This document shows, piece by piece, positions 1 through 64,000 of a DNA stretch of 64,000 nucleotides. How positions within the stretch are numbered: position 1 is the stretch's first letter; every line of letters starts with the position of its first letter. Location of the stretch: contig NC_016633.1 in NCBI RefSeq assembly GCF_000236685.1, forward strand, positions 2,418,001-2,482,000, written 5' to 3'. The notes under the pieces were generated by a model. The model worked only from the letters and a program-made list of their open reading frames with translations. It searched no databases and was not told the DNA's origin. The DNA is from Sphaerochaeta pleomorpha str. Grapes (lineage in GTDB: Bacteria; Spirochaetota; Spirochaetia; Sphaerochaetales; Sphaerochaetaceae). The position numbers and the translations under genes were made by a program.

Positions 1-445
1 TTTCAAGGAACCTACCATCTTCAAGGGTGTCAGAATAGTGAAAGACTGCATTGTCTCTTTCCGGATCGATAGCCGTAACAAGGACCGGAAGATTCCCATC
101 TTCGCCGAAATCATCACTATAGAGTATCATATCGGCAGAAAACATGGTTCTAGGTGTTCCTGTCCATCCATTGTCTTGCAGAAGGGAGAGTACTTTCTCA
201 GTGTCCTGAATGGATCTGTCCAGAGGCAACTGCAGGCGTTCGTCCCAGTAGTCTTTCTGGTAAATCCTGGCTGAGGAGGTTTCATACCACTTGAGATTCC
301 GTATCGACTCCTGCTCTGCTCCCATCAACACGGAGTCAACGATGATATACATCATCAGTCCCAAGGCGATGGCGCTGGCTGTGATGATGGTTCTCCGTTT
401 GTACCTTGTCAGATTTTTCATTGCAAGTGAGAACAGGAATTTCAT
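1..445 (-). CDS. FtsX/MacB-like ABC exporter permease, N-terminal part (runs off the left edge)
   Basis: The first 148 residues of a membrane permease are present. They comprise an N-terminal cytoplasmic Arg/Lys-rich stretch (NLTRYKRRT), one transmembrane helix and the start of the extracytoplasmic MacB_PCD-like domain. The protein is a clear paralog of the permease at 2700-3956, sharing LKWYETSS, MILYSDDFGEDGNLPV and TAIDPERDN. Its ATG overlaps the stop codon of the upstream ATPase gene by four bases (ATGA), so the two are translationally coupled. In this family the permease dimer transmits ATP-driven motions to the periplasm to extract lipoproteins or expel substrates. The substrate cannot be told from sequence. 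The rest of the gene lies outside the window. Confidence 0.9.
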   Translation of the reverse strand, partial: MKFLFSLAMKNLTRYKRRTIITASAIALGLMMYIIVDSVLMGAEQESIRNLKWYETSSARIYQKDYWDERLQLPLDRSIQDTEKVLSLLQDNGWTGTPRTMFSADMILYSDDFGEDGNLPVLVTAIDPERDNAVFHYSDTLEDGRFLE

Positions 446-1125
446 GCATGTTTCCTTTCATCGCTGATGATCTTTCCGTCGTGAAGCGAGACAAGGCGGT
501 CTGCATAGTCCATAACCATCTTGTCATGGGTAGAGAAAATGAAGGTCGTATGGTACTTCTTATTCATTTCCTTCATGAGCTTGAGGATGTCTTCCCCTGT
601 CTTCGAGTCAAGGTTTGCCGTGGGTTCATCTGCCAGGATAATCTGGGGATGTTTTACCAAAGCCCGAGCAATGGCAATCCTTTGCTGCTGGCCCCCTGAA
701 AGCCGGCTAGGGCGTCTATCTTCCATGCCTTCCAGTCCGACTTCTTTGAGAATTGCATAGGTTCTTTCCCGTATTTCTGCTTCCGGGGTATTGAGAATGG
801 ACAGTACAAAGGCAACATTCTCATATGCGGAAAGGACAGGTATAAGGTTGTAGGTCTGGAAGATGAAGCCGAGATTGTTTCTCCTGAAGGCTGTTTTCTC
901 GTCCTTTCCCATAGTAGTAACCTTTTGTCCGTTAATGATTATTTCCCCGTCGTCGATTGCGTCGATGCAACCGATCAGGTTGAGCAGCGTTGTTTTTCCG
1001 GAACCCGAGGGACCTGCAATCGAAAGGAATTCCCCATCCTCGACCTGTAGGGAGACCTGTTTCAATGCTTTTACAATAGTCTCTCCTGCTTTGTAATTTC
1101 TGGATACTTTTTCAACAGTAATCAT
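442..1125 (-). CDS. ABC transporter ATP-binding protein, LolD/MacB type
   Basis: A 227-residue ATPase of the usual size for LolD/MacB/FtsE proteins. It has Walker A GPSGSGKTT near residue 40, the signature LSGGQQQR near 143, Walker B ILADEPTANLD just after it, and the switch His in STHDKMV near 200. The ATG follows AAGGAG at a normal distance. Its stop overlaps the start of the permease at 1-445, and the SPFH gene ends 4 bp upstream, so it belongs to the GntR-controlled operon. It should power the FtsX-like permeases on either side of the operon (1-445 and 2700-3956). The substrate is unknown; a lipoprotein, peptide or envelope-stress role is possible. Confidence 0.93.
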   Translation of the reverse strand: MITVEKVSRNYKAGETIVKALKQVSLQVEDGEFLSIAGPSGSGKTTLLNLIGCIDAIDDGEIIINGQKVTTMGKDEKTAFRRNNLGFIFQTYNLIPVLSAYENVAFVLSILNTPEAEIRERTYAILKEVGLEGMEDRRPSRLSGGQQQRIAIARALVKHPQIILADEPTANLDSKTGEDILKLMKEMNKKYHTTFIFSTHDKMVMDYADRLVSLHDGKIISDERKHA

Positions 1126-1128
1126 GGG

Positions 1129-2223
1129 TTACTCCTTGGTTTTTTCAGCTTGTTTCGAGAGGGAGTCTTGTGTTTTCTGCAGTGCTGCAGTTCCGAGAAC
1201 AGACCCGAGATCCATGTGGTCGAGAATCGAGGCAGGCATCAACATCATGGAATTGTTTTGCCTGATACCTTCATACACCATGTTCATTGCTCTCAGTTGC
1301 AAGGCTACAGGGTCATTTGCATATTCAGCAGAGGCTTCAGTGAATTTTTTGGCAATCTCTACCTCAGCCGCCCCCAGGATAATCCTTGACTGCTTTTCTC
1401 TCTCTGCCTGGGCTTGTTTGCTCATGGCATCTTCAAGTTCCTTGGGAATGATGATATCGGTGATTTCCACAGAAAGTATGGAAACCCCCCATGGGTTTAT
1501 CTTTGCATCCAGGGCTGATTGGATTTCTTTGCCCAGTTCTTCCCTCTCGGAAAGCAAAGCAGATAATGGGTGTTTCCCGATAGAATCACGCAAAGCTGTC
1601 TGGGCTGAGAGAATTACCGCCTCGGTGTAGTCCTCTACCTCCAGAACTGCTTTCTTTGCATCCCAGATCATCCAAAAGGCAAGGGCATCGACATGAACAG
1701 GGACCGTATCCTTGGTAAGGGTTTTCTCGGCACTGAAGTCGGTAGCCCTGATACGCATATCGATGGACTCTGCGATCTTATCGGCAATCGGTACCAGGAA
1801 AAATAACCCCGACCCATGGACCTTACAGAATTTTCCCAAGCGAAGGACGATTACTTTGTCCCATTGGTACACCATCTGTAGGGAGGCCGAGAGAATCAGA
1901 GCCAGACTTGAGCAGAGTGCCAGAGGGTAGAGGGAAAGGCCAAGTACCCCGAACGTGTACAGCCAGAGGCAGACAATCATAAAAATGATAGTTGGCCACA
2001 TTGGAAAGAGCGCAACTACCAAAGAGGCAGAGAGCAATCCGATTGCAAATTGGAGTATCGCTTGGATTGTAACATACGGGTTGACAAGAAATTGCAGCCA
2101 AACCCCCAAAGCGATAAAGACTGCGAGAGCCAGAAAGGATACAGCTCCAAATTTGAAATCTGTTTTTAGGGTAAACGCCTGCGAATTCTTGATACGGTCG
2201 ATTTTTTTATGGTACAGGTTCAT
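1129..2223 (-). CDS. SPFH/band 7 (stomatin/slipin-type) membrane protein
   Basis: 364 residues. The N-terminal 120 or so hold several hydrophobic helices, more than the single hairpin of ordinary slipins. An SPFH domain follows (VIVLRLGKFCKVHGSGLFFLVPIADKI, here split as VIVLRLGKF and HGSGLFFLVPIADKI), with the typical ALRDSIGKHPLSALLSERE and WGVSILSVEITDI segments. A coiled-coil, Ala/Glu-rich tail starts around residue 265. Family members form oligomeric scaffolds that organise membrane microdomains and often control proteases; here no NfeD protease gene adjoins. Instead it sits between the GntR regulator (11 bp upstream) and an ABC ATPase (3 bp downstream), which suggests that it organises or protects the membrane near this exporter. 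The start codon has AAGGAA upstream. Confidence 0.88.
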   Translation of the reverse strand: MNLYHKKIDRIKNSQAFTLKTDFKFGAVSFLALAVFIALGVWLQFLVNPYVTIQAILQFAIGLLSASLVVALFPMWPTIIFMIVCLWLYTFGVLGLSLYPLALCSSLALILSASLQMVYQWDKVIVLRLGKFCKVHGSGLFFLVPIADKIAESIDMRIRATDFSAEKTLTKDTVPVHVDALAFWMIWDAKKAVLEVEDYTEAVILSAQTALRDSIGKHPLSALLSEREELGKEIQSALDAKINPWGVSILSVEITDIIIPKELEDAMSKQAQAEREKQSRIILGAAEVEIAKKFTEASAEYANDPVALQLRAMNMVYEGIRQNNSMMLMPASILDHMDLGSVLGTAALQKTQDSLSKQAEKTKE

Positions 2224-2234
2224 GGCATTCCTTC

Positions 2235-2639
2235 TTATATCTGTAAATCAGATCCAATTTCTTGGATATTTTTTAAAATTTCCTCAAGGGAAAACCCATA
2301 GGAAGCAGTTTTCGTGATATAGGCTTTCGTAAGCTGAGTAAGTATTTTTTCCCTTTCAATGGCATCCAGGCTGACTTCCCTTTCACTGATAAAAGTCCCT
2401 GAACCCTGTTGGGTTATCACGATATTCCTGATTTCCATCTCATTGTAGGCCCTTGCAACCGTATTGGGGTTGATGCTCAGATCGACGGCAAGGCTCCTTA
2501 CGGTGGGGAGTTGTTCTCCTTTCTGCAACCTTCCATCGGCAATTGCCATCTCTACTTGAAAGATGATTTGCTTATAGAAAGGGACTCCGCTTTTAAAATC
2601 GAGACTGAATTCCAGTTTTTGTACAACTGCAGGTTTCAC
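2235..2639 (-). CDS. GntR-family transcriptional regulator, YtrA subfamily
   Basis: About 134 residues. A winged helix-turn-helix occupies residues 10-80 (VPFYKQIIFQVEMAI, GEQLPTVRSLAVDLSINPNT, GSGTFISE), followed by only about 50 residues instead of a ligand-binding domain. That short tail is typical of YtrA-type repressors, which usually control linked ABC transporter genes. A longer reading from a TTG at 2645 would leave the AAGGAA ribosome site too close; the GTG at 2639 sits 8 nt from it and is preferred. It is first in the SPFH-ATPase-permease operon, and matching palindromes cover its own promoter and that of the permease at 2700-3956. It therefore probably represses both and itself. 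The inducing signal is unknown. Confidence 0.9.
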   Translation of the reverse strand: MKPAVVQKLEFSLDFKSGVPFYKQIIFQVEMAIADGRLQKGEQLPTVRSLAVDLSINPNTVARAYNEMEIRNIVITQQGSGTFISEREVSLDAIEREKILTQLTKAYITKTASYGFSLEEILKNIQEIGSDLQI

Positions 2640-2653
2640 AGGCAATGTTCCTT

Positions 2654-2690
2654 TTGTACTATTGTATTATTGCATTAATACAAATGTCAA
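2654..2690 (-). promoter_or_regulatory. Promoter with embedded GntR(YtrA)-type operator upstream of the regulator gene
   Basis: On the minus strand a -35 TTGACA (2685-2690) and a -10 TACAAT (2661-2666) are separated by 18 bp. Between and across them lies an inverted repeat, TTGTATTA (2662-2669) / TAATACAA (2676-2683), whose 6-bp spacer TTGCAT is itself nearly symmetric. A further TTGTACTA half-site begins at 2654. The same layout occurs at 3972-4005. Binding here would block RNA polymerase. Confidence 0.72.
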
Positions 2691-2699
2691 GATTTCTTT

Positions 2700-3956
2700 T
2701 TACTGATGATGCAGGCAAGAGGGTATATCCATGCGAAGAGCCCTTCTTACAGGTATCAAGGCAACAAGCATGGAAAGGACGATTCCCGAGAGAAAGGCAA
2801 TACCCATCGATTTGATACTCCAGGCCCCGCGTAAAACACTTTGGATTCTGTAGCCGATATCTATATCCCGCATAACCCAGCTAAAATCTATTCCAGTATG
2901 TACCAGATAAAAGTTGCCTAGGATTCCAAGCAGTACACCGAGGACAGACCCGATCAAGCCGATACCTCCAGCCTCAAAGAGAAACAGGGCACGTATTTTC
3001 CGGTCACTCAGGCCGAGCGCGCGCATAGTCCCCAGTTCCCGTATCCTTTCTTGAATGGCCATCAGCATCGTATTTGAAACACCGACGGCAGCGATGATAA
3101 AAACCAAAAAAAGGATCAGGTTGGAGCTACCCTGGTCTGCAGCCAATGCTGCCAGGTAATCCTTTGCCATTTCTTTCCAGCTATAGAGTTCCAACTGTTC
3201 ATATGCAGGGGCGAGTAAAGTACGTATTTTCTGCATTTCTTTATCTGTATTTGCGTTATCGCTCAACTTGACATCAATTTCTGTTGCCGAGCCTTCCATG
3301 TACAGATTCTGGGAAGCCGTGGAAAAGTCCATCATAAGCAGTGTACGGTTCACATTAGGGTTGGGGCAGTTGAGAATACCCACGATTTGCATGTCCATGG
3401 TTTCATAGAATCCGCCGTTTCCCCTTGTCACCAAGGTTACCCAATAACCGACCTTCGCCCCGATATCCTGGGCAAACCACGATCCTATCAAAATCCCGTT
3501 TTCCTCTCCCTTTTTTAGAAACCTTCCTTCGGCAAGTGTATCGGAAAAGTGGAAGACCCTATTGTCTCTTTCTGGGTCGATGGCCGTTACCTGAACAGGG
3601 AGGTTTCCATCTTCGCCAAAATCATCGCTGTAGAGTATCATCTCTGCAGAGAACATGATTCTTGCTGTACTTGTCCAACCCTTGCTTTCAAGGAGGGACA
3701 GTACTTGTCCCGGGTTTTTGATTGACTTGTCGAGGGGGAGTTGGAGCCGCTCAGCCCAATATCCTTGCTGATAAATTCTTGTCGAGGAAGTCTCATACCA
3801 CTTCAGGTTGCGTACCGATTCCTCTTTTGTCCCGATGAACAAGGAGTCTACAAGTACATAGGACATTAAACCGAGCGCAATCGCCGCCGCAGTGATGAAC
3901 GTGCGTCGTTTGTATCGCATTAGATTTTTCAAAGCAAGGATGAGGAGAAATTTCAT
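2700..3956 (-). CDS. FtsX/MacB-like ABC exporter permease
   Basis: 418 residues: one N-terminal transmembrane helix after NLMRYKRRT, a long extracytoplasmic MacB_PCD domain (about residues 45-260), then three helices near 275-300, 325-350 and 385-410. This is the usual 4-TM topology of MacB/LolC-type permeases, with the conserved ERIRELGTMRALG loop. An ATG at 3977 also opens the frame, but it falls inside the operator and promoter. The ATG at 3956 has AAGGAA 8 nt upstream and follows the predicted transcription start, so it is preferred. The gene has no ATPase of its own and probably shares the one at 442-1125. It is a paralog of the permease at 1-445, so the exporter may be a heterodimer as in LolCE. 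Confidence 0.92.
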   Translation of the reverse strand: MKFLLILALKNLMRYKRRTFITAAAIALGLMSYVLVDSLFIGTKEESVRNLKWYETSSTRIYQQGYWAERLQLPLDKSIKNPGQVLSLLESKGWTSTARIMFSAEMILYSDDFGEDGNLPVQVTAIDPERDNRVFHFSDTLAEGRFLKKGEENGILIGSWFAQDIGAKVGYWVTLVTRGNGGFYETMDMQIVGILNCPNPNVNRTLLMMDFSTASQNLYMEGSATEIDVKLSDNANTDKEMQKIRTLLAPAYEQLELYSWKEMAKDYLAALAADQGSSNLILFLVFIIAAVGVSNTMLMAIQERIRELGTMRALGLSDRKIRALFLFEAGGIGLIGSVLGVLLGILGNFYLVHTGIDFSWVMRDIDIGYRIQSVLRGAWSIKSMGIAFLSGIVLSMLVALIPVRRALRMDIPSCLHHQ

Positions 3957-3971
3957 CGGCTGTTTCCTTTT

Positions 3972-4005
3972 GACCATTGTACTATTGCATTAGTACAATG
4001 GTCAA
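3972..4005 (-). promoter_or_regulatory. Promoter with embedded perfect palindromic operator for the FtsX-like permease
   Basis: A perfect inverted repeat with 13-bp arms, GACCATTGTACTA (3972-3984) and TAGTACAATGGTC (3991-4003), flanks the 6-bp spacer TTGCAT. On the minus strand a -35 TTGACC (4000-4005) and a -10 TACAAT (3976-3981), 18 bp apart, coincide with the two arms. The core (TTGTACTA/TAGTACAA) matches the site before the GntR gene, so the same repressor very likely binds both. Confidence 0.78.
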
Positions 4006-4027
4006 GGAAATGTAGGTTGCTTATAAC

Positions 4028-4876
4028 TTATCTGGCATGTTTGATAAATGTTCCCCGCTGTAATTCCTGTTGGGCAAGATCCAATTCCTCTTGGGTATTC
4101 ATGACTATAGGGCCGCTCCAGGCAATAGGTTCGTGGAGGGGCTGTCCCCCGATGAGCAAAAACCGTACCCCTTGATCGCCCGATGTTGCCTGGATGGTAT
4201 CGCCCTCACCGAAGAGAACGGCTCGATGGGAACCGATTTCCTCCCTGGGGCTTTCCCCAAACAGGGCAGAACCTTCTAGGATATAGCAGAATACTGTATT
4301 TGCGGGTGCAACGTTACACGACCAGAGCTTGTTTGCCTCAAGTCTTACATCCAGATAGGTTGTTTTTACATAATCACCCTGCAATGGTCCTGAAATTCCC
4401 TTATAGGTTCCAGAGAGTATTTTTACTTCGGCAATTTCATCCAAATGCACAGGAATTTGTTCCGAGCGGATATCACGGTAGGCCGGTTCTGTCATTTTGT
4501 CTTTTTGGGCAATATTTATCCAGAGTTGGGTCCCTAGCATTCTGGGGCAAGGTTTGGGCATCTCCTGATGAATAATGCCATTGCCTGCAGTCATCCATTG
4601 GCAACACCCGTCATTGATAGTCCCGGAGTTTTTCAGGCTGTCACCGTGCTCGATTTTCCCTGAAATGAGATAGGTTACCGTTTCAATGCCTCTGTGGGGA
4701 TGCCAAGGAAATCCCTTTATATAATCGGCACTGTCGGTAGAATCAAAGGCATCCAACAGAAGGAAAGGGTCGAAGTCGGTAACGTCGTTATAGCCGAAGA
4801 TCCTGACTAGTTTGACACCAGCCCCATCGTAACTTACTGAACCCCCTGTGATACGTTTTATTGGCCTTACCGTCAT
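4028..4876 (-). CDS. Pirin-family bicupin protein
   Basis: 282 residues, close to bacterial pirins such as YhhW. The N-terminal cupin shows the metal-binding motif HPHRGIETVTYLISG near residues 56-70 and the later HQE triad (NGIIHQEMP) near 100. The C-terminal cupin-like half begins around 160. Family members bind Fe or Ni/Mn, and some have quercetin 2,3-dioxygenase activity; the physiological role is usually redox or stress related. The ATG is preceded by AAGGAAGG. The gene stands alone, with the ferritin terminator upstream of it on the same strand. Proximity to ferritin hints at iron or oxidative stress, but no common promoter is evident. Confidence 0.92.
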   Translation of the reverse strand: MTVRPIKRITGGSVSYDGAGVKLVRIFGYNDVTDFDPFLLLDAFDSTDSADYIKGFPWHPHRGIETVTYLISGKIEHGDSLKNSGTINDGCCQWMTAGNGIIHQEMPKPCPRMLGTQLWINIAQKDKMTEPAYRDIRSEQIPVHLDEIAEVKILSGTYKGISGPLQGDYVKTTYLDVRLEANKLWSCNVAPANTVFCYILEGSALFGESPREEIGSHRAVLFGEGDTIQATSGDQGVRFLLIGGQPLHEPIAWSGPIVMNTQEELDLAQQELQRGTFIKHAR

Positions 4877-4913
4877 GGATACCTTCCTTTTTAATGGTTT
4901 TTTAAAAAATAAG

Positions 4914-4942
4914 AACCCGCTCCAGATGGCTGAAAGCGGGTT
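4914..4942 (-). terminator. Rho-independent terminator of the ferritin gene
   Basis: Stem AACCCGCT (4914-4921) pairs perfectly with AGCGGGTT (4935-4942) over a 13-nt loop. On the minus strand it is followed by CTTATTTTTT. It lies 15 bp past the ferritin stop and insulates the pirin gene. Confidence 0.82.
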
Positions 4943-4956
4943 TTATCTTTAGTTAC

Positions 4957-5469
4957 CTATATTACCAGTGATGGTGGAGTATACATTCTCGCCTTGAGTT
5001 CCTGGTCGAGCATGTACAATGACTTTGCATCCGAACCGTAGAGGTCAAACTTTAGGATGTTATCCTCGGAGTTTTTCTCCTCTTCTCCCTGTTCTTTTAC
5101 AAACCAATCGAGGAATTGCAGGGTTCTGTAGTCTTTGACCTGCATTGCCGCATCATAGATTGTATTGATCGAGGCAGTGACAAACTGTTCGTGTTTCAAC
5201 GATTCTACCAAGGGGTCTTTAAAATTTCCATATTTTTTGGTTGGGTCTGCAATGGCTCCCAATTCTACGGCATACCCGTTGTTCAGCAAATAGGTCTTGA
5301 ACAAAAGTGCATGATCCATTTCTTCCTGCGCTTGAACTTTGAACCAGTTTTCATAACCTGATAATCCCTTGATTGCATAAAAGTTTGCAATGTCAAGATA
5401 TAGATAGGAAGAAAATAACTCTTTGTTAATCTGTTCGTTAATTAGTTTCACTACGGCTTTGTCCAACAT
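4957..5469 (-). CDS. ftnA: Ferritin, bacterial non-heme (FtnA type)
   Basis: 170 residues forming a four-helix ferritin fold. The ferroxidase ligands are in place: Glu in NKELFSSYLY near residue 17, the ExxH-type motif in QAQEEMDHALLF near 50-54, and a Glu and Gln further on (WFVKEQGEEE, near 130). The protein stores iron as ferric mineral inside a 24-mer and protects against Fenton chemistry. No Met haem ligand typical of bacterioferritin is obvious. The gene has AAGGAGG before the ATG, is monocistronic (divergent from ktrB, own terminator) and has an AT-rich upstream region between 5480 and 5515. Confidence 0.95.
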   Translation of the reverse strand: MLDKAVVKLINEQINKELFSSYLYLDIANFYAIKGLSGYENWFKVQAQEEMDHALLFKTYLLNNGYAVELGAIADPTKKYGNFKDPLVESLKHEQFVTASINTIYDAAMQVKDYRTLQFLDWFVKEQGEEEKNSEDNILKFDLYGSDAKSLYMLDQELKARMYTPPSLVI

Positions 5470-5608
5470 GGGATAGCCTCCTTGTATAGATTGTTATAGT
5501 TATCAATATACTACCGGATTCATATTCCGGCAAACAGTTGCGGATGAGGTTGCCAAAAAAGGGTGAGAGTTGCTGAAGTCAATCCCGTATGATAGAATCG
5601 GTGCCATC

Positions 5609-6907
5609 ATGAAAATGGAACCAAAGAAATCAATATTACCGAACCAATACCTTATAATCGGTTTCTGTTCAATTATAACATTGGGTTCTTTCCTGCTCTT
5701 TCTTCCTATTTCCCAGCGATCGGGAATTCACATCCATTATCTGGATGCTCTGTTCACCTCTGCCAGTGCAGTATGTGTTACGGGGCTGGTAACCCTTGAT
5801 GTCGCAGCTACTTTTAACTTGTTTGGTAGAACTGTAATAGCTCTGTTGATTCTCCTTGGAGGCCTGGGGTTTGCCTCGTTTGTCATGTCTTTCTCCATGT
5901 TGTTAGGATGGAATATCGGAATATCAAAGAGAAGTGTTGTCCGTGAGGCTTATAACCTAGGGTCGTTGAAGGGGACCCTTCAGGTCGTAAAGACTGTCAC
6001 CTATGCCTCGCTTATCTTCGAGGTTGGGGGAACCCTTATCGAGTTTTTTATTTTCAGGAAAACCTATCCGCCCCTGCAGGCTCTGGGCCATGCAGCATTC
6101 AATGCCATTTCTGCATTTAATAATGCCGGATTCGACTTGATGGGAGGGTATAGGAGTTTGACTGGTTTCCGGGGGAATATCCTCATGAACCTTACGACAG
6201 CTCTGCTGATTATCATTGGCGGTACAGGTTTTTTTGTTCTTTCCGATATCGCAAGGAATCGCAGGTGGAAGAAACTCTCTATGCATAGCAGGATTGTCAT
6301 ACTTATGAATCTTGCCCTCATTGTAACTGGGACCCTTGGTATTATAATCCTTGAACATACTGATCTGCTTTCTTCTTTTTTCCAGAGTGTTACGGCACGT
6401 ACCGCAGGGTTCAACACTATCGACATCGGCAAAATGTCTGAGCCGGGGCAGTTTTTGATGATGGTGCTCATGTTTATCGGGGCTTCTCCCGGTTCGACCG
6501 GTGGTGGTATCAAGACAACAACGACCTTTGCTATGATAATCAGTCTTGGCAGTATGATTTTCCGCAGGGAACCGGCTGTGTTTCAGCGGAGGATTTCCAA
6601 CGAGAGTATTCTCAAGGCTTTCCAGGTCTTCTTGCTTGCCTTGCTTGTCGTCATTCTCGGAGTCTTTCTTATTGCAGTTTCCGAAGCTGGACGATTCTCT
6701 TTTTTGCAGATATCCTTTGAAGGGGTTTCTGCCTTTGCAACGGTAGGGTTGTCTACCGGGATTACTCCCTTTTTGGGTTCTTTTTCAAAAGTAGTTCTGA
6801 TGATTATTATGTTTATTGGAAGGCTTGGTCCCTTTACGATTGCATCAAGCCTCCGTGCACGGGAATCTGTGTTGAAATATGTTGAAGAACAGGTGTTTAT
6901 CGGCTGA
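5609..6907 (+). CDS. ktrB: Ktr-type potassium transporter membrane subunit (TrkH/KtrB family)
   Basis: About 432 residues with four repeated M1-P-M2 units. The four selectivity-filter segments can be read: SAVCVTGLVT, SAFNNAGFD, TARTAGFN and FATVGLSTG. The length and the ten or so helices fit KtrB rather than the longer TrkH. It forms a homodimer that moves K+ (Na+-coupled in known Ktr systems) into the cell and is gated by a KtrA ring. The frame is open from a TTG at 5570, but the ATG at 5609 (another at 5615) is a more usual start; none has a strong ribosome site. The partner gene follows 16 bp downstream. Confidence 0.93.
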   Translation: MKMEPKKSILPNQYLIIGFCSIITLGSFLLFLPISQRSGIHIHYLDALFTSASAVCVTGLVTLDVAATFNLFGRTVIALLILLGGLGFASFVMSFSMLLGWNIGISKRSVVREAYNLGSLKGTLQVVKTVTYASLIFEVGGTLIEFFIFRKTYPPLQALGHAAFNAISAFNNAGFDLMGGYRSLTGFRGNILMNLTTALLIIIGGTGFFVLSDIARNRRWKKLSMHSRIVILMNLALIVTGTLGIIILEHTDLLSSFFQSVTARTAGFNTIDIGKMSEPGQFLMMVLMFIGASPGSTGGGIKTTTTFAMIISLGSMIFRREPAVFQRRISNESILKAFQVFLLALLVVILGVFLIAVSEAGRFSFLQISFEGVSAFATVGLSTGITPFLGSFSKVVLMIIMFIGRLGPFTIASSLRARESVLKYVEEQVFIG

Positions 6908-6923
6908 TTGAGGAGATGTGAAG

Positions 6924-7595
6924 ATGAAATCCGGGTATAATTCAGATTCCTATGGAATTATCGGGTTGGGAAGGTTTGGTACCGCCCTTGCACTTGAACT
7001 TACCAAAGCGGGTAAAGAAGTTGTGGTGTTGGAAATTGAGACAGAAAAGCTCGATGCTATCAAAGACCAGATTGCAAATATTTATCCTGTAAAAAGCATT
7101 ACCCGTGATGTCCTGAGGGAGTCGGGGATTTCCCACTGTGGTACGGTAATTGTATGTATAGGCAAAGATGTAGAGTCAAATATCCTGGTAACGATGGGAG
7201 TCCTCGAAATGGGGGTACCCCGGGTAATTGCAAAGGCTACCAGTATCGACCATGGCAAAGTCCTTGAAAAAATCGGTGCAGAGGCAGTATTCCCAGAAAT
7301 CGAAATGGGGACACGGCTTGCCCACTCGCTGATATCGACAGGAACCTTGGACTTTTTGGAATTGTGTGAGGATTTTTCTATCGCAAACATCTCGCTTGCC
7401 GATAAATTCAATGCGCAGACTATTGCGGAATTGAATTTCCGAAAAAAATATCGCTTGAATATTATCGTTATCATTAGGGATGAGAAAGCAATATCCGATA
7501 TAACCCCCGATATGACCTTGAGATCTGGTGATATTGCCGTAGTTGCCGGGTCAAACGAAGCTATCAAAGCATTCGAGAAAGCAAACCAAAACTAA
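6924..7595 (+). CDS. ktrA: Ktr potassium-uptake regulatory subunit (RCK/TrkA family)
   Basis: 223 residues. An RCK_N Rossmann domain shows the dinucleotide motif GLGRFG near residue 12 and an acidic strand end (VVVLEIE). An RCK_C domain covers roughly residues 140-220. KtrA forms an octameric ring under KtrB and gates it in response to ATP/ADP and often c-di-AMP. AGGAG at 6911 lies 8 nt from the ATG at 6924, which is preferred over the in-frame GTG at 6918. It is coupled to ktrB by a 16-bp gap. The length is typical for KtrA. Confidence 0.94.
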   Translation: MKSGYNSDSYGIIGLGRFGTALALELTKAGKEVVVLEIETEKLDAIKDQIANIYPVKSITRDVLRESGISHCGTVIVCIGKDVESNILVTMGVLEMGVPRVIAKATSIDHGKVLEKIGAEAVFPEIEMGTRLAHSLISTGTLDFLELCEDFSIANISLADKFNAQTIAELNFRKKYRLNIIVIIRDEKAISDITPDMTLRSGDIAVVAGSNEAIKAFEKANQN

Positions 7596-7606
7596 AAAAC
7601 GGTCAC

Positions 7607-8116
7607 CTAGTATTCCTGTGCCATTGCATGCGCCATTTCTTGGTAATGGCGTGTGTTTTCATGCATATCTTCTATTTCTTTTTCAGTTAGGTCCCTTATT
7701 ACTCTTGCAGGGTTTCCCAGTAGCAGTGTCTTTGGAGGAAAGGTTTTCCCTGGGGGCACCAAAGCTCCTGCCCCAACCATGGTATCTTCTTGCAGTACCG
7801 CTTCGTCAAGGATAATTGCTCCCATGCCAATGAGGCACCCTTCGCCGATGGTGCACGAATGGATGATCGCCCCATGTCCTATTGTTACATTTTTCCCTAT
7901 ACGGGTAGGGATTCCGTTTGAGACATGGACTACCACATTATCTTGGATATTTGTGCCTTCCCCGATGACAATGGGGGCTACATCGCCACGTAGCGTTGCA
8001 TGAAACCAAACTGAGCTTTTCTTCCCCAGTGTCACATCCCCGATGATATCGGCTGATGGGGCGAGATATGTATTTTCTTCGATGGTAGCTTTTTTCCCCA
8101 GCAATGAGAGAACCAT
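7607..8116 (-). CDS. Gamma-carbonic-anhydrase/YrdA-type hexapeptide-repeat protein
   Basis: 169 residues of left-handed beta-helix repeats (for example IIGDVTLGKKSSV, IGEGTNIQDNV, IGKNVTIGHGAI). The three zinc-ligand histidines of the gamma-CA family are in place at 64 (VVVHVS), 81 and 86 (GHGAIIHS). The C-terminal helix caps the trimer. Close bacterial relatives (YrdA, PaaY, CaiE) are zinc proteins with carbonic anhydrase or thioesterase activity; which applies here cannot be told. The frame extends upstream to 8347, but GGAGG sits 9 nt before the ATG at 8116 and the upstream part is not protein-like, so the shorter start is used. The gene faces ktrA tail to tail with 11 bp between. Confidence 0.9.
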   Translation of the reverse strand: MVLSLLGKKATIEENTYLAPSADIIGDVTLGKKSSVWFHATLRGDVAPIVIGEGTNIQDNVVVHVSNGIPTRIGKNVTIGHGAIIHSCTIGEGCLIGMGAIILDEAVLQEDTMVGAGALVPPGKTFPPKTLLLGNPARVIRDLTEKEIEDMHENTRHYQEMAHAMAQEY

Positions 8117-8217
8117 AGGTGAAGACCTCCTTGTCCAGTGACAGATAAATTCAACCATATGCAGACAAAGATGTAAATCGGGAAACACTTCCGGCCCTTC
8201 GATTCTTGTGTAAAAAA

Positions 8218-8344
8218 ACAACTCGATTTGTTGTACTAGCGGCAATAAATGGGCAAAATAATAAAAATCTACTAAAATAATCAAAACCATTACGTTGCGA
8301 TTTGTTGTATTTGCCCATACCATCAACAATGTTGCATATTGTTG
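8218..8344. promoter_or_regulatory. Repeat-rich intergenic control region upstream of the NCS2 permease
   Basis: The 275-bp divergent spacer contains a 12-bp direct repeat, CGATTTGTTGTA, at 8224-8235 and 8298-8309, spaced 74 bp apart. It also holds two inverted repeats: ACAAC/GTTGT (8218-8222 and 8230-8234) and CAACAAT/ATTGTTG (8324-8330 and 8338-8344). These share a TTGTTG/CAACAA core and look like sites for a DNA-binding regulator. No riboswitch consensus was recognised. No gene for a regulator adjoins. Confidence 0.4.
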
Positions 8345-8391
8345 CATCGAATAATCGGTCTGAAGGCCATGAGAAAAGAGGGTAGAGACAT

Positions 8392-9717
8392 ATGAATGAC
8401 AAAACCGCAGATATCAGTATTGATAATATTTTTTGCCTGGATGGCCGTGTGCCGTTGGGGAAAGCAATCCCTTTTGGGCTTCAACATGTGCTTGCAATGT
8501 TTGTGGCAAACCTGGTCCCCATCATCATTGTAGCAGGAGCGGCCAATCTATCGGTTGAACAGCGGAGTATGTTGATTCAGAATGCAATGTTCATTGCCGG
8601 AATAGGAACCATGGTCCAGTTATACCCTGTATGGCGTATCGGATCGCGCCTTCCTATGGTCATGGGAGTAAGTTTCACTTTCGTCTCCATCCTTTGCTAT
8701 GTAGGTGCTACCTATGGGTATGGTGCAGTAGTCGGATCTGTTATCGTTGGCGGCCTGTTTGAAGGAACCCTCGGGCTGTTTGCAAAATATTGGAGAAAAA
8801 TCATTTCCCCTATCGTTGCTGCCAGTGTAGTGACTGCCATCGGGTTCTCTTTGTTTGTAGTTGGTGCAAATTCCTTTGGAGGCGGGGTCGGCAGTGCAGA
8901 TTTTGGCTCCTCGCAAAACCTTATGGTCGCGACTGTTTCCTTGGTCAGTTGTCTGGCTTTCGGTTCCCTGGCAAAGGGGTTCTATAAGCAATTGTCCGTT
9001 CTTTTCGGTCTAGTGGTAGGATATGTACTTGCCATCATTCTGGGAATGGTAGACTTTTCACCCGTTTCCTCCAGCACCTTATTCTCTTTGCCCCATTTAT
9101 TGCCCTTTAAGCCGGTTTTTAATATAAGTGCTATTCTCACGACAGGAGTAATTTTTTTGGTTTCAGCCACTGAAACTATCGGTGACACTACTGCTATGGT
9201 TGCAATGGGCCTCGACCGCGATCCCAATGACCGTGAGATTTCCGGTTCCTTGGCCTGTGACGGTTTCTGCAGCACGGTTTCAGGTCTTTTTGGTTGTACC
9301 CCGATTACTTCCTTCAGTCAGAACGTCGGGCTGGTAGCCATGACTAAGGTCGTCAACCGCTTTACGTTGGGCACTGGTGCCCTCTGCATGATTATCGCAG
9401 GTTTGTTTCCGCCCATAGGGGCCTTCTTTGCAACGCTTCCCGATGCTGTTCTCGGTGGATGTACCATTATGCTATTCGGGCAGATTGTAGTCAGTGGTAT
9501 TCGAATGATCAGCAAATGCGGTTTTACCCAGCGAAATAATACCATTGTTGCCCTTTCTCTCTGCATCGGGCTTGGGTTTACCTCAGTTCCTGCTATTTTC
9601 TCGGTATTCCCGAAAATGGTGAGTGAAGTGTTGGCCAATAACAGTGTTGCCTTGGTCTTCGTCGTTTCCATTTTCCTCAATCTTGTATTGCCAAAGGACA
9701 TGGAACAGGGCAACTAG
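8392..9717 (+). CDS. Nucleobase:cation symporter-2 (xanthine/uracil permease family)
   Basis: 441 residues with 13-14 membrane segments. NCS2 (NAT) hallmarks are present: ATETIGDTTAM near residue 262, which carries the family's essential Glu, and the signature TSFSQNVGLVAMTKVVNR near 305-320. The spacing and the QNVG motif match purine (xanthine/urate) members better than UraA, but substrate assignment is uncertain. It imports purine bases by H+ or Na+ symport. The ATG has GAGGGT upstream. The gene is followed by a terminator-like hairpin at 9744-9784, so it is probably monocistronic, and it is likely controlled through the repeats at 8218-8344. Confidence 0.92.
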   Translation: MNDKTADISIDNIFCLDGRVPLGKAIPFGLQHVLAMFVANLVPIIIVAGAANLSVEQRSMLIQNAMFIAGIGTMVQLYPVWRIGSRLPMVMGVSFTFVSILCYVGATYGYGAVVGSVIVGGLFEGTLGLFAKYWRKIISPIVAASVVTAIGFSLFVVGANSFGGGVGSADFGSSQNLMVATVSLVSCLAFGSLAKGFYKQLSVLFGLVVGYVLAIILGMVDFSPVSSSTLFSLPHLLPFKPVFNISAILTTGVIFLVSATETIGDTTAMVAMGLDRDPNDREISGSLACDGFCSTVSGLFGCTPITSFSQNVGLVAMTKVVNRFTLGTGALCMIIAGLFPPIGAFFATLPDAVLGGCTIMLFGQIVVSGIRMISKCGFTQRNNTIVALSLCIGLGFTSVPAIFSVFPKMVSEVLANNSVALVFVVSIFLNLVLPKDMEQGN

Positions 9718-9743
9718 CAGTTATCGTCACAATGACAGGTATC

Positions 9744-9784
9744 AAGGGACTCCCGGCAACTTACTGCTTGGGGTCCTTTGTCTT
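9744..9784 (+). terminator. Rho-independent terminator after the NCS2 permease gene
   Basis: AAGGGACTCC (9744-9753) pairs with GGGGTCCTTT (9770-9779) with two G-U pairs, followed by TTTG and TCTTTG. It lies between the permease stop and the zinc operon promoter. Confidence 0.55.
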
Positions 9785-9811
9785 TGTATCCAACGGTCTT
9801 TTTCTGGTTTT

Positions 9812-9859
9812 TTGCAAACCACTTGCAAAAATTGGATTGCAATTGTATATTCAACTGCA
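9812..9859 (+). promoter_or_regulatory. znu operon promoter with a candidate Zur operator
   Basis: A -35 TTGCAA (9823-9828) and a -10 TATATT (9846-9851) are 17 bp apart. A 22-bp imperfect palindrome at 9838-9859, with arms TGCAATTG and CAACTGCA, covers the -10 and the predicted start (9 of 11 pairs match). Further TTGCAA copies lie at 9812 and 9837. Its place in front of zinc uptake genes with a Fur-family gene in the same operon makes a Zur box likely; the consensus in this group is not known to me. Confidence 0.6.
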
Positions 9860-9885
9860 CCTTCCGTTTTCCCTGAGGAGGAACC

Positions 9886-10800
9886 ATGAAAACCAAAACC
9901 CGTGTGGCCGTTACCTGTACCTTGGTACTTTTACTAACCCCACTTCTTTTTGCTTCTGGAAAAAATGAATCGAAATCGACTCTTAATAAACCTATCATAG
10001 CAGTCAGTATTCTCCCGCAGTCCTATTTTGTGCAGAGAATCGCAGGCCCTCTGGTTGATGTCGTCACGCTTGTTGGCCCAGGTCAGAGCCCCCATTCCTA
10101 TGAACCAGCCCCCTTGCAGATGGCCCAACTTGCCCAGGCCAGTTGCTGGATTCTTTCAAAGACTGACTTCGAGGTTTCCTTGCAGCCAAAGATTGCTTCC
10201 CTGTATCCGAATCTGAAAATGGTCGATGGGACTTTGGGGGTGGTTTTCCGGTTCCTTGAGAACCATGAGGAAGAAGGAGACGTCCATGTTTCGGCTACAG
10301 GGCTTGAAATTGACCGTCATTCCTGGCTTGGCCATCAGAATGCCCTCATTCTTTGCAGGCAAATCCTGGATACCCTTTTGGTTTTGCTCCCTGATGAGCA
10401 GGCTACCCTTGAAAAGAACTATGAGGCGTTTGTCGACGAAATCAATACAACCTTTGCAGAACTGAAAATATCCCTTGCTCCTTTGCGGGGAAGTACCGTT
10501 TTCGTGTATCATCCTTCCTTCGGGTATTTCTTCGATGAGTTCGGCATTACGCAGGAAGCGGTGGAAACCGGAGGCAAAGAGCCTACAGCCAAGGCGTTGA
10601 GTGAACTTATCGCAAAGGCCAAGGCCGAACAGGTGACATCAATCTTCGTACAGGCCCAATTTCCTGTACGTGCCGCAGATACCGTTGCAAAAGCTGTCGG
10701 GGCACAGGTTCTGGCTCTCGACCCGCTTAGTGAAGACTGGTTGGCCAATATTCGCAGTATGGGTGATGCCTTGTTGACCGCTTCTCAGCTCAAGAGGTAA
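9886..10800 (+). CDS. znuA: Zinc ABC transporter substrate-binding protein (ZnuA family)
   Basis: 304 residues. A signal peptide occupies residues 1-25 (VLLLTPLLFASG) without a lipobox Cys. The ZnuA/TroA fold follows, with metal-ligand histidines in SPHSYEPAP (near 67), RHSWLGH (near 144) and VYHPSFGYFFDEFG (near 207), and the final acidic ligand region near ALDPLSEDW. The His/acid loop before the second ligand (NHEEEGDVHV) is short compared with ZnuA of enterobacteria. It captures Zn2+ (possibly Mn2+) in the periplasm and hands it to the ZnuB/ZnuC channel encoded next. GAGGAGG precedes the ATG. It is the first gene of a four-gene operon. Confidence 0.93.
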   Translation: MKTKTRVAVTCTLVLLLTPLLFASGKNESKSTLNKPIIAVSILPQSYFVQRIAGPLVDVVTLVGPGQSPHSYEPAPLQMAQLAQASCWILSKTDFEVSLQPKIASLYPNLKMVDGTLGVVFRFLENHEEEGDVHVSATGLEIDRHSWLGHQNALILCRQILDTLLVLLPDEQATLEKNYEAFVDEINTTFAELKISLAPLRGSTVFVYHPSFGYFFDEFGITQEAVETGGKEPTAKALSELIAKAKAEQVTSIFVQAQFPVRAADTVAKAVGAQVLALDPLSEDWLANIRSMGDALLTASQLKR

Positions 10801-10809
10801 GGTATTCCT

Positions 10810-11646
10810 ATGAGTGAAAACAATCCAATGCCTGATGTTTCTTTGCCTGGGAAACCCCCTGTAGTGCTTCGGTTCTCGCAGGTAGGGTTTTCCTATGGAA
10901 ATCTTGCTGTGCTTGCAGGGGTCAATTTTCATATCCACGAAGGTGAGTTTATCGCCATGGTCGGTCCCAATGGTTCCGGTAAAACAACCCTGTTGAAATT
11001 ACTTTTAGGCCTGGAGCAACCTGACAGTGGCAGTATCAAGCTACTGGACGAAAGTCCGAAACATGCCAGGAACCAAATAGGGTATGTTCCCCAGCATGTA
11101 ACGTATGACCCTACCTTTCCGATTACCGTGCGAGAGGTAGTGTGCATGGGAAGGGTGCTCGCTACCTCCTATAAAAAGACAAAAGGTGATGATGAGGCAA
11201 CGATGCAGGCCCTGGCCCAGGTAGATCTCGCAGATGTGGCTGATAGACCCTATAGCGAGCTTTCGGGAGGCCAGCGCAGAAGGGTTTTGGTTGCCCGCGC
11301 CCTTGTGGCAAAACCTAGGATGTTGATCCTTGATGAACCTACGGCAAATATGGACAGCGAGAGTGAGATTCGTCTGTTCAAAACCTTGGGGAAACTCAAA
11401 GGGAAAACCACTATTCTCATTGTTACCCATGATATGAGTATGGTCTCTTCGCTTACCGACAGGGTTTTTTGTATCGGGGGCCATCATCCTTCAGGTAAAG
11501 GCAGAACTGTGGTCCAACATGTATTGGAACCGGTTTCCCATACTCCTGAAGATATATACGGGGGGAAGGTGATGAGGGTACTGCATGATGTCGAGATTCC
11601 TTCCGACACCTGCGAAAATCCGATACAAGGAGCAGGTGATGAATAG
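10810..11646 (+). CDS. znuC: Zinc ABC transporter ATP-binding protein
   Basis: 278 residues. Walker A GPNGSGKTTL lies near residue 56, the signature LSGGQRRRV near 155 and Walker B MLILDEPTANMD near 175, with a switch histidine in VTHDMSM. The N-terminus carries about 20 extra residues before the ATPase fold, and the C-terminus has a short extension after ICIGG-like FCIGGHHPSGK. It energises ZnuB. The start is 9 bp after znuA, and the 3' end overlaps znuB by 8 bp. Confidence 0.93.
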   Translation: MSENNPMPDVSLPGKPPVVLRFSQVGFSYGNLAVLAGVNFHIHEGEFIAMVGPNGSGKTTLLKLLLGLEQPDSGSIKLLDESPKHARNQIGYVPQHVTYDPTFPITVREVVCMGRVLATSYKKTKGDDEATMQALAQVDLADVADRPYSELSGGQRRRVLVARALVAKPRMLILDEPTANMDSESEIRLFKTLGKLKGKTTILIVTHDMSMVSSLTDRVFCIGGHHPSGKGRTVVQHVLEPVSHTPEDIYGGKVMRVLHDVEIPSDTCENPIQGAGDE

Positions 11647-12502
11647 TTTTCTCGGTTTCTTTTCTGCCTTGGTGAATCCTGATTTCCCGTTTTTGCGCAA
11701 TGCCTTGGTTGCCGGGTTCTTGTCCTCAGTGCTTTTTGGGGTCTTGGGGTCCATTGTTACGGTCAAACGTATTGCCGGTCTTGCAGGTGCTATCTCGCAT
11801 GCGGTACTCGGCGGCATCGGCATTGCACTCTATCTTTCGGCCACCGGTAAGGTTCCTGGTTTGCAGCCTATGGTGGGGGCAATTGTCTTTGCCGTTCTTG
11901 CCGCTGGGATTATCGGATTTGTTTCTTTGAAGGCAAAACAGCGTGAAGATACCGTTATCAATGCGATTTGGGCAATAGGAATGAGTATTGGGGTATTGTT
12001 TATGGCAAAAACTCCTGGATATACCGACCCTTCCAGTTATCTCTTTGGTAATATCCTCTTGATTTCCGAGCAAAATCTCATCATGTTGGCAGTTCTCGAC
12101 TGCATTGTGGTCTTCCTCTCCTGGCGGTTTTACCCCCAGATAGAGGCCTCCTCTTTCGATGAGGAGTTTGCCCAGGTAAGGGGAATTCCTACCCAGGCAG
12201 TGTTTTTGCTCATCTTGAGCACAACGGCCATTGCCGTCGTCCTTTTACAGACCTTCGTTGGGATTGTCATGGTCATTGCCATGCTTACCCTGCCTGCAGG
12301 GACTGCAGGATATTCGGCACGGGATCTTTCAGGGATGATGATATTGGGGACCATTTATGCGAGTTTGTTCTCGCTGGGAGGGCTTGCAACCGGATGGGCC
12401 CTCGATTTGCCGGTAGGTGCAATGGTCGTTGTTATTGCAGGGGCAGTCTTTTTAGGGACTGCAGTGGGAAAGATGCTGGTACAGCACAGGAGAAAATCCT
12501 GA
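11639..12502 (+). CDS. znuB: Zinc ABC transporter membrane permease
   Basis: 287 residues with eight or so membrane helices of the ABC-3 family (FLRNALVAGFLSSVLFGV, SHAVLGGIGIALYL, AMLTLPAGTAGY and others). The frame extends upstream to 11585, inside znuC, but the ATG at 11639 has AAGGAG just upstream and gives the normal N-terminus. The 8-bp overlap with znuC implies coupling. It forms the Zn2+ channel in the inner membrane. Confidence 0.94.
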   Translation: MNSFLGFFSALVNPDFPFLRNALVAGFLSSVLFGVLGSIVTVKRIAGLAGAISHAVLGGIGIALYLSATGKVPGLQPMVGAIVFAVLAAGIIGFVSLKAKQREDTVINAIWAIGMSIGVLFMAKTPGYTDPSSYLFGNILLISEQNLIMLAVLDCIVVFLSWRFYPQIEASSFDEEFAQVRGIPTQAVFLLILSTTAIAVVLLQTFVGIVMVIAMLTLPAGTAGYSARDLSGMMILGTIYASLFSLGGLATGWALDLPVGAMVVVIAGAVFLGTAVGKMLVQHRRKS

Positions 12503-12512
12503 AGGGGGTCCT

Positions 12513-12923
12513 ATGACCAAAGCAAGAATGGCTGTACTTGCCTTGCTTAGTGAGGCAACGAGACCGCTCTGTGCCTCAGAGATAGCAGGTCTGGTAGATA
12601 GCCAGTATGACTTGGCAACCATCTACCGCACGCTCCATTATCTGGAGGACCATGACTTTGCAGACTCCTTTATTCTCCATTGCAGTGTCCATGGTACCGA
12701 ACGGTATTATTCATCGATAGAGAAGGCTGGTGCTTGCCATCACCATTGGTTTCACTGTGAGCAGTGCCACAGGTTTATTGACCTGGGAGGGTGCAACCTT
12801 GAAAACCTGCTACGAACCTACGAAAAGGAAAACGGAATTGTCATAACCGACCATACATTCTTTCTTACCGGGATATGCCCTGAGTGTAATGCATCGAAAT
12901 TGGAAAGGATCACAGACATCTAA
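12513..12923 (+). CDS. Fur-family metalloregulator, probably Zur
   Basis: 136 residues. A winged helix is at residues 1-75 (YDLATIYRTLHYLED is the Fur recognition-helix region). A dimerisation domain follows with the HHHW(F)HCEQC metal and structural-zinc segment near 70-85 and the second CPEC pair near 129-132. Lying 10 bp behind znuB and ending the operon, it most likely senses zinc and represses znuACB and itself through the palindrome at 9838-9859. Fur or PerR specificity cannot be excluded from sequence alone, so no symbol is given. AAGGGGG precedes the ATG. A strong terminator follows. Confidence 0.88.
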   Translation: MTKARMAVLALLSEATRPLCASEIAGLVDSQYDLATIYRTLHYLEDHDFADSFILHCSVHGTERYYSSIEKAGACHHHWFHCEQCHRFIDLGGCNLENLLRTYEKENGIVITDHTFFLTGICPECNASKLERITDI

Positions 12924-12949
12924 ATCAATCGGCGTTCGACATAAAAAGA

Positions 12950-12986
12950 GGGTTGCATTCCACCATACGTGGAAGCAACCCTTTTT
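12950..12986 (+). terminator. Rho-independent terminator of the znu-fur operon
   Basis: GGGTTGC (12950-12956) pairs with GCAACCC (12975-12981). The inner TTCCAC/GTGGAA pair extends the stem, and TTTTT follows. It lies 27 bp past the fur stop. Confidence 0.88.
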
Positions 12987-13003
12987 GGCAATCAACAACA
13001 AAA

Positions 13004-13021
13004 GGACGGGGAGACCCCGCC
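13004..13021 (-). terminator. Rho-independent terminator of pckG
   Basis: On the minus strand GGCGGGG pairs with CCCCGTCC (one bulge) over a 3-nt loop, followed by TTTTGTTGTT. It lies 13 bp past the pckG stop and forms a back-to-back pair with the terminator at 12950. Confidence 0.7.
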
Positions 13022-13034
13022 TTTTGCCTTTACC

Positions 13035-14933
13035 TTAGAGAGAGAATTTGCCGGGTTCAATTTCGTCGCCGAACTTTGCCTTGGCTTTCTCGATTGTTGC
13101 AATTTCTTTTTCCCAAGCTTCAAAGATCGTGGAAGGACAATTGGCGTCCATTTTCTTGAAGTAAGCAATTGACCTCTGGAGTTTCTCGATCCACTTGGTA
13201 CAGCGGAACGTAAACTGGTAGGTGTATTCGCTAAGGGTATAATCCAAATCAAGGTACTTTTTGAACAGGACCTTCAAATCCTCATAGAGAGGGATTTTTC
13301 CGGTAGGTGTATCGAGAGCCTCATATTCACCGTGGATTCTTCCTTCAGCCCAGTGCAACCATACCTTCTTGGCAAGCTTGTCAGTGCAGAATTTACCTTC
13401 TTTGGTTCTCAAGAAGTAGTTGGTCGAGAAAACCTTGGGAGGATTTGCAACACTCTTTCCGAAGGCGATGTTGTTCATCGTATATTCGCCAAGAGGGTAG
13501 GATACGAAATCCATGTTTGCCATCGGGCTAGGATTCCTTACACCTTCCTTACCAAGGGTTGCAGAAGTGGTTTCTGATTCCAAGGTACAGGCCTTGATGA
13601 GGATACCGGCTTCCCAGGATGCTGACTCTTCAACAGGGACACAGGTGTCGCTATCGCGTCCGCCATAGAGGATACCGTCAACCTTAACACCCTTTTTAGC
13701 CTCGAAGCCTTCTTTGTCATAGTTTTCAAGGTAGTCGAGTCTCATGGTGTAACGGGAGTTTCCGTGTGCAACGGGAATCTTGTTCCCGGCAGCATCGGTC
13801 TTGCCCTCAAACCAGTCTGGACCGGAGTGGTTGTCACCCTTTTTGGGAGTGTCGAGTCCTGAGCCGAGCCAGTAGGGCTGGTTGTCCGGTCCACGAAGGA
13901 CGTTGGAGAAGATCAGTTCCTGCTCGCGCATGAGGTTTGCAAAAATTACGGGGTCATCTTCAGCATTGACGTCTTTGATGATACCGAAAATACCCTGTTC
14001 AACATTAACACCACGGAATTCACCGTCGATGTTCCTGAAATAGGCAATGTCGTCACCGACAATCTGTTCGCCGGGGATCATGGCTGTGGAGGTTTTTCCA
14101 CAGGCTGAGGGATAGGCACCTGCAAAGTAGGTCTTCCTTCCGGCTTCTTCATTCAGACAAGCCATGAGGAACATATGTTCGCAGAGCCAGCCTTCCTGTC
14201 CTGCCTTGTTGATAGCAAGACGCATGGAGTGCTTCTTCAGACCGACGGAGTTACCGGCATACTGGGCATTCATTGAATACACGATGTTATTCTGCTTGTC
14301 CATGTAGATCCTGCGCTTGTCAAGGTTCTTAGTACAACCGCGTTCATCGAGTTCCCCTGCGGAGTGGATGAACTTGAAGAAATTCTCGTCGTTGTCTTTC
14401 ATTGACTTGAAATGTTCATAGGCAGGTCTGTAAAGAATAGCCTCAGAATGGGCAACATACCACGAATCGGTAAACTGAACGCACGGGATGGTGAATTCGG
14501 AGAAAGCAGGACCTTCGCAGAAGAATTTCACAACGGCAGGTTTGCCAGCCATGATATTCTTGGAGATTCCCATGATTTCTTCTTTTCCAGCTTCATATTC
14601 AACAGAATTGAGACTTTTCATCTTCTCGAGATTCTCTTTGTATACCATGTATTTCGTGTTTACTTTGTCACGAGCCTGGTCCCCGTAGCCATCCCAGTGG
14701 ATAGTCTGTCCGTTCTTGGCAAGCTTGAACTCTTCACCGAGTTCCAGGGCCTGTGCCTTGATATACTCTTCATCTTCTTTACTGTCGTCACAGACATAGA
14801 TACTGGCGGGATTGCAGTGCTCAGCAAAAAGACCAACAAAATCAACAATCTTGTCGTTCCTGAGTGCCGTAAGTTTTTCATAACTTTTAGCATTCATTTT
14901 GCTTTTGAGTAACTCTGAATACTTGGAATCCAT
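13035..14933 (-). CDS. pckG: Phosphoenolpyruvate carboxykinase (GTP)
   Basis: 632 residues, the length of GTP-dependent PEPCK; the ATP-dependent form is nearer 530 and unrelated in detail. The P-loop and active-site cysteine lie in AGAYPSACGKTSTAM around residue 275, and downstream motifs GDDIAYFR, NPYWLGSGL-like QPYWLGSGLD and the C-terminal FRCTKWIEKLQRS region fit. It interconverts oxaloacetate + GTP and PEP + CO2 + GDP. In fermentative anaerobes it often runs towards oxaloacetate to feed succinate formation and gain GTP. AAAGGAG precedes the ATG. The gene is monocistronic, with a promoter at 14970-14998, an FNR/CRP-like box at 14945-14958 and its own terminator. Confidence 0.97.
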   Translation of the reverse strand: MDSKYSELLKSKMNAKSYEKLTALRNDKIVDFVGLFAEHCNPASIYVCDDSKEDEEYIKAQALELGEEFKLAKNGQTIHWDGYGDQARDKVNTKYMVYKENLEKMKSLNSVEYEAGKEEIMGISKNIMAGKPAVVKFFCEGPAFSEFTIPCVQFTDSWYVAHSEAILYRPAYEHFKSMKDNDENFFKFIHSAGELDERGCTKNLDKRRIYMDKQNNIVYSMNAQYAGNSVGLKKHSMRLAINKAGQEGWLCEHMFLMACLNEEAGRKTYFAGAYPSACGKTSTAMIPGEQIVGDDIAYFRNIDGEFRGVNVEQGIFGIIKDVNAEDDPVIFANLMREQELIFSNVLRGPDNQPYWLGSGLDTPKKGDNHSGPDWFEGKTDAAGNKIPVAHGNSRYTMRLDYLENYDKEGFEAKKGVKVDGILYGGRDSDTCVPVEESASWEAGILIKACTLESETTSATLGKEGVRNPSPMANMDFVSYPLGEYTMNNIAFGKSVANPPKVFSTNYFLRTKEGKFCTDKLAKKVWLHWAEGRIHGEYEALDTPTGKIPLYEDLKVLFKKYLDLDYTLSEYTYQFTFRCTKWIEKLQRSIAYFKKMDANCPSTIFEAWEKEIATIEKAKAKFGDEIEPGKFSL

Positions 14934-14944
14934 ATTTATCTCCT

Positions 14945-14958
14945 TTGATAAAAATCAA
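14945..14958. promoter_or_regulatory. Perfect FNR/CRP-family palindrome in the pckG 5' leader
   Basis: TTGAT-AAAA-ATCAA is an exact match to the FNR consensus TTGAT-N4-ATCAA. It lies between the predicted pckG transcription start (about 14963) and the ribosome site, a position that would repress rather than activate. No FNR/CRP-family gene is in the window. Confidence 0.6.
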
Positions 14959-14969
14959 GTTTGTGCCAA

Positions 14970-14998
14970 AGTATACCCCCATTCAAAAGGTGTCGCAA
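14970..14998 (-). promoter_or_regulatory. pckG promoter
   Basis: On the minus strand a -35 TTGCGA (14993-14998) and a -10 TATACT (14970-14975) are separated by 17 bp. This gives a leader of about 30 nt with AAAGGAG before the ATG. Confidence 0.7.
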
Positions 14999-15496
14999 GG
15001 GGGGTTGAATTCTTGGAAATCCCTATGCCGTAAAGGAAAGTATTTTTATCGGGCATCTGTTTTGCCCTTCTTGGCACAGCGAAGCCTGTAGGGAAAATCA
15101 GGAAGGGACGCTTGTCTTACCAGATGGGTATTTTTCAAAAAGTATAAAAAACATTCGATTTCTTAATCTCTGGCAAGGTTTTATGGAAAGAGGCTTTACC
15201 GGCCAATGTCTAAAATTGGGTAAAAAGGGAACCCTTCTTGCCGGTTGTTTTATGCATTTCCCTTAACAGTTGACCTCCCACTGTTTTGCAAATATAGTAA
15301 ATCTCATCATCTCTGAGCGTAGCAAAAAGCTTCTTTTAATCTAAAAAAAATAGATAAAAAAGTAGCGATTTTGGTTTGGGTTGAACAATTTCCCCCTATA
15401 AACCCTGCATTTGCAGTAGAAAAATATGGCAACGTGCTTTTCCTATAACCGGGTACACCTACCTTACCTCCATAAAAGGAACGGAAAATTATAGAA
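14999..15496. other. Intergenic region between pckG and the MATE gene
   Basis: About 500 bp without a convincing gene. The antisense reading frame over its right end continues into the MATE gene and is a shadow. The only clear signal is the promoter at 15270-15298. The leader from about 15305 to 15496 contains A-tracts and a small CTGCA/TGCAG hairpin near 15402, but no riboswitch class was recognised. Confidence 0.5.
15270..15298 (+). promoter_or_regulatory. Promoter of the MATE exporter gene
   Basis: A -35 TTGACC (15270-15275) and a -10 TATAGT (15293-15298) are spaced by 17 bp. The predicted start near 15305 leaves an unusually long leader of about 190 nt before the ATG. Confidence 0.65.
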
Positions 15497-16852
15497 ATGG
15501 AATACATTAATCCCATCGGAGTAGAGAAAGTATCGAAATTGCTGGTAAAATTCTCCGTCCCCGCAATCGTGGGGATGATGGTGAATGCATTATACAATGT
15601 CGTTGACCGGATCTTCATCGGTAACAGCCCCGATCTGGGTTCATATGGTATAGCCGGAATTACCATAGGATTTCCCATCATGATCATCCTGCTCTCCATC
15701 GGGTTGCTTTTTGGAGTCGGCGGAGCGACACTCTTTTCTATCAGGCTGGGGCAAAAGAAATACGAAGAAGCCGAACAGGCTTTGGGCAATGCTTTTTCCC
15801 TGCTGGTGATCGCAGGTCTGTTTTTCATGGTCCTGGGGGAATTTTTTCTGGTTCCCATACTCTCCCTTTTCGGCGCAAGCGAACAGGTTCTGCCTTTTGC
15901 CCTCGAATATATGCGCTACATTTTTCTGGGTGCTGTTTTCCAGGTGGTAAGTATCGGCATGAACAATTTCATCAGGGCAGATGGGAATCCCAAAATTGCA
16001 ATGTGCAGCATGTTTCTTGGCGCAGGGGTAAACACTCTGCTCGATCCCCTGTTCATCTTTGGCTTTAACATGGGAATGGGAGGGGCTGCCCTTGCTACGG
16101 TCCTTGCCCAGGCTATTTCCTCTATATGGGTTATTTCCTATTTTCTAGGGAAACGAAGCAGGCATAAACTGCGTTTGGTCAATATGAAGCCAAAGAAGAT
16201 GGTTGTCAGTACCATTGTCAATCTGGGTATGCCTGGGTTTTTGATGCAGCTTGCAAACAGCCTGCTCAATGTTGTCCTCAATAAGTCCTTGCTATTCTAT
16301 GGTGGTGATATGGCTATTTCTGCAATGGGAATTGTAAACAGTCTCCAGACCATTCTGGTTATGCCTGTAGTAGGGATCAACCAAGGGGTGCAGCCAATTA
16401 TTAGCTATAATTTCGGGGCAAAGAAATTTTCCCGGGTCAAAGAGGCTGTGAAGCTTGCAATTCTGGCAGCAACGGCTATCGTCTTGACCGGATATCTGGG
16501 AACACGTTTAATTCCGCAACAACTGGTATCCCTTTTCAACCGCAATCCTGAACTATTGAGATTCGGAAGCTTTGCCTTAAGCCGCTGGCTGCTCCTTATG
16601 CCTCTGATCGGATTCCAGATCATCGGGGCACACTTTTTCCAGGCAATCGGACGCCCCCATTCAGCTATGCTTTTAACCCTGTCAAGACAGGTTATTTTCC
16701 TTATTCCTGCCTTGTTGGTTTTCCCCCGGCTATGGGGGCTGGAAGGTCTATTGTATGCAGCTCCGTTTGCAGATTTTCTCTCGACACTCCTTACTGCCTT
16801 GATGTTTGCTTTCGGGATTAAAAGTCTGGAAACGAAAAACCCGAAATTATAA
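15497..16852 (+). CDS. MATE-family multidrug/metabolite exporter (MepA-like)
   Basis: 451 residues with twelve predicted helices in two six-helix halves. Typical MATE motifs are seen (SVPAIVGMMVNALYNVVDRIFIG near residue 20, here split as SVPAIVGMMVNALY and VVDRIFIG; FIRADGNPK; PVVGINQGVQPIISYNFGAK near 290). The N-terminal acidic Asp in VVDRIFIG fits the NorM/MepA branch. It exports cationic drugs or metabolites by Na+ or H+ antiport. GGAACGG lies somewhat far from the ATG. It stands alone between two long spacers, and no linked regulator identifies its substrate. Confidence 0.93.
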   Translation: MEYINPIGVEKVSKLLVKFSVPAIVGMMVNALYNVVDRIFIGNSPDLGSYGIAGITIGFPIMIILLSIGLLFGVGGATLFSIRLGQKKYEEAEQALGNAFSLLVIAGLFFMVLGEFFLVPILSLFGASEQVLPFALEYMRYIFLGAVFQVVSIGMNNFIRADGNPKIAMCSMFLGAGVNTLLDPLFIFGFNMGMGGAALATVLAQAISSIWVISYFLGKRSRHKLRLVNMKPKKMVVSTIVNLGMPGFLMQLANSLLNVVLNKSLLFYGGDMAISAMGIVNSLQTILVMPVVGINQGVQPIISYNFGAKKFSRVKEAVKLAILAATAIVLTGYLGTRLIPQQLVSLFNRNPELLRFGSFALSRWLLLMPLIGFQIIGAHFFQAIGRPHSAMLLTLSRQVIFLIPALLVFPRLWGLEGLLYAAPFADFLSTLLTALMFAFGIKSLETKNPKL

Positions 16853-17313
16853 GTAAGTTGCTTTTTCAACCATCTATTGCACTCCGTAAACGATAAAACC
16901 AAAAAAAAATATAAAATTAACACTGTGAGATGTGGCGGCAAAGTTGAGAAAAATGACAAAAAGCGGGAAAATAGATAAGTCATTTAGTACAAACTCCTTG
17001 TTACTTCTCACCATTTGCTTTGTTTTACCATCCCATTCAAGTTTTTAATTTTGACATAAGGCGCATAGTTTCAGAGAAACACCTTTTCGTCGCTGCCTTG
17101 TTGTTACCTACGACATACCTTAAAGAAAATGTACCGAAAGCTAGTTCCTGTATAGGATTGGCAGGTTTCTTGTAGCCAGTTGTGTCTTTTATCTGCTGGA
17201 TTCTCTCCAAAAAACCTATAAAAACAAGGATGCTATGTCACAATCGAAAGGGCAAAAGTCATTTGAAATATGACATAAATGTATATATAATAAAAATTTA
17301 AAAAAAATTTGAG
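16853..17313. other. AT-rich intergenic region upstream of the mreB operon
   Basis: About 460 bp with no plausible gene on either strand. The antisense reading frame at its left end is the shadow of the MATE gene. A small GTTG/CAAC hairpin with a T-run lies just past the MATE stop (about 16863-16876). A-rich tracts at 16898-16916 and 17280-17310 flank it, the second directly upstream of the mreB promoter, where it could act as an UP element or bend. Confidence 0.45.
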
Positions 17314-17342
17314 TTGACAGCTGATACGCTCCGTGTGAGAAT
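17314..17342 (+). promoter_or_regulatory. Promoter of the triple-mreB operon
   Basis: A -35 TTGACA (17314-17319) and a -10 GAGAAT (17337-17342; 4 of 6 consensus bases) are 17 bp apart. An A/T tract lies immediately upstream. The leader is about 65 nt and ends with GGAGAAATATT before the first ATG. Confidence 0.6.
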
Positions 17343-17411
17343 CACCCTAGAGTTTTTTCTGGAGACAAAAATAAACGAAGGGGTGGAAAATGAAAACTAT
17401 GGAGAAATATT

Positions 17412-18434
17412 ATGGATAAAAACAATCTATCTGTTGGTATTGATCTCGGGACGTCGAACTTGCTTATCTATGTCGAAGGTCAAGGCACTCTCTTTAATGA
17501 GCCTTCGATTATTGCCATCGACAGGGCAACAAAGAAAGTCATCTGTGTAGGCAATGATGCTGCCAAGCTTGTGGGAAAAACCCATGATAAATTTGATGTA
17601 ATCAGACCTCTCCAGGGGGGCGTGATTTCCGATATCAACCTGATTCAGGAAATACTTCTCTTTACACTCAACAGGATTTTTTCATCTGAAATCGGTGTAA
17701 TAAAAAAACTCGTCATTTGTATCCCTTCAGAAATTACAAACACGGAAAAAGAAGCAATTGTCGAACTCGGGCATAACCTGGGAATTGAGAATACGATCAT
17801 CGAGCAAGAGATCAAGGCCGCCGCCTTGGGTTCCGGGATCGATATTTTTGCCCCGAAGGGCTATATGATTGTGGATATCGGGGGTGGTACCACCGATTTC
17901 GGCATTCTTTCGCTAGGTGATGTGGTTTTATCCAAATCGATCAAAATTGCCGGCGATTATTTCGACAAACAGATTATAGACCATGTCAAACTGATCCATA
18001 AGCTGGAAATCGGTTTGCAGACCGCAGAAGAAACAAAAATCCTGCTTGCTTCCCTTACAGGTCCCTATCCTACAACCGAGGAGGGGGAAACCCTTTCCTA
18101 TGAAGCAATGGGCCGGGATTTGATCACAGGGTTGCCCCGCAGTACGATCATCGGAGCAAAGGAAATCAGGGAAGTCTTGCTCAACTGTTTTGACCCCATC
18201 AAATCCGTGTTGCTTTCGACCCTCGAGGAAACTCCTCCTGAGCTTTCCGGAGATTTGGTAGATTCAGGGATTCTTCTTTCGGGAGGATGTTCCCAGATTC
18301 CTGGCTTGACAACGTATATCGAAGAAATTGCAAAAGTACCGGTTCGCCTCTCAGAGGTTCCTCTTACTGCAGTAGTCGATGGATGTAAGAAGTTGCTGAA
18401 AATGACAAGCAAATACTTCTATAGCGAAGTATAG
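17412..18434 (+). CDS. mreB: MreB-type bacterial actin, paralog 1 of 3
   Basis: 340 residues, full MreB length. Actin-fold ATP motifs are complete: phosphate-1 GIDLGTSNLL (residues 9-18), connect-1/phosphate-2 region VDIGGGTTDFGIL near 155, the adenosine motif GILLSGGCSQIPGL near 292, and the MreB-specific TPPELSGDL near 277. MreB polymers lie under the inner membrane and direct cell-wall synthesis or shape. This copy is the most diverged of the three (E-S-G-T-type insert GPYPTTEEGETLSYE near 222). It is first in a three-gene operon and has no mreC/mreD neighbours. Confidence 0.93.
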   Translation: MDKNNLSVGIDLGTSNLLIYVEGQGTLFNEPSIIAIDRATKKVICVGNDAAKLVGKTHDKFDVIRPLQGGVISDINLIQEILLFTLNRIFSSEIGVIKKLVICIPSEITNTEKEAIVELGHNLGIENTIIEQEIKAAALGSGIDIFAPKGYMIVDIGGGTTDFGILSLGDVVLSKSIKIAGDYFDKQIIDHVKLIHKLEIGLQTAEETKILLASLTGPYPTTEEGETLSYEAMGRDLITGLPRSTIIGAKEIREVLLNCFDPIKSVLLSTLEETPPELSGDLVDSGILLSGGCSQIPGLTTYIEEIAKVPVRLSEVPLTAVVDGCKKLLKMTSKYFYSEV

Positions 18435-18450
18435 GTCTAAGGAGATCGCA

Positions 18451-19485
18451 ATGAAAACAAATACTTCCAATACTAAAGAGCGAATCGGACTTGGCATAGA
18501 TCTGGGAACCGCAAATCTTTTGGTCTATCAAGAAAAGAAAGGAATCATATTCAACGAACCCTCTGTAATTGCTTTCGACCGAGAATCAGGGCAAGTTGTC
18601 GCCGCAGGAAACGATGCACATCGTATGTTAGGCAAGGTGCACTCAAAGATCGCCGTGATCAAACCGCTTCGAAACGGGGTTATCTCGGATATGAGGGCAG
18701 CCAAAGCCTTGCTCACCTATGTCCTTTCGAAAATCGACAATCTGACAGACAAGGATATGGAACGCACGACCTGTGTTATCTGTTGTCCTTCAGAGGTAAC
18801 GAAGATTGAACGGGACGTCATGGTTGATCTTGCTGCAAAAATGAAGATTGAAGATGTTTTCATAGAAGAGGAGATCAAATCCGGTTTGCTCGGTGCCGGG
18901 ATTGATATATTCATGTCCAAGGGGACTATGATTGTTGATATCGGAGGAGGAACCACTGATGTGGGAATACTTTCCTTTGGTGATATCGTTATCTCAAGGA
19001 CGGTCAGGAAGGCAGGCAATTTCATGGATGATGAGATTACCAAGTATGTCAAGAAGACCAGGAACGTTGAAATAGGTGAGCTTACCGCTGAGCGGATCAA
19101 GCTGGAATTGGCTGATTTACACGAGAATGCCAAGTCAAATACGTTCAAATATGCTGGGCGTGACATGGTAAAGGGTATTCCCAAGTGGTTTGAACTCACT
19201 ACCAGTGAAATGCAGGAGATCCTTTTCCCCATTTTTGACGAAATCGTAAAATTGGTTTCTGCCGTGTTGAAGGATACTCCTCCCGAGCTTTCCGCAGATA
19301 TTTTCCGCAATGGTATTTTGCTCAGTGGTGGTTGTTCGCTCATCAAGGGAATCGAACAATATGTTGGAAAGCGAATTCAGGTGCCTGTTCATGTTGTCTC
19401 GAATCCCCTGACTTGTGTGGCTGAGGGAACAAAGTATCTCATAAAGAACCGGGGAGATTATCTCGTGAACCCGCTTCAAATGTAG
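18451..19485 (+). CDS. mreB: MreB-type bacterial actin, paralog 2 of 3
   Basis: 344 residues with the same set of motifs: GIDLGTANLLVYQ (residues 14-26), VDIGGGTTDVGIL near 165, TPPELSADI and GILLSGGCSLIKGI near 290-305. About ten extra polar residues precede the fold, with no obvious amphipathic membrane-anchoring helix. AAGGAG lies before the ATG and only 16 bp separate it from paralog 1. Its KKTRNVEIGELTAERIK segment is closest to canonical MreB. It is probably co-polymerising with, or specialised relative to, its neighbours; that is inference. Confidence 0.93.
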   Translation: MKTNTSNTKERIGLGIDLGTANLLVYQEKKGIIFNEPSVIAFDRESGQVVAAGNDAHRMLGKVHSKIAVIKPLRNGVISDMRAAKALLTYVLSKIDNLTDKDMERTTCVICCPSEVTKIERDVMVDLAAKMKIEDVFIEEEIKSGLLGAGIDIFMSKGTMIVDIGGGTTDVGILSFGDIVISRTVRKAGNFMDDEITKYVKKTRNVEIGELTAERIKLELADLHENAKSNTFKYAGRDMVKGIPKWFELTTSEMQEILFPIFDEIVKLVSAVLKDTPPELSADIFRNGILLSGGCSLIKGIEQYVGKRIQVPVHVVSNPLTCVAEGTKYLIKNRGDYLVNPLQM

Positions 19486-19497
19486 GAGTAAGCAATC

Positions 19498-20568
19498 ATG
19501 GCATTTTTGAAAAGTAAACAAGAGAAGAATACTGAATCCGAAAAACAGGAAAAGAAAGTAGTAAAGGCAAAGAGCATCGGGATTGACTTGGGGACAGCCA
19601 ACCTATTGGTCTATGTAGAGGGAGAAGGGGTTGTTATCAATGAACCCTCGGTCATCGCCTTTGATTATGAAACCAATGAAGTAATCGCAGTCGGGCAGAT
19701 GGCTGCCGATATGGTAGGCAAAGGTCACCAGGGAATCAGGATTGTAAGTCCTCTTACCCAAGGGGTGATCTCTGATATGGAAGCTACCAAGAAAATGATT
19801 GAGATTTCCCTGCATAAATCGGAAAATCTATCCCTGAATCTTTCGGAATCCACCCTGTTGCTCTGCTGTCCCTCGGAAGTGACTCAGCTTGAAAGGGATT
19901 CCTTCAAGGATTTGGGAAATCGGCTCAAAGTAAAGGATATTTTCATTGAACAGGAAGTGAAGGCAGGGGCTATAGGTTCCGGATTGGACATTTTCAGTAG
20001 CAATGGAAGTATGATTATCGATATTGGGGGAGGTTCTACCGATATTGGGGTCCTGTCTTTAGGTGATATTGTCGTTTCCGAATCCAACCGTGTCGCAGGG
20101 AATTATTTCGATAGCGAAATAATGAACTACATGCAATATACCCATGGGCTTCTTATCGGTAAAAGAACTGCCGAGCGGGTGAAGATGGAGATCGGTTCAT
20201 TACGGGAAGTAATCGAGACCCCTCGGTTGACACATGTAAACGGAAGGGATGTTATGACAGGGCTTCCCAAGAAAATCACTATCGATGAGACTGAGATACG
20301 TGATGTACTTACAAAGCCTTTCGAGAGCATTTCCAATCTTATTCTGAAAGTCTTGCAGAATACCCCTGCAGAGCTTTCTGCCGATATCATTGTCAATGGG
20401 ATTGTCGTCAGTGGTGGTGGAGCCCTAATCGATGGTATCGATGAATTTTTCCATAATCGTATCGGAATGGATTTCTATATTTCCAAACGCCCCCTGACCG
20501 CAGTCGTAGAAGGGACTAAACTCTTGCTCAAGAACAGGGGAAGCTATTTTGTGAAACCGGTTGAATGA
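19498..20568 (+). CDS. mreB: MreB-type bacterial actin, paralog 3 of 3
   Basis: 356 residues. A highly charged N-terminal extension of about 28 residues (KQEKNTESEKQEKKVVKAK) precedes GIDLGTANLLVYVEGEG. The other motifs are intact: VDIGGGSTDIGVL-like IDIGGGSTDIGVL near 177, GLPKKITI, TPAELSADI and GIVVSGGGALIDGI near 305. TAGGAG precedes the ATG 12 bp after paralog 2. The extension replaces the short amphipathic start typical of MreB, which may change membrane binding. The gene is followed by a hairpin terminator, closing the operon. Confidence 0.93.
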   Translation: MAFLKSKQEKNTESEKQEKKVVKAKSIGIDLGTANLLVYVEGEGVVINEPSVIAFDYETNEVIAVGQMAADMVGKGHQGIRIVSPLTQGVISDMEATKKMIEISLHKSENLSLNLSESTLLLCCPSEVTQLERDSFKDLGNRLKVKDIFIEQEVKAGAIGSGLDIFSSNGSMIIDIGGGSTDIGVLSLGDIVVSESNRVAGNYFDSEIMNYMQYTHGLLIGKRTAERVKMEIGSLREVIETPRLTHVNGRDVMTGLPKKITIDETEIRDVLTKPFESISNLILKVLQNTPAELSADIIVNGIVVSGGGALIDGIDEFFHNRIGMDFYISKRPLTAVVEGTKLLLKNRGSYFVKPVE

Positions 20569-20598
20569 TAGGGGTCCAAGTACTTTGTTTTGCAATAT

Positions 20599-20646
20599 AA
20601 CAAGGGACACTTTCTTCAAAGCGTGTTTGCGGATAGTTCCCTTGTT
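20599..20646 (+). terminator. Terminator after the mreB operon
   Basis: AACAAGGGA (20599-20607) pairs perfectly with TCCCTTGTT (20638-20646). A smaller CAC-TTT/AAA-GTG hairpin lies inside the loop, and TCCTTTACTTCTT follows. It separates the mreB genes from the EAL gene. Confidence 0.6.
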
Positions 20647-20726
20647 TCCTTTACTTCTTAGAGCCGTTGTTTGCTTCTTTTGCAACCCAAGTAGCGGTAA
20701 TCAAATTCTCGGTGGGGAATGGTTTT

Positions 20727-22202
20727 ATGAATGAAAAGAAGCGTATATTTTTTGGGGGCACGGGTTTTTTTTCCTTTGGGCTCATACTGGGCGGATACTT
20801 GTTGGAAATTCCCCTGATTGCCATCGGCAGTTTGTTTCTTGCCGTAAGCCTTATAGGCCTTGTTGCTTGCCGGAAGACCAGAAAGCAATTCTTCCAAAAC
20901 AATTCTTTTTCCAATCTATCGAAGCTTTGTGAAGAGCAGGTCAGTGGAATGTACTGTCTTTTCATTGAGACAATGCCCCTGCACTATTACCAGGAAGTTC
21001 TGCAATGCTCTGTCATGGAAAAATACCTGCATGCTGCCCATAAGAAATTATGTTCCTATTTTGGAGAAGAGAACGTCAGAAGATTGTCAGTGAACCAGTT
21101 CGTGGTCCTGAAGGACTTCAACTTTGATAAAATTACGGACTATGCATACCGAGACCGGTTTTTGGAAAAGATTACCAATTCCATATCATTGGAACTTTCC
21201 GTTCTCATCCCAAGCTCTGAAAGGGAACGAATGATGGTAAACAACCTGGTTGTCGGTGCTGCTGCCTCCGGCCTGCGATATCAGGTACGCAATGCCGATG
21301 AGTTGATAGAACTCGCATTCTTTACCATGAAATGCGCCCAGAAACAAAACAGGCGCTATCTCGTCTCGGACGAGAAAATCAGGGCAACCAAGTTGAACAA
21401 TGACGAATGCAGGGAAGGTTTCCTCCAAAAAGACTGGATCCAGGAATTCAATCCCTTTTTCCAGCCGATTATCGACAGCGAGACTTTTCGGGTTGTGGGT
21501 TTTGAGAGCATGGCCCGCTGGCAATTAGGGGGGATGAGAATCCTCGAGGCAAAGGTCTTCAAAGATTTGGCGGAGGATATGGATTATATGCATATCATCG
21601 ACCTAGCCATTATCAAAAAGAGTTTTCAGATGGCAGAAAAGCTCCATCTGGAGAATGTTGTTCCCCAGCGATTCCTTATTGTCATAAATATAAGTGAATC
21701 CTCTATACATACCCTTCCGGCCTCACAGTTGAAGTCGCTTGCAAAGGAATATGGCTTGGATCCCTCGGATATCGAGCTCGATATCAAGGACAGTGCCCTG
21801 TCCAACCCGATGCTTGCCATCAATATCCAGGAATTCCGCAAGCAGGGATTCCGCATAGCCTTGGATGTCTTCGACAAAGAAGCCTTTGATTTGAATGCCA
21901 TGTTCCTCAACCATTTTGATACGATGAAACTGAATTATTCGCTCTATTCAGATACGTATACCGAACAGGGCTTTTTTGGGAGCAAGATATATTCTGCGCT
22001 TGTGGCCCTATCCTCATCACTTTCCATTAAGCCCCTTGCGAAGGGAATCGAGAATAAGGTTCAGATGCATGCGGCCAAGAACCATGGGGTCAGCTACCTG
22101 CAGGGGAATTATTTTTCCTCTCCTGTTTCACAATATTACTTTGAAATATTCGTTAAGAAATATCAGGATGGCCTGTTTTTGGAAGCATATTCCCTGGCCT
22201 AA
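20727..22202 (+). CDS. Membrane protein with a degenerate EAL (c-di-GMP phosphodiesterase-like) domain
   Basis: About 491 residues. Two N-terminal helices (residues 8-50) are followed by a GGDEF-like-sized linker without a GGDEF motif and a C-terminal EAL-type domain from about 235. The signature is ESM (GFESMARWQ) instead of EAL. The DDFG motif reads DVFD, the KID motif KLN, and the AEGVE motif AKGIE, so several Mg2+ and catalytic residues are missing, although the QG motif (LQGNYFSSPVS) remains. It is therefore probably a c-di-GMP sensor or a structural relic, not an enzyme. The ATG at 20727 has GGTGGGG upstream; the frame also opens at a TTG at 20667. Its 3' end overlaps the LuxR gene on the opposite strand by 4 bp. 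Confidence 0.82.
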   Translation: MNEKKRIFFGGTGFFSFGLILGGYLLEIPLIAIGSLFLAVSLIGLVACRKTRKQFFQNNSFSNLSKLCEEQVSGMYCLFIETMPLHYYQEVLQCSVMEKYLHAAHKKLCSYFGEENVRRLSVNQFVVLKDFNFDKITDYAYRDRFLEKITNSISLELSVLIPSSERERMMVNNLVVGAAASGLRYQVRNADELIELAFFTMKCAQKQNRRYLVSDEKIRATKLNNDECREGFLQKDWIQEFNPFFQPIIDSETFRVVGFESMARWQLGGMRILEAKVFKDLAEDMDYMHIIDLAIIKKSFQMAEKLHLENVVPQRFLIVINISESSIHTLPASQLKSLAKEYGLDPSDIELDIKDSALSNPMLAINIQEFRKQGFRIALDVFDKEAFDLNAMFLNHFDTMKLNYSLYSDTYTEQGFFGSKIYSALVALSSSLSIKPLAKGIENKVQMHAAKNHGVSYLQGNYFSSPVSQYYFEIFVKKYQDGLFLEAYSLA

Positions 22203-23137
22203 GGGGTAGGATTTTCTTTTAGCAGGGAAAAAAGCTGGACCCTGTTTGATACGTTCAGTTTCCCATAGATATTCTTTACATGAGTCTTGACCGTGTTAGT
22301 GGAAATAAACAGCTTCTCGGCAATTTCCCTGTTTGTCTTTCCCTGGACCAAGAGTCTGATAATCTCTTCTTCCCTGATGGAAATCCCATGTGCTCTGAGG
22401 ATATCTGCCTGGACAGTGAGTTGCTGGTAGGATACCTCATATTTCTGGAAGTATCTTCGACTGATAAAAAAATACAGATAGACCACGAAAATGGAAAAAC
22501 TCAGGTAAGCCAGTTTAAATGCATGGTGTCTGAAAAAGATCAGATCAAGGGGAAAGGTAATCACCAAAGGCAGGAACGTAATGCTTATTCCCCGTAACAA
22601 CTGCTCTTCTTCCCAGAGGGTGGCTTTTTTGCGGTAGATGAGAGAGGTGATGCCGAGGACTACCATGAGCATACTTCCGCTGAAGAAATGGTAGCGGAAA
22701 GTATAATCCATTGCGCTAGTCCAGTTTCCTTCACTCCGCAAAATGATAAAATAGAGGCTCAGCACCAGGTATAGCGTGATGATTGCAAGGACAAGACGAT
22801 TTCCCAGATGCTTTTGCTTCTCTGTGGCTGGCAATAAATCGATAAGGTACCTGCTCATTACCAATAAAAGCGTAGTAGTCAGAAATATAGAGACTACAGT
22901 TAAGACAAGGCAGAAAGCCTCATAGGTTTCTCCGCTCAACTGGCTTGGGTCATAGACCCTGGGAATGTAGGTCATCAGTAACGTCAGGTTCATCTGTAGG
23001 CAGAGTGGAATCAAAACGGTCAGAAAACCTTTGGTATATGCATCCCGTGCCCGAACATGTAGCAGAATGCACAGGCATGTGATGGACAGAACCAAAGCGG
23101 TGGTAATGAATAACAGGATGTCCCCGATAATGAACAC
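22199..23137 (-). CDS. Membrane-bound LuxR-type transcriptional regulator
   Basis: About 312 residues. Seven or so hydrophobic segments cover residues 3-235. A cytoplasmic LuxR/FixJ HTH forms the C-terminus (EEEIIRLLVQGKTNREIAEK, then LFISTNTVKTHVKNIYGKL). No receiver or ligand domain is present, so the membrane part is probably the sensor; such regulators are common in Spirochaetes and Bacteroides relatives. The frame is open to an ATG at 23173 without a ribosome site; the GTG at 23137 has AAGGGG 7 nt upstream and begins directly with the first helix, so it is preferred. It follows the beta-barrel gene on the same strand and may be the last gene of the RND operon. Confidence 0.85.
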   Translation of the reverse strand: MFIIGDILLFITTALVLSITCLCILLHVRARDAYTKGFLTVLIPLCLQMNLTLLMTYIPRVYDPSQLSGETYEAFCLVLTVVSIFLTTTLLLVMSRYLIDLLPATEKQKHLGNRLVLAIITLYLVLSLYFIILRSEGNWTSAMDYTFRYHFFSGSMLMVVLGITSLIYRKKATLWEEEQLLRGISITFLPLVITFPLDLIFFRHHAFKLAYLSFSIFVVYLYFFISRRYFQKYEVSYQQLTVQADILRAHGISIREEEIIRLLVQGKTNREIAEKLFISTNTVKTHVKNIYGKLNVSNRVQLFSLLKENPTP

Positions 23138-23178
23138 AGTGTGGCCCCTTTTTCTAGATTCTACCACACGCATTGAAG

Positions 23179-24498
23179 CTAGAACAGAAAGGAAATGCCT
23201 ATACTCACCGAATCATTTTCATCCCAGGTTTTAAATATGTTTCCCTCATCCCCTGAAACATTGCCGAACAATCTTCCTTTTGCTGTGAAAACCAGACTGT
23301 CACTTATTTCCCATTGCAATGAAGGGAGGAAGGCATAACCTTTGGTTTCTATTTGGTATGTCCCTGCGAGTCTCAAGGATAGAGTGTCCCTGGCAAAAGG
23401 TATTTCAAGTGCTGCAGTGAGGGTATTCCCATATGCTTTCCCCCCATAGGCCTGATAGGCATCTACATCTCCCGCAAGCACATCGACCTGGTCAAAATGG
23501 TCGGTTCTGTGCCCGTTGTACATAAGCGAGCCATAGGTAGACGTCCCAAAGAGGAACATGCCTATTCCGGCTTCGTATACCCATTTGCTATTGTAAAGGG
23601 TGGGGTCTGTTCCTTCCTTGTCTTCACTTAGGTAGTAGCCCCCTTCGAACATAAGGGTATAGGGTCCAGCTACCACTGTCAGGGCAGTACCGAAAAGTTG
23701 GGCCTTGGTGTACTGTACCTCGACACTGGTTACATAGGGATGCAGGGGATCCGAAAAGTCAAAAACAAGATTCTTGTATCCAGGCTGGCTGTAATAACCG
23801 TTGAAATATATGAAAGAGATATCACTGGGGCCCCATACCGTAGAAAGTCTGGATCCGAATTGGGAGTAGGAAAGTTTTGAAGTCTGGCTGTCGGTTATGG
23901 TGGCCTTCGTCCCGTCCGGAGCGAAAAAGGTTGCAGGCAAAAGGGACCAGCGCCCTTCCATCGAGGTTTTCATCGGGGTGAAAATCGGTTTGTACAGTAG
24001 CTCCAAGGCAGTGTTTCCCCAGGAAGATGAAACGATGACCATTGGTTCCGGGACCTTCATGGCAAGTAAATCATCAGTTATACCATTGGTATAATCCAGT
24101 GCGTTGGGAACGTCGACCACATGGACCCCATCGCCCGATCCCCATTCCTTAGTCAAGAACCCAGCTTCGATGCGAACATTCTTTACAAAGGTGGTGAGAG
24201 AAAGGTCGGTAAGCAATTCATCCCATTGCAACGTATTTGAGAAAGAGAGCGATGCCGAGGTCTGTACCCTGCTGGTATTCCACTCCAGATCGAAGGAAAT
24301 TGATTCTGCCGGGTCAAGCATTCCCCCCTTTGGAAACCCTTCCAAGGAGACTTCTGCTTTTCCTTTCCAGGAAAAATCTTTTGCACTGCTGTCTGTTTCC
24401 TCTGTTGCATCAGAGAAAATTGCATCAAAACCCGAAAAAGCTGCTGCCGAAGCAAGCGAATAGAATAACAAAAGACAAACTACAATGATTTTTTTCAT
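23179..24498 (-). CDS. Secreted beta-barrel outer-membrane protein of an RND/LolA-like operon
   Basis: 439 residues. A signal peptide (KKIIVVCLLLFYSLASAAAF, cleavage near 21) is followed by alternating hydrophobic/polar beta strands and a C-terminal strand ending SVSIGISFLF. The terminal Phe is the BAM recognition signature of outer-membrane barrels. It resembles the DUF1302-type partner found beside MMPL transporters and LolA-like proteins; that link is by gene order and general features. It probably forms the outer-membrane exit or receptor for whatever the RND protein exports. Its ATG overlaps the stop of the LolA-like gene (ATGA) with GGGGAGG upstream. Confidence 0.78.
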   Translation of the reverse strand: MKKIIVVCLLLFYSLASAAAFSGFDAIFSDATEETDSSAKDFSWKGKAEVSLEGFPKGGMLDPAESISFDLEWNTSRVQTSASLSFSNTLQWDELLTDLSLTTFVKNVRIEAGFLTKEWGSGDGVHVVDVPNALDYTNGITDDLLAMKVPEPMVIVSSSWGNTALELLYKPIFTPMKTSMEGRWSLLPATFFAPDGTKATITDSQTSKLSYSQFGSRLSTVWGPSDISFIYFNGYYSQPGYKNLVFDFSDPLHPYVTSVEVQYTKAQLFGTALTVVAGPYTLMFEGGYYLSEDKEGTDPTLYNSKWVYEAGIGMFLFGTSTYGSLMYNGHRTDHFDQVDVLAGDVDAYQAYGGKAYGNTLTAALEIPFARDTLSLRLAGTYQIETKGYAFLPSLQWEISDSLVFTAKGRLFGNVSGDEGNIFKTWDENDSVSIGISFLF

Positions 24499-25289
24499 AA
24501 CAACCTCCCCGTTTCCATAAAGGGAATTGTAAAGAATCGGCTATCGATGGGAATATCGAATTTTGCCTGGAGAATCTCGATGCGGGTACTATGGTTTGTT
24601 GCCGCTGTGGTCATAGTCAGGGTTTTTGTAACCCACTTGGTTCCAATTTTTGTACTATCCTCACCGATGAGTGTTTTCACTACCGAAACGGAATCTTTTT
24701 CGTAGAACACTACTTTCAGTGGCAAATAGGTGACTTTGTCGACCCAGGTAACGGTTTTTCCATATTCTGAGGAAACCGTTGGTTTTGATTCCACGATAAA
24801 ACAATTATTTCCATCAAGCATTTCCTCTCCGATAAGGATGTGTTCTGCCTGGTCATCGTCATACGTGGTGGAACCCATATCGGCATAGGTAAAGTCACTT
24901 CCCATGAAGGAGCCGCCTTCTTCCTGTGCTGCAATGCGCTTGACCCTGCCAAGGGAAGGCAGATATATCCATTGGTCGTTGCTCCCCTCTTGTTTTTCAA
25001 TGGTAAGGAACCTCGTGTTTTTTACGCTGGATGGCGAGAGAAAAACCGTGAGGGTTTTTGTCAGACCGTTTTCCGTTAGGGTCAGGGTCTGTAACCGGCG
25101 TTCCCTCTCTGATCCGTTTGGGTCGATCAAGGTGAGTTTGATGTCTAGCGCAGAACTATCGGAAACCTGGACCTCCATCACCTCATGCATGATTGAGGCC
25201 CCTGTCTGCTGGGAAAAAGCGAAAGTCAGGGCCAGGCAGGAAAGTGCAAAGACCAAGGTAAATGACCTGACAACAGATATTTTTCTCAT
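24495..25289 (-). CDS. Periplasmic outer-membrane lipoprotein-sorting protein (LolA-like)
   Basis: 264 residues with a signal peptide (SFTLVFALSCLALTFAFS, cleaved near residue 27). A LolA/LppX-like half-barrel follows, showing TFLSPSSVKNTRFL, WIYLPSLGRVKRI and MGSDFTYADM, the latter typical of the outer-membrane lipoprotein-sorting family linked to MMPL transporters. Such proteins carry a lipid or lipoprotein across the periplasm. The frame extends to 25352 inside the RND gene, but AAAAGGAG lies before the ATG at 25289, and that ATG overlaps the RND stop by 4 bp (ATGA). Confidence 0.88.
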   Translation of the reverse strand: MRKISVVRSFTLVFALSCLALTFAFSQQTGASIMHEVMEVQVSDSSALDIKLTLIDPNGSERERRLQTLTLTENGLTKTLTVFLSPSSVKNTRFLTIEKQEGSNDQWIYLPSLGRVKRIAAQEEGGSFMGSDFTYADMGSTTYDDDQAEHILIGEEMLDGNNCFIVESKPTVSSEYGKTVTWVDKVTYLPLKVVFYEKDSVSVVKTLIGEDSTKIGTKWVTKTLTMTTAATNHSTRIEILQAKFDIPIDSRFFTIPFMETGRLL

Positions 25290-27757
25290 AATAGACTCCT
25301 TTTTTTGGGATTTGGCTCTCTGTTGGGGGTAGAGAGAAACTTTGGTTTCCATCGGTTGAGGATAGCGGGCAGCACTGTCAGGCTTGCAAGACTGGCAAAT
25401 ACCATGGAAATGCAGAACAGGATACCCATCTGTCTGATAGGGACAAAACGGCTGAACAGCAAACCGCAGAAGCCCAAGGTAACGGATGCCGCATTGATGA
25501 GGATGGCTCTGCCTGTAGTTCCCAGAACCAGCTGCAAGGTTTGCCCAGAGTCGTACGATCCGTTGAGCCGTTTGTAGGCGGATAGGAAATGGATTGCATA
25601 GTCCACCCCGATTCCGATGGCCAAGGCTGCCAGCAGGCTGGTTACAATATCCAGGTGTATGGAAAGAAGTGCCATGGATGCAAAGATTCCCATGAGGGCA
25701 TAGGCTACAGGGATAAGGCCAAGTAATCCTGCAAGAGGGGACCTGAACATAAGGCTAACCAGTAAATAGACGATGATTATAGCACCCAGCAGAGAATATA
25801 TCTGCGATCGGGTAACCAGTTCGGTCAAGGCAAGGCTCACGGCTTCCCCTCCCCCGGTTTCTACTTTCCAGCCATCTTTGAGGCGTCCTTCCCAGAAGGT
25901 CTGTATCTCTGAGAAAATATCTTTCAAAGTCTGTGTTTCACTCGGGTGGAGTTGGATTATGACCAAGGTGGCATCGGGTTCCAATGCATCATTGATGAAC
26001 ATTGAAAGATTTCCCGAATACAGCATCAGATACTGGGAGAGCAACGCCTTTAAGTCAGCATCGGTCTGGAGCCCATATTTCTCTGGGTCGACCGGAATTT
26101 CGTAGAAGGTGCCCTGAGTAGCTATCTGTTCGCTTTCCTTGGTTAGGGAAGGCAAGGGAGGGCCTTGGTTTTCCATCTCTCCAAAGAAATCAAAGGTCCC
26201 TTGGTCCAAGATTTCCCTTTGATACGGTACTGTATCTTGGTTCAAAAGTGCATTGATTCGTTTGAGGTAGGGGAGAATGGTCTGTACGTTCCCTACTTCA
26301 GGGTGTCTCTCAAGGGTGTTCTTGAATTCTTCCAGGGAGGTTAGAAACTGGGGGTCAAGGACTGAGGAAGGTGCATCGCCACTGATCATGACTGTAAGCA
26401 CACCGCTACCGTTCATCTTTTCGTTGAAGAGTCTTGTATCCCGGACCAGTTTGCTATTGGGTTTGAAAAACCCGAGCATATCGGTACCTGTCTTGATGCG
26501 GGGGATAAGGAGTATGGTTGCGAACAGAAGAACGAAAAATCCAAAAAAGAGCAACTTCGTACCCTTGAAGGCTATTGTTTTGAAAAACCTGAAAAAGGAG
26601 AGGGAAGCCCTGGGATATCGTACTTTTCCGACACGTATGCCCCTATGGTAGGAGAGTCTCAATAGAGATGGGAGCAGATAGAGGGTAGACAGTTGTGATA
26701 GCAAGACACCGATAGCGCTCAGCAGCCCGAAGGTCCTGAAAGGAGCAAGGGGGCTTGTGAATTGTGCAATGAATCCTGCTGCAGTGGTTGCCCCGGCCAT
26801 AATGATCGGGAGGCGGTTTCTCTGCAGTACTTCCTTGACAACCCCATTGGTTTCACTTGGCGTGAGTGTGTCGGAAAAGAGGGATACCTCTTCATAGAAA
26901 TGGCTCATTACATGAATGGTGTAGGCAGACCCGACGATAAGCAACAGAACCGGAACAAGCATGGTCGCCATCGTGAAGGTTATCTGCAGCAGGGCCATAA
27001 TCCCTATCACCAGACAAGCAGAGAGGAAAAGGCTCAAGAGGGGAAGGACGATTCCGACAATCCTGCGGAAAGACACAAATAAGACTATTATGATCAGAAG
27101 TCCCACAACTGGGGCAAGGATTGCCAGATCGCTTACCAGGCTCTTGTTGATCTGATTCTTGACCACGGGAAGGCCTACCGTAGAAAAGGTAAGTCCTGTA
27201 AAGGAACCGGAGGCGAGGGTTTCTCCAATTTCCTGCAACATTGTATCTTCAACAGATTCTGGTAGTCCCACCTTTGGCTGAATGATGATGGCTGCCAGGG
27301 TTTTGTCCTTGGATAGCAGATTTCCCTCGTACACTTCTTTCCATTCATCTAAGCGCAAGGCCAATTCTTTCAAACCTTCGGGTGATGTTCCCTGGAGCAA
27401 AGGAACTACTTCCAGTCCGTCACTTCCTGCTGTCAAATGTTCTGTATTGGTAAGCGATGTGACAGAATCGACACCATCCAAGGAAGAGAAAGCGAGCGTA
27501 AGGTCTTTTACTACCTGTAAGGAGTCAGGATTGAGAATCGATTTCCCGTCAGCCTGGGAGACACCGACTACTATTGCATCCATGGAAGAAAAAGTACCCT
27601 CAATCCTTTGGTTGATAGCGATAACCTCTGACTTTTGCGGAAGAAATACATCAGTAGAACTATCAATATGAAGATTCCTCGCTAAAAAAAGTGAGGCTAC
27701 GGCTAAAAGGACTGCCCCGAGGGTTATTGCAATATCCAATTGAAAGCGTCGGTTCAT
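25286..27757 (-). CDS. RND superfamily (MMPL/HpnN-like) exporter
   Basis: 823 residues with two tandem repeats, each with an extracytoplasmic loop domain and a sterol-sensing-like six-helix bundle: helices near 12-30 and 205-370, then 400-420 and 640-800. Motifs such as LALTELVTRSQIYSLL and ALAIGIGVDYAIHFLSAYK (with the intramembrane Asp) fit the MMPL/HpnN branch, which moves lipids or hydrophobic molecules from the inner membrane. With the LolA-like and barrel genes following by 4-bp overlaps it forms a likely trans-envelope lipid or lipoprotein pathway. GGGGAAAG precedes the ATG. Confidence 0.93.
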   Translation of the reverse strand: MNRRFQLDIAITLGAVLLAVASLFLARNLHIDSSTDVFLPQKSEVIAINQRIEGTFSSMDAIVVGVSQADGKSILNPDSLQVVKDLTLAFSSLDGVDSVTSLTNTEHLTAGSDGLEVVPLLQGTSPEGLKELALRLDEWKEVYEGNLLSKDKTLAAIIIQPKVGLPESVEDTMLQEIGETLASGSFTGLTFSTVGLPVVKNQINKSLVSDLAILAPVVGLLIIIVLFVSFRRIVGIVLPLLSLFLSACLVIGIMALLQITFTMATMLVPVLLLIVGSAYTIHVMSHFYEEVSLFSDTLTPSETNGVVKEVLQRNRLPIIMAGATTAAGFIAQFTSPLAPFRTFGLLSAIGVLLSQLSTLYLLPSLLRLSYHRGIRVGKVRYPRASLSFFRFFKTIAFKGTKLLFFGFFVLLFATILLIPRIKTGTDMLGFFKPNSKLVRDTRLFNEKMNGSGVLTVMISGDAPSSVLDPQFLTSLEEFKNTLERHPEVGNVQTILPYLKRINALLNQDTVPYQREILDQGTFDFFGEMENQGPPLPSLTKESEQIATQGTFYEIPVDPEKYGLQTDADLKALLSQYLMLYSGNLSMFINDALEPDATLVIIQLHPSETQTLKDIFSEIQTFWEGRLKDGWKVETGGGEAVSLALTELVTRSQIYSLLGAIIIVYLLVSLMFRSPLAGLLGLIPVAYALMGIFASMALLSIHLDIVTSLLAALAIGIGVDYAIHFLSAYKRLNGSYDSGQTLQLVLGTTGRAILINAASVTLGFCGLLFSRFVPIRQMGILFCISMVFASLASLTVLPAILNRWKPKFLSTPNREPNPKKRSLL

Positions 27758-27875
27758 AATCTTTCCCCTGTGCTTTCATCATAGGGGCATTTTTTCTGGT
27801 TCTCTATCGCTACAAGGGGCTATTTCTCTACCCAAAATGGAGTATTTTCTTTGTCACCTTAGTGGGTGAGCGCGG

Positions 27876-29195
27876 TCAGCAGGCCAGTATGAGCGTCTGG
27901 AAGGGTCCAAGCGTAATTTCAAGAAGCTGTCCTTTTTTCTGGAAGGAACAATCGAGGCCATAGAGATACCGATAGTCCTTCTCCGCCGAAAGAGTAAAGA
28001 CCGACTGCTTATTCTCGGCATTGGTACATACAAGGATGCTTTCCTTCTCTGTTTCCCGCTTGAAAGCAAACTGATTGCTTGTAAGATATAGCTGTTCGTA
28101 CTTGCCAAAGACCAGTGCTGCATGGGTCTTTCTTAGGGTAATCAAACCATGGATATGGCTCAACAGGTCCTGGTTTCCTTTTGCAATATCTTCGATCTGG
28201 ACAGCAGGCCTTAGTTTGCTGTCATCAGGGCCTTCCTTTTTTCCCTCGATTCCCCACTCCGAGCCGTAATACACGCTGGGTATACCCCTGAGTGTAAAGA
28301 GCAAGGTGTATATATTGAACAGATGCCGTTTGTCCTCGAGTTTGCTTGCAAGCCGATCGACATCATGGTTATCCACGAAAGTATAGAGCGACAAGTCTCT
28401 GTAAAGCCCCTCAGGTCCGAATTCGCGGTTTGCACAGAATGCTAGCTCAAACAGGTTATGGTCGTTGTGGGAGGAGTAAAGCGCTTTGTGCAACTCGTAA
28501 TTGGTAACGCTGTCGAGCATGGTTTTGTTATTTTGCCTGCGGTAATCTCCGTGGATCACTTCCCCGAGCAGAAAGAAATCGTTGTCCAGGGTTTTCATCC
28601 TTGTATGCAGTTCTTTTAGGAAACCCAAATCAAGGCTGTCGGCACAATCGAGCCGAATACCGTCAATATGGAAGGTTTCTTTCCAGAACTGGGCTACATC
28701 CAGCAAATAATCCCTGACTTCCTGTTTTGTCAGGTCAAGGACTGCCAGTTCCTCGCATCCCCTCCAGTTTTCGTAGGTAAATCCATTGCCGTTGACCTTG
28801 ACGTTTCGGTACCAATGAAGGTAGGCAGATGCTTCCCCTTGTTTCTGGATGTCCTTAAACGCGAAGAACTCTCGTCCTGTATGGTTGAAGACCCCGTCCA
28901 AAATAACCTTGATGTCTTTTTGATGGCAGGCATGGACTAGGTTGACAAGTGATTGGTTGTCTCCAAGCCTTGAATCGACCCTATAGTAGTCTGAGGTGTC
29001 GTACCCATGGCTGAGACTGTCAAAGACCGGTCCAAGGTAGAGGGCTGTAAAGCCCATACCCTTGAGATGGTCCAGCCACAATTCAATATTCTGCAAACGG
29101 TAGGCCTGAAAATTGTCCTGCCGAAGCGGGGCGTTGCAGAAGGTGAGGGGGTTTATGTGATAGAAGCAGGCGTTTTCGTACCAAGTGGGTTTCAT
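27876..29195 (-). CDS. Alpha-amylase family (GH13) glucan hydrolase, cytoplasmic
   Basis: 439 residues without a signal peptide. GH13 conserved regions: I DGVFNHTG near residue 100, II GIRLDCADS (nucleophile Asp near 189), III LLGEVIHGD (acid/base Glu near 215) and IV FVDNHDVDR near 275. It hydrolyses alpha-1,4 linkages of imported maltodextrins, as cyclomaltodextrinases or maltogenic amylases do; exact specificity is not readable. AAGGAAG precedes the ATG, and a TetR-type palindrome covers the region just upstream. It lies 118 bp before the RND gene, and its reason for being in this cluster is unclear. Confidence 0.93.
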   Translation of the reverse strand: MKPTWYENACFYHINPLTFCNAPLRQDNFQAYRLQNIELWLDHLKGMGFTALYLGPVFDSLSHGYDTSDYYRVDSRLGDNQSLVNLVHACHQKDIKVILDGVFNHTGREFFAFKDIQKQGEASAYLHWYRNVKVNGNGFTYENWRGCEELAVLDLTKQEVRDYLLDVAQFWKETFHIDGIRLDCADSLDLGFLKELHTRMKTLDNDFFLLGEVIHGDYRRQNNKTMLDSVTNYELHKALYSSHNDHNLFELAFCANREFGPEGLYRDLSLYTFVDNHDVDRLASKLEDKRHLFNIYTLLFTLRGIPSVYYGSEWGIEGKKEGPDDSKLRPAVQIEDIAKGNQDLLSHIHGLITLRKTHAALVFGKYEQLYLTSNQFAFKRETEKESILVCTNAENKQSVFTLSAEKDYRYLYGLDCSFQKKGQLLEITLGPFQTLILAC

Positions 29196-29207
29196 GTTTG
29201 ACTTCCT

Positions 29208-29227
29208 TATACCAACCGGTCGGTATA
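29208..29227. promoter_or_regulatory. TetR-type operator upstream of the amylase gene
   Basis: A 20-bp near-perfect palindrome, TATACC-AACCGGTC-GGTATA (9 of 10 pairs match), begins 13 bp upstream of the amylase ATG. It shares the TATACC/GGTATA half-sites with the operator before tetR at 29856-29879. Confidence 0.7.
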
Positions 29228-29279
29228 TAACCGGGGCGTTTATTGTTTTTTTTATTGCTATATCATTATTGGTTGATGT

Positions 29280-29849
29280 TTATGAATAGATACCGTGCAT
29301 GAACTGATGAACTAGAAGGTTGCTATCCTTTTGCTCAAGGGTTTTTCCTTCCTGGAGGTTCGAAAAAACAAACTCAAATAGCATTCCAAGGTAGCTGCGA
29401 GCAAATTGTCGTTGCCTTCCGTGCATATTTCCCAGTTGCCATGCAGCAGATTCGAAAATACCGAAAATCAGGGCCTCCAGTCTGTCGAGGTAGGGTTTTG
29501 CTACCAGGTAGGCTTCGTCGCCTCTTCCGGAATAGAAGAGATGTATCATCAGACAATAGAACTTCGGGTTCTTCATGGCTAACTCGCAGAAAGAAATAGC
29601 CATGGTATTGAGCGTGAGGGGAATATCATCCTTTCTTTCGGTGGCTCTTACAAGCTGGGGAAGATCTGCGATCAGGTAGGTGTCGAACAACGCACTGAGT
29701 AAGCCGGCCTTGTTCTTGAAATAGTGGTAGAGAGTGGGTTTCCCTACCCCTACCTGGTCGGCGATTTGCTGGACTCCGACGGCATTGTAGCCTTTTTGGG
29801 AAAAACTGCTTAAAGCTGCTTCAAGCAGCGCGGTACGATTGGTTTCCAT
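29280..29849 (-). CDS. TetR-family transcriptional regulator
   Basis: 189 residues. An N-terminal helix-turn-helix (QKGYNAVGVQQIADQVG, then GKPTLYHYFKNKAGLL, residues 18-52) is followed by a helical ligand domain including SAAWQLGNMHGRQRQFARSY. Such repressors usually respond to small hydrophobic molecules and control nearby exporters. It is first in a minus-strand series with the amylase and RND genes and is probably autoregulated through the palindrome at 29856-29879. The divergent pyruvate kinase gene starts 117 bp away. Confidence 0.93.
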   Translation of the reverse strand: METNRTALLEAALSSFSQKGYNAVGVQQIADQVGVGKPTLYHYFKNKAGLLSALFDTYLIADLPQLVRATERKDDIPLTLNTMAISFCELAMKNPKFYCLMIHLFYSGRGDEAYLVAKPYLDRLEALIFGIFESAAWQLGNMHGRQRQFARSYLGMLFEFVFSNLQEGKTLEQKDSNLLVHQFMHGIYS

Positions 29850-29855
29850 GGCTCG

Positions 29856-29884
29856 ATACTATACCGAACGGTATAGTATGTCAA
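29856..29884 (-). promoter_or_regulatory. tetR promoter with overlapping palindromic operator
   Basis: The arms ATACTATACCG (29856-29866) and CGGTATAGTAT (29869-29879) form a 24-bp palindrome with only the central AA unpaired. On the minus strand a -35 TTGACA (29879-29884) and a -10 TAGTAT (29856-29861), 17 bp apart, bracket it. A repressor bound here would block the promoter. Confidence 0.75.
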
Positions 29885-29965
29885 GGCTTTCCTTCCATTC
29901 CTTTGCAAGTGAACTTTACAACCCCTAGGTAAAGGTGGATGATAAAGGAAGTAAGGAGAAAACCT

Positions 29966-31420
29966 ATGAGTGAACAAGGAACCTATACTAAGATCGTTGC
30001 AACTGTTGGTCCCGCCTCCAATACCTTCGAAATTATCAAAGCCATTATTGAGGAGGGTGCACGGGTAATCAGGTTGAATTTCAGCCATGGGTCGGCAGAA
30101 GAACAACAACTTCGTTATGATCTGGCTCGAAAAGCATCTGTTGAACTGGGCATTCCCATCGCCATCGTCCAGGATCTGCAGGGACCGAAAATTCGTGTCG
30201 GCACCTTGGAGGAACCTTCCTTTGAAATCAAGAAAGGGGAGAAACTCACCATCACTACAGACCAGTGTTCGGGAACCAAGGATAGGATTTCCATCGATTA
30301 TCCCTATCTTCATGAGGAAGTACACAAGGGTTCCCAGATTCTTATCAATGATGGCCTTATTTCGCTTGTTGTTGAAAAAGTTGAAGGCAGGGACATACTC
30401 TGCACCATTGCGGAGGACGGTACCCTATTCCCAAGGAAAGGAGTAAACCTGCCTGGGATTCCGTTGCATCATCTCAGTTCCTTTACGGAGAAAGACGAGA
30501 AAGACCTCGCTTTTGCCTTTGCAAACAACATCGACTATGTCGCCTTGTCATTTGTACGAACAGGCGAGGATGTAGCCTCCTTGAGGGCATATATGCTCAA
30601 GACGTTTGGAAGGGAAATCCCTATAATTTCCAAAATTGAAAAACCCGAGGCTGTCTCTGATATCGATCGTATCATCAAGCAATCGAGCGCAATAATGATT
30701 GCCCGGGGTGATTTGGGTGTTGAGGTATTACCGGAAGAAGTCCCCCTGATCCAAAAATCGATAATTCGGAAATGCCTTTCAGCCGGAGTGCCTGTCATTA
30801 CCGCTACCCAGATGCTGGAATCGATGATGCATAATCCCAGGCCTACCAGGGCAGAGACCAATGATGTGGCAAATGCAGTGCTCGACGGGACGAGCGCCGT
30901 GATGCTTTCAGGCGAGACTGCCGCAGGGGAATATCCTTTGCAGGCAGTGCGGACCATGAAGCGGATAGCCTCTTTGAGTGAGAGGAGTGTCGAGTTCAAA
31001 CGATTGGTCTTGAACCAGATACATGCTCTGGAACAGGGGACACAACGCAAGAAACAGACGAAGACCGAAGCAGTGGGGCTTGCGACGAGAGAACTGGCAT
31101 TGTCAATCCATGCCTCCTACATTGCATGCTTTACGCATTCTGGCAGCACTGCCCGCCTCATTGCAAAATTCCGCCCCAGTGTTCCGATTATTGCTTTTTC
31201 GCCAAAATTGGAGACCGTGCAACGATTGGCTCTTTCCTGGGGGGTGAACCCAATCCTGATTCAAGACTTGAATTCCGTAGATGAACTACTTGATTACGCT
31301 CCCCATTATTTGCAGGAAAAAGGTTTCGTGCAACCTGGGGATACCGTGGTGGTAACTGCCGGGGTCCCTGTGGGGAGTTCCGGACAAACCAACATGATCA
31401 AGGTCGTGGAAATAGAATAG
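29966..31420 (+). CDS. pyk: Pyruvate kinase
   Basis: 484 residues. The TIM-barrel start TKIVATVGPASNT, the substrate-binding RLNFSHGS near 35-42, the catalytic Lys in ISKIEKPEA near 220, and the signature IMIARGDLGVEV near 240 are all present; the C-terminal allosteric domain follows from about 345. It converts PEP + ADP to pyruvate + ATP, the last step of glycolysis. The frame extends to 29939, but AAGGAG precedes the ATG at 29966. It is monocistronic, divergent from tetR. Confidence 0.97.
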   Translation: MSEQGTYTKIVATVGPASNTFEIIKAIIEEGARVIRLNFSHGSAEEQQLRYDLARKASVELGIPIAIVQDLQGPKIRVGTLEEPSFEIKKGEKLTITTDQCSGTKDRISIDYPYLHEEVHKGSQILINDGLISLVVEKVEGRDILCTIAEDGTLFPRKGVNLPGIPLHHLSSFTEKDEKDLAFAFANNIDYVALSFVRTGEDVASLRAYMLKTFGREIPIISKIEKPEAVSDIDRIIKQSSAIMIARGDLGVEVLPEEVPLIQKSIIRKCLSAGVPVITATQMLESMMHNPRPTRAETNDVANAVLDGTSAVMLSGETAAGEYPLQAVRTMKRIASLSERSVEFKRLVLNQIHALEQGTQRKKQTKTEAVGLATRELALSIHASYIACFTHSGSTARLIAKFRPSVPIIAFSPKLETVQRLALSWGVNPILIQDLNSVDELLDYAPHYLQEKGFVQPGDTVVVTAGVPVGSSGQTNMIKVVEIE

Positions 31421-31435
31421 GGACTGCAAGGTTTC

Positions 31436-32731
31436 TTATGCTTCCCTATGGATTTCCATGAAAATGCTATCCTTTGTTGAACGGATGGCGAAATCATGGT
31501 TTTCGCCGATTTTCAGGGTATCCAAGGGAAGCATCTGTTTCAATTGGCCTGCATAGCTTTGGACCTCGATCTCTCCTTGGATGACTACCAGCACAGTTTC
31601 GGAACCCTCATGGGAGGAAAATTCCCTGAAACTGTTCGCTGTCATTGCTACCCTTTTTGTACAGGTTTTAGGGCCATCGGCAACTTCTGTTGCATCGATT
31701 ACTGTATATTCACCCCATAGTAGTTCTTCATGGCGAATTCGTAATTTCATAGGGTCGACATATTTCTTGAGTACCGGGCTTTTTGAGGGGGAGGAAACCA
31801 AGATGCCGTCAGGGCTTGCTGCAATGACAAGATTTCCTGTTCCCAGCGCTACGATTGGGATATCCAGTTCATTGATGATGAAGGTGTCACCTGAGGGTTC
31901 TGCTATCAGGCATTTTCCGATACAACCGGGGCCCAATTCCTTTGCCAGAATATCCCAAGTGCCTAAATCCTTCCATTTTCCTTTATAGGGTACCATGCTG
32001 ATGGATGTGGCGTTTTCTACCACTTCATAGTCAAAACTGATTTTTTTTAAGGTTGTATAGGTTTCGTACAGCTGTTGGTACGTCGACACATCGGTATGTT
32101 TCTTGAGAATCTGCATCAGGTACCCAAGGCGAAAAGCAAATACACCACCATTCCAGCAGGCACCTTCTGCAATCAGGGTTTCAGCCTTTTCTTTTTCGGG
32201 TTTTTCAACAAAGCTCTTTACAATCTGGTTCCCCTCTATCTCTTCTCCCCTGATAATGTATCCATATTTTTCAGACGGATGGTCCGGAGTGATTCCCATC
32301 AGCACAAGGTCGGAAACATTTTTTTTGACAAGTTCTTCCATTTTCCCAAGGGTTTTGAAATATCCCAGATCTGCATATACATCGACAGGAAGTACTACCA
32401 CTACCTCATCAGAGGGAACGTGCTTTTCCCAGGATAGGTAAGCCGAGGATAGGGCGATTGCCGGAAAGGTATCCCTTCGTTCTGGTTCCAAAACTATGGT
32501 AACGGCATCTCCGAGTTGACTTTTAAGGGCATCATGTTGGGCTTTTCCTGCTGCTATTGTGACATTGGACCCTAATCCGGCTTCTTGTATCTGCCGATAA
32601 ACACGCTGCACCATCGATTCCTGTCTTCCCTCTTTCCCTTGCAGGATGGGGAGGAACTGTTTGGAGCGAACTTCATTGGATAGTGGCCATAATCGTTTTC
32701 CTGATCCGCCTGATAATAAAATGATATGCAT
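31436..32731 (-). CDS. manC: Mannose-1-phosphate guanylyltransferase
   Basis: 431 residues. The nucleotidyltransferase start ILLSGGSGKRLWPLS and SKQFLPI, and the later FVEKPEKEKAE, mark a GDP-mannose pyrophosphorylase. The C-terminal 75 residues are cupin-like (SHEGSETVLVVIQGEIEV, GENHDFAI) as in type II PMI-GMP enzymes, though the isomerase motif is not clear. It makes GDP-mannose from mannose-1-phosphate and GTP for the polysaccharide locus that begins here. AGAGGTAG precedes the ATG. It faces pyk tail to tail with a 15-bp gap and is divergent from the polymerase gene. Confidence 0.92.
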   Translation of the reverse strand: MHIILLSGGSGKRLWPLSNEVRSKQFLPILQGKEGRQESMVQRVYRQIQEAGLGSNVTIAAGKAQHDALKSQLGDAVTIVLEPERRDTFPAIALSSAYLSWEKHVPSDEVVVVLPVDVYADLGYFKTLGKMEELVKKNVSDLVLMGITPDHPSEKYGYIIRGEEIEGNQIVKSFVEKPEKEKAETLIAEGACWNGGVFAFRLGYLMQILKKHTDVSTYQQLYETYTTLKKISFDYEVVENATSISMVPYKGKWKDLGTWDILAKELGPGCIGKCLIAEPSGDTFIINELDIPIVALGTGNLVIAASPDGILVSSPSKSPVLKKYVDPMKLRIRHEELLWGEYTVIDATEVADGPKTCTKRVAMTANSFREFSSHEGSETVLVVIQGEIEVQSYAGQLKQMLPLDTLKIGENHDFAIRSTKDSIFMEIHREA

Positions 32732-32814
32732 GTTCTAGGCTACCTCTTTCTGTAAATTGAGACCTACACAGTATCATATGGAACGGGAATTATCACAACA
32801 AGAAAGGAAATACA

Positions 32815-32862
32815 ATGTCCCTGCAAAAGGTTCTACCGTCTGGCAAGTATTGTGTGTTATGA
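32815..32862 (+). CDS. Possible 15-residue leader minicistron before the polymerase gene
   Basis: ATG at 32815 preceded by AAAGGAAATACA opens a 15-codon frame (MSLQKVLPSGKYCVL) whose TGA overlaps the ATG at 32859 (ATGA). The long polymerase frame itself has no good ribosome site at any ATG in this stretch. The minicistron could therefore serve translational coupling or attenuation. This is a reading of the sequence only. Confidence 0.35.
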   Translation: MSLQKVLPSGKYCVL

Positions 32863-34223
32863 TTCGCAATGATATGAAATATGTGATTTTCACCCTGGCC
32901 CTTGTGCTTGGGGTTCCCGTAATTGCAGGGGCAACAGCATTTTCGAAACAACTCAAGAGACTTGCCTTCTCTGTTATGGTAGTCTCTTTTCTCTTTGGGT
33001 CTAAATTCAGTATCAATATTATGTCCATGGAGTTTTATCGAGGTCCGGTAAGGGGCTTTGAGGTGACTTTTGCTGATATCATTGCAATGGGGCTTGTTAT
33101 TGGTATGTTGCTCAGGACAGGGAGCAAGATTATCTGGCACCCAAGGTTCCTCTTTCCGTTACTTGCTTTCTTTGTGTTTGCCATCATAAATGTACAGAAG
33201 TCCATGTATCAGGTTTACGGCTGGTTTGTTGTCTGGCAATTGTTCAGGATGGGGTTCATGTATTGGTGTGTACTCAATTTTTTTGCAACGGAAGACTTTG
33301 ACCATGATGCAATTCTGGCTCTGATGCAGGGGTATATTGCTACAGGGTGGATTCTCGGGGCAATTTCTTTCAAACAAAAATATCTCGATGGTATATATCG
33401 GACGAATGCGTTTTTCGACCACTCCAATACCGTCCCCTCTTTTTGTCTCATCATTTTATGCGTTTTGCTCACTTGGGTTATCTTTGACAGCAATCTGTCA
33501 AAAGTTCGGTTTGTTTTGGGTTTTTTTGCATCACTGGGCCTTGTCTTTGCCATTTTCTCTACCGGTTCAAGGACAGGGATGGTTACTGCAGCAGGTTCTA
33601 TGGTATGTGCAATAGTGATTGCAATCCATAAGACCCAGCGAACGGGACGCATGCGTTTTACCATTGCTTTTTTGATTGCCTGTATGGTGCTTGGTGGCCT
33701 TATGGTCATGGATACGGTCATCGACCGGTTTCTCAATGCACCTGAGTCGAGTGGGGAAGCGCGAAATGAATTTGAGATAGCTGCAATCATGATGGCCGAT
33801 GACTTTGAAATCGGGGTTGGGTTGAACCAATACTCGCAAATATTGACTGACCTGAAAAAATATAGGGAACATTTCGAGGTAATGAAAAATGAAGAGGAAG
33901 GCGGGGTTGCCCACCATATCTATCTGCTAACCGCTGCGGAGATGGGCTATGGAGGTATGTACGCTTTTATTTCAATTGTTGTACTATTCGGCTTATCAAT
34001 GGTAATCTATGGAATCTCATGGAAAAGCCTGGAGCAACGGTTGCTATTGGCTTTGGCCGTTGGTTTCTTTGTGTTGTTTCTGATAGGTTTCTATGAGTGG
34101 GTAATTCGGCAATCTACAGTTCTCTACCAGCTGGTTGTTGCGGTGGGTTTTGGACAGGCGCTTATCTATAGTGTGAAGTTGCAGAAAAGGAAACAATCAC
34201 GCAGCCTTGGGGGAGACCAATAA
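32859..34223 (+). CDS. O-antigen ligase/polymerase family membrane protein (Wzy-like)
   Basis: About 454 residues with twelve or so helices. The ligase/polymerase domain shows TGSRTGMVTA near residue 240 in the largest-loop region and GVAHHIYLLTAAEMGYGG near 345, where the His/Glu pattern is typical of Wzy_C. It joins repeat units of a polysaccharide on the periplasmic face. The frame is open from a TTG at 32757, with ATG codons at 32778 and 32859. The last is chosen because the first helix starts directly after it and because of the leader frame at 32815. Its stop overlaps the flippase start (TAATG). Confidence 0.85.
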   Translation: MIRNDMKYVIFTLALVLGVPVIAGATAFSKQLKRLAFSVMVVSFLFGSKFSINIMSMEFYRGPVRGFEVTFADIIAMGLVIGMLLRTGSKIIWHPRFLFPLLAFFVFAIINVQKSMYQVYGWFVVWQLFRMGFMYWCVLNFFATEDFDHDAILALMQGYIATGWILGAISFKQKYLDGIYRTNAFFDHSNTVPSFCLIILCVLLTWVIFDSNLSKVRFVLGFFASLGLVFAIFSTGSRTGMVTAAGSMVCAIVIAIHKTQRTGRMRFTIAFLIACMVLGGLMVMDTVIDRFLNAPESSGEARNEFEIAAIMMADDFEIGVGLNQYSQILTDLKKYREHFEVMKNEEEGGVAHHIYLLTAAEMGYGGMYAFISIVVLFGLSMVIYGISWKSLEQRLLLALAVGFFVLFLIGFYEWVIRQSTVLYQLVVAVGFGQALIYSVKLQKRKQSRSLGGDQ

Positions 34224-35758
34224 TGGAGAAGATGTCCCGGACCAGACAAGTTACTATCAATGCAGCAACCAACTATATTAGGTTCTTTTTTTCTATGATT
34301 GTCTCCTTTTGGCTCATTCCTTTTATTATCAGGAGCCTGGGACAGGATATGTACGGTCTCTGGACGCTTTCCTTTTCCCTGATAGGCTTCTTTTCCCTGC
34401 TCGATTTTGGGTTTGGCCTGGGTGTCGTCAAATGGACAGGGGAATCGAGGGTTACCGGCGAATATGAATACCGCAACCATATGCTCAGTACGGTTTTCTT
34501 TGTCTATGTCCTTGTTGCCCTGGTGGGAATGGTGCTGCTCGGTGGGTTCTCGTTTTTCTATGCAAAGATATTCTCCATTCCCAAACCTTTGCAGAGTACT
34601 GCGGTGGCTGTCCTTCTGATACTAGGTTTGCGTTCCCTTCTGATTCAGATTCCTCTCAGTCTTTTTAAAGGTATTTTGTTCGGGGAACAACGGATTTACC
34701 AGATAAATATTATCCAGACCATTGGAACCTTGCTGTATGCCGGTTCTGCCTTTGTTGTTCTCAGTCAAGGCAAAGGTGTGGTCTATCTTGCAATCGTCAA
34801 CTGTGTTTCCTTTCTGCTGGAAAATCTCTTATACTTTCTATTTGCCTATAAAAAAGTTGCAATGCTCTCTATTTCTCCCAGGAAAATACAGAAAAAATAT
34901 TTTCGAGAGGCCGTTTCCTTCAGCTTCTATTCATTTTTGACAACCATTGCTGGCTTGGTGTTGTTCCAAACAGATGTCATTATAATCCAGATAACCTTGA
35001 ACCTTTCCCTGGTTGGCCTCTATTCTGTTGCAATCAAGATTTCCGAGTATGCCTTCCTTCTGACCAAGCAGCTGGTTAATGTCCTTACCCCGCTTATTTC
35101 CGAGCTCAAGGAAAAAAAGGAATACGATTCTATCCGTTTCCTCTTGCTTGATCTTTCGAAATACATAATGGCTACCGGGGTAATCCTTACTGCGACTATC
35201 TATGTCTTTGGCAAGGACCTTCTCCTGTTCTGGGTAGGTTCAGAATTTGCAGATGCAACCATCCCCCTGTTGCTGTTGATGACCTCGTTCATGATTTCCA
35301 TACCGGAACTCGTAGCCTCGAATGTATTGACAATGACCGGTAACCAAAAATTCACGGCAAAGGTTTCCATTCTTTCCATTATTGTGAACATTGGGTCAAG
35401 TCTTTTGCTGGTAAGGCCCCTTGGCCTTGTAGGCATTGCCTTGGGGACGGTTATCTCCAGTTTTGTAAACAATGTACTTTTGACTCTGTCGAGAGCTGCA
35501 AAAGAGTATGAATTTCCAGCCCATTGGTACCTTACCAAGGTATTTTTGCCTACCTGTCTCCCTGGAATCGTACTGGTAGGTATCGGATTTGCAATTACGT
35601 ATTTCTATCCGGTTAATTCTGTGTGGGATTTGATAATCAAAGCTATACCTGGTGGACTTGCCTATCTTATCATCTTCTGGTTTTTCTATACTGACAAGAA
35701 AATGAAAATGACGATTATCGGAAAATTCACGCACAAGCCCCCCGTAAAGGAGATGTAG
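34223..35758 (+). CDS. Polysaccharide repeat-unit flippase (Wzx, MOP superfamily)
   Basis: 511 residues with twelve to fourteen helices. The start TINAATNYIRFFFSMIVSFW and LIPFIIRSLGQDMYGLWTL is characteristic of Wzx/RfbX proteins. The N-terminal Arg/Lys clusters and the GFGLGVVKW loop also fit. It flips undecaprenyl-diphosphate-linked repeat units to the periplasm for the polymerase encoded just before. The start codon overlaps the polymerase stop by one base. Confidence 0.92.
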   Translation: MEKMSRTRQVTINAATNYIRFFFSMIVSFWLIPFIIRSLGQDMYGLWTLSFSLIGFFSLLDFGFGLGVVKWTGESRVTGEYEYRNHMLSTVFFVYVLVALVGMVLLGGFSFFYAKIFSIPKPLQSTAVAVLLILGLRSLLIQIPLSLFKGILFGEQRIYQINIIQTIGTLLYAGSAFVVLSQGKGVVYLAIVNCVSFLLENLLYFLFAYKKVAMLSISPRKIQKKYFREAVSFSFYSFLTTIAGLVLFQTDVIIIQITLNLSLVGLYSVAIKISEYAFLLTKQLVNVLTPLISELKEKKEYDSIRFLLLDLSKYIMATGVILTATIYVFGKDLLLFWVGSEFADATIPLLLLMTSFMISIPELVASNVLTMTGNQKFTAKVSILSIIVNIGSSLLLVRPLGLVGIALGTVISSFVNNVLLTLSRAAKEYEFPAHWYLTKVFLPTCLPGIVLVGIGFAITYFYPVNSVWDLIIKAIPGGLAYLIIFWFFYTDKKMKMTIIGKFTHKPPVKEM

Positions 35759-35761
35759 TGT

Positions 35762-38020
35762 ATGGCAGAGGAAATGGCTTTGAAACAAGAAGAGTTCAGG
35801 TTACCGTTGGAACTTAAAACGGTACTTAAGACGCTTCGCCAGAAATGGGTATGGATTCTCATCATCTGTATTCTCGCCCTTCCTGTGGGAGCCATCTCCG
35901 CCCTGCTTTTGGGGACCCAGAAATACGAAGCTACTACCGTGTTGTTTTATCAACCTATAGAATCCTATGTACCTGATACTTTCAAGATTTACCAGAGTGT
36001 AGGCGAGGGGACTGAGCTTTCCTACGAGCAGGGGGCAGGCTTGGTCAAGCAAGATGCTTCTGATACTTCGTTGTGGAACAAAGTCAACATGGTGAAGACG
36101 CTTCCCAATCTTGAGGAGCTACGGCGTGAGCTTTCTGTAGCAAAAACCCTTGACCAGCTAGGCTCCTCGATTAGTGTCGATGTTGCACGCGATACCAACC
36201 TGATGTTTATCTCTGCAACGTCCGAGGACCCTGAGCAGGCGAAACTTCTTGCAAATACCATCCGGGATATTTTTCTTTCCAACAACAATAGTATGATCAG
36301 CAATGAAATCCAAGACCGGCTGGTGACGTTGAAAATGCAATTTGCATCTGCCACCAACGAATTGGCAACGGCAAAGTCTGAATTCAAAAAATTCATCGAA
36401 TTGCATAATATCAGGGATATAGCCACGGAATCCCCCAAGTATGCTTCGGAATTGGTGGACCTTGAGCTTTCCCTGGAGAAAAACAAGCAACAGGTCGAAA
36501 TCTATAGGCAAAGGGTGGAAAAAATCCAGGAAGCTATCAAGACCGCCAATATGAGTGACATTGAAGAGCAAAAACGTCAGACCGAGGCAAAGTCCGTAGG
36601 TCTTACCTCTGATGAGGCAAATAACAAAATCCAGCAGATTTCCCAGAAAATCGATGAGATTAAGGCAAATAGCACCAATCCAATCGAAGAGGAACGATTA
36701 CAAACACTCTATGAGATTGCCGAGAACGATTATGTACGTGGTTTGATTACCCGCTCGGAATATGAAACAGCTAAATATAACTATGAGTCATTCATGGCAA
36801 GCCATCAGTATTCGGCAGAAATTGAAACGTTGAAAGCTGAAACCGAGAAAGTCAGGTCCATGACTATCGTAGGCGGTGGCGATAGTGTCGCCTCATCCGA
36901 ATATCTAAAACTTGTGCGGGTTATGCTGCTGGATAACCAACTCGAACTTATCAAGCTGGAAATGCAATATGAGGTTGACCAGAAACGCTATGACTTCTTG
37001 AGTAAGAACTATATCAACCTTCCGGAACTCAATCAAAATTATATTGTACTTACAGGAAGGGTAGCCTCCTTGGAAGCAGAGACCCGTGGGCTGGAAAAAG
37101 TACTCACCCAGTTCAAGATTGTAGCAGAGAAAGATCACTCTGATTTCTATGTCATCTCTAATGCCGAGGTACCTTTGTTGCCTCAGGATTCCAATCGGAA
37201 ACTTATTGCAGTAGTCGCCGCATTTATGGTGTTTTTAATTGGCTTTTCAGCTTTGCTCATTCTCGTAATTACCGACCAGCGAATCAAATCGGCAGGGGAT
37301 GCAAAGCAAAAACTGCAAAAACCGGTTATTGCCGTCTTCCCCTTTGAAAAGCACACTGAATTGCTGCTTCCCGATAAGACCAAAGAATCTGAACACATTG
37401 AACGGTATAGGATTCTTGCCAGGCCTCTTCGCTTGAAATATCCGAAGAGTGGTGCAACGTTCCTTATTACCAGTACTGCTGACGGGGAAGGGAAGAGTAC
37501 CCTTGCAATCAACCTTGCAATGGTCTTTGGCCGTCAGGATGAACATGTCCTGGTTATCGATGCCCAGATACGAAAGACCGATTATGAATCTCCCTTCAAA
37601 CCCTACAACCTGAATCTTGGCTCTGATTCTGTCGAAAAAAAGGCCGGGTTGGGGGAATATCTTTCTTTCAAGGTTGCAGATAGTGCCGACCTTATAACCC
37701 AGACAAGCCTTTCCGGGGTCGATATGATTATCCGTGAAGGGGAGGCCGTAGTACCTGATCTTTTGCAATCATCAAGAATGAGGGAACTCATGGAGGAGTT
37801 GAAACAACAGTATTCAATAATCATTATTGAGGGTCCTCCTGTAGGGGATACTGTTGATTCTGAGATTCTTGCCAATTATGCAGATGCGATACTCTATGTT
37901 ACTGCCTGTGATATGTTGAAACCGAATCAGATTACCCAGTCGCTTTCTCGTCTGGGATCTACCCGAATTCCCTTGGAGGGAATTGTCCTTACAAAAGTAA
38001 TGCCCGTATATGTAGATTGA
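35762..38020 (+). CDS. Wzz chain-length protein fused to a BY-kinase-like ATPase
   Basis: 752 residues. A Wzz domain with a helix near 30-50 and a second helix near 480-500 encloses a long coiled coil (about 175-365). A CpsD/CapB-type ATPase follows: Walker A STADGEGKSTLAI near 575 and a Walker A' that reads LVIDAQIRK rather than the usual LLIDADLR. The normal C-terminal Tyr-rich cluster is absent; the protein ends KVMPVYVD with a single Tyr. It should set polymer length with Wzy and Wzx, whose genes adjoin. Tyrosine autophosphorylation is doubtful. AAGGAG precedes the ATG. Confidence 0.9.
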   Translation: MAEEMALKQEEFRLPLELKTVLKTLRQKWVWILIICILALPVGAISALLLGTQKYEATTVLFYQPIESYVPDTFKIYQSVGEGTELSYEQGAGLVKQDASDTSLWNKVNMVKTLPNLEELRRELSVAKTLDQLGSSISVDVARDTNLMFISATSEDPEQAKLLANTIRDIFLSNNNSMISNEIQDRLVTLKMQFASATNELATAKSEFKKFIELHNIRDIATESPKYASELVDLELSLEKNKQQVEIYRQRVEKIQEAIKTANMSDIEEQKRQTEAKSVGLTSDEANNKIQQISQKIDEIKANSTNPIEEERLQTLYEIAENDYVRGLITRSEYETAKYNYESFMASHQYSAEIETLKAETEKVRSMTIVGGGDSVASSEYLKLVRVMLLDNQLELIKLEMQYEVDQKRYDFLSKNYINLPELNQNYIVLTGRVASLEAETRGLEKVLTQFKIVAEKDHSDFYVISNAEVPLLPQDSNRKLIAVVAAFMVFLIGFSALLILVITDQRIKSAGDAKQKLQKPVIAVFPFEKHTELLLPDKTKESEHIERYRILARPLRLKYPKSGATFLITSTADGEGKSTLAINLAMVFGRQDEHVLVIDAQIRKTDYESPFKPYNLNLGSDSVEKKAGLGEYLSFKVADSADLITQTSLSGVDMIIREGEAVVPDLLQSSRMRELMEELKQQYSIIIIEGPPVGDTVDSEILANYADAILYVTACDMLKPNQITQSLSRLGSTRIPLEGIVLTKVMPVYVD

Positions 38021-38038
38021 CGTTAGGGAGATAAGTGC

Positions 38039-40597
38039 ATGACAAGAGAGGAAATTGACGGTATCAGTTATCGTATTCTGCTTTCCATCGGGGATTCCCT
38101 GGATTTGCGGAAGATGCTTGGAAAAAGCCTTGCTACCTATATGGAGGAACTTTGCTGCACCAGGGGGGCGGTAATCCTGATCGACAAGAAAGAAAGTCCC
38201 ATGTCGCCTTTGTCCATCGCTTATTCGATTCCCCGGAACATTGAAAAGAATGCCTCCTTTATGCAACTCATGCAGAATCTTTTGCATTATACCATTGCAG
38301 ATGATTCGATAACCCTCTCCATTGATGGGGACACAGGAACCTACCATCTCATGAGCATCTCTAGTGTGGGTATTCTCATACTCTATACCCGTTACCTACC
38401 CTTGGACCAAAAGATCCTACAGGCCCTACGTCAGCTTAACCATAAGTTGGGAACGGCGTGTGAAGCTTGTCTGCAAAACACGAAGTTGCAAAAGAGCAGC
38501 CAACAGTTTATGGAAATGGCAAACATGCTGCCCGGTTTGATTATTGAGCTGGACCAGGATTATAAGGTAACTTTTTTTAACCAGCGAACCCAGGAGATTT
38601 TCAAACAAATTGATTCCGATGATTTCCATCCCCAGAAAATATTCGATTTTTTCCCCAAAAATGAGATTGAGCATGTACGGCAACTTCTCAAGTTTGTTGA
38701 ATCCGGGGAGCCGCTGACTTCAGCTGACATCTGGATGAAGAACAGCAGGGGACAGCTCTTTATGGTCAACCTGATCATTTCAGCTATACAGTATATGGGC
38801 AAGGTCACTGGGTTTCGCGGGATTGCCGTTGATATATCCAGCAGGGTAAAACTGGAACAGGACCTTACCTTACGAGATAAATTACTCAATTCGCTTGCAC
38901 TTTCAACACAGGAATTACTGAAATCAAAAGACTTTAAACAAGCGATTTACCATACCTTTGAATTGTTTGGGAATGCAACGAATGTCGATAGGATTTGTTG
39001 CTATATAAATTGTCCTGATCAAGAACATAACGTTAAACATGTCAACAGGTATTCTGGGTGGGTTTCTGACAGATATCTGGGCGAGAGCGATATCTCGGCC
39101 CCTTTTACAATTCTTGGCAGTGCTATAAGTAATTTTATGGATATTCTTGGGTCTAAAAAAGCAGTCACTGCAATCATAAGTGCCCTAAAGCCTGGAATTA
39201 CCAGGACTTTGTTGGAAAAAGAACAGATAAAATCAATTTTAATGCTTCCCCTTTTTGTAAAAGATACGTTTTATGGTTTCCTTTCCATCAGTGACTGTAC
39301 CAGCGAACGGGTTTGGTCGGATATAGAGAAAGACATGTATGGCCTGTTTTCCATATCCATCTCGGAGGCTTTTGAAAGACACCAGGCTGAAAATGAGCTT
39401 CAGTTACTGTATCAGGATATCATGGAGGATCTCGATACCGCACAATCAATCCAGAATTACATCCTCCCCCCGTGGTTCAGACTTCAAAAAGACCTGTTGT
39501 TTTCTTCAAATTACCAACCTTGGGCAAAAATCGGCGGAGACCTTTTCGATTGTATCCAATTACAGGAGAACCGGTATGTAATCTACATTGCCGATATCTC
39601 GGGTCATGGGGTGCAGGCAGCCTTGACAATGACTGCAGTGAAATCAATTTTCAATATGGTAATCAGAAGTGAGCAGGATTTGAATTCTCCCTCTGCCGTA
39701 GTTACCCAGTTGAATGGTATTTTGAGCAAGCGCCTTTTTAACAATAACTATATGACTATGTGTTATTGCCTTGTTGACCTCAATGCAATGACCATTACCA
39801 GCCTGAATGCCGGTCATCCTCCCCTTATGGTTCTGAACCAAAAGACTTCATCGATTACCCTTCTTGATAAAAAGGGTGATATCCCGTTGGGTTGGATTGA
39901 GGACCATGTCTACGATGAGTCTTCAGTGCAGATTCTTCCTTTCTCCTATGATGATACTGTATGCCTTATCACCGACGGGGTGTTTGAGTGTTTCAATGCG
40001 AGAAACGAACAATTGGGTCTCAGCCGGTTCAATGAAATCCTCAAAGAGGAAATCCAGGTTTCCAATTGTATAATGGTTCCCCATGATTGTTTCAGAATAA
40101 TCGATGAGGAAGGGTATACGACCCGCAATGATGATTTTACCTTTGTTTCCTTTCAGGCGTTACCCCAAAAAGAAGAGCAGAAACCTTTCTATTATGAACT
40201 TGTATCAAATTTACATGCGGTTGATGAGGCTTCTGCAGCTTGCGAGACGTATGTGTTGCATTCCGGGGGGAATGAGTTGCAGGCATTCAAGGTACGCTTG
40301 ATTGTGAGTGAGTTCTTGAGCAATATTGTTCAGCATGGTTTGGAGGGGAAGTCAAACGAGATTATTTGCCTTGAAATTTCCTATGGTCAGGAAATAATCA
40401 TTATCTTCAGGGATAATGCCATTGAATGGCCCCTTCCCCTGCAAGAGGATTCCATGGACAGCTTCTTCGACTTGCTGAATAATGATTCCAATACACATGG
40501 CAGGGGCATGCAGATTATCCATTCCTATACCAAAGAAGCGGTTAGACGACGGGCCCATTCCATCAACGAGACAAAGTTCGTCCTGAATTATGAGTAG
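38039..40597 (+). CDS. SpoIIE-type PP2C phosphatase fused to GAF, PAS and an RsbW-like kinase domain
   Basis: 852 residues. A GAF-like region spans 1-150, PAS about 155-285 (MLPGLIIELDQDYKVTFFN) and GAF about 290-440. The PP2C/SpoIIE domain spans about 460-680, with the metal-binding motifs IGGDLFD near 498, ADISGHGVQAAL near 520 and LITDGVFE near 645. The C-terminal HATPase (750-852) has an N-box EFLSNIVQHG, G1 FRDNAIEW and G2 HGRGMQII. Known RsbW-like kinases phosphorylate STAS proteins and SpoIIE-like phosphatases reverse this; both activities in one chain recall SypE. The likely partner is the STAS protein at 47219-47554. The gene follows the Wzz gene by 18 bp. Confidence 0.92.
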   Translation: MTREEIDGISYRILLSIGDSLDLRKMLGKSLATYMEELCCTRGAVILIDKKESPMSPLSIAYSIPRNIEKNASFMQLMQNLLHYTIADDSITLSIDGDTGTYHLMSISSVGILILYTRYLPLDQKILQALRQLNHKLGTACEACLQNTKLQKSSQQFMEMANMLPGLIIELDQDYKVTFFNQRTQEIFKQIDSDDFHPQKIFDFFPKNEIEHVRQLLKFVESGEPLTSADIWMKNSRGQLFMVNLIISAIQYMGKVTGFRGIAVDISSRVKLEQDLTLRDKLLNSLALSTQELLKSKDFKQAIYHTFELFGNATNVDRICCYINCPDQEHNVKHVNRYSGWVSDRYLGESDISAPFTILGSAISNFMDILGSKKAVTAIISALKPGITRTLLEKEQIKSILMLPLFVKDTFYGFLSISDCTSERVWSDIEKDMYGLFSISISEAFERHQAENELQLLYQDIMEDLDTAQSIQNYILPPWFRLQKDLLFSSNYQPWAKIGGDLFDCIQLQENRYVIYIADISGHGVQAALTMTAVKSIFNMVIRSEQDLNSPSAVVTQLNGILSKRLFNNNYMTMCYCLVDLNAMTITSLNAGHPPLMVLNQKTSSITLLDKKGDIPLGWIEDHVYDESSVQILPFSYDDTVCLITDGVFECFNARNEQLGLSRFNEILKEEIQVSNCIMVPHDCFRIIDEEGYTTRNDDFTFVSFQALPQKEEQKPFYYELVSNLHAVDEASAACETYVLHSGGNELQAFKVRLIVSEFLSNIVQHGLEGKSNEIICLEISYGQEIIIIFRDNAIEWPLPLQEDSMDSFFDLLNNDSNTHGRGMQIIHSYTKEAVRRRAHSINETKFVLNYE

Positions 40598-40607
40598 GGG
40601 CAATTCA

Positions 40608-41798
40608 TTATCTGGATGTCTCTTGTCTTGATTTTGTGAGCAGGGTCTCCAGTTCATCTACATAACGGTCGAAGGAGAATTGCGCAATCGCAGTCTCTTG
40701 GCCGGCTTTTGCAATGTTGCCAGACAAAACAGGGTCTGAAAGCAATCTTTTGATTTGTCTGGCAAGATCCTCTTCATTGCCCGGAAGAAAAGTCAGGGCA
40801 TTGTTTTCATCAACAAGGAATTCCCCTTGACCACCGTTTGCGGTGCTTATAACAGGGAGTCCGCTTGCCATTGCCTCAAGATGGGTGAGCCCGAAGGGCT
40901 CTTCCCAGATGGAGGGAAATACAAAAAGGTCATGGTCTCGGTATACACAAGCCATCTGGTCATGGGGGACAAGTCCCTTGAAATCGACAGTGAGGGAATG
41001 TCCCTGTGCTGCCTTTTTCAGTTGCTCGGTATATTCCTCTGGGCCTTTCCCTACAATCGTGAGTGAGAAGGGAGGTAGCGATTTGTCTTTCTGGAGGATG
41101 GACAAGGCTGAGATTAGCGTATGGACCCCCTTGTAGGCATGCAGTTGTCCAGCATAGAGGATTTTCACCGGGGTATGTCTCTCGGAATCCTGTTTTGAAG
41201 GGAATTGCTCGAGAGGGATTCCTTGGTAGATGATTTGGGAATTCCGGATAGAAACCCCTTTTTTGATGAGGTTGCGTTTTACCACGTTGCTGATACAGGT
41301 TGTATTTCTGAATAGGAGGCCTTTGAGGGTAATCTCGGGGTTTATGAAGGTGTCGAGAAGCCAATGGGCGAACTGTTTTGGTAAAAGACCGAAACGGTGG
41401 TCCAAAAAACTGGAAATATTCTCATCGTTGAAGGTATAGACAACCGGGATACCCGATTTTTCGCTAACCTTAGCAGTCGAAGGGGTGAGACGAAGCAAAC
41501 TCCAGATAAATATGACATCAGGTTTTACTGCTTCGATACACTGGGAGGTCACCAGTTTGTTATATCTGGCAGTCTTGATCCTGTCCTTTCGCTGATAGCC
41601 AGCTTGCTGGGCGAAGGGTTGGAAAAGATGAAGGCTTCTCTCAATGGTTCCTTCACGGCGGTTGCTCTGATGGTCGGAAGTTAAAATATGTATCTCATGG
41701 CCACGGTTCTTGAGGTATTCAACCACTTGGCCGCAAAGAATTTCATATCCGCCAAGAACATAAGGTGGATATAAATTCGTTATCACCAGTATTTTCAT
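40608..41798 (-). CDS. Glycosyltransferase family 4
   Basis: 396 residues with a GT-B fold. The start MKILVITNLYPPYVLGGYE has the usual Gly loop. The C-terminal donor-binding motif is EEPFGLTHLEAMASGLPVI near 305, including the E-x7-E pair, and ILYAGQLHAYKG lies near 215. It transfers a sugar from an activated donor, probably a nucleotide sugar, to a growing lipid-linked chain. No ribosome site is seen before the ATG; a promoter abuts it (41805-41833), so the transcript may be leaderless. It lies tail to tail with the SpoIIE gene. Confidence 0.92.
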   Translation of the reverse strand: MKILVITNLYPPYVLGGYEILCGQVVEYLKNRGHEIHILTSDHQSNRREGTIERSLHLFQPFAQQAGYQRKDRIKTARYNKLVTSQCIEAVKPDVIFIWSLLRLTPSTAKVSEKSGIPVVYTFNDENISSFLDHRFGLLPKQFAHWLLDTFINPEITLKGLLFRNTTCISNVVKRNLIKKGVSIRNSQIIYQGIPLEQFPSKQDSERHTPVKILYAGQLHAYKGVHTLISALSILQKDKSLPPFSLTIVGKGPEEYTEQLKKAAQGHSLTVDFKGLVPHDQMACVYRDHDLFVFPSIWEEPFGLTHLEAMASGLPVISTANGGQGEFLVDENNALTFLPGNEEDLARQIKRLLSDPVLSGNIAKAGQETAIAQFSFDRYVDELETLLTKSRQETSR

Positions 41799-41804
41799 GT
41801 AAAG

Positions 41805-41833
41805 AGTGTAATCTATGTTATGATAAATACCAA
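41805..41833 (-). promoter_or_regulatory. Promoter abutting the GT4 start codon
   Basis: On the minus strand a -35 TTGGTA (41828-41833) and a -10 TACACT (41805-41810) are 17 bp apart. The predicted transcription start falls on the A of the ATG at 41798, which would make the mRNA leaderless. Confidence 0.4.
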
Positions 41834-41891
41834 TAAATATTGTATAAAGGATTTCTCATAGAAACATATCCTCACAGGGAGGCGATAGAGA

Positions 41892-43040
41892 ATGGAGTGT
41901 TTAGATTCTGACGACCTTGGTATCCAACTGAAAGGTGAGTTGGCTCCTTGGCCACTGCAAGACGATTTTCGTAAGGATTGGTCACTATTGTTGTCTGAGT
42001 TGCCTTATAAAACCCCTTTTTGTCGGCTGGAGTGGATTGAAATCGGCCTTTCTGTCTATGGTGAGGGAAATCACATGGTTCCTTGCCGATTTTACGACTC
42101 AGACGGGGTCCTCCAGGCAATAGGGTTGTTCAATAAATTGAGCGAGCCCGGAAGGATACTGCCACATTCTGTAGTTCGGACTGTTGAGTACAATTCCCAG
42201 CGAATCTATCCTCTCATTGCCAAAAATGCCTCCATCATGGCAGAGGCTATGAAAACATTTCGTGATTTTTTTGACTCTACTGTAGATTATTATGATTTCT
42301 ATAAATTAGATCCAATGGGAAATGGTCTGGAAGAACTGACAAGCGAACTGGACCGTGCAGGTCTTTCCTATGATATCGAGACGTTTAATGAGCAACCCCA
42401 TTTTGATTTGACCTTATCGTGGGATGATTATTTGAAGGAACGGACTCAGGGCCATCGGAAAAAAATCCGTCGCTATACCCGGTTGATTCAGGAAAAGTAC
42501 CCCGATTACCAATTCATCCGCCTTAGGACACCAGAAGAGTTTGCAGCCTATGGGCTTGATACTGTCCTTGAAGAAATATTGGTTCTATTCCAAAAAAGCT
42601 GGCAGGCCGAATATCTATTGGAGCATGGTAATCTTGCGATGAAGCTCTGGGAGTTTTATTGCCAGGTTTCAAAGGTTTTTGCTCCACTTGGATTGCTGGA
42701 TATCTGTTTACTGAAGGCTGACAATACCCTGCTTGCCTATGAGTTGAACTTGTATGAGGAAGGTAGCCTGTATATGCTTTTCGGAACGTATAACCAAGAA
42801 TTTTCGCAGTGGTCTCCCGGAAATGCAATTCTTTCAGAAATTATTCAGGACAGTATTAAACGGGAATATTGCCGACTTGAATTTGGAGGAGAATACCTCG
42901 AATACAAGAAACTCTGGACAAAGCAATCTACCAATTCCTATCATCTCAGGTTATATGGGAAGACGCTTCGGTCAAATTTGAAATGCCTTGTTATGAAAAA
43001 AAAGAAGGTAAAAGCAAGAAATGATAACCAAGAAAGCTGA
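41892..43040 (+). CDS. CelD/BcsL-type GNAT acyltransferase-like protein
   Basis: 382 residues of the GNAT_acetyltransf_6 type. The central HRKKIRRYTRLI (near 180) and the C-terminal LAYELNLYEEGSLYMLFGTYNQ, then WSPGNAILSEIIQDSI and RLEFGGEYLEYKKLWT, are the hallmark segments of this family. Members are found in exopolysaccharide loci and are thought to add acyl groups to sugars or to act like FemAB enzymes; chemistry is unproven for most. GGGAGG lies 10 nt before the ATG. The 3' end overlaps the next, related gene by 20 bp. Confidence 0.85.
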   Translation: MECLDSDDLGIQLKGELAPWPLQDDFRKDWSLLLSELPYKTPFCRLEWIEIGLSVYGEGNHMVPCRFYDSDGVLQAIGLFNKLSEPGRILPHSVVRTVEYNSQRIYPLIAKNASIMAEAMKTFRDFFDSTVDYYDFYKLDPMGNGLEELTSELDRAGLSYDIETFNEQPHFDLTLSWDDYLKERTQGHRKKIRRYTRLIQEKYPDYQFIRLRTPEEFAAYGLDTVLEEILVLFQKSWQAEYLLEHGNLAMKLWEFYCQVSKVFAPLGLLDICLLKADNTLLAYELNLYEEGSLYMLFGTYNQEFSQWSPGNAILSEIIQDSIKREYCRLEFGGEYLEYKKLWTKQSTNSYHLRLYGKTLRSNLKCLVMKKKKVKARNDNQES

Positions 43041-44844
43041 ATTCGCGCCCAGATTGTCTTTGGTGGCTTTACGGAAATTGACAAGGCGCTTACATGTAGG
43101 AAATGGGCTGTTTGATTATTCGCAGACAGGACTTTTCCAGGTTCCTGTACAAGTTGCAGAAGTTTCTGTCAATGAATTCTATTCCGTTGTCCCCGGTACA
43201 ATCGAAAACATCAAGGCAATGGCTAAATGTCGGAAAATGGAAGATGAGGCCCAGGGGGAAAAGCTCTTTGCCGGTCGGTTACAGAAAGGCGCATTATGTT
43301 TCGTGTTGCTTGATGTGTCAGGAAACCTTGTAGGCTATGGTTGGGTTATGACCTCGGTCAATCTCTTTGAGGATGATGAGAGATATACTTTGTGCTGTTC
43401 CCGTCAACAAGCATACATTTTCGATACTTTCATTCAGGCTGAAGAACGGGGAAAGCAGCTCTATAGGTTTTTGATCAGCGGAATCCAAGAGGCCCTCCAA
43501 AAGGAAGGAAGAACAGAATTCTTCGTTCTTATTGACAAGGCCAATACGATAAGTATTCGTGCCCATCGGAAATTAGGGGTCTTAGAATTGGAATGGTATC
43601 GGTATTTCTGTTTGTTTGGGGTGACTTTCCAGTCCTTGCATGCCAAACAAAGGACAAGAAGAAGGTTGGGGGTTTTTCACGGACCAAGGTTGTTTGAATC
43701 CTTTTCGCTTCCTTCTGCTGATATTTCGGATTTTTCCCTCTCCGTTACTGCTTTGGAAAGCGAAACTGATTGGGTTCCCCATTGTGATGCTATTTCCCAG
43801 CTTGAACTGGATTTGCATGGTACCCTTTCTCCTTTTCATTTGTTCTCTGCTGCCCATATCTGGTGGAAATCTGATATTCTTGGTCGTTATCCCCTTTTCC
43901 TGATAGAGATTGCGAAAGGTCCTGACCGAAAGCTTGTAGGATATGGGCTGTTTCGCTTAGTTACCGATACTACAAGATTTGGAAAACCAAAGGAACTGAT
44001 TGCTTTTGATGACCTGTACTTCATGGATAACTGTTTTTTCGTTCATTCTTTGGATCTGTGCCACTATACCTTGCAGAAAATCCTGGAAGAACGCAGGAAC
44101 TCTCAAAACATCCGGAAGATCACCGGGGCTGACCTGATATCTTGGCATCGTATGCCTCCTTCTGAATTGGTTTTGGAGACCTCTGCCATCTTTTCCCGAT
44201 GGGCTGTTAAGAAAGAGGCAGATTACCCAATCGTGGAAATCCATGATGCTCAGGCATTCTTTTCTGGGGCAATTGCCATACATAACCTCCATGATATCAA
44301 GAAACAGGAAAAAAGAATACGTAACGCTTTTTCAGAGGTTCCAAAGTTGAATAGTATTGACCTTGGACTTCTTGATGAGGCTTCCTTTACAAGGGAATCG
44401 ACCGAGTTTTTAGAGTTGCTTAGGAAGACCTGGCAATATAAATGGATGGAAGAAAGTCCAAAAGTAGATGTTGCTGTATATGAATCAAAATTAATTGACT
44501 ATACGAAAGTATGGGCAGGCTCGCTCTTTCCAGTTTTATATTTTCTTGACCTAGGCGAGAAACACATTGCCTTTCTGTATGCCTTGCGGGCAAAAGATCG
44601 TTGTTGGTGCCTGATGATAGGCTATGACCCTGACTTCAAGACGTATAGTCCTGGGAAAACAGTGTTTCTGGGAATGCTTCGGAATATGAGCGAATCAGGA
44701 GTGAAACAGTTCCATCTTGGCGGTAATGTCGTGGGATGGAAGAACGATTGGCAATCGTATTGCTCGCAAGTCTATGTACAAGAGTATTTTTTCAATCCTA
44801 AAGGAATCCTTTTTAACGGCTTGAAAATATTACTGGGTAGATGA
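43021..44844 (+). CDS. Two-part GNAT/CelD-like acyltransferase-like protein
   Basis: 607 residues. The N-terminal 200 resemble a GNAT fold (VGYGWVMTS, QAYIFDTFIQAEERGKQLYR, then SIRAHRKLGVLEL near 185, typical for the acetyl-CoA site). The C-terminal 150 resemble the CelD/BcsL fold (ALRAKDRCWCLMIGYDPDFK, SPGKTVFLGMLRNMSE, FHLGGNVVGWKNDWQ), like the gene before it. The middle is not recognised. It may modify the same polymer twice or be a duplication and fusion. The 20-bp overlap with the previous gene implies coupling, and its 3' end overlaps the GH9 gene on the other strand by 15 bp. Confidence 0.72.
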   Translation: MITKKAEFAPRLSLVALRKLTRRLHVGNGLFDYSQTGLFQVPVQVAEVSVNEFYSVVPGTIENIKAMAKCRKMEDEAQGEKLFAGRLQKGALCFVLLDVSGNLVGYGWVMTSVNLFEDDERYTLCCSRQQAYIFDTFIQAEERGKQLYRFLISGIQEALQKEGRTEFFVLIDKANTISIRAHRKLGVLELEWYRYFCLFGVTFQSLHAKQRTRRRLGVFHGPRLFESFSLPSADISDFSLSVTALESETDWVPHCDAISQLELDLHGTLSPFHLFSAAHIWWKSDILGRYPLFLIEIAKGPDRKLVGYGLFRLVTDTTRFGKPKELIAFDDLYFMDNCFFVHSLDLCHYTLQKILEERRNSQNIRKITGADLISWHRMPPSELVLETSAIFSRWAVKKEADYPIVEIHDAQAFFSGAIAIHNLHDIKKQEKRIRNAFSEVPKLNSIDLGLLDEASFTRESTEFLELLRKTWQYKWMEESPKVDVAVYESKLIDYTKVWAGSLFPVLYFLDLGEKHIAFLYALRAKDRCWCLMIGYDPDFKTYSPGKTVFLGMLRNMSESGVKQFHLGGNVVGWKNDWQSYCSQVYVQEYFFNPKGILFNGLKILLGR

Positions 44845-47076
44845 CTTTCCTTCGGTTGGGGTGTTCAGAACCCCATACAGGCATATATTCCAGACCATGG
44901 TTTCCCATACCGTAAATTCGTTATTGTTGACCAGCGACCAGCCATCAGCCCAGCGTCTCTGCAATGGTAGCTTGTCCCAGCTGGGAAACAGTGTATTTGA
45001 TACAATCATCTGGTATTCTGCTTTACTACGTTCCTCTGAAGGCCCATAGACTAAGATTCCTGGGACATTTCCAAGACCTTGCTCGTTTCTGGTGAACCAG
45101 GAGTCGAGATGAAGGGGGCTTTGCACTTGGTCTACGCCAAGCCCAGTGACAAAGCTTTTTCCCAGTGGATTGAGACCTAAATCATAATCGCCGAATTGAC
45201 AGAGGATGTCGAATAGGCTTTGTTTTTTCTTTGCATCGGTTTCCATTCTATAGGCAAAGGCATATACATCTGCGTATCGCCCTTGGGCAGTGGCAGCTCC
45301 CCATCCGTAGGTTTTCGTGGCTCCTTGGGGATAGAAGGCTTTCTCCATATCGAAACCCATGTAGCCTCCCTTGTCCGCTTGGTCGAACACAAGCTTTTTC
45401 AGTGTCTCGGCTAGCATAAGGTCATGGGGTTTCTGTGTTAACAGATAACTGCTGAAATGCACCGTCTGAATCTGCGCATAGGCGTTTCCCGGCCTATATT
45501 GCTGGGGCCAATACCCATCTTCAACCAAGAGTTTTGTTGCCAGCGTTTCAAATAAAATTTGAAGCTTCTCTTGCAGGTGTTCCAGTTGGGGCTCAAAGAG
45601 AGGAAGGGCAAGGGAAAGTTGCAGTGAGGCATAGAGCATGGCCGATGTCTCGGTATTTTCTGTATAGAAGCCTTTGTCTGTCATTTTTGTGTCCAGGTAA
45701 TTCCAGGCAAGCATTGCTCGGTCAAAGAGCTCCTGTGCCTTGGTCCTCCAAAGAGGGAAGGCGTAAAGCAACCTGGCAGCCTGGGCCATCATCCCCGCCC
45801 CGTAGGCGGTAACCTCTTCTGATACTGCCCATGTCCCATACACGAGTGAATCGGTAGCTGCATTGGTTTTCCCATATTCCGGGTGGCCGCTGGTTTCTGT
45901 CCCTGCCATAATCCCACCCCTCTGATGGTCCCTCTCATCCAGTATCTGGAGTTGTTCCCAGCTTGCTATTCCCCACAGTGCCTCATCAAGGAAGTCGGGT
46001 AAACCATTTCCCGATTCCGGGAGATTGTATTGGCTGTCTATGAAATGATCGGGGAAGGCCTCATAATAGCCTAACAGTAGGATTGGAATGATGGTATGGT
46101 AGGGGCGCCGGTCGAAATCCCCTGCGTCGTGGTAGCCCCCGTATATTGCCAGCATTGGACTGCGGGAATCTACTTCGATTTTACCGGAAGCAGACCAGGT
46201 ATTGCGGGTAAGGCCGACTTCTGTATGGCAGGCATCCCTGGTGAATTCCGTATAAGGTTTTTGCAGGGCAATTCCACAGCGTTGGTGGTATAAGCCCCTG
46301 GTATAGGTGTAGGCAATATGTTCCACTGCTGTATAGGAAATTTCAAAGGGATAGGAAACCCCACATCCTTCAATCTGGATTACATAGGGGCCTCCCTCAG
46401 GGACAGCGGAAAGATCGAGCCTATACACATATTCACCTGAACTGACCAGATTCTTCTCTACTTTTGTATCATCTCCTCGAAACTCAGCCTTTCCCATAAC
46501 TAGTACGTTCTGAGTTTTTGCATCGAGTACTTTGTATGCGGGGGTGGAGGGAAACAGGAGTGATCCCCCGTTTCCCAGGAAAATACCAAGGTTTGCATAT
46601 CGGACGCTACTTTGGGGGTGGTAGCCTTCCTGATTTACTTTAATCGATTCACAGAACATGGTTTTATCGTCGAACAGGAAGGAAGTCGACCCAAAAGGGC
46701 CGGAGACCATATAGGATTCACCATTTTGAAATGATTCATCCAGAACCAGATATATTTTATATTCGGTCTCGATTGGATAGTCTCCCTTTTGGGTTTTTGG
46801 AAGTTCATCCCTGCTTCTGGCTGCTACATACACTGTCTGGGGATGCCTAGCATTGACCACCCAATCGGAAGAGGTGCTCTTTAGAGGATTCGAGACCAGG
46901 TTGTCCGGATTGAAAGAATCGGTAAAGGAAACAACCAGTACCTTTGGAGCTGCCATTGACACAGTGAGGCTAGGTTGCTCCACTTTTCCCCCGTTACAGG
47001 AAAGCAATACCACAGAGAGGTATGACAAGAGGAGGAAAAGTGTTCTTGTTTTTTTCAGTGTACCGACATTATGCAT
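44830..47076 (-). CDS. Glycoside hydrolase family 9 (cellulase-like) lipoprotein
   Basis: 748 residues. A lipoprotein signal ends in LLSC with the lipidated Cys at 27. A beta-sandwich CelD_N-like region (about 135-250; VNQEGYHPQSS) is followed by the (alpha/alpha)6 barrel with GGYHDAGDFDRR near 310, the catalytic Asp motif of GH9, and a late Glu candidate in NNNEFTVWETMVW. The consensus DYNA end is absent. GH9 enzymes cut beta-1,4-glucan-type chains, so a role in trimming the locus polymer is plausible but unproven. There is no proper ribosome site; the -10 at 47082 lies 6 bp from the ATG, so the transcript may be leaderless. Confidence 0.88.
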   Translation of the reverse strand: MHNVGTLKKTRTLFLLLSYLSVVLLSCNGGKVEQPSLTVSMAAPKVLVVSFTDSFNPDNLVSNPLKSTSSDWVVNARHPQTVYVAARSRDELPKTQKGDYPIETEYKIYLVLDESFQNGESYMVSGPFGSTSFLFDDKTMFCESIKVNQEGYHPQSSVRYANLGIFLGNGGSLLFPSTPAYKVLDAKTQNVLVMGKAEFRGDDTKVEKNLVSSGEYVYRLDLSAVPEGGPYVIQIEGCGVSYPFEISYTAVEHIAYTYTRGLYHQRCGIALQKPYTEFTRDACHTEVGLTRNTWSASGKIEVDSRSPMLAIYGGYHDAGDFDRRPYHTIIPILLLGYYEAFPDHFIDSQYNLPESGNGLPDFLDEALWGIASWEQLQILDERDHQRGGIMAGTETSGHPEYGKTNAATDSLVYGTWAVSEEVTAYGAGMMAQAARLLYAFPLWRTKAQELFDRAMLAWNYLDTKMTDKGFYTENTETSAMLYASLQLSLALPLFEPQLEHLQEKLQILFETLATKLLVEDGYWPQQYRPGNAYAQIQTVHFSSYLLTQKPHDLMLAETLKKLVFDQADKGGYMGFDMEKAFYPQGATKTYGWGAATAQGRYADVYAFAYRMETDAKKKQSLFDILCQFGDYDLGLNPLGKSFVTGLGVDQVQSPLHLDSWFTRNEQGLGNVPGILVYGPSEERSKAEYQMIVSNTLFPSWDKLPLQRRWADGWSLVNNNEFTVWETMVWNICLYGVLNTPTEGKSSTQ

Positions 47077-47081
47077 GCCTT

Positions 47082-47110
47082 ACTATAAAACCGGTTGTCC
47101 CCCGATGCAA
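47082..47110 (-). promoter_or_regulatory. Promoter abutting the GH9 start codon
   Basis: On the minus strand a -35 TTGCAT (47105-47110) and a -10 TATAGT (47082-47087) have a 17-bp spacer. The predicted start is at or beside the A of the ATG (47076). Confidence 0.5.
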
Positions 47111-47218
47111 TGCCTAAAATAGGGCAACTGCAAAGTGCCTGATGATTATTTCTCCAAAATTTGCTATAGGTATGGTATAAATATGAATATATGAAACATC
47201 TGTTTCGGAGGATTACCC

Positions 47219-47554
47219 ATGATTGCAACGAAAGAAGCTGAAGCTATGGTCATCGAAGTCGAGTCTACAACTTTAACGGCAGCGAATGCCAAGGAGTTCA
47301 AGGCTGCTCTCGAACCGTATCTCGACGCTGAGATGAACATAGTCATCAACCTTAATAGAGTAACCTTTCTCGATAGTTCCGGGCTTGGTATTTTCCTTTT
47401 CTGCCTGAAAAAACTGAATCAGAAGGGTGGCGATGTGAAGCTTTGCAACGTTACCAAACCTGTTCGGGTTTTGTTTGAACTGGTCCGTCTCCACCAGATT
47501 ATCGAGGTGTTCAACACGAAGGAAGAAGCTTTAGCCTCGTTCTCCCATACCTAG
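47219..47554 (+). CDS. Anti-sigma-factor antagonist (STAS domain)
   Basis: 111 residues consisting of a single STAS domain. The phosphorylatable Ser lies in TFLDSSGLGIFL near residue 58 and the fold is complete. SpoIIAA/RsbV-type proteins switch partners according to phosphorylation. No sigma factor or separate anti-sigma gene is in the window; the RsbW-like kinase and PP2C phosphatase at 38039-40597 are the obvious modifiers. As in the SypA/SypE pair of Vibrio fischeri, the STAS protein may act directly on polysaccharide production. GGAGG precedes the ATG, and it leads the plus-strand series 47219-50761. Confidence 0.93.
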   Translation: MIATKEAEAMVIEVESTTLTAANAKEFKAALEPYLDAEMNIVINLNRVTFLDSSGLGIFLFCLKKLNQKGGDVKLCNVTKPVRVLFELVRLHQIIEVFNTKEEALASFSHT

Positions 47555-47593
47555 ACAATCTGACGCTAGCATAAAAATAAAAGGAACTCAAAG

Positions 47594-48799
47594 ATGCCTA
47601 AGGAAAAGAAGAAAAAGAATTCCCTGAGTCTTTGTATTTTCATCGATGCACTGGGCTGGGAAATTCTCAAGAACCATTCGTTTCTCGATGATGAACTTGT
47701 GCACAAGCAATCATTACAGACCATCTTTGGCTATAGCGCTACCTGCGATCCAACAATCCTGACTGGTTTGCTTCCCCGTTCCCACGGGCATTTTTCCTTT
47801 TATGCCTACGATCCTGTCGGATCGCCTTTCAAGGGATCTCCCTTTATCCAGATGATGCGCCTGGTTCCCAAGGCGTTGTCCAGTCGGAACAGGGTACGTT
47901 CCGTTGCAGGAAAAATCATCAGGAGACGGTTACAGTACACCGGCTATTTCAACATATATAACATGCCTTTTCGGATGTTGCACTATTTTGACTATACCGA
48001 AAAAAAAGACCTGTATCAGAAGGGTGGGATTAATAGTGGGAGTCCAACTATTATGGACTATGCCCGCGACAATAACATCGATTTCTTCCTTGCCGACTGG
48101 AAGGCTTGTGAGATGGAGAATCTGGAAAACCTTTCATCAGTAATTAAGGATGAGGCAAGAAACTGTTCCTTCGCCTATCTGTATATGGCTTCCATGGATG
48201 CAATCCTGCATCAATATGGAAAAGACCATACAGAAGTAGATAGAAAAATAGATTGGTATGAAGGGAAGATCCGGACACTCCTTGCAGATGCCCGCTCAAA
48301 CTATGAGGAAGTAAGGCTTTTTATTTTCTCAGACCATGGAATGACGGACGTGCATACTGATTTTGACCTCAGGCAGGTTATTGACCGCATTGGTTTGCAG
48401 TTTGGCAAGGACTATGCAGTTGTCTATGATTCAACGATGGCTCGGTTCTGGTTCCTTACAGAAGGTGCCGAACAGAAAATAAGGGATGCTTTGCAAACCG
48501 TATCCCAAGGGACAATACTAACTGATTCTGTTCTGCATGAATGGGGTGTAGACTTCCCGGATAAACGGTACGGGGATCTTTTTTTCCTGATGAATGCCGG
48601 GGTCCTGATAGTTCCCAGCCATATGGGTGAACGTACTATTGCCGGCATGCATGGTTATTCCCCTGAGGATGCCGATTCGACTGCCTCTTTTTCTTCCAAT
48701 GTGGAATTGGCTACCAATCCTGTCCGTCTGGATGATCTCTATAGGCTGATGAAGCAGGAAATAGACCGATGTCTGGAACAGCCAAGAAGGGAAACGTAA
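47594..48799 (+). CDS. Alkaline-phosphatase-superfamily phosphodiesterase/phosphotransferase-like protein
   Basis: 401 residues. The superfamily metal and nucleophile motifs appear in order: Asp in FIDALGWEIL near 17, a Thr/Ser nucleophile candidate in TCDPTILTGLLP near 52, MASMDAILHQYGKDH near 205, FSDHGMTDVH near 245 and MHGYSPEDAD near 350. No signal peptide is seen, so it appears cytoplasmic, unusual for phosphodiesterases of this fold. It may hydrolyse or transfer phospho-groups on sugar-nucleotide or lipid-linked intermediates. The function is not known. AAAGGAA lies before the ATG. It is followed closely by a GT2 and an NTase-fold gene. Confidence 0.8.
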   Translation: MPKEKKKKNSLSLCIFIDALGWEILKNHSFLDDELVHKQSLQTIFGYSATCDPTILTGLLPRSHGHFSFYAYDPVGSPFKGSPFIQMMRLVPKALSSRNRVRSVAGKIIRRRLQYTGYFNIYNMPFRMLHYFDYTEKKDLYQKGGINSGSPTIMDYARDNNIDFFLADWKACEMENLENLSSVIKDEARNCSFAYLYMASMDAILHQYGKDHTEVDRKIDWYEGKIRTLLADARSNYEEVRLFIFSDHGMTDVHTDFDLRQVIDRIGLQFGKDYAVVYDSTMARFWFLTEGAEQKIRDALQTVSQGTILTDSVLHEWGVDFPDKRYGDLFFLMNAGVLIVPSHMGERTIAGMHGYSPEDADSTASFSSNVELATNPVRLDDLYRLMKQEIDRCLEQPRRET

Positions 48800-48801
48800 G
48801 C

Positions 48802-49674
48802 ATGACACTTCCCATTCCTGTAGTAGTCAGGTCGCATAATGACAAGCAGCTTATAGAGCCTACCCTGCAAATGTTAGAAAAGCAGACCTTTGCGTGTGAG
48901 ATACATGTTTTCGACAACGATTCTACCGATGGCACACTGGATATTCTTCCTTTGTACCCTGTATGTGTCCATAGAGTCCCTGAGGGGACTTATGTTCCAG
49001 GTTCTGTCCTCAATGAGGCGATGCAATCTATCCAGTCTTCCTATCCGTATGTAGTCTTTTTGAATTCCGACTGCACCCCTGTCGATGCCTATTGGCTGGA
49101 AAACTTGATTGCGGGCTTCAGTGATGATTCCGTTGCCGCAGTGTTTTCAAGGCAGATGCCCCGACCCGATTGCTTTCCCTTGTTTGCCAAGGACACCGAG
49201 GATACCTTTGGAGACGGGTCAAGGCAGAAATATTGGAAACATTGTTTTTCCATGGCTTCTTCTGCGATACGCAGAGAATGCTGGGAAACAATGCAGTTTA
49301 GTATAGATATACAGTATTCTGAAGACATCGACTGGACTTGGAGAGCTCGCCAGAAGGGATGGACCATAGCATATGCAGCGGAGTCGAAAGTATATCATTC
49401 CCATAACTATACATTTGCACAATTCAAGAAACGCCAAAAAGGCGAAGGGAAAGCCGATGCCCAGATTTTCAACTGGACTAGGTGGGAACGGTCGTTTCTC
49501 CGTTATTCCCTCCTTCCATATCTCCGTCAGGTAAAAAGTGATGCATCATATGTATGGAAACAGAAGAAGGCCGGGCTATTGCCCTATTCCCTTGCTTTGC
49601 GATTCTCCCAAATGGTTGGGCGAAGACAAGGCTTTACGGAAGGTCTGAGAAAGAAGGATACAAGCAATGGGTAA
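48802..49674 (+). CDS. Glycosyltransferase family 2
   Basis: About 290 residues with a GT-A fold. It has VVVRSHNDKQLIEPTLQML at the start, VFDNDSTDG near 36, a DxD-like NSDCTP near 86, and the acceptor/base region SEDIDWTWRARQKGW near 170. The frame opens at 48769 inside the previous gene; the ATG at 48802 gives the normal N-terminus. It probably adds a sugar to the locus product. The 3' end overlaps the NTase-like gene by 8 bp. Confidence 0.9.
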   Translation: MTLPIPVVVRSHNDKQLIEPTLQMLEKQTFACEIHVFDNDSTDGTLDILPLYPVCVHRVPEGTYVPGSVLNEAMQSIQSSYPYVVFLNSDCTPVDAYWLENLIAGFSDDSVAAVFSRQMPRPDCFPLFAKDTEDTFGDGSRQKYWKHCFSMASSAIRRECWETMQFSIDIQYSEDIDWTWRARQKGWTIAYAAESKVYHSHNYTFAQFKKRQKGEGKADAQIFNWTRWERSFLRYSLLPYLRQVKSDASYVWKQKKAGLLPYSLALRFSQMVGRRQGFTEGLRKKDTSNG

Positions 49675-50761
49675 ACTGCCAATGGTATATGCACGGGAAG
49701 GGTCGGTAGGATTCAATGAGTTTATAGGGAAAACCCTTAAGTCCCTTGCAAAGGACGTTCGCAATGCGATGCCTGCTGATTTTGTCGCTCTGGTTCTCGG
49801 GGGCGGATATGGCAGGGGGGATGGGGCCTGTGTCCTTCGTGAAGGAAAAGAGTCTCTCTACAATGATTTCGATTTGTTCCTGATTGTAGAAAAGAACATG
49901 GCTGTCCCCCCTGATGTGATTGCCGTTACCAAAAAATACGAACATATGCTCAACATCGAAGTCGATATTGGAAAGCCCCTCACCGTCAACGATATCAAGC
50001 ATCTTCCCCTCCAGTTGATGTATCAGGACCTTCTGCAGGCCCACGTGGTCCTGCTCGGGGATGAGAAAATCCTTACGGAAAATGCCCCTTCCTATTTGCT
50101 TGAACCTATACCCCAGGTCGATGCCCTTCGCCTCCTTTTAAACAGGGGGTCGGGTCTTCTGCAGGCTATCAGAGAAGCCCAGGCGTTAACCCTTGACCCT
50201 GCCCACCAAATGCCTGATCCTGATTTCATTCGCAGAAACAGGGAAAAATGTACGCTTTCCTTTGGAGACAGCCTCTTGATACAGGCAGGAAATTATGTAC
50301 CACCCTTGCATGAACGACTTAAAAGGGTAAAAGGAATCAAACCAACAATAGGTTTTCAAAACCTTGGAGAATTGAAAGGCCTGTATGAAGAGGCTGTGAC
50401 TTTCAAGCTTCGGCCGGACAGCCTTCCTTTCCAGCAGAATACCCTTGAAGACCTTCGCTTGATTGCCGGTTATTGGGTTTCTGTACTCCTCTATGTGGAA
50501 TCAAAACGAACTGGGAAATCATGGGCGTCGGCGAGTGCCTATGCTGATGATTCCTTCATTCGGGAAAACGAGCAGCATACGCATAAGAAAATCCCTAGGA
50601 ACCTGGTGAAGAATTTCAAACGTGGAAAGGTATCCCTTCGCTATCCGCGCGAACAATTATACCGGCAACTGGCCGGGTTATTGGATAACGTGCAAGTGTC
50701 GAACCCCAAGTGGAACCGGGAAGCAGAGGCTTTCCTTTCTCTGTGGAAAATATACAACTAA
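49667..50761 (+). CDS. Nucleotidyltransferase-fold protein of unknown function
   Basis: 364 residues. The N-terminal 140 show a Pol-beta-type nucleotidyltransferase pattern: LVLGGGYGRGDG near 43-54 and NDFDLFLIV near 66-74, which supply the Gly motif and the DxD metal pair. A further acid (NIEVDIGKPL) lies near 104. The C-terminal 200 residues are helical and not recognised. By fold it could transfer a nucleotide or phospho-group to a protein, sugar or lipid; there is no direct evidence. AAGGA precedes the ATG, and it overlaps the GT2 gene by 8 bp and the opposite-strand gene at 50758 by 4 bp. Confidence 0.65.
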   Translation: MGKLPMVYAREGSVGFNEFIGKTLKSLAKDVRNAMPADFVALVLGGGYGRGDGACVLREGKESLYNDFDLFLIVEKNMAVPPDVIAVTKKYEHMLNIEVDIGKPLTVNDIKHLPLQLMYQDLLQAHVVLLGDEKILTENAPSYLLEPIPQVDALRLLLNRGSGLLQAIREAQALTLDPAHQMPDPDFIRRNREKCTLSFGDSLLIQAGNYVPPLHERLKRVKGIKPTIGFQNLGELKGLYEEAVTFKLRPDSLPFQQNTLEDLRLIAGYWVSVLLYVESKRTGKSWASASAYADDSFIRENEQHTHKKIPRNLVKNFKRGKVSLRYPREQLYRQLAGLLDNVQVSNPKWNREAEAFLSLWKIYN

Positions 50762-52191
50762 GCTTGGTCATTTCTTCTGGAGAACAACAGCCTAAAATAC
50801 CTTACAAGCAGCTTGGCATTGTAACCGGGGGTATCCATAACCCTATAATACATCTCTGAGGCAAAGAGCATTTCTTCGTTCGGATACCGAGAATAGAGAA
50901 TATCGGCCTCTGCAATAATTCCCGGTTTCGACTGCAGGTACAGACCTTGCCAGTCCTTGGTGAGGTGTTCGTATTCCTCCGTAGTTTTCAACGGGGTGCC
51001 AAAAAACCTGGATTTTCCCCAGGCAATTGTCCAGAAACCCGGTATGAGATGCCAGAGCAAATGCTTAAACAGGATTCCTTGGGTTTCTGACCGATCTCTT
51101 AGGATTCTGATTTTCTTTGCATACGGTTTGAACAGATTTTCGGAACTCGTTTTCTGGGGAATGGGTATTATGGTTACCGAATGCAAGGGTTTCTTTCCTT
51201 CCACGGCTTGAATCACTATAAGTAGGGCGTATATTGGGCAGGTTGCAAGACCGAGTACCAATGCCAGCAACCTGGAAAGCAAGGGAGATTTGAAGGTGTT
51301 TTCCTTTGGAATACTTTTTTCTACCGAGGAAAACAATACGTCATCGGTAGCGGTATACACTGTGTCTAGCTCGGCTTTGAGAATTCTGTTTTGATTGACC
51401 AGACAGCCTTGGATGTAAAGATTCTTCCCTATGTAGCTTCCTGCAAGTACCGAGGAGTTGATCACACTGCTTTCTGTGTCAATGATGCAGCCGTTGCCTA
51501 TTTCCGAATCCGGACCGACAATTGCCTGGGACCCAATATTTACCTGGGACCCAAGATAGACAGGGGCTACGATGGTTGCCGTGGGGGAAATCTTGGTACC
51601 GGGACCAGCCCAAACCCCTTCGCGGATTTCTTTTCCCATCATGATGAGGCCTTCACCCTTTCTTGCAAGGATTTTATGGAGGGAGTCAAGGTAGGCGTTT
51701 GCAGAGCGGACATCCAGCGAGAAGACCTTGGTTTCTTGCAGTTCTTGTTTTGCCCCTTCTGTGAGGTCGTTCTTGGTGCAAACTTTCCACAGGAGATCCC
51801 TTCCTGTTTTCTCATCGCTGAAACGCATCGGTTTAAGCAGGTGTTCTTTTAAAAAGAAGGGGAGCTGGAGGCTGTTGCAAAACAGAAACAATTCGTTTTC
51901 ACCGATGGCCTCACTGGAAGCTACCCGGTCTGATACCTTGGCGCTTTTTTTAAGTAAGGAATAGGTTATTGTGATTCCCCATCGTTCCCCGTCTCCAATA
52001 AGCTGCTCTAATTCATCGGCATGCTGGGAGAGGAAAATCATTACTTCGTGAATACCTGACCGTTCGACATATTCAACGATATGCTGAACAAAGGCTTTCC
52101 CCAGCATTGGCAGAAAGCATGCAGGATACTCGAAGGATTGCCCATTGGTCTGAAATAATGGAATTTTGGTAAAGTCACAGATCGCTTTCAT
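50758..52191 (-). CDS. Fusion: NTP-transferase-like and hexapeptide domains with an inactive-looking phosphoglycosyl-transferase domain
   Basis: 477 residues. Residues 1-150 resemble a sugar nucleotidyltransferase (PACFLPMLGKAFVQHIVEYV) without the usual GxGxRL signature. Residues 185-265 are left-handed beta-helix repeats (ISPTATIVAPVYLGSQVNIG, NGCIIDTESSV). A helix near 300-325 and the segment KTTEEYEHLTKDWQGLYLQS, then KPGIIAEADILYSRYP and LLVRYFRLLF, match the C-terminus of bacterial sugar transferases (PGT). The catalytic Asp-Glu motif (DELPQ in the active enzyme at 52960) is missing here. It may regulate or scaffold the initiating step. It overlaps the GT26 gene by 4 bp. Confidence 0.75.
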   Translation of the reverse strand: MKAICDFTKIPLFQTNGQSFEYPACFLPMLGKAFVQHIVEYVERSGIHEVMIFLSQHADELEQLIGDGERWGITITYSLLKKSAKVSDRVASSEAIGENELFLFCNSLQLPFFLKEHLLKPMRFSDEKTGRDLLWKVCTKNDLTEGAKQELQETKVFSLDVRSANAYLDSLHKILARKGEGLIMMGKEIREGVWAGPGTKISPTATIVAPVYLGSQVNIGSQAIVGPDSEIGNGCIIDTESSVINSSVLAGSYIGKNLYIQGCLVNQNRILKAELDTVYTATDDVLFSSVEKSIPKENTFKSPLLSRLLALVLGLATCPIYALLIVIQAVEGKKPLHSVTIIPIPQKTSSENLFKPYAKKIRILRDRSETQGILFKHLLWHLIPGFWTIAWGKSRFFGTPLKTTEEYEHLTKDWQGLYLQSKPGIIAEADILYSRYPNEEMLFASEMYYRVMDTPGYNAKLLVRYFRLLFSRRNDQA

Positions 52192-52958
52192 TGATTGTTA
52201 GCCTTCTTTCTGTTGCGTTTGATTTTGTTTATTCTGAGAAGGAATTCGGCATTACCGATAATATAGCGTTTCCACATACGTTTTGGTTCCATAAGTAAGC
52301 GCCAGACCCATTCTATCCCTGTCTTTCTCATCCAGGAAGGAGCCCTGGATATGGAACCGGAATAGAAATCGAACAACCCCCCGACTCCCATTGCCACCGG
52401 TACGGTAAGAAGGTTTTTCTGGGCATGGATCCAAAGCTCTTGACGGGGTACTCCCATGGCTAAGAGCAGGATATCGGCTTTCGAGGCATTGATGGCCTCT
52501 ACTATTCCTTTTTCTTCATCCTTAGAGAAAAAACCGTCATGAAAACCTGCAATGATGTCTTTTTTTGCATGAGCGTTTGCCCAATGGGCGGCTTTTTCGG
52601 CTATTGAAGGTCCTGCCCCGAGCAGATAGATTGTTTTACCTTCCTGTGCACAACGTTCGCAGAGCAGAGGAAACATATCCGTTCCATTGACGTTGTCAAT
52701 GATGGGATTTTTCAGTGCTTCGCCTGCTTTTCTGATTCCTGTACCGTCAGGAAAAATTGCCTCTGCGTTTTTTAGGATTGCAAGGTAGTCGTTCTGTTTT
52801 GCTGCCACGTTGATACAATGGGCATTTACAAAATGGATTTCCTTGGTTTCCTTTTGGTCGGTAAGGGACGAGAATAGTAAATCCAGTGCCTCAGCCATAG
52901 TGATGTTGAGAATAGGGATGCCTAAAAGAAAGAATATACCAGGATTGGTTTTATCCAT
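52188..52958 (-). CDS. WecG/TagA/CpsF-family glycosyltransferase (GT26)
   Basis: 256 residues, normal length. Family segments are clear: FVNAHCINVAAKQND near 43, AIFPDGTGIRKAG near 70, LLAMGVPRQELW near 168 and VGGLFDFYSGSISRAPSWM near 195-215, with EWVWRLLMEPKRMWKRY near the end. It adds the second sugar, often ManNAc(A), to an undecaprenyl-linked first sugar. It follows the PGT gene by one base, so initiation and extension are co-transcribed. Confidence 0.94.
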   Translation of the reverse strand: MDKTNPGIFFLLGIPILNITMAEALDLLFSSLTDQKETKEIHFVNAHCINVAAKQNDYLAILKNAEAIFPDGTGIRKAGEALKNPIIDNVNGTDMFPLLCERCAQEGKTIYLLGAGPSIAEKAAHWANAHAKKDIIAGFHDGFFSKDEEKGIVEAINASKADILLLAMGVPRQELWIHAQKNLLTVPVAMGVGGLFDFYSGSISRAPSWMRKTGIEWVWRLLMEPKRMWKRYIIGNAEFLLRINKIKRNRKKANNQ

Positions 52959-52959
52959 A

Positions 52960-54237
52960 TCAATACGCTCCCTTGCCTGTCAGAACAGCCGGGATGGTCT
53001 TGAATATGAGCTTCAGGTCGAGCCAGAAACCATGGCTTTCAATATACAGGACATCAAGTTCTACCTGTTGCTTGAATCCTATATCAGATCTTCCGCTTAC
53101 CTGCCAGATTCCGGTAAGCCCAGGAGTAACTTCCAGGCGACGCCGATCTTCCTGGGTATAGAGGGCCACCTCCCTCGGTACTGGAGGCCGGGGCCCGACT
53201 ATGGACATGTCTCCCTTGAGAACACACCAGATTTGAGGTAGCTCATCAATACTGAAACGCCTGATAAAGCGTCCTATCCAGGTAACCCGGGGATCTTTTT
53301 TCATTTTGAAAGTGACATCGCCTTTGCGTTCCGCTTGGTCGAGCAGGTTGTCTTTCATTTTGTCAGCGTTCATCACCATGGAGCGGAATTTAGGAAATGG
53401 GAAAGGTTTTCCTTGTTTTCCAATTCGCGTCTGGACATAAATAACCGATCCCCCATCAGTTAGTTTGATGCACAGCGATACTACAGCAAAGAGGGGAGAA
53501 AGAAGCAAGAGTGCAGAAAGGGAAACCACGATATCCACAGTCCGCTTGAAAACCAAGGTAGCCTTGATTACGTAGGTCCAGAGCCTCCTTTTAAGCTTTG
53601 CCTTTCTGGATTTGAAAATGGAGCCTTCCAGTTGCTTCTCCATTTGTTCAATCCTTTTTTTTCGCTCACTTTCGGAAAGTCGTTTCTGTACTTCTTTAGG
53701 GTCTGTCCTTTGGATATATCTCACGATACTGATAACGGCCTCTTCGGCCTCTTCGTCCGGTGCAATGACAATATCTGCATAGTGTTTAGAAGAGGCTACT
53801 TCGAATTCGATACGTTCCTGCTCGCTTTTCAGGATTTTCTCGATATCGGCAGAGAGCCCGGATTTCTTTTTTACACCCTTGGTTGCCTGGTTGGTTACTT
53901 TTTTGGAGTCCTGGAAATGTTGGAGAGCATCAGAGGTAAGGGCAAGGTCATCCACTTCAACGTACAATTTCAGGTTTGCAATCTGGCGGAAGGGTGCCCG
54001 AGAGAGGATATTGTCGCTATAGATAATCAAAAAGGGCTCGTTATGGCGTTGTGCTATCGTCTGCCTGAGGTATTCTTCCGAAAAGAGAAGGGATGCTTCT
54101 TCAGGGGTTTTCCCTAAAGGGAGGAAGGTATGGCAGTCTATTACAGCTGATTGGGGAAGCCTCTGTGACAATATCTTTGAGAATTCTTGTGCCCGGGGAA
54201 TCGAAGGCCCCGCAACAATAATCACATATGCATCCAT
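52960..54237 (-). CDS. Phosphoglycosyl transferase with an N-terminal uridine-kinase-like domain
   Basis: 425 residues. The C-terminal 210 are a complete monotopic PGT: a membrane segment (RTVDIVVSLSALLLLSPLFA), FPFPKFRSMVMNADKM, the catalytic Asp-Glu in RRFSIDELPQIW near 330, GDMSIVGPRPPV and PGLTGIWQVSGRS. It should move a sugar-1-phosphate to undecaprenyl phosphate. The N-terminal 180 resemble a uridine-kinase/P-loop fold (VIIVAGPSIPRA, IYSDNIL, LYVEVDDLALTSDALQ, HYADIVIAPDEE), but the P-loop lacks the GKS/T lysine. This domain may sense nucleotides. The linker 180-225 is charged coiled coil. Confidence 0.85.
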   Translation of the reverse strand: MDAYVIIVAGPSIPRAQEFSKILSQRLPQSAVIDCHTFLPLGKTPEEASLLFSEEYLRQTIAQRHNEPFLIIYSDNILSRAPFRQIANLKLYVEVDDLALTSDALQHFQDSKKVTNQATKGVKKKSGLSADIEKILKSEQERIEFEVASSKHYADIVIAPDEEAEEAVISIVRYIQRTDPKEVQKRLSESERKKRIEQMEKQLEGSIFKSRKAKLKRRLWTYVIKATLVFKRTVDIVVSLSALLLLSPLFAVVSLCIKLTDGGSVIYVQTRIGKQGKPFPFPKFRSMVMNADKMKDNLLDQAERKGDVTFKMKKDPRVTWIGRFIRRFSIDELPQIWCVLKGDMSIVGPRPPVPREVALYTQEDRRRLEVTPGLTGIWQVSGRSDIGFKQQVELDVLYIESHGFWLDLKLIFKTIPAVLTGKGAY

Positions 54238-54238
54238 A

Positions 54239-55408
54239 CTATTTGCCCTTTTTGTTCTGTTTTAGCGCATTATCAAAAATAACCATGGTTTGTTCAACCG
54301 TTTTCTCCCAGGAATATAAACCAGCCCAGGCAAGGCTTTGCGCAGAGAGCCATTCCCTGGTTTCTGTGTTTTCCAATACCTGCATCATTGCTTTTTTTAT
54401 CTGCTCACAACTCGAAGGATCGAAATGGGGAGTATGGGGACCGCTTACTTCGGGAAGCGAGGCAGCATCAGAGGTAATAACAGGCGTGCCACAGGCCATG
54501 GCTTCCAGCACAGGCAACCCAAATCCTTCAAAGAAAGAGGGTAGGACAAACAATTCTGCACCCCTATACAGGTCGGCTACATCTGCATTGTCAATAAAAC
54601 CCAAAAATTTGATATCCTGGGAAAAAGGGGAGGTTTGTGCGACAGCATGGATCTCGTCTGAGCGCTCACGGTCGGGGCCGGGGAGAACCAGTTGGTATGC
54701 AGTGGAAGTCTCTTCACGGAACAGATTAAAGGCCTTGATAAGGTTTACATGGTTTTTTCCTGGATGTTCAAGCCGGGAAATATAGAGGATGTAGGGTTTT
54801 GAGATAGAGAATTTTTCACGCATCCTGTCTTTGATAACCTTGCGGTCTTTTCCTGGAAAAAATCGATTGCTATCTGCTGCAAGGGGAATAACAGTTACCC
54901 GCTCTGGGGGAACCTGGGCAAATTTAATGATATCATCTTTGGAAAACTGGCTTACCGTTATGATGCTGTCCAGCCTTCTGGTAAGAAAGGGCAGCATATT
55001 TCTATTAAAGACTGCATGGGAAAAATCATATTTGTTCTTGAGGTGCAGGGTTGCAAGGTCGTGAACAGTCCCGATACTGGGGCAGGGCGCCCAGCCACAG
55101 ATTCTTCTGTTTGCAGCAGGTAGGAACAAGAGGTCATAGCCCCTTTCCCTACAGATTTTTGGAAGCTTGAATTGATTCCAGAAGAAATTCTGCATGGGGG
55201 AATTGTCCGCATTTTCTACCTGGTACCAGGAAATGTTTTTCTTTCCCTCAAGATAATAGTCCCTGTCTTTTTTCGGTCCTATCAGCTCGAAGGAGTAGTT
55301 TTCTGCATAGGGTGTTTTTTCGAACCGATCAAGGAGTTCCCTGAAATAGCTTCCGATACCTGAACGTCCGCAATCAGTTCCGAAACTGGGACAGCCGATT
55401 TTAATCAT
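54239..55408 (-). CDS. Glycosyltransferase family 4
   Basis: 389 residues with a GT-B fold. It has CGRSGIGSYFRELL near residue 13, RLEHPGKNHVNLIKAF near 215 and the donor site PSFFEGFGLPVLEAMACGTPVI near 305, including the E-x7-E motif. It resembles mannosyltransferases of the WbaZ type, which would suit the ManC gene in this locus; the exact sugar is uncertain. It overlaps the next upstream gene by 4 bp. Confidence 0.92.
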   Translation of the reverse strand: MIKIGCPSFGTDCGRSGIGSYFRELLDRFEKTPYAENYSFELIGPKKDRDYYLEGKKNISWYQVENADNSPMQNFFWNQFKLPKICRERGYDLLFLPAANRRICGWAPCPSIGTVHDLATLHLKNKYDFSHAVFNRNMLPFLTRRLDSIITVSQFSKDDIIKFAQVPPERVTVIPLAADSNRFFPGKDRKVIKDRMREKFSISKPYILYISRLEHPGKNHVNLIKAFNLFREETSTAYQLVLPGPDRERSDEIHAVAQTSPFSQDIKFLGFIDNADVADLYRGAELFVLPSFFEGFGLPVLEAMACGTPVITSDAASLPEVSGPHTPHFDPSSCEQIKKAMMQVLENTETREWLSAQSLAWAGLYSWEKTVEQTMVIFDNALKQNKKGK

Positions 55409-56565
55409 AGGTTTCCCCCCATCAGTATAGTTTCAAGTCTCTCGCAATAGGTAGCAAAGGAGAAAGCTGTTTCAGCTTTCCTAAAACCCGCCATCCCAAA
55501 TTCTCGGGCAAGTTTTTTGTCTTGGAGTAAAATCAACATCTTGTCGGCAAAGGCCTGGGCCTCTGTCGAGGGAGCCAGAAATCCTGTTTTACCATCTTCA
55601 AGCCAGTCGGGGATTCCCCCTACCTTACTCGCTACAACGGGGCGCTGGCGTAACATCGCCTCGACCCCGACCATGCCAAACGGTTCCGGCCAACGCGAAG
55701 GAACGACAACAATCGATGCATTGTCATAGAAAGAAACCAATTTATCGTGGGAAACCCAACCGATAAATTTCACAACCTCTGTCAGCCCCTCTTCCTGTAC
55801 AAGTGTCTGGAGATTTTCCAAATCGTTGCCAGTCCCGAGAATTTCGAGGGTAACTGGAAAGGGATATCTGTTTTTCAAGAGAGCAAAGGCCTTGATGAGG
55901 GTGTCTACTCCTTTTCCCCTGATTAACTGCCCTACAAACAGTATCGTATTTTCTTTTGGAAATTCTTTTGGGGGCTCTGCAAAAGGAGCGATGCACGGTG
56001 GGAGCAGGGCAATCTGGCCATCGGAGAATCCATTGCGGAGCAACTCACCTTTCATGTAGTTGCTTCCTACGATCAACGTATGCAGTTTACGGTTTTCATT
56101 CAAGTCATTGAGTTTGTTCCTGATAGAAGTAAACGCAATTCCTTTAGGGCCTCTCTCGAGAAAAGCCAAATCGAGATAACACCCAATTCCAGCTTTCTTG
56201 GTACATATTTTATGGGATAGGGCATAATATTTGTGCCTGCGGGGGCAATAAAGGTCATGGTCATGGATCATTCGGACAATGGGGATGTTTTTAGATACTC
56301 GCCTTACACTTTCTATATCGTCGAATTTATGTACATAGATTACCTCAGGTTTCGTCTGTGCCAGTATCGAATCCAAGGGAACTGTGCCCAGGTTCCACGT
56401 CGATGTAAACAATGCATCGAAGCTTTGTTGTTCAACTGCTGAATTTTTCTGGCATGCAAAAAAGCAGATATGACCCCTTTCTGTGAGCCCCTTGGTTGCC
56501 AATGCAATGTTTTGTTCGACTCCCCCGAAGTAACCCCCTGTCGTATTAAGAAACAGAATTTTCAT
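55405..56565 (-). CDS. Glycosyltransferase family 4
   Basis: About 386 residues. It starts MKILFLNTTGGYFGGVEQ and has FVGQLIRGKGVDTLIKAF near 215 and RWPEPFGMVGVEAMLRQRPVV near 300. The N-terminal half is less conserved and includes a Cys-rich stretch (YCPRRHKYYALSHKICTKK). The frame opens at 56589, but AGGAG precedes the ATG at 56565. It is preceded by another GT4 with a 20-bp overlap and probably belongs to the same operon, which runs from 57808 to 50758. Confidence 0.9.
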   Translation of the reverse strand: MKILFLNTTGGYFGGVEQNIALATKGLTERGHICFFACQKNSAVEQQSFDALFTSTWNLGTVPLDSILAQTKPEVIYVHKFDDIESVRRVSKNIPIVRMIHDHDLYCPRRHKYYALSHKICTKKAGIGCYLDLAFLERGPKGIAFTSIRNKLNDLNENRKLHTLIVGSNYMKGELLRNGFSDGQIALLPPCIAPFAEPPKEFPKENTILFVGQLIRGKGVDTLIKAFALLKNRYPFPVTLEILGTGNDLENLQTLVQEEGLTEVVKFIGWVSHDKLVSFYDNASIVVVPSRWPEPFGMVGVEAMLRQRPVVASKVGGIPDWLEDGKTGFLAPSTEAQAFADKMLILLQDKKLAREFGMAGFRKAETAFSFATYCERLETILMGGNL

Positions 56566-57808
56566 TGATACTCCTATAGATTGTCTCAAGACGACTCGTG
56601 ATGCTATCCCAGCTATAGGATTCCTTTGCAGTCTTTAGACCCTCTTCCCCAAGTTTCTTTCTTAGTTCAGGGTTTGCTGCGAGATTGCCTAGCACGGATG
56701 AAATACTTGATGCATTGTCCTCTGGTGCCTCAGGGTCAAAGAACATTCCATCCTTGCCCTCCGAGACCAAGGAGGTCAAACCTCCCCGCTGGGAAACTGC
56801 AACGGGTTTTTCACTGGCCCAGGCTTCAAGGACTACCATTCCGAACGGTTCATGCAGGGAGGGTAATACGAAACAGTCAGCACTGTGGTAGGCATCGACT
56901 AATTCGGTGCTACTGTAAGGAATTCCCCCGATAAGGGTGATTCTATCCTCTACGCCCAAGGCTTTTGCCTCAGAAGTAAGGGTAGCGACATATTCCTTGC
57001 TGGTTATATGGCCGAGAAAAACCAGATGTGCATTGGGAATTTTTTTTACCATGGAGGGGAGTTGCCTGACCAAACCCAGCTGGTTCTTCTGCACATCCAG
57101 TCTTGCAACTGTCAAAAACACGAACCTATCTTTGCCGATACCATGGAGAGATCGAAAAGAAGGTCCATTGCCGTATGCAAATCGGTCGATATCGACACCG
57201 TTGGGCAGATACTCGACTTGTTTGTCAGGGAATTTCTTTGACATAGCCTCGTATTCATCTTTTCCGACACAGATGATGGCCGCAGCATCATTCAGAACGC
57301 GCCGGGACCCTACCCATAAACCAAGGAGTTTTCCCCATTCCAAGGTCCCTTTGGTAGGTTCGGTCCAGGTTTCCTGTTCTTCCTTGGGGACGGCAAGGTT
57401 TCCCCCGTGCAGGGAAATGACATACGGGATATGCTTTTTCAGTGCGCAATACCTTACAATTCCGCCAAGGCGTTTGCCTGTGTCCAGATGGATTACATCG
57501 ACATCCTTGGTTTTCTGCAGGGCGTGCATCAGTGAAAAAGAAAAAAGGTTCCCGGCTTTTTTATCAAGCATTGCCCTTGATTTCTTTGATAGCCCAATAT
57601 ACGGGTAGCTATACGAAAACCGTCTTATTGGAATGCCCCTATATAACTCAAACCCTGTAGTATCGAGTGCCTTGGATGTAAAGATTTCCATCTGGTAGCC
57701 TTTTTTTTCAAGGCGATAGGAGGTTTCGGCTATGAAAGTCTCAGAGCCTCCCCATTCATCGGTTACGAAACGGCGTGGAACATGGATAATACGCATTTTT
57801 TTGTCCAT
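56546..57808 (-). CDS. Glycosyltransferase family 4, first gene of the minus-strand operon
   Basis: 420 residues. It has WGGSETFIAETSYRLEKKGY near residue 18, TVARLDVQKNQLGLVRQL near 235 and the donor motif HEPFGMVVLEAWASEKPVAV near 325. Two ATGs lie at 57808 and 57796 and neither has a Shine-Dalgarno sequence. A TATAAT at 57817-57822 puts the predicted transcription start only 2 nt from the first, so the mRNA may be leaderless. It heads a chain of six glycosyltransferase-type genes. Confidence 0.92.
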   Translation of the reverse strand: MDKKMRIIHVPRRFVTDEWGGSETFIAETSYRLEKKGYQMEIFTSKALDTTGFELYRGIPIRRFSYSYPYIGLSKKSRAMLDKKAGNLFSFSLMHALQKTKDVDVIHLDTGKRLGGIVRYCALKKHIPYVISLHGGNLAVPKEEQETWTEPTKGTLEWGKLLGLWVGSRRVLNDAAAIICVGKDEYEAMSKKFPDKQVEYLPNGVDIDRFAYGNGPSFRSLHGIGKDRFVFLTVARLDVQKNQLGLVRQLPSMVKKIPNAHLVFLGHITSKEYVATLTSEAKALGVEDRITLIGGIPYSSTELVDAYHSADCFVLPSLHEPFGMVVLEAWASEKPVAVSQRGGLTSLVSEGKDGMFFDPEAPEDNASSISSVLGNLAANPELRKKLGEEGLKTAKESYSWDSITSRLETIYRSINENSVS

Positions 57809-57816
57809 TTGAGTCG

Positions 57817-57845
57817 ATTATATATGATGTATACAGCATTTGCTA
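57817..57845 (-). promoter_or_regulatory. Promoter abutting the minus-strand glycosyltransferase operon
   Basis: On the minus strand a perfect -10 TATAAT (57817-57822) is preceded, 17 bp upstream, by a weak -35 TAGCAA (57840-57845). The transcription start falls about 2 nt before the ATG at 57808. Confidence 0.5.
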
Positions 57846-57919
57846 GAAATGTATTCCCAATGATACCTAAAAAAGTACGTATATTTAGAAGTGAATTCCC
57901 TATTCTCTTACATATTTAA

Positions 57920-57949
57920 TTGACAGACCTACCTTTGAACAGGAATAAT
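57920..57949 (+). promoter_or_regulatory. Promoter of the degenerate-GGDEF gene
   Basis: A -35 TTGACA (57920-57925) and a -10 AATAAT (57944-57949) are 18 bp apart. The leader is short, with AAAAGGTG 8 nt before the ATG at 57975. Confidence 0.6.
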
Positions 57950-57974
57950 AAACCCTGAAAAGGTGAGTATATAC

Positions 57975-59294
57975 ATGATTGATTCTATGCGTATTATAGT
58001 GATAGCGGAAAAAACTGGGGTAAAACAATCGGTTGTTGAAATCCTTGGGCAAACAGTCAGTACGATTACCTGCGTTGATGCCATGGCTGATGGTTTATTG
58101 GCTGTCAAGCGTAACCATTATGATGCAGCTATCTTATCCAATGATATGAAGGATTACTATTCAACAGAGAGTATGGTTAAAAGCCTGCAGGAAGTAGGTT
58201 CAATACAATATATTGTTTTGATTTCAGAATTGGAGAAACCTGTTATCGCTGGTGATAATAAACACCTTCAGTCTATGCTGATAGAATCACCCAACGCTGC
58301 AGCTACAGAGATTACCCAGGTCCTTGAGGCATTGAGTACCGTAATGGAGCGGGGTGTACCCTTGCAGAAGGATTCTTTCCCCACCGGATCCGAGGAACAG
58401 GGAGAGGTTGCCCTTTTTGATAGCGTTCCCACCGGTTTGTATCGTATTGACCTTGAAGGGAATTTCATAGATCTGAATAAAACCTTTGTGGCCATGTTCA
58501 GGGCTTTGAACCCTGATGTCCTTCTTTCCGATAATTATTTCTCTATGTTCAACGATCCGGATGAAAAACATACCTGGCTGGATATTATCAAGAGAGATAA
58601 TATTATCCATGGTTTGATTTATGAAATCGAACGATATGATGGACAGGTAATCTGGGTTAGGGATACGGTACGTGCTGTGCTTGATTCCAGCGGGAAGCAG
58701 AAGTATTACGATGGTTCCGTAGAAGACATCACCTTCCAGAAAAAGCTTGATGATAAGCTCTCATTTCTAGCAACCCAGGATATTTTGACTGGTTTGCCCA
58801 ACAGGAACTTCTTCCAGGACCAGGCAAAACTTACCATCTCCCAAGCTCGGTACAACGAAGACTTGGTAGCGTTCTTGGTTTTGGATCTGGATCATTTTTC
58901 CGTAATCAACGAGACCTATGGATATAAAACCGGTGACCGGATTCTTCAGATTGTGGCAAGCCGAACAAAAATCCAACTGAGAAAGAGTGATTTGGTTTCA
59001 CGTCTTGGTAGTGATAAATTCATTGCCTTGCTCAGCGGCATACGAAACAGAAGAGATGTGCTGGCAATTGCCAAAAAGATAAACCAAGTATTTTCCATGC
59101 CTTTTTCTGTGCTTGACAATGAGATTTCGATTTCGGCAAGTATCGGAATTTCCTTGTTCCCTGAACATGGTGATGATATAAACACCTTGATCAAGCGTGC
59201 TGAGATTGCAACCTTTGCAGTCAAAGAACGGGAACGTGGTGGATATATGATTTATACTGATGTCATCCATACCTCATATGACGATGAGAAATAG
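57975..59294 (+). CDS. Response-regulator-like/PAS/GGDEF protein with a degenerate active site
   Basis: About 439 residues. The N-terminal 120 resemble a receiver (RIIVIAEKTGVKQSVVEIL, AILSNDMKDYY) without a clear acidic pocket. A PAS fold spans about 150-265 (SVPTGLYRIDLEGNFIDLN). A GGDEF domain follows from about 270 with its usual DILTGLPNRNFF and VLDLDHFSVINETYGYKTGD. The signature reads GSDKF instead of GGDEF, losing the metal-binding Glu, while the inhibitory RxxD (RKSD, five residues upstream) is kept. It is probably a c-di-GMP receptor, not a synthase. The ATG at 57975 is preferred over an in-frame GTG at 57963. Confidence 0.85.
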   Translation: MIDSMRIIVIAEKTGVKQSVVEILGQTVSTITCVDAMADGLLAVKRNHYDAAILSNDMKDYYSTESMVKSLQEVGSIQYIVLISELEKPVIAGDNKHLQSMLIESPNAAATEITQVLEALSTVMERGVPLQKDSFPTGSEEQGEVALFDSVPTGLYRIDLEGNFIDLNKTFVAMFRALNPDVLLSDNYFSMFNDPDEKHTWLDIIKRDNIIHGLIYEIERYDGQVIWVRDTVRAVLDSSGKQKYYDGSVEDITFQKKLDDKLSFLATQDILTGLPNRNFFQDQAKLTISQARYNEDLVAFLVLDLDHFSVINETYGYKTGDRILQIVASRTKIQLRKSDLVSRLGSDKFIALLSGIRNRRDVLAIAKKINQVFSMPFSVLDNEISISASIGISLFPEHGDDINTLIKRAEIATFAVKERERGGYMIYTDVIHTSYDDEK

Positions 59295-59305
59295 GAGGAA
59301 GGCAA

Positions 59306-59875
59306 TTGATTGATTCCAGAACTGGAAAATATAGTATTCTTCTCATGGTTCTGGTCTTTCTTTGCAGCGGTGTCGTCTTTTCACAGTCTGCTGAGTATCT
59401 TGTCGGGCAACCTGGACCTTCCGGTGGATTGGTGTTTTATGATAAAGGAGAGAAGACAGATGGATGGCGCTATCTGGAAGTTTCTCCTTTTTCCGTGCAG
59501 GTAATGCTCCCCTGGGGGGTAGTACCGCTAGATACCCCCACCAATTCGAACATTGGCTCAGGAAAGTCCAATACAGAGCATATAGCGGCTATGCAAGCGA
59601 ACAGCCAGGAACCTCCTACCGCAGCCGGTTATTGTGCAAACTTGGTTTTCAATGGCTATTCGGATTGGTTTCTTCCTTCAAAAGAGGAACTACAGCTATT
59701 GTACCTGCAATATTCCACCAATCAACTTGGGGAATTCATGGCTCTAGGCTATGGGTATTGGACCTCTACCCAATATGATCAAAAGAAGGCTTGGGCCCAG
59801 GGGTTCTATGCAGGGGTGCAAGGAAGGATAGGGAAAACCGAATTGTTTCTCGTACGACCCATTCGCTCTTTCTAG
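59306..59875 (+). CDS. Secreted DUF1566-like protein
   Basis: 189 residues with a signal peptide (SILLMVLVFLCSGVVFSQS). Gly/aromatic motifs follow (GPSGGLVFYDKGEK, GYSDWFLPSKEELQLLY, GYWTSTQYDQKKAW, LVRPIRSF) that are typical of DUF1566/Lcl-type C-lectin-like domains. Function is unknown; such domains often mediate surface adhesion or ligand binding. The start is a TTG at 59306, chosen because TAGGAGG sits 7 nt upstream. It follows the degenerate-GGDEF gene by 11 bp. Confidence 0.85.
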   Translation: MIDSRTGKYSILLMVLVFLCSGVVFSQSAEYLVGQPGPSGGLVFYDKGEKTDGWRYLEVSPFSVQVMLPWGVVPLDTPTNSNIGSGKSNTEHIAAMQANSQEPPTAAGYCANLVFNGYSDWFLPSKEELQLLYLQYSTNQLGEFMALGYGYWTSTQYDQKKAWAQGFYAGVQGRIGKTELFLVRPIRSF

Positions 59876-59898
59876 AGTGAAGTTGGGAGAATCTTCTT

Positions 59899-60027
59899 AT
59901 GGAAATACCGGTTTTGGATTGTGATTCTAGCAATTGCCAGGTAAAGAATCTTTTTGATATAGATGTAGAGGATGGCTGGAAGGGTTTCTCTAATGTCGGG
60001 ATTTTATCAAAGATTTCCTACACCTAG
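59899..60027 (+). CDS. Possible small protein of 42 residues
   Basis: An ATG with GGGAGA 8 nt upstream opens MEIPVLDCDSSNCQVK and then NLFDIDVEDGWKGFSN, ending VGILSKISYT. It lies between two plus-strand genes with no other feature in the gap. No family is recognised; the support is only the ribosome site and position. Confidence 0.3.
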   Translation: MEIPVLDCDSSNCQVKNLFDIDVEDGWKGFSNVGILSKISYT

Positions 60028-60068
60028 CATTCTATTTCAATGCCTGAGAAAGACAAAGGTGCTTTTAG

Positions 60069-60740
60069 ATGAAACAGAGGCAAGAAACCTCGATAGAAAT
60101 GACTTCCCTGGAAGTCTGTGATACTGTTGGGACGTGCTTACAAGAGAGCCGAGAAGGTGACCTTACCGTTTCTTTCAAACATTTTTATCAGGCTTGTTTC
60201 AGTGATGCCGATTTATCGGGACTTTCTTTTTCCCAGGTAGTATTCCAAAACTGCACGTTTGAGCAAACCCAGTTTGAAAATGCTTCCTTTATCGATGTAC
60301 GGTTCGATACCTGTGATTTCTCAAACAGGAATTTCTCAGACAGCCTGTTCCGTCGTTGTGAATGGATTGATTCAAAGGGAGTAGGTGCCAATTTCACCGA
60401 TTGCAGGTTTCTGCAGGTTTCCCTTTGTGGATGTAATTTACGGCTTTCAAATTTCTCCTCTGCCAGACTCGAACAGTGTTCGATGGATTCCTGTGACTTC
60501 ACCGAGTCTTTTTTCAATGCTTGCCAATGCAAGAACCTTGCTCTTGAAGCATCAAATTTCACTGGGTCGGACTTTTCTTATGCTGCACTGAAAGGTCTGG
60601 ACTTTTCCAATTGTGAATTCTCTGCTATCCATGTCTCGCAACATGCCACAGAATTAAAGGGTGTCATCGTAAACACCTACCAGGCTGCCGATCTTGCAAG
60701 GTTGTTGGGGATAGTCATAAAAGATGCCAGTTTGCTATAG
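60069..60740 (+). CDS. Qnr-like pentapeptide-repeat protein
   Basis: 223 residues, most of them tandem pentapeptides with Phe or Leu at the centre (for example ADLSG, CTFEQ, ASFID, CDFSN, SNFSS, SDFSY), folding as a right-handed quadrilateral beta-helix. The helix is interrupted near 93-100 (EWIDSKGVG), as in Qnr loop A, and the C-terminus LKGVIVNTYQAADLARLLGI resembles the end of QnrB-type proteins as I recall it. Such proteins mimic DNA and protect gyrase and topoisomerase IV from quinolones; the natural role in a chromosome is unknown. AAAGGTG precedes the ATG. Confidence 0.85.
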   Translation: MKQRQETSIEMTSLEVCDTVGTCLQESREGDLTVSFKHFYQACFSDADLSGLSFSQVVFQNCTFEQTQFENASFIDVRFDTCDFSNRNFSDSLFRRCEWIDSKGVGANFTDCRFLQVSLCGCNLRLSNFSSARLEQCSMDSCDFTESFFNACQCKNLALEASNFTGSDFSYAALKGLDFSNCEFSAIHVSQHATELKGVIVNTYQAADLARLLGIVIKDASLL

Positions 60741-60761
60741 TTTTAAGCGATAATAAGATCA

Positions 60762-60788
60762 GGCTACGCATCGTTTTGATACATAGCC
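60762..60788 (-). terminator. Possible terminator of the aldolase gene
   Basis: On the minus strand GGCTATG pairs with CGTAGCC (one G-U) across a 13-nt loop. It lies between the aldolase stop and the pentapeptide gene; no strong T-run follows, so support is weak. Confidence 0.3.
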
Positions 60789-60799
60789 CGATACTCTTG

Positions 60800-61687
60800 C
60801 TAGGTGATGGAAGCCTCATAGATTGATTGCACAGAGGCCTGGAGTATTTCATTGAAGTCTTTCTCTGATTGCAACGAAGTCAAGCCTTGGGCCAAGGCAC
60901 GGGAGAAGCTTGCAATAAGGCCTTGGTTTTTTGCCAATAGTCTGTTTGCTTCTGCCTGGCTATAGCCTCCCGATAATGCAACCACCCGAATGACATGTGG
61001 GTCTTTCATTAAATCCGAGTAGAATCCTTCAACGGTGGGTATGGAAAGTTTGCACATGATCAAGGTATCTAGGGGAAGTGTCGAAAGGTGCCTGATTATT
61101 TCCGCTTTCAGTATTTTCTCTGAGGCTTCTTTGTCTTTGCTGGTTATATCTACTTCCGGCTCAATAATGGGGACAAGGCCTTTTTCGGCAATCTGTTTTG
61201 CAAGGGTGAATTGTTGGTCGACGATTGCTTTTATTCCCTTTTCATTGGCTTCTTTGATCATGGAGCGCATTTTGGTTCCGAAAATATGTTTTTCAACTGC
61301 TTTATCTAAAAGCCTGTCCAGTTTTGGAATCGGATTCATCAATTGCACCCCGTCTTTCAACTCGGCCAATCCCTTGTCGATCTTCAAGAAAGGGACGATT
61401 CCTTTTTTGTCCCAGAGATAATCTGCAGTGAAAAGACCATCGATGGTACGATCCATCGTATTCTCGAAGAGTATCGCCCCTAAGATGTATTTGGAGGAAA
61501 ATGCAGGGCTTGTGATGATTCTTGTCCGCATCTTATGCACGAGGGTAAACATTTGTTCATCATTTGCATAGGAATCCTCGGGAATGCCGTACTGGAGCAA
61601 GGCTTTTGGTGTACTTCCTCCGCTCTGGTCCAATGCTGCGATAAATCCCTTGCCGGTCTGCATACGACTCAACTGTTCTTTGTTCAC
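60800..61687 (-). CDS. Fructose-bisphosphate aldolase, class I (short bacterial type)
   Basis: 295 residues. [16 protein letters not shown] near residue 15, [15 protein letters not shown] near 168 and [13 protein letters not shown] near 205 (Schiff-base Lys region) match the FDA-type class I aldolase of staphylococci and some anaerobes. It interconverts fructose-1,6-bisphosphate with DHAP and glyceraldehyde-3-phosphate without metal. GGGAGG precedes the ATG, and the gene is monocistronic. Confidence 0.96.
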
Positions 61688-61812
61688 ATGGTCCTCCCTT
61701 CTGGTTCTGATATAAATGTACTCGCGTCTTTGGTATAAATCCAGTAGATACCTGATGTTCTTATTTATATAACAGTAAGGGATGGGAAAAAGAGGTACAT
61801 CCTTGTAGCAAA

Positions 61813-63519
61813 TTATCTTTGCACAATGGCAATTGCACTGGCTTGTTTCATTCTGTTTTTACAGATATACATCGAAGAATCTGCCTTGTGGATGATGTTT
61901 GAGAATTTTTCCTTCTTCTTTGGAATGAAAATCGAATAGCCGACAGCTACACTGGAGCCATTTGCAAACTTTGTATTCTCTATCTCATTTGCAAGTTTTT
62001 GCAAATGGTCTTCAGTTGTTTTGGTAATGAGACATACGAATTCATCGCCCCCGATTCTATAGATTTCTGATCTGCTCGGGGCTAATTTTTCTATTTTATG
62101 GGAGAAGTCCTTGAGAATTCTATCACCTTCCAAATGTCCGAGGGTGTCATTGATTTCCTTGAGGTTGTTGATATCCATTAATAATACACCAATTACCTCT
62201 GCATTTGTTTTAGTATCCATGATGGTCTGTATTCGTTTTTCATATGCACTACGATTGTTCAGACCGGTAAGGGAATCGGTATAGGCCATTTCAAGGAGCA
62301 TTTGCTCTTTGAATTTACTGAGGCTCCCTTCTTTGATTATGCGAGCGCTATGCCAGAAGAGAATGACTCCACTGAGGGTCATGCCAAAATGGAGTATCAC
62401 TGCATTGCGCAAAATGATTCCCAGAAACAGCAATAATTCCTCGGCGCCAACAGAGATAATCAAGATAAGTATAGCAACCAGAAATGAGCCCAATGCTTTG
62501 TTGCCTTTGCAATAATCGATAAAGGAAACCATAAAAAAGGCTAAAAGATAAAGTCCTAAAGCCAACCCGGCATAGAGAAGCATATCTGTATACTGTACCA
62601 GTCCCAATATCTGGAGGATTCCACCCACTACATACCCAATGGGGAAAATAATGGATACGTTGCACAGCTTCTTTTCCCAAGGTCCTACAAAATAGGAGAT
62701 GCATACGAATTTCGATAAGAAAAAGGGGAGCAGATATAGTGCGGCCATACTGAGATTCATAGGAACTGCAGGGTTTCTTATAATGAACAGTTTACTACAA
62801 CTTTGGGTAAACACCCAGGAACCCAGGGCAATTTCAATCCATCCGAAATAGAAAAGGTTGTCCCGTTCCTTGCCTTTTTTAAGACCGAGGGAAACCAGGA
62901 AACAGATTAGCCCTAACAGGATAAAGGAATACCCGAAAACAAGTGAAGGCCATTCCTTTTGTTGTTCCAGGAGGACAGATGCTTTGCTTCCCAGTTCTGG
63001 AATCCGTATATTTCCTGCAAACGAATTGTTGGAAGAAAATTCCATCTTAAGGGTAATTTCTTTTCCCCTTGTCCAGTTGGGTAAACGAACGAAATGGGAA
63101 AAGCCCCCCCCGTAAACAGGTACTTTCCAGGGAGATCCAGTGGCATCGAAACGATAGAGACTTTGGCCCTCTACCAGTAATTCAAGGGAACACATTCCTG
63201 TCTCGATTGCAAAGCAGGTGTTGTTGTTGGGATATTCCAAAGGCAGCGTACGTGTTGCCAGGGAGGTTTTCCCTTTTACATCCTCCTTGATCGAGTATGG
63301 CAAGGTAATGTTTTCGGCAACTATGGTTCCATCGACAGAAATTGTCCAGCCTGAATCAATTGCAATATTTTTTTCATTTTGCAATGGTTCTGTCTGGAGA
63401 AAAGAGTCAAATAGTATGCAAATCGAAAAAACAATAATTACCAATCCGATAATCACCATTTGAAAAGAACGTTGGGTAGGTTCTGGCTTTTTAATTGGCA
63501 CTGATACTAATCTCCCCAT
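61813..63519 (-). CDS. 7TM-DISM-type diguanylate cyclase with an intact GGDEF
   Basis: About 568 residues. An N-terminal helix is followed by an extracytoplasmic jelly-roll like 7TMR-DISMED2 (about 60-185; [17 protein letters not shown]), seven helices (about 190-390) and a C-terminal GGDEF domain. The signature GGDEF is complete ([14 protein letters not shown]) with [13 protein letters not shown] and [21 protein letters not shown]. It should make c-di-GMP in response to an outside ligand, probably a carbohydrate or similar. ATG codons lie at 63537 and 63519; only the second has a Shine-Dalgarno-like GGTG. Confidence 0.9.
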
Positions 63520-63658
63520 ATAAAACACCAATAGCATAGCATATAATTACTTAATTAAAAACATTAAAAAAATTGGGCAACTTCTAAGTGGATATGGACT
63601 GCTGTATTACCAGTGTATAAATTGGGAGAATCGGTTGTTTTAGCTCTTTTTTAAGCTA

Positions 63659-63790
63659 TCAGAAGATTTTCCTGTTACGCTGGAATAGGGCCCTAAGATC
63701 TTTGGCTGCAGAAAAAACATCTGATTCCGATACAAGGGCAGAGACCACGGCAACCCCTGCAATGCCTATACTGGCGCAAGAAGGAATCAT
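63659..63790 (-). CDS. Possible small ORF of 43 residues
   Basis: ATG at 63790 opens MIPSCASIGIAGVAVVSALV, then SESDVFSAAKDLRALFQRNR, ending KIF. AGGAAG lies about 13 nt upstream, further than usual, and the frame has no known family. It lies between the GGDEF gene and the RluA-like gene. Support is weak. Confidence 0.2.
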   Translation of the reverse strand: MIPSCASIGIAGVAVVSALVSESDVFSAAKDLRALFQRNRKIF

Positions 63791-63840
63791 TCTGCGATGC
63801 AGCTTCCTGGATTGTGGTAAGTGTATTACAGGAAATCTTT

Positions 63841-64000
63841 TCAGAACTCAGGCAAGCTTTCGAAAGACATTGGTTCTTGGGTGACCGGGTGGATAAAGGA
63901 AATCCTATATGCATGGAGCAGCATGCGCTGTCCCTGTTCCCGTTTCCCATAGAGACGATCTCCGATAATGGGATGAGCCAGTCCCTTCTCATGGGCACTG
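63841..64000 (-). CDS. RluA-family pseudouridine synthase, C-terminal part (5' end outside the window)
   Basis: The last 53 residues are present: SAHEKGLAHPIIGDRLYGKR, then EQGQRMLLHAYRISFIHP and PMSFESLPEF. The HPIIGDRLYG and LLHAYRISFIHP segments are the typical end of RluA/RluC/RluD enzymes, which convert uridine to pseudouridine in rRNA or tRNA. The catalytic Asp lies further upstream and is not included. Confidence 0.88.
   Translation of the reverse strand, partial: SAHEKGLAHPIIGDRLYGKREQGQRMLLHAYRISFIHPVTQEPMSFESLPEF

Follow-up and report, generated by a model that had tools for sequence, protein, structure and literature searches.

Within a 64,000-nucleotide stretch of the Sphaerochaeta pleomorpha str. 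Grapes chromosome (hereafter, the window), three adjacent mreB paralogs, designated M1, M2 and M3, are followed by a fourth gene encoding a pseudo-GGDEF-EAL membrane protein (Table 1). All three paralogs belong to the MreB/Mbl family by full-length matches to PF06723 (MreB_Mbl) and by their ATP-site motifs, and each scores above the cut-off of the NCBIfam MreB model NF010539. The nucleotide motifs DLGT[SA]N, DIGGG[TS]TD and SGG[CG] are complete in each, as is a catalytic Glu that aligns with E131 of Tm MreB. The genes are separated by 16 bp and then 12 bp, and pairwise identities among M1, M2 and M3 are 44.6, 44.5 and 48.0%. The original prediction of three complete MreB paralogs in one operon, with their ATP-site residues kept, therefore survives alignment; the charged extension of about 28 residues that it ascribed to the third is real, lysine-rich and closer to 25 residues, but it varies in length, measuring roughly 14–31 residues in most orthologs. 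M1–M3 are the sole MreBs in the complete genome.

Table 1 Features of the mreB locus, in window coordinates
Feature	Position	Strand	Details
Best sigma-70-like promoter match	17263–17291	+	TTGAAA-17-TATAAT, 11/12; ahead of M1
Second promoter-like match	17314–17342	+	10/12; ahead of M1
M1, mreB paralog	17412–18434	+	340 aa; PF06723, E = 5e-105; most divergent of the three
M2, mreB paralog	18451–19485	+	344 aa; PF06723, E = 1.5e-110
M3, mreB paralog	19498–20568	+	356 aa; PF06723, E = 4e-113; lysine-rich N-terminal tail
Hairpin followed by U-rich tract	20599–20646	+	−20.2 kcal/mol, z = −3.2; possible terminator or attenuator
Pseudo-GGDEF-EAL membrane protein	20727–22202	+	491 aa from the ATG at 20727; frame open from 20667; EAL PF00563, 1.9e-36

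A single promoter and a single terminator had also been proposed for the trio. A promoter-like match and a strong hairpin, the latter missed by a simple terminator scan, are indeed there, but the total count of promoter-like sites in the region is not above that in shuffled sequences, and the hairpin falls between M3 and the fourth gene of the unit. No RNA element was found in the region.

The fourth gene belongs to the mreB unit and was overlooked in the original prediction. It is encoded in 14 of 14 MreB-bearing genomes of the order (529–639 bits) and in none of the 67 others, where generic EAL proteins scored at most 163 bits in the same search, and it always adjoins the mreB genes in the carriers examined; this adjacency shows co-inheritance, not contact. 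Pfam recognizes only the EAL domain, while a structure model (pLDDT 81.5) matches GGDEF-EAL folds in the PDB and depicts a membrane-anchored protein in which two short N-terminal transmembrane helices precede the GGDEF domain. Neither Pfam nor the model indicates a periplasmic output domain or HAMP domain, and the fourth-gene frames of some carriers (L233 and L235) are without transmembrane helices. In an alignment of 13 rows from both phyla in which the block occurs (see below), the GG of the GGDEF signature is gone from every row, and in 13 of 13 the EAL domain has lost the second Asp of DDFG and bears an E-to-K change that turns AEGxE into xKGxE. Positions E(AL), N, D, K and Q of the EAL domain are retained, and from these residues we infer that the protein may bind c-di-GMP. 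The nucleotide is likely available in carriers, because they encode many GGDEF proteins. The 4–23 GGDEF matches in Bacilli carriers also led us to reject a purely structural EAL protein in Izemoplasmas devoid of c-di-GMP. The fourth gene has evolved much faster than the MreBs, with 27–52% identity compared to 62–88%.

Judged by its mreC, SEDS and class-B PBP genes, the genome has no canonical elongasome set elsewhere, the check that the original prediction had called for. Searches for mreC were negative in all 81 genomes of the order, S. pleomorpha included, and positive in control genomes. The S. pleomorpha genome has one SEDS gene, which matches FtsW models best and adjoins ftsA, ftsZ and mraY in the division cluster, and no RodA besides it; the single class-B PBP scored 278 bits with SpoVD-type models versus 185 bits with PBP2, all below cut-off. 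Sphaerochaeta carriers retain four to five Mur ligase matches, FtsW and one PBP, and so cannot be counted as hosts without peptidoglycan synthesis; the wall gene set of non-carriers is the same. With these genes in place a wall-linked role is possible, which counts against the explanation that we favour below.

Most of the order is MreB-free (14 of the 81 sampled genomes have MreBs), and its block carriers are Sphaerochaeta and one related genus. In sampled spirochaetes outside the order, wherever MreB is intact, one ordinary copy is found in each. Comparison of two complete genomes shows the block present in one and cleanly missing from the other (empty site, G056 versus G057). The block occupies several chromosomal contexts, its outer neighbours vary by species, and no integrase or terminal inverted repeats were seen at its ends; PADLOC returned zero matches for the four block proteins, arguing against an anti-phage role. 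In a DnaK tree, carriers and non-carriers interleave, with six changes within Sphaerochaeta that represent losses or repeated transfer. The block is dispensable, since related species are without it, and close relatives with and without it can therefore serve as natural controls.

The same four-gene block is present in Izemoplasmatales-type, mostly wall-less Bacilli, from which a class-wide search with the M1 model recovered true orthologs. A contig scan for M3 returned ordinary-clade MreBs only, mostly from Bacillota, because its patterns (GIDLGTAN) favour those MreBs. Each paralog forms a clade with its Bacilli ortholog (support 100/100 for M1 and M2, 100/99 for M3), and the trio groups with the multi-MreB Bacilli, that is wall-less, Haloplasma-like and Spiroplasma lineages, away from the MreBs of spirochaetes and walled bacteria (100/100 split). 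Approximately unbiased (AU) tests rejected both a single Sphaerochaeta MreB clade, as triplication within the spirochaete would give (p = 4e-4), and a grouping with spirochaete MreBs, as vertical descent would give (p = 1e-37). An expansion of the spirochaete's own MreB, to which the tandem genes and their identity of about 45% might have pointed, is rejected by these results and retains practically no credibility. The original prediction had named recent copies beside a full mreBCD operon as an outcome that would count against it; instead, the tree and AU tests show that the set arrived together and did not originate in this spirochaete. Contamination was rejected as the source of the shared operon, given complete single-contig carriers in both phyla and orthologous MreBs that differ by 22–38%.

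The proposed tie to Spiroplasma-type MreBs is borne out by this grouping and by the PDB, where Spiroplasma proteins rank above MreBs of walled bacteria for all three paralogs, the best matches being MreB3 for M1 (275 bits) and MreB5 for M2 (279.5 bits) and M3 (294.7 bits). One-to-one orthology with MreB3 and MreB5, hinted at by phmmer, is unsupported, as the tree unites the Spiroplasma copies in a clade of their own. Izemoplasmatales carriers keep the whole module with no SEDS protein and with Mur ligases reduced to one weak match. Another Bacilli carrier (G354) retains Mur ligases and a SEDS protein, and with Sphaerochaeta it led us to reject the notion that all carriers are wall-less. New relative to the original prediction are the fourth gene, the scarcity of MreB across the order, the Bacilli block, and the presence or absence of the block among relatives.

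We propose, with a probability of about 0.6, that this module arose in multi-MreB Bacilli, was transferred to Sphaerochaeta, and provides an elongasome-independent cytoskeleton with a pseudo-GGDEF/EAL partner. The mreB1-mreB2-mreB3-pseudoGGDEF/EAL module would have evolved among multi-MreB, largely wall-less Bacilli (Izemoplasmatales or Haloplasma-like) and passed as a unit to Sphaerochaeta and one related genus, in an order that would already have lost mreBCD. Three ATPase-competent, non-redundant MreBs would then form mixed or layered filaments beneath the inner membrane, which might supply mechanical support, curvature or contractility independently of an elongasome. The two-helix pseudo-GGDEF/EAL protein may stand in for MreC/RodZ as membrane partner and could relay a c-di-GMP signal to filament assembly through binding, not catalysis. 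Pairs of Spiroplasma MreBs are enough to make a wall-less minimal cell helical and able to swim (PMC9710875), and partner MreBs regulate one another (PMC12337190). More tentatively, at somewhat less than even odds, the block may be a self-contained, horizontally mobile module of three co-evolved MreBs and a catalytically dead GGDEF-EAL c-di-GMP receptor serving as their membrane anchor and regulator; such a module would have passed between Bacilli without walls and spirochaetes that are walled diderms, and would supply cell mechanics independent of peptidoglycan synthesis. If true, an MreB cytoskeleton would here be under the direct control of a second messenger, the first such case.

Other roles for the trio fit the data less well. 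The MreBs might still direct wall synthesis and take over from an elongasome by recruiting FtsW and PBP, or else MurG together with lytic enzymes; we regard this as unlikely, for while Sphaerochaeta carriers keep Mur ligases, FtsW and one class-B PBP, and G354 keeps Mur ligases and a SEDS protein, MreC is absent, the wall set is identical in non-carriers, and Izemoplasmatales hold the full module without SEDS. It is still less likely that the three MreBs drive motility in place of flagella, either in the manner of Spiroplasma or by contraction as in Haloplasma. Sequence kinship with Spiroplasma and Haloplasma-like MreBs and the sufficiency of two Spiroplasma MreBs for minimal-cell swimming speak for such a machine, but one donor-type carrier is putatively Xianfuyuplasma coldseepsis, described as non-motile, coccoid and wall-less (PMC8397711), and the wall and outer membrane of Sphaerochaeta would oppose helicity switching. 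Moreover, motility genes are missing from non-spiral spirochaetes with and without the block alike, and most flagella-less relatives of S. pleomorpha have neither MreB nor block, which is therefore no general flagella substitute; the original suggestion that the trio replaces flagella is thus unsupported.

We are similarly doubtful that the fourth gene acts independently in c-di-GMP signalling and merely travels with the MreBs. Its lower conservation would suit that idea, as would the hairpin, which parts it from M3 in S. pleomorpha. The hairpin weighs against our own proposal too, as do the carrier frames without transmembrane helices and the dispensability of the block. However, the gene stays with the mreBs in two phyla while flanking neighbours change completely, the association persists where the order has changed (upstream in L233) or only two MreBs are present (L240), and in both phyla the catalytic residues have degenerated.

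Roles of MreB apart from guiding wall synthesis are known chiefly from Spiroplasma, in which five MreBs are hard to separate. In the free-living Sphaerochaeta and, putatively, Xianfuyuplasma, a small set of just three MreBs is accompanied by a membrane pseudo-enzyme, and a round, flagella-less spirochaete that lost the normal shape machinery offers a natural setting in which to ask what bacterial actins do when no wall-building machine is present. The module also indicates that an actin cytoskeleton of bacteria can pass from one phylum to another as a unit, and it raises the possibility that c-di-GMP and MreB are linked.

Like the MreB1–5 swimming cytoskeleton of Spiroplasma, the S. pleomorpha system has several diverged MreBs of the same large clade and no wall elongasome, but its MreBs number three, it adds a pseudo-GGDEF/EAL partner, and its host is a walled diderm with no known motility. 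Haloplasma-like sets (G260, G296, G306 and G324, putatively assigned by copy number) include M2- and M3-like copies sister to the Izemoplasma and Sphaerochaeta proteins, whereas they have no M1 ortholog, no adjoining pseudo-EAL gene was seen, and their genes lie in alternating pairs. With the canonical MreBCD-RodA-PBP2 elongasome the locus shares the MreB fold and ATP motifs; it differs in its three MreBs from another clade and in having neither MreC nor a second SEDS protein. The fourth protein resembles LapD/FimX-type receptors in its dual degenerate GGDEF-EAL domains, with folds matching MorA, PA0575, LapD and FimX-type structures, but it has neither a HAMP nor a periplasmic output domain, its only transmembrane segments are two N-terminal helices, and it is genetically tied to MreBs. 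It is also similar to RgsP of Rhizobiales, another membrane GGDEF-EAL protein in which the GGDEF domain is degenerate; these bacteria have no MreB and require RgsP to grow, and the EAL domain of RgsP is dispensable for growth promotion (PMC6107284). In contrast to the fourth protein, RgsP is an active phosphodiesterase with a large periplasmic domain and acts in wall synthesis (PMC6107284) instead of with MreB.

The window, positions 2418001-2482000 on the single contig of a complete 3.59 Mb genome, carries the only MreB genes that a PF06723 search recovered from that genome. As the original prediction held, these three paralogs (M1, M2 and M3) are complete, adjacent reading frames that retain every nucleotide-site motif, with no loss at the ATP site in any of them. 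Two other PF06723 matches were rejected, a 654-aa frame that is DnaK by its own sequence and a 426-aa frame that is FtsA by its position in the ftsA/ftsZ cluster. Pairwise identity among M1, M2 and M3 is 45-48%, indicating that they are old paralogs.

Genes of the MreB block, in window positions
Gene	Position	Strand	Assignment
M1 mreB	17412-18434		bona fide MreB
M2 mreB	18451-19485		bona fide MreB
M3 mreB	19498-20568		bona fide MreB
Fourth gene	20727-22202	+	two-TM pseudo-GGDEF/EAL protein

Wherever a Sphaerochaetales locus extends far enough, a gene for an EAL-domain membrane protein lies 3' of the trio, and the outer neighbours of this four-gene block vary between species. The fourth protein consists of two hydrophobic helices, a GGDEF-like domain and then an EAL-like domain, and matches GGDEF-EAL folds in the PDB, MorA, PA0575 and LapD among them. 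Its catalytic motifs are degenerate: in 13 of 13 aligned rows the GG of the GGDEF site is missing, AEGxE has K for E and the second D of DDFG is missing, with the E of EAL, N, first D, K and Q retained. This pattern suggests that catalysis was lost and the ligand pocket possibly kept. Large surface proteins adjoin the module in two species (L040:12510-14534 and L039:12993-17576), their domains being ice-binding/Big_2 and YDG/MBG repeats.

Among the 81 genomes of the order, 14 carry the trio: 12 of the 16 from the window's genus and two of the three from one other. The remaining 67 have no MreB at all. A family model of the fourth protein matched exactly these 14 genomes (529-639 bits; at most 163 bits in any other genome); since the genes are adjacent, this co-occurrence reflects co-inheritance of the block and is not independent functional evidence. 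Outside the order, in a 149-genome sample of the phylum, intact MreB was always single copy, scoring 445-520 bits versus 351-378 bits for the trio. Carriers and non-carriers are intermixed in the DnaK tree, and when carrier loci from different species are compared, nucleotide homology stops at the block edges. Two complete, related genomes differ by the block: the flanks, ~84% identical, enclose ~5.8 kb in G057 and 273 bp in G056. Neither a transposase nor terminal repeats were seen at the block. The MAG G062 (loci L051 and L052 on contigs C216 and C148; L053) has two non-identical M1 copies, both contigs stopping at the same point in M2, which suggests that either the genome has the operon twice or the bin is mixed.

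In phmmer searches of PDB sequences, each of the three proteins matched Spiroplasma MreB5 and MreB3 better than the MreBs of Thermotoga, Geobacillus and Caulobacter. A class-wide search with the M1 model, which started from a 'Tenericutes' MAG, recovered 10 genomes in which exactly three MreBs stand side by side; their M1 scores 511-572 bits, and all else at most 370. These ten Bacilli (loci L226-L235) have the four-gene set in common with Sphaerochaeta; the fourth gene lies upstream in one and overruns the contig end in two. Identity between the two groups is 62-68% for M1, 72-78% for M2, 63-73% for M3 and 27-32% for the fourth protein (full-length cases). L240 (G268:C1:374001-390000) has a shorter relative of the module in tandem duplicate, each unit ordered M2-like, M3-like, EAL-like and a 343-aa protein without a Pfam match; in Haloplasma-like genomes (L237, L238, L239) a protein of ~620-630 aa that shows no more than a weak PIN-like match stands between the MreB pairs. 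In Izemoplasma-type loci (L226, L227, L229, L231, L232) an 880-884 aa protein follows the module, with no Pfam match in L232, where this was checked.

In a careful ML tree of 68 rows, Sphaerochaeta copies pair with their Bacilli counterparts (M1 100/100, M2 100/100, M3 100/99), M2 and M3 having additional sisters from Haloplasma-like Bacilli, and a 100/100 branch separates them from all ordinary walled-bacterium MreBs, spirochaete ones included; a 113-row tree agrees. Recent duplication is contradicted both by the divergence of the paralogs and by their placement in three separate clades with Bacilli orthologs, in a tree that includes Spiroplasma and spirochaete MreBs. A single clade of all Sphaerochaeta copies was rejected (p 4e-4), as was their grouping with other spirochaete MreBs (p 1e-37). 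The nesting with Bacilli suggests that Bacilli were the donors and Sphaerochaetales the recipients, a direction that is likely rather than proven because the multi-MreB root is unsure and branches are long. We give this evolutionary account of the block as a whole a probability of about 0.93.

No canonical elongasome set came up elsewhere in searches for MreC, SEDS proteins and class-B PBPs: MreC was found in 0 of 81 genomes of the order (eight control genomes were positive), and the window genome has one SEDS gene, FtsW-like and inside the mraY-ftsW-ftsA-ftsZ cluster, with no second, and one class-B PBP gene (L054:6110-7792; G000:C1:636110-637792). Sphaerochaeta has been described as lacking penicillin-binding proteins; in the order, one genus (g8) gave no Transpeptidase match at all. 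Wall genes are the same in relatives that carry the trio and in those that lack it, and the wall machinery is therefore independent of the trio. Nine of the ten Bacilli carriers have at most one weak Mur-ligase match and no SEDS gene, fitting wall-lessness. Carrier G301 (1,958,905 bp), in whose order 14 of 90 genomes have an M1 ortholog, was matched to Xianfuyuplasma coldseepsis zrk13, a coccoid, non-motile Izemoplasma without a wall (PMC8397711); G354, a Bacilli carrier outside that order, has six Mur-ligase matches and one SEDS gene.

We propose that the three specialised MreBs would form membrane-associated filaments without need for wall synthesis, analogous to the wall-independent filament system of Spiroplasma MreBs in wall-less cells (PMC9710875; PMC12337190), and we lean towards a wall-independent MreB cytoskeleton. 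The pseudo-GGDEF/EAL protein could be the membrane partner of these filaments, sensing c-di-GMP, a candidate signal because carriers encode many GGDEF proteins; such a c-di-GMP-linked anchor role is offered tentatively. Open literature searched for Sphaerochaeta together with MreB yielded nothing on the trio, and wider searches brought up no title dealing with a transfer or pairing of this kind. Multi-MreB cytoskeletons are already known in wall-less bacteria, and what appears to be new is the module of trio and pseudo-enzyme, its occurrence in a walled diderm and its transfer between phyla.

Follow-up and report, generated by a model that had tools for sequence, protein, structure and literature searches.

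What does a partner-switching pair control when it lies inside a polysaccharide locus in which no sigma gene was met? The question is raised by a window of 64,000 nt of Sphaerochaeta pleomorpha str. Grapes (assembly GCF_000236685.1, contig NC_016633.1, positions 2,418,001–2,482,000), in which a protein combining a GAF/PAS sensor part, a PP2C phosphatase and an RsbW-type kinase (hereafter PP2C-kinase) and a lone STAS protein are encoded among genes for polysaccharide synthesis (Table 1). We consider that the pair forms a non-sigma partner switch dedicated to this one locus and acting on early polymer assembly, a reading to which we give a probability of roughly 0.55 and in which the phosphorylation, its direction and its target are what we infer.

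Table 1. Features of the polysaccharide locus, in window coordinates
Feature	Position	Strand	Basis and remarks
Wzy-type polymerase	32757–34223	+	Pfam
Wzx-type flippase	34223–35758	+	Pfam
Wzz/BY-kinase-like polymer length protein	35762–38020	+	Upstream neighbour of the PP2C-kinase gene, with 18 bases between them
PP2C-kinase: GAF/PAS sensor part, PP2C (SpoIIE) phosphatase, C-terminal RsbW-type (HATPase_c_2) kinase	38039–40597	+	852 aa; Pfam, AlphaFold2, fold matches, orthologues
PP2C (SpoIIE) domain, residues 510–704	39566–40150	+	Pfam
RsbW-type kinase domain, residues 724–840	40208–40558	+	Pfam
GT4 glycosyltransferase	40608–41798	-	Pfam
GH9 glycoside hydrolase	44830–47076	-	Pfam
STAS switch protein, 111 aa	47219–47554	+	Pfam, E 6.2e-20
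Ser53 codon, predicted phosphoacceptor	47375–47377	+	Ser throughout the STAS group
Type I phosphodiesterase/nucleotide pyrophosphatase family protein	47594–48799	+	Pfam; next gene after STAS
Glycosyltransferase, family-2-like	48769–49674	+	Named by sequence reading; homologue in Cloacimonadota loci
NT: nucleotidyltransferase-like motif	49667–50761	+	No Pfam match (motif identified by eye); belongs to the five-gene core
HEX: nucleotidyltransferase-like and hexapeptide protein, candidate target	50758–52191	-	Pfam, hhalign; STAS adjacency in Cloacimonadota and G278
WecG/TagA/CpsF glycosyltransferase	52188–52958	-	Pfam
BacT: priming sugar transferase (Bac_transf), candidate switch target	52960–54237	-	Pfam; STAS adjacency in Cloacimonadota and G278
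Three GT4 glycosyltransferases (54239–55408, 55405–56589, 56546–57808)	54239–57808	-	Pfam
Receiver-like–PAS–GGDEF protein, degenerate active site, intact RxxD I-site	57963–59294	+	Conserved locus end
GSDKF motif in place of GGDEF	59007–59021	+	
Lcl_C-domain protein	59306–59875	+	Pfam; conserved beside the GGDEF-like gene

The two proteins of the proposed switch

An earlier note on this DNA had read GAF/PAS sensing, a PP2C phosphatase and an RsbW-like kinase in a single protein, and Pfam, NCBIfam and AlphaFold2 fold matches agree on this composition. The SpoIIE/PP2C match (E 5.8e-35) and the HATPase_c_2 match (E 4.2e-7, 30.5 bits versus a cut-off of 27.4) both exceeded their Pfam cut-offs. The Pfam matches to PAS (residues 160–265) and GAF (387–441) fell under theirs, and the NCBIfam PAS model scored over its own. 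In the AlphaFold2 model (pLDDT 76.7), a GAF fold extends over approximately residues 269–456 and aligns with 3w2z (VIA Z 21.4, rmsd 2.9 Å, 173 aligned), while residues 1–146, which the fold matches barely reach, are GAF-like by secondary structure only. For the phosphatase and kinase part the top PDB fold match was Rv1364c (3ke6), and the PP2C domain of SiaA (6k4e) was also among the structural matches. No receiver domain was found in the window protein by Pfam or in the model; sequence reading places one in its Cloacimonadota relatives. Across 16 aligned PP2C-kinases (set A5: 5 of the 11 Sphaerochaetaceae proteins, L109 and 10 more distant ones, leaving out L116, L122, L123, L124 and L126 along with the rest of their locus set), the metal-binding Asp residues of PP2C (501, 504, 519, 646, 698 and 699) and the kinase N-box residues E758/N762, together with D792 and G823, are invariant; in the Sphaerochaetaceae proteins, though, the G1 box of the kinase is without its usual glycine, which counts against the switch proposed here. 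PP2C-kinase is probably a sensor able to add phosphate to, and remove it from, a small partner protein.

The STAS protein carries the motif D52-S53-S54-G55, and no other stand-alone STAS protein of this genome passes the Pfam cut-off. We take its Ser53 to be homologous to S58 of SpoIIAA and S56 of RsbV. The intact phosphoserine site previously ascribed to it was borne out, the predicted acceptor being Ser in 40/40 STAS proteins of its group, which is marked by Arg at position 90 (38/40, versus 1/31 other STAS). The STAS set A4 comprised 5 of the 11 Sphaerochaetaceae sequences, L109 and 9 from the Cloacimonadota phylum; L070 and a SulP STAS were dropped from one STAS set for matches that were too short or weak. 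Together the two proteins show the sequence features of the RsbU/RsbW/RsbV type: PP2C with its metal-binding Asp residues, HATPase_c_2 with its N-box and a single-domain STAS with its Ser. A second kinase or phosphatase was also considered as the real partner and rejected as a likely one: the genome's other SpoIIE match (a 402-aa frame) and its other HATPase_c_2 match over the cut-off (a 145-aa frame) are both surrounded by genes that look, on reading, like ferredoxin/hydrogenase clusters, with no STAS gene among them. The other STAS domain over the cut-off is, by reading, the tail of a SulP-transporter-like protein.

Distribution and gene neighbourhood of the pair

PP2C-kinase and the STAS protein were each detected in 11 of 119 Sphaerochaetaceae genomes, and these are the same 11; in all of them the pair lies inside the same conserved polysaccharide locus, in which no sigma gene was met, and the STAS gene is not adjacent to BacT. 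Given that the other locus genes co-occur equally well, the block having one phyletic pattern, the pairing in this family is not independent of locus inheritance. The pair could then be a passenger, with PP2C-kinase acting on the STAS protein in a module that regulates something general and is merely carried in a mobile polysaccharide locus. The shared phyletic pattern fits such a passenger, as does gain and loss of the whole locus as a block, of which two genomes (G059 and G115) have no more than a truncated piece of the GGDEF gene next to ManC/Lcl. Nevertheless, the association with BacT, HEX and NT is seen again in a second phylum and where the set is reduced to five genes, and we regard a passenger role as quite improbable.

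The survey of other spirochaete polysaccharide loci proposed in the earlier note yielded, beyond the Sphaerochaetaceae, one genome of another family (G278), with a bare five-gene operon in the order PP2C-kinase–BacT–STAS–HEX–NT. A 15-sequence STAS profile matched 122 of 392 Spirochaetota genomes at E 1e-22; in the wider Spirochaetota, three Sphaerochaetaceae excepted, the matches score 82–120 bits. Since a BacT context was met in only 1 of the 27 STAS loci read there (L289–L315), namely that of G278 (L289), most of these matches are probably other STAS proteins.

In a Cloacimonadota-phylum sample of 124 genomes, the pair occurs together in 25, the STAS type in 27 and PP2C-kinase in 28, with thresholds of at least 133 bits (STAS) and at least 516 bits (PP2C-kinase) that were chosen after the scores were known, and with 9 of the 124 genomes having supplied training sequences. 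Two genomes (G135 and G138) have the STAS protein without a detected PP2C-kinase, and one (G190) shows the reverse. The Cloacimonadota loci are related to the Sphaerochaeta one, and in 22/27 of them the STAS gene lies between BacT and HEX, whose C-terminal part resembles a degenerate BacT (hhalign). Paralogous operons in the sample contain ten tandem PP2C-kinase/STAS neighbours, 24–382 nt apart. The STAS gene of L245, hidden by an overlapping ORF call, was counted from the place where the STAS search found it; in L242, STAS and HEX are separated by an ORF call of 112 aa, and G129, with a weak STAS, was left out of one 11-genome set. The pair is conserved and tied to polysaccharide genes, not to a sigma gene. 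Its recurrence with BacT and HEX in another phylum was absent from the earlier note.

Possible outputs of the proposed switch

That no sigma factor lies near the pair had already been pointed out, and it holds: none was met in the locus, and the three Sigma70_r2 matches in the genome are all more than 1.8 Mb away. The genome does encode a 294-aa sigma factor of group-2 (RpoD/RpoS-like) make-up, as typed by eye, a possible RpoS-like partner for which the kinase domain would be the anti-sigma factor and the STAS protein the antagonist, the locus being one sigma target. Such control has precedents in CrsR and HsbR, which share the phosphatase-kinase order and bind RpoS (PMC6482189). However, about 1.8 Mb separate this sigma gene from the locus, and in two phyla the genes found repeatedly with the pair are BacT, HEX and NT, not sigma genes, which makes sigma control less likely.

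The degenerate GGDEF protein, missing from the earlier note, closes the locus in 9/9 cases with a contig long enough to show its end, and an orthologue is present in all 11 locus genomes. Its nine aligned orthologues all have Lys at motif position 4 (GSDKF/GGDKF) and an intact I-site (RKSD); a predicted structure of low quality (pLDDT 55) was set aside. The STAS protein might act on it, as HsbA does on HsbD and SiaC on SiaD; the GGDEF protein would here be an inactive c-di-GMP receptor, where the switch and c-di-GMP would meet. Control of diguanylate cyclases by STAS proteins is known (PMC8457831), and the receiver-PAS front of the GGDEF-like protein matches the fronts of Cloacimonadota PP2C-kinases (72.9 bits for L125), although such fronts are common and a shared one may reflect ordinary module exchange. 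In one genome (G017) that has neither the pair nor the locus, an intact and more degenerate copy is still present. The parts of the Cloacimonadota loci and of the G278 operon that were read contain no GGDEF gene, so the protein cannot be the common target and was rejected as such; action on it in the Sphaerochaetaceae alone was retained as an unlikely alternative.

In the non-sigma switch that we favour, the sensor part would bias PP2C-kinase between phosphatase and kinase activity through a helical linker and thereby set the phosphorylation state of Ser53. One form of the STAS protein would bind an early-assembly enzyme of the same locus, most likely BacT and/or HEX, and this binding would turn polymer synthesis up or down with transcription unchanged. 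The recurrence of this switch next to the same sugar-transfer genes in a second phylum suggests that it controls sugar-making enzymes directly, not gene expression. We advance only tentatively the narrower proposal that the STAS protein gates the priming step by phosphorylation-dependent binding to BacT and its degenerate companion HEX, in a module conserved between Spirochaetota and Cloacimonadota. Adjacency of STAS with BacT or HEX in an operon is no proof of contact. If direct control is true, partner switching would extend beyond sigma factors and diguanylate cyclases to an enzyme of surface-polymer assembly.

Comparison with known partner switches

A search of titles, mainly open-access, on STAS proteins or partner switching with polysaccharide, spirochaetes or Cloacimonadota returned nothing on this module. 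Among characterized systems, Pseudomonas aeruginosa HsbR/HsbA(/HsbD) and Shewanella CrsR/CrsA likewise combine a phosphatase-kinase protein with a separate STAS protein, and HsbR/HsbA controls biofilm (PMC6482189). HsbR and CrsR have a receiver, as do the Cloacimonadota relatives by sequence reading; none was found in the window protein. Outputs of the HsbR/CrsR type include FlgM, RpoS and the diguanylate cyclase HsbD. These systems presumably sit outside polysaccharide loci. The SiaABCD system of P. aeruginosa is also a biofilm switch of phosphatase, kinase and STAS-like protein with a GGDEF protein (PMC8457831), but there SiaB is a separate kinase, SiaC a DUF1987 protein phosphorylated on Thr68 and SiaD an active cyclase; the NCBIfam SiaA equivalog scored 34.5 bits against PP2C-kinase, far under its cut-off of 700. 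Mycobacterium tuberculosis Rv1364c, the top structural match, has the same PAS-phosphatase-kinase order, with its STAS domain fused at the C-terminus (PMC12143880), whereas the window STAS protein is encoded by a separate gene.

The likeness to SypE/SypA of Vibrio fischeri, from which the earlier note started, stands in part. Both pairs join a dual kinase/phosphatase to a lone STAS protein inside a polysaccharide locus (PMC10120452, PMC4517449), and the pair is functionally alike in being tied to polysaccharide genes without a sigma gene. The architecture differs, as had been claimed: SypE is ordered kinase-receiver-phosphatase (PMC10120452), so the window protein, GAF/PAS-phosphatase-kinase with no receiver found, is architecturally closer to Rv1364c and HsbR. 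The idea that the phosphatase-first order indicates an independent assembly was rejected, the same order being known in Rv1364c (PMC12143880), HsbR and CrsR (PMC6482189). For the Nostoc punctiforme HmpV system, too, it has been suggested that a STAS protein works through a downstream target of unknown identity (PMC10120452). PMC10120452 and PMC4517449 give SypA no known direct target and SypE/SypA no known action on a sigma factor, and the cross-phylum module described here names testable candidates for such a target: BacT, HEX and NT.

Domain organization and candidate partners

In the PP2C-kinase, Pfam recognises a SpoIIE/PP2C domain (E 5.8e-35) and, C-terminal to it, an RsbW-type HATPase_c_2 domain (E 4.2e-7); both pass the cut-offs. 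Matches to PAS and GAF, N-terminal of the PP2C domain, fall below the Pfam cut-offs; the NCBIfam PAS model exceeds its own cut-off, and an AlphaFold2 model (11 sequences, pLDDT 76.7, pTM 0.48) displays a GAF fold at residues ~269–456 (VIA Z 21.4, rmsd 2.9 Å, 173 aligned residues, against 3w2z), a 48-residue helix preceding the PP2C domain, and then the PP2C and kinase domains. These data bear out the earlier note, which had placed GAF/PAS sensing, phosphatase and kinase in one protein. The top Foldseek match of the model was 3ke6 (M. tuberculosis Rv1364c, RsbU-RsbW part; VIA Z 20.9); given the rmsd of 14.2 Å over 325 residues, the relative placement of the two domains probably differs in the modelled protein. 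In all 16 aligned PP2C-kinases, PP2C Asp 501, 504, 519, 646, 698 and 699 and kinase E758, N762, D792 and G823 are invariant. The glycine of the kinase G1 box is missing from the Sphaerochaetaceae proteins, which calls for caution.

The STAS protein matches the Pfam family with E 6.2e-20. As the note had proposed, it is a lone STAS with a predicted phosphoserine site in the same locus, the predicted acceptor Ser being invariant in three comparisons (11/11, 15/15 and 40/40). Arg90 is present in 38 of the 40 members of this STAS group versus 1 of the 31 other STAS compared; the residue is Gln in the STAS of G278, a spirochaete from a different family. FastTree placed the Sphaerochaetaceae and Cloacimonadota proteins in one clade (support 0.997), with five other STAS also inside. 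Weak STAS matches in other Sphaerochaetaceae carry a different motif, mostly ISSAGLR.

The genome encodes two STAS matches above cut-off: this protein and the tail of an apparent SulP transporter. SpoIIE and HATPase_c_2 likewise gave two matches each above cut-off; the second SpoIIE protein and the second, small RsbW-like protein are each encoded in a ferredoxin/hydrogenase-like cluster without STAS. The absence of a nearby sigma factor was also confirmed: none of the three Sigma70_r2 matches lies within 1.8 Mb of the window (positions 2418001–2482000 of a single 3.59-Mb contig). Typed by eye, one is an RpoD-sized frame (687 aa), the second (294 aa) looks like a group-2 sigma factor, and the third is an ECF protein (172 aa), after which comes an apparent gene for its anti-sigma factor. 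Judging from sequence, the genome appears to hold no obvious alternative partner.

Coordinates of the features discussed (loci other than the window by number)
Feature	Locus	Coordinates	Strand	Description
MreB-like	window	17412-20568		three successive ORFs
PP2C-kinase	window	38039-40597	+	852 aa
GH9	window	44830-47076		cellulase family
STAS	window	47219-47554	+	111 aa
NT	window	49667-50761	+	nucleotidyltransferase-like motif
HEX	window	50758-52191	-	nucleotidyltransferase-like and hexapeptide parts joined to BacT-like C-terminal region
BacT	window	52960-54237	-	priming sugar transferase
GGDEF protein	window	57963-59294	+	receiver-like-PAS-GGDEF
Lcl_C protein	window	59306-59875	+
Second SpoIIE cluster	L083	2764-7554
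Second RsbW-like cluster	L084	3188-5299
GGDEF copy, G017	L195	9013-10344		intact
GGDEF remnant, G059	L197	9783-10379		truncated
GGDEF remnant, G115	L198	1840-2703		truncated

Conservation of the pair and its locus

Among 119 Sphaerochaetaceae genomes, the full-length PP2C-kinase and the STAS (E < 1e-40) were found in the same 11, always sharing contig and strand; the PP2C-kinase gene lies ~3.6 to 7 kb upstream of the STAS gene. Both belong to a single conserved block, in the order Wzy, Wzx, BY-kinase, PP2C-kinase, GT4, a variable FemAB-like gene, GH9, STAS, a phosphodiesterase family, GT2, NT, HEX, WecG, BacT and three GT4. As the block's genes have this distribution in common, the co-occurrence provides no independent support for the pair. 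ManC lies at either edge, and the GGDEF and Lcl_C proteins end the block in all nine loci on sufficiently long contigs (the window and eight others). In Sphaerochaetaceae loci, the GH9 gene adjoins the STAS gene divergently. The MreB-like ORFs of the window have GIDLGTxN starts.

Searching 84,980 species genomes with the PP2C-kinase alignment yielded 59 loci. Whole-length relatives were confined to Sphaerochaetaceae/Spirochaetales; PP2C-plus-kinase relatives (33–40% identity) came from Cloacimonadota and from MAGs carrying an Armatimonadota label. This label is probably wrong, since two of these MAGs reappeared in the phylum sample around a Cloacimonadota genome (G128). Cloacimonadota-type loci encode homologues of GT2, GT4, WecG, BacT, HEX, NT, BY-kinase, Wzy and Wzx, and in all nine loci first read STAS is flanked immediately by BacT on one side and HEX on the other. 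The window BacT has an N-terminal extension of ~230 residues, absent from Cloacimonadota BacT (total ~240–276 aa).

In the 124-genome phylum sample, the STAS type was present in 27 genomes, the PP2C-kinase in 28 and both in 25; the Fisher p of 1e-20 exaggerates the association, given thresholds set afterwards (STAS at least 133 bits, PP2C-kinase at least 516 bits), related genomes and the use of 9 of the 124 in training. Two genomes (G135 and G138) had the STAS without the PP2C-kinase, and three (G190, G208 and G209) the PP2C-kinase without a high-scoring STAS, G208 and G209 having one at 104–111 bits. BacT and HEX both neighbour the STAS gene in 22 of the 27 loci, HEX only in two (a locus at a contig edge and another whose STAS contains a stop) and neither in three. 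The protein pairing itself gains support from paralogous operons, where ten STAS genes are located 24–382 nt from a PP2C-kinase gene.

Sensor parts and the degenerate GGDEF protein

The Cloacimonadota PP2C-plus-kinase core has a receiver-PAS front, which scored 72.9 (L125), 58.5 (L114) and 56.1 bits (L113, mainly PAS) against a profile of the front of the Sphaerochaetaceae GGDEF protein. This common front points to an exchange of sensor parts between modules. Control of PP2C dimers through linkers by such sensors is proposed in PMC12143880.

The GGDEF motif is GSDKF (window copy) or GGDKF in all nine aligned orthologues, and the I-site RKSD is intact. The genome has 30 GGDEF matches; among the motifs recovered (recognisable for most, with no clear one for several, mostly weak, matches), only that of the locus protein has Lys at position 4. 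On motif grounds, the degenerate active site and intact I-site make a c-di-GMP receptor more likely than a cyclase. Orthologues occur in each of the 11 genomes with the locus and in three others. Of these three, G017 lacks the locus and has an intact, more divergent copy (46% identity, motif DRDRF); G059 and G115 have truncated remnants beside ManC and Lcl. As the G059 remnant has the flanks of the locus in G086, the polysaccharide locus appears to have been lost from G059.

Candidate outputs and comparison with known partner switches

A minimal version is found on the 2.68-Mb contig of G278, where five genes form a group: PP2C-kinase (597 aa), BacT (313), STAS (109), HEX (485) and NT (452), with no other polysaccharide genes recognised beside the set. 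Should adjacency reflect function, the output of the switch would be one or more of BacT, HEX and NT. In a profile comparison (probability 86.8, E 4.2e-6), the C-terminal region of HEX proved similar to the BacT catalytic half, with the conserved motifs of the latter missing; HEX may therefore be a degenerate companion to the priming transferase. A non-sigma partner switch acting on polysaccharide assembly is likely, with BacT and HEX as first candidates.

The comparison with known systems draws on PMC6482189, PMC4517449, PMC12143880, PMC8457831, PMC10120452 and PMC8256260. The argument for an independent assembly, drawn in the earlier note from domain order, fails. The likeness to SypE/SypA holds in part: the window PP2C-kinase does not have the SypE architecture, so membership of that system is not supported, and the functional analogy is reasonable.
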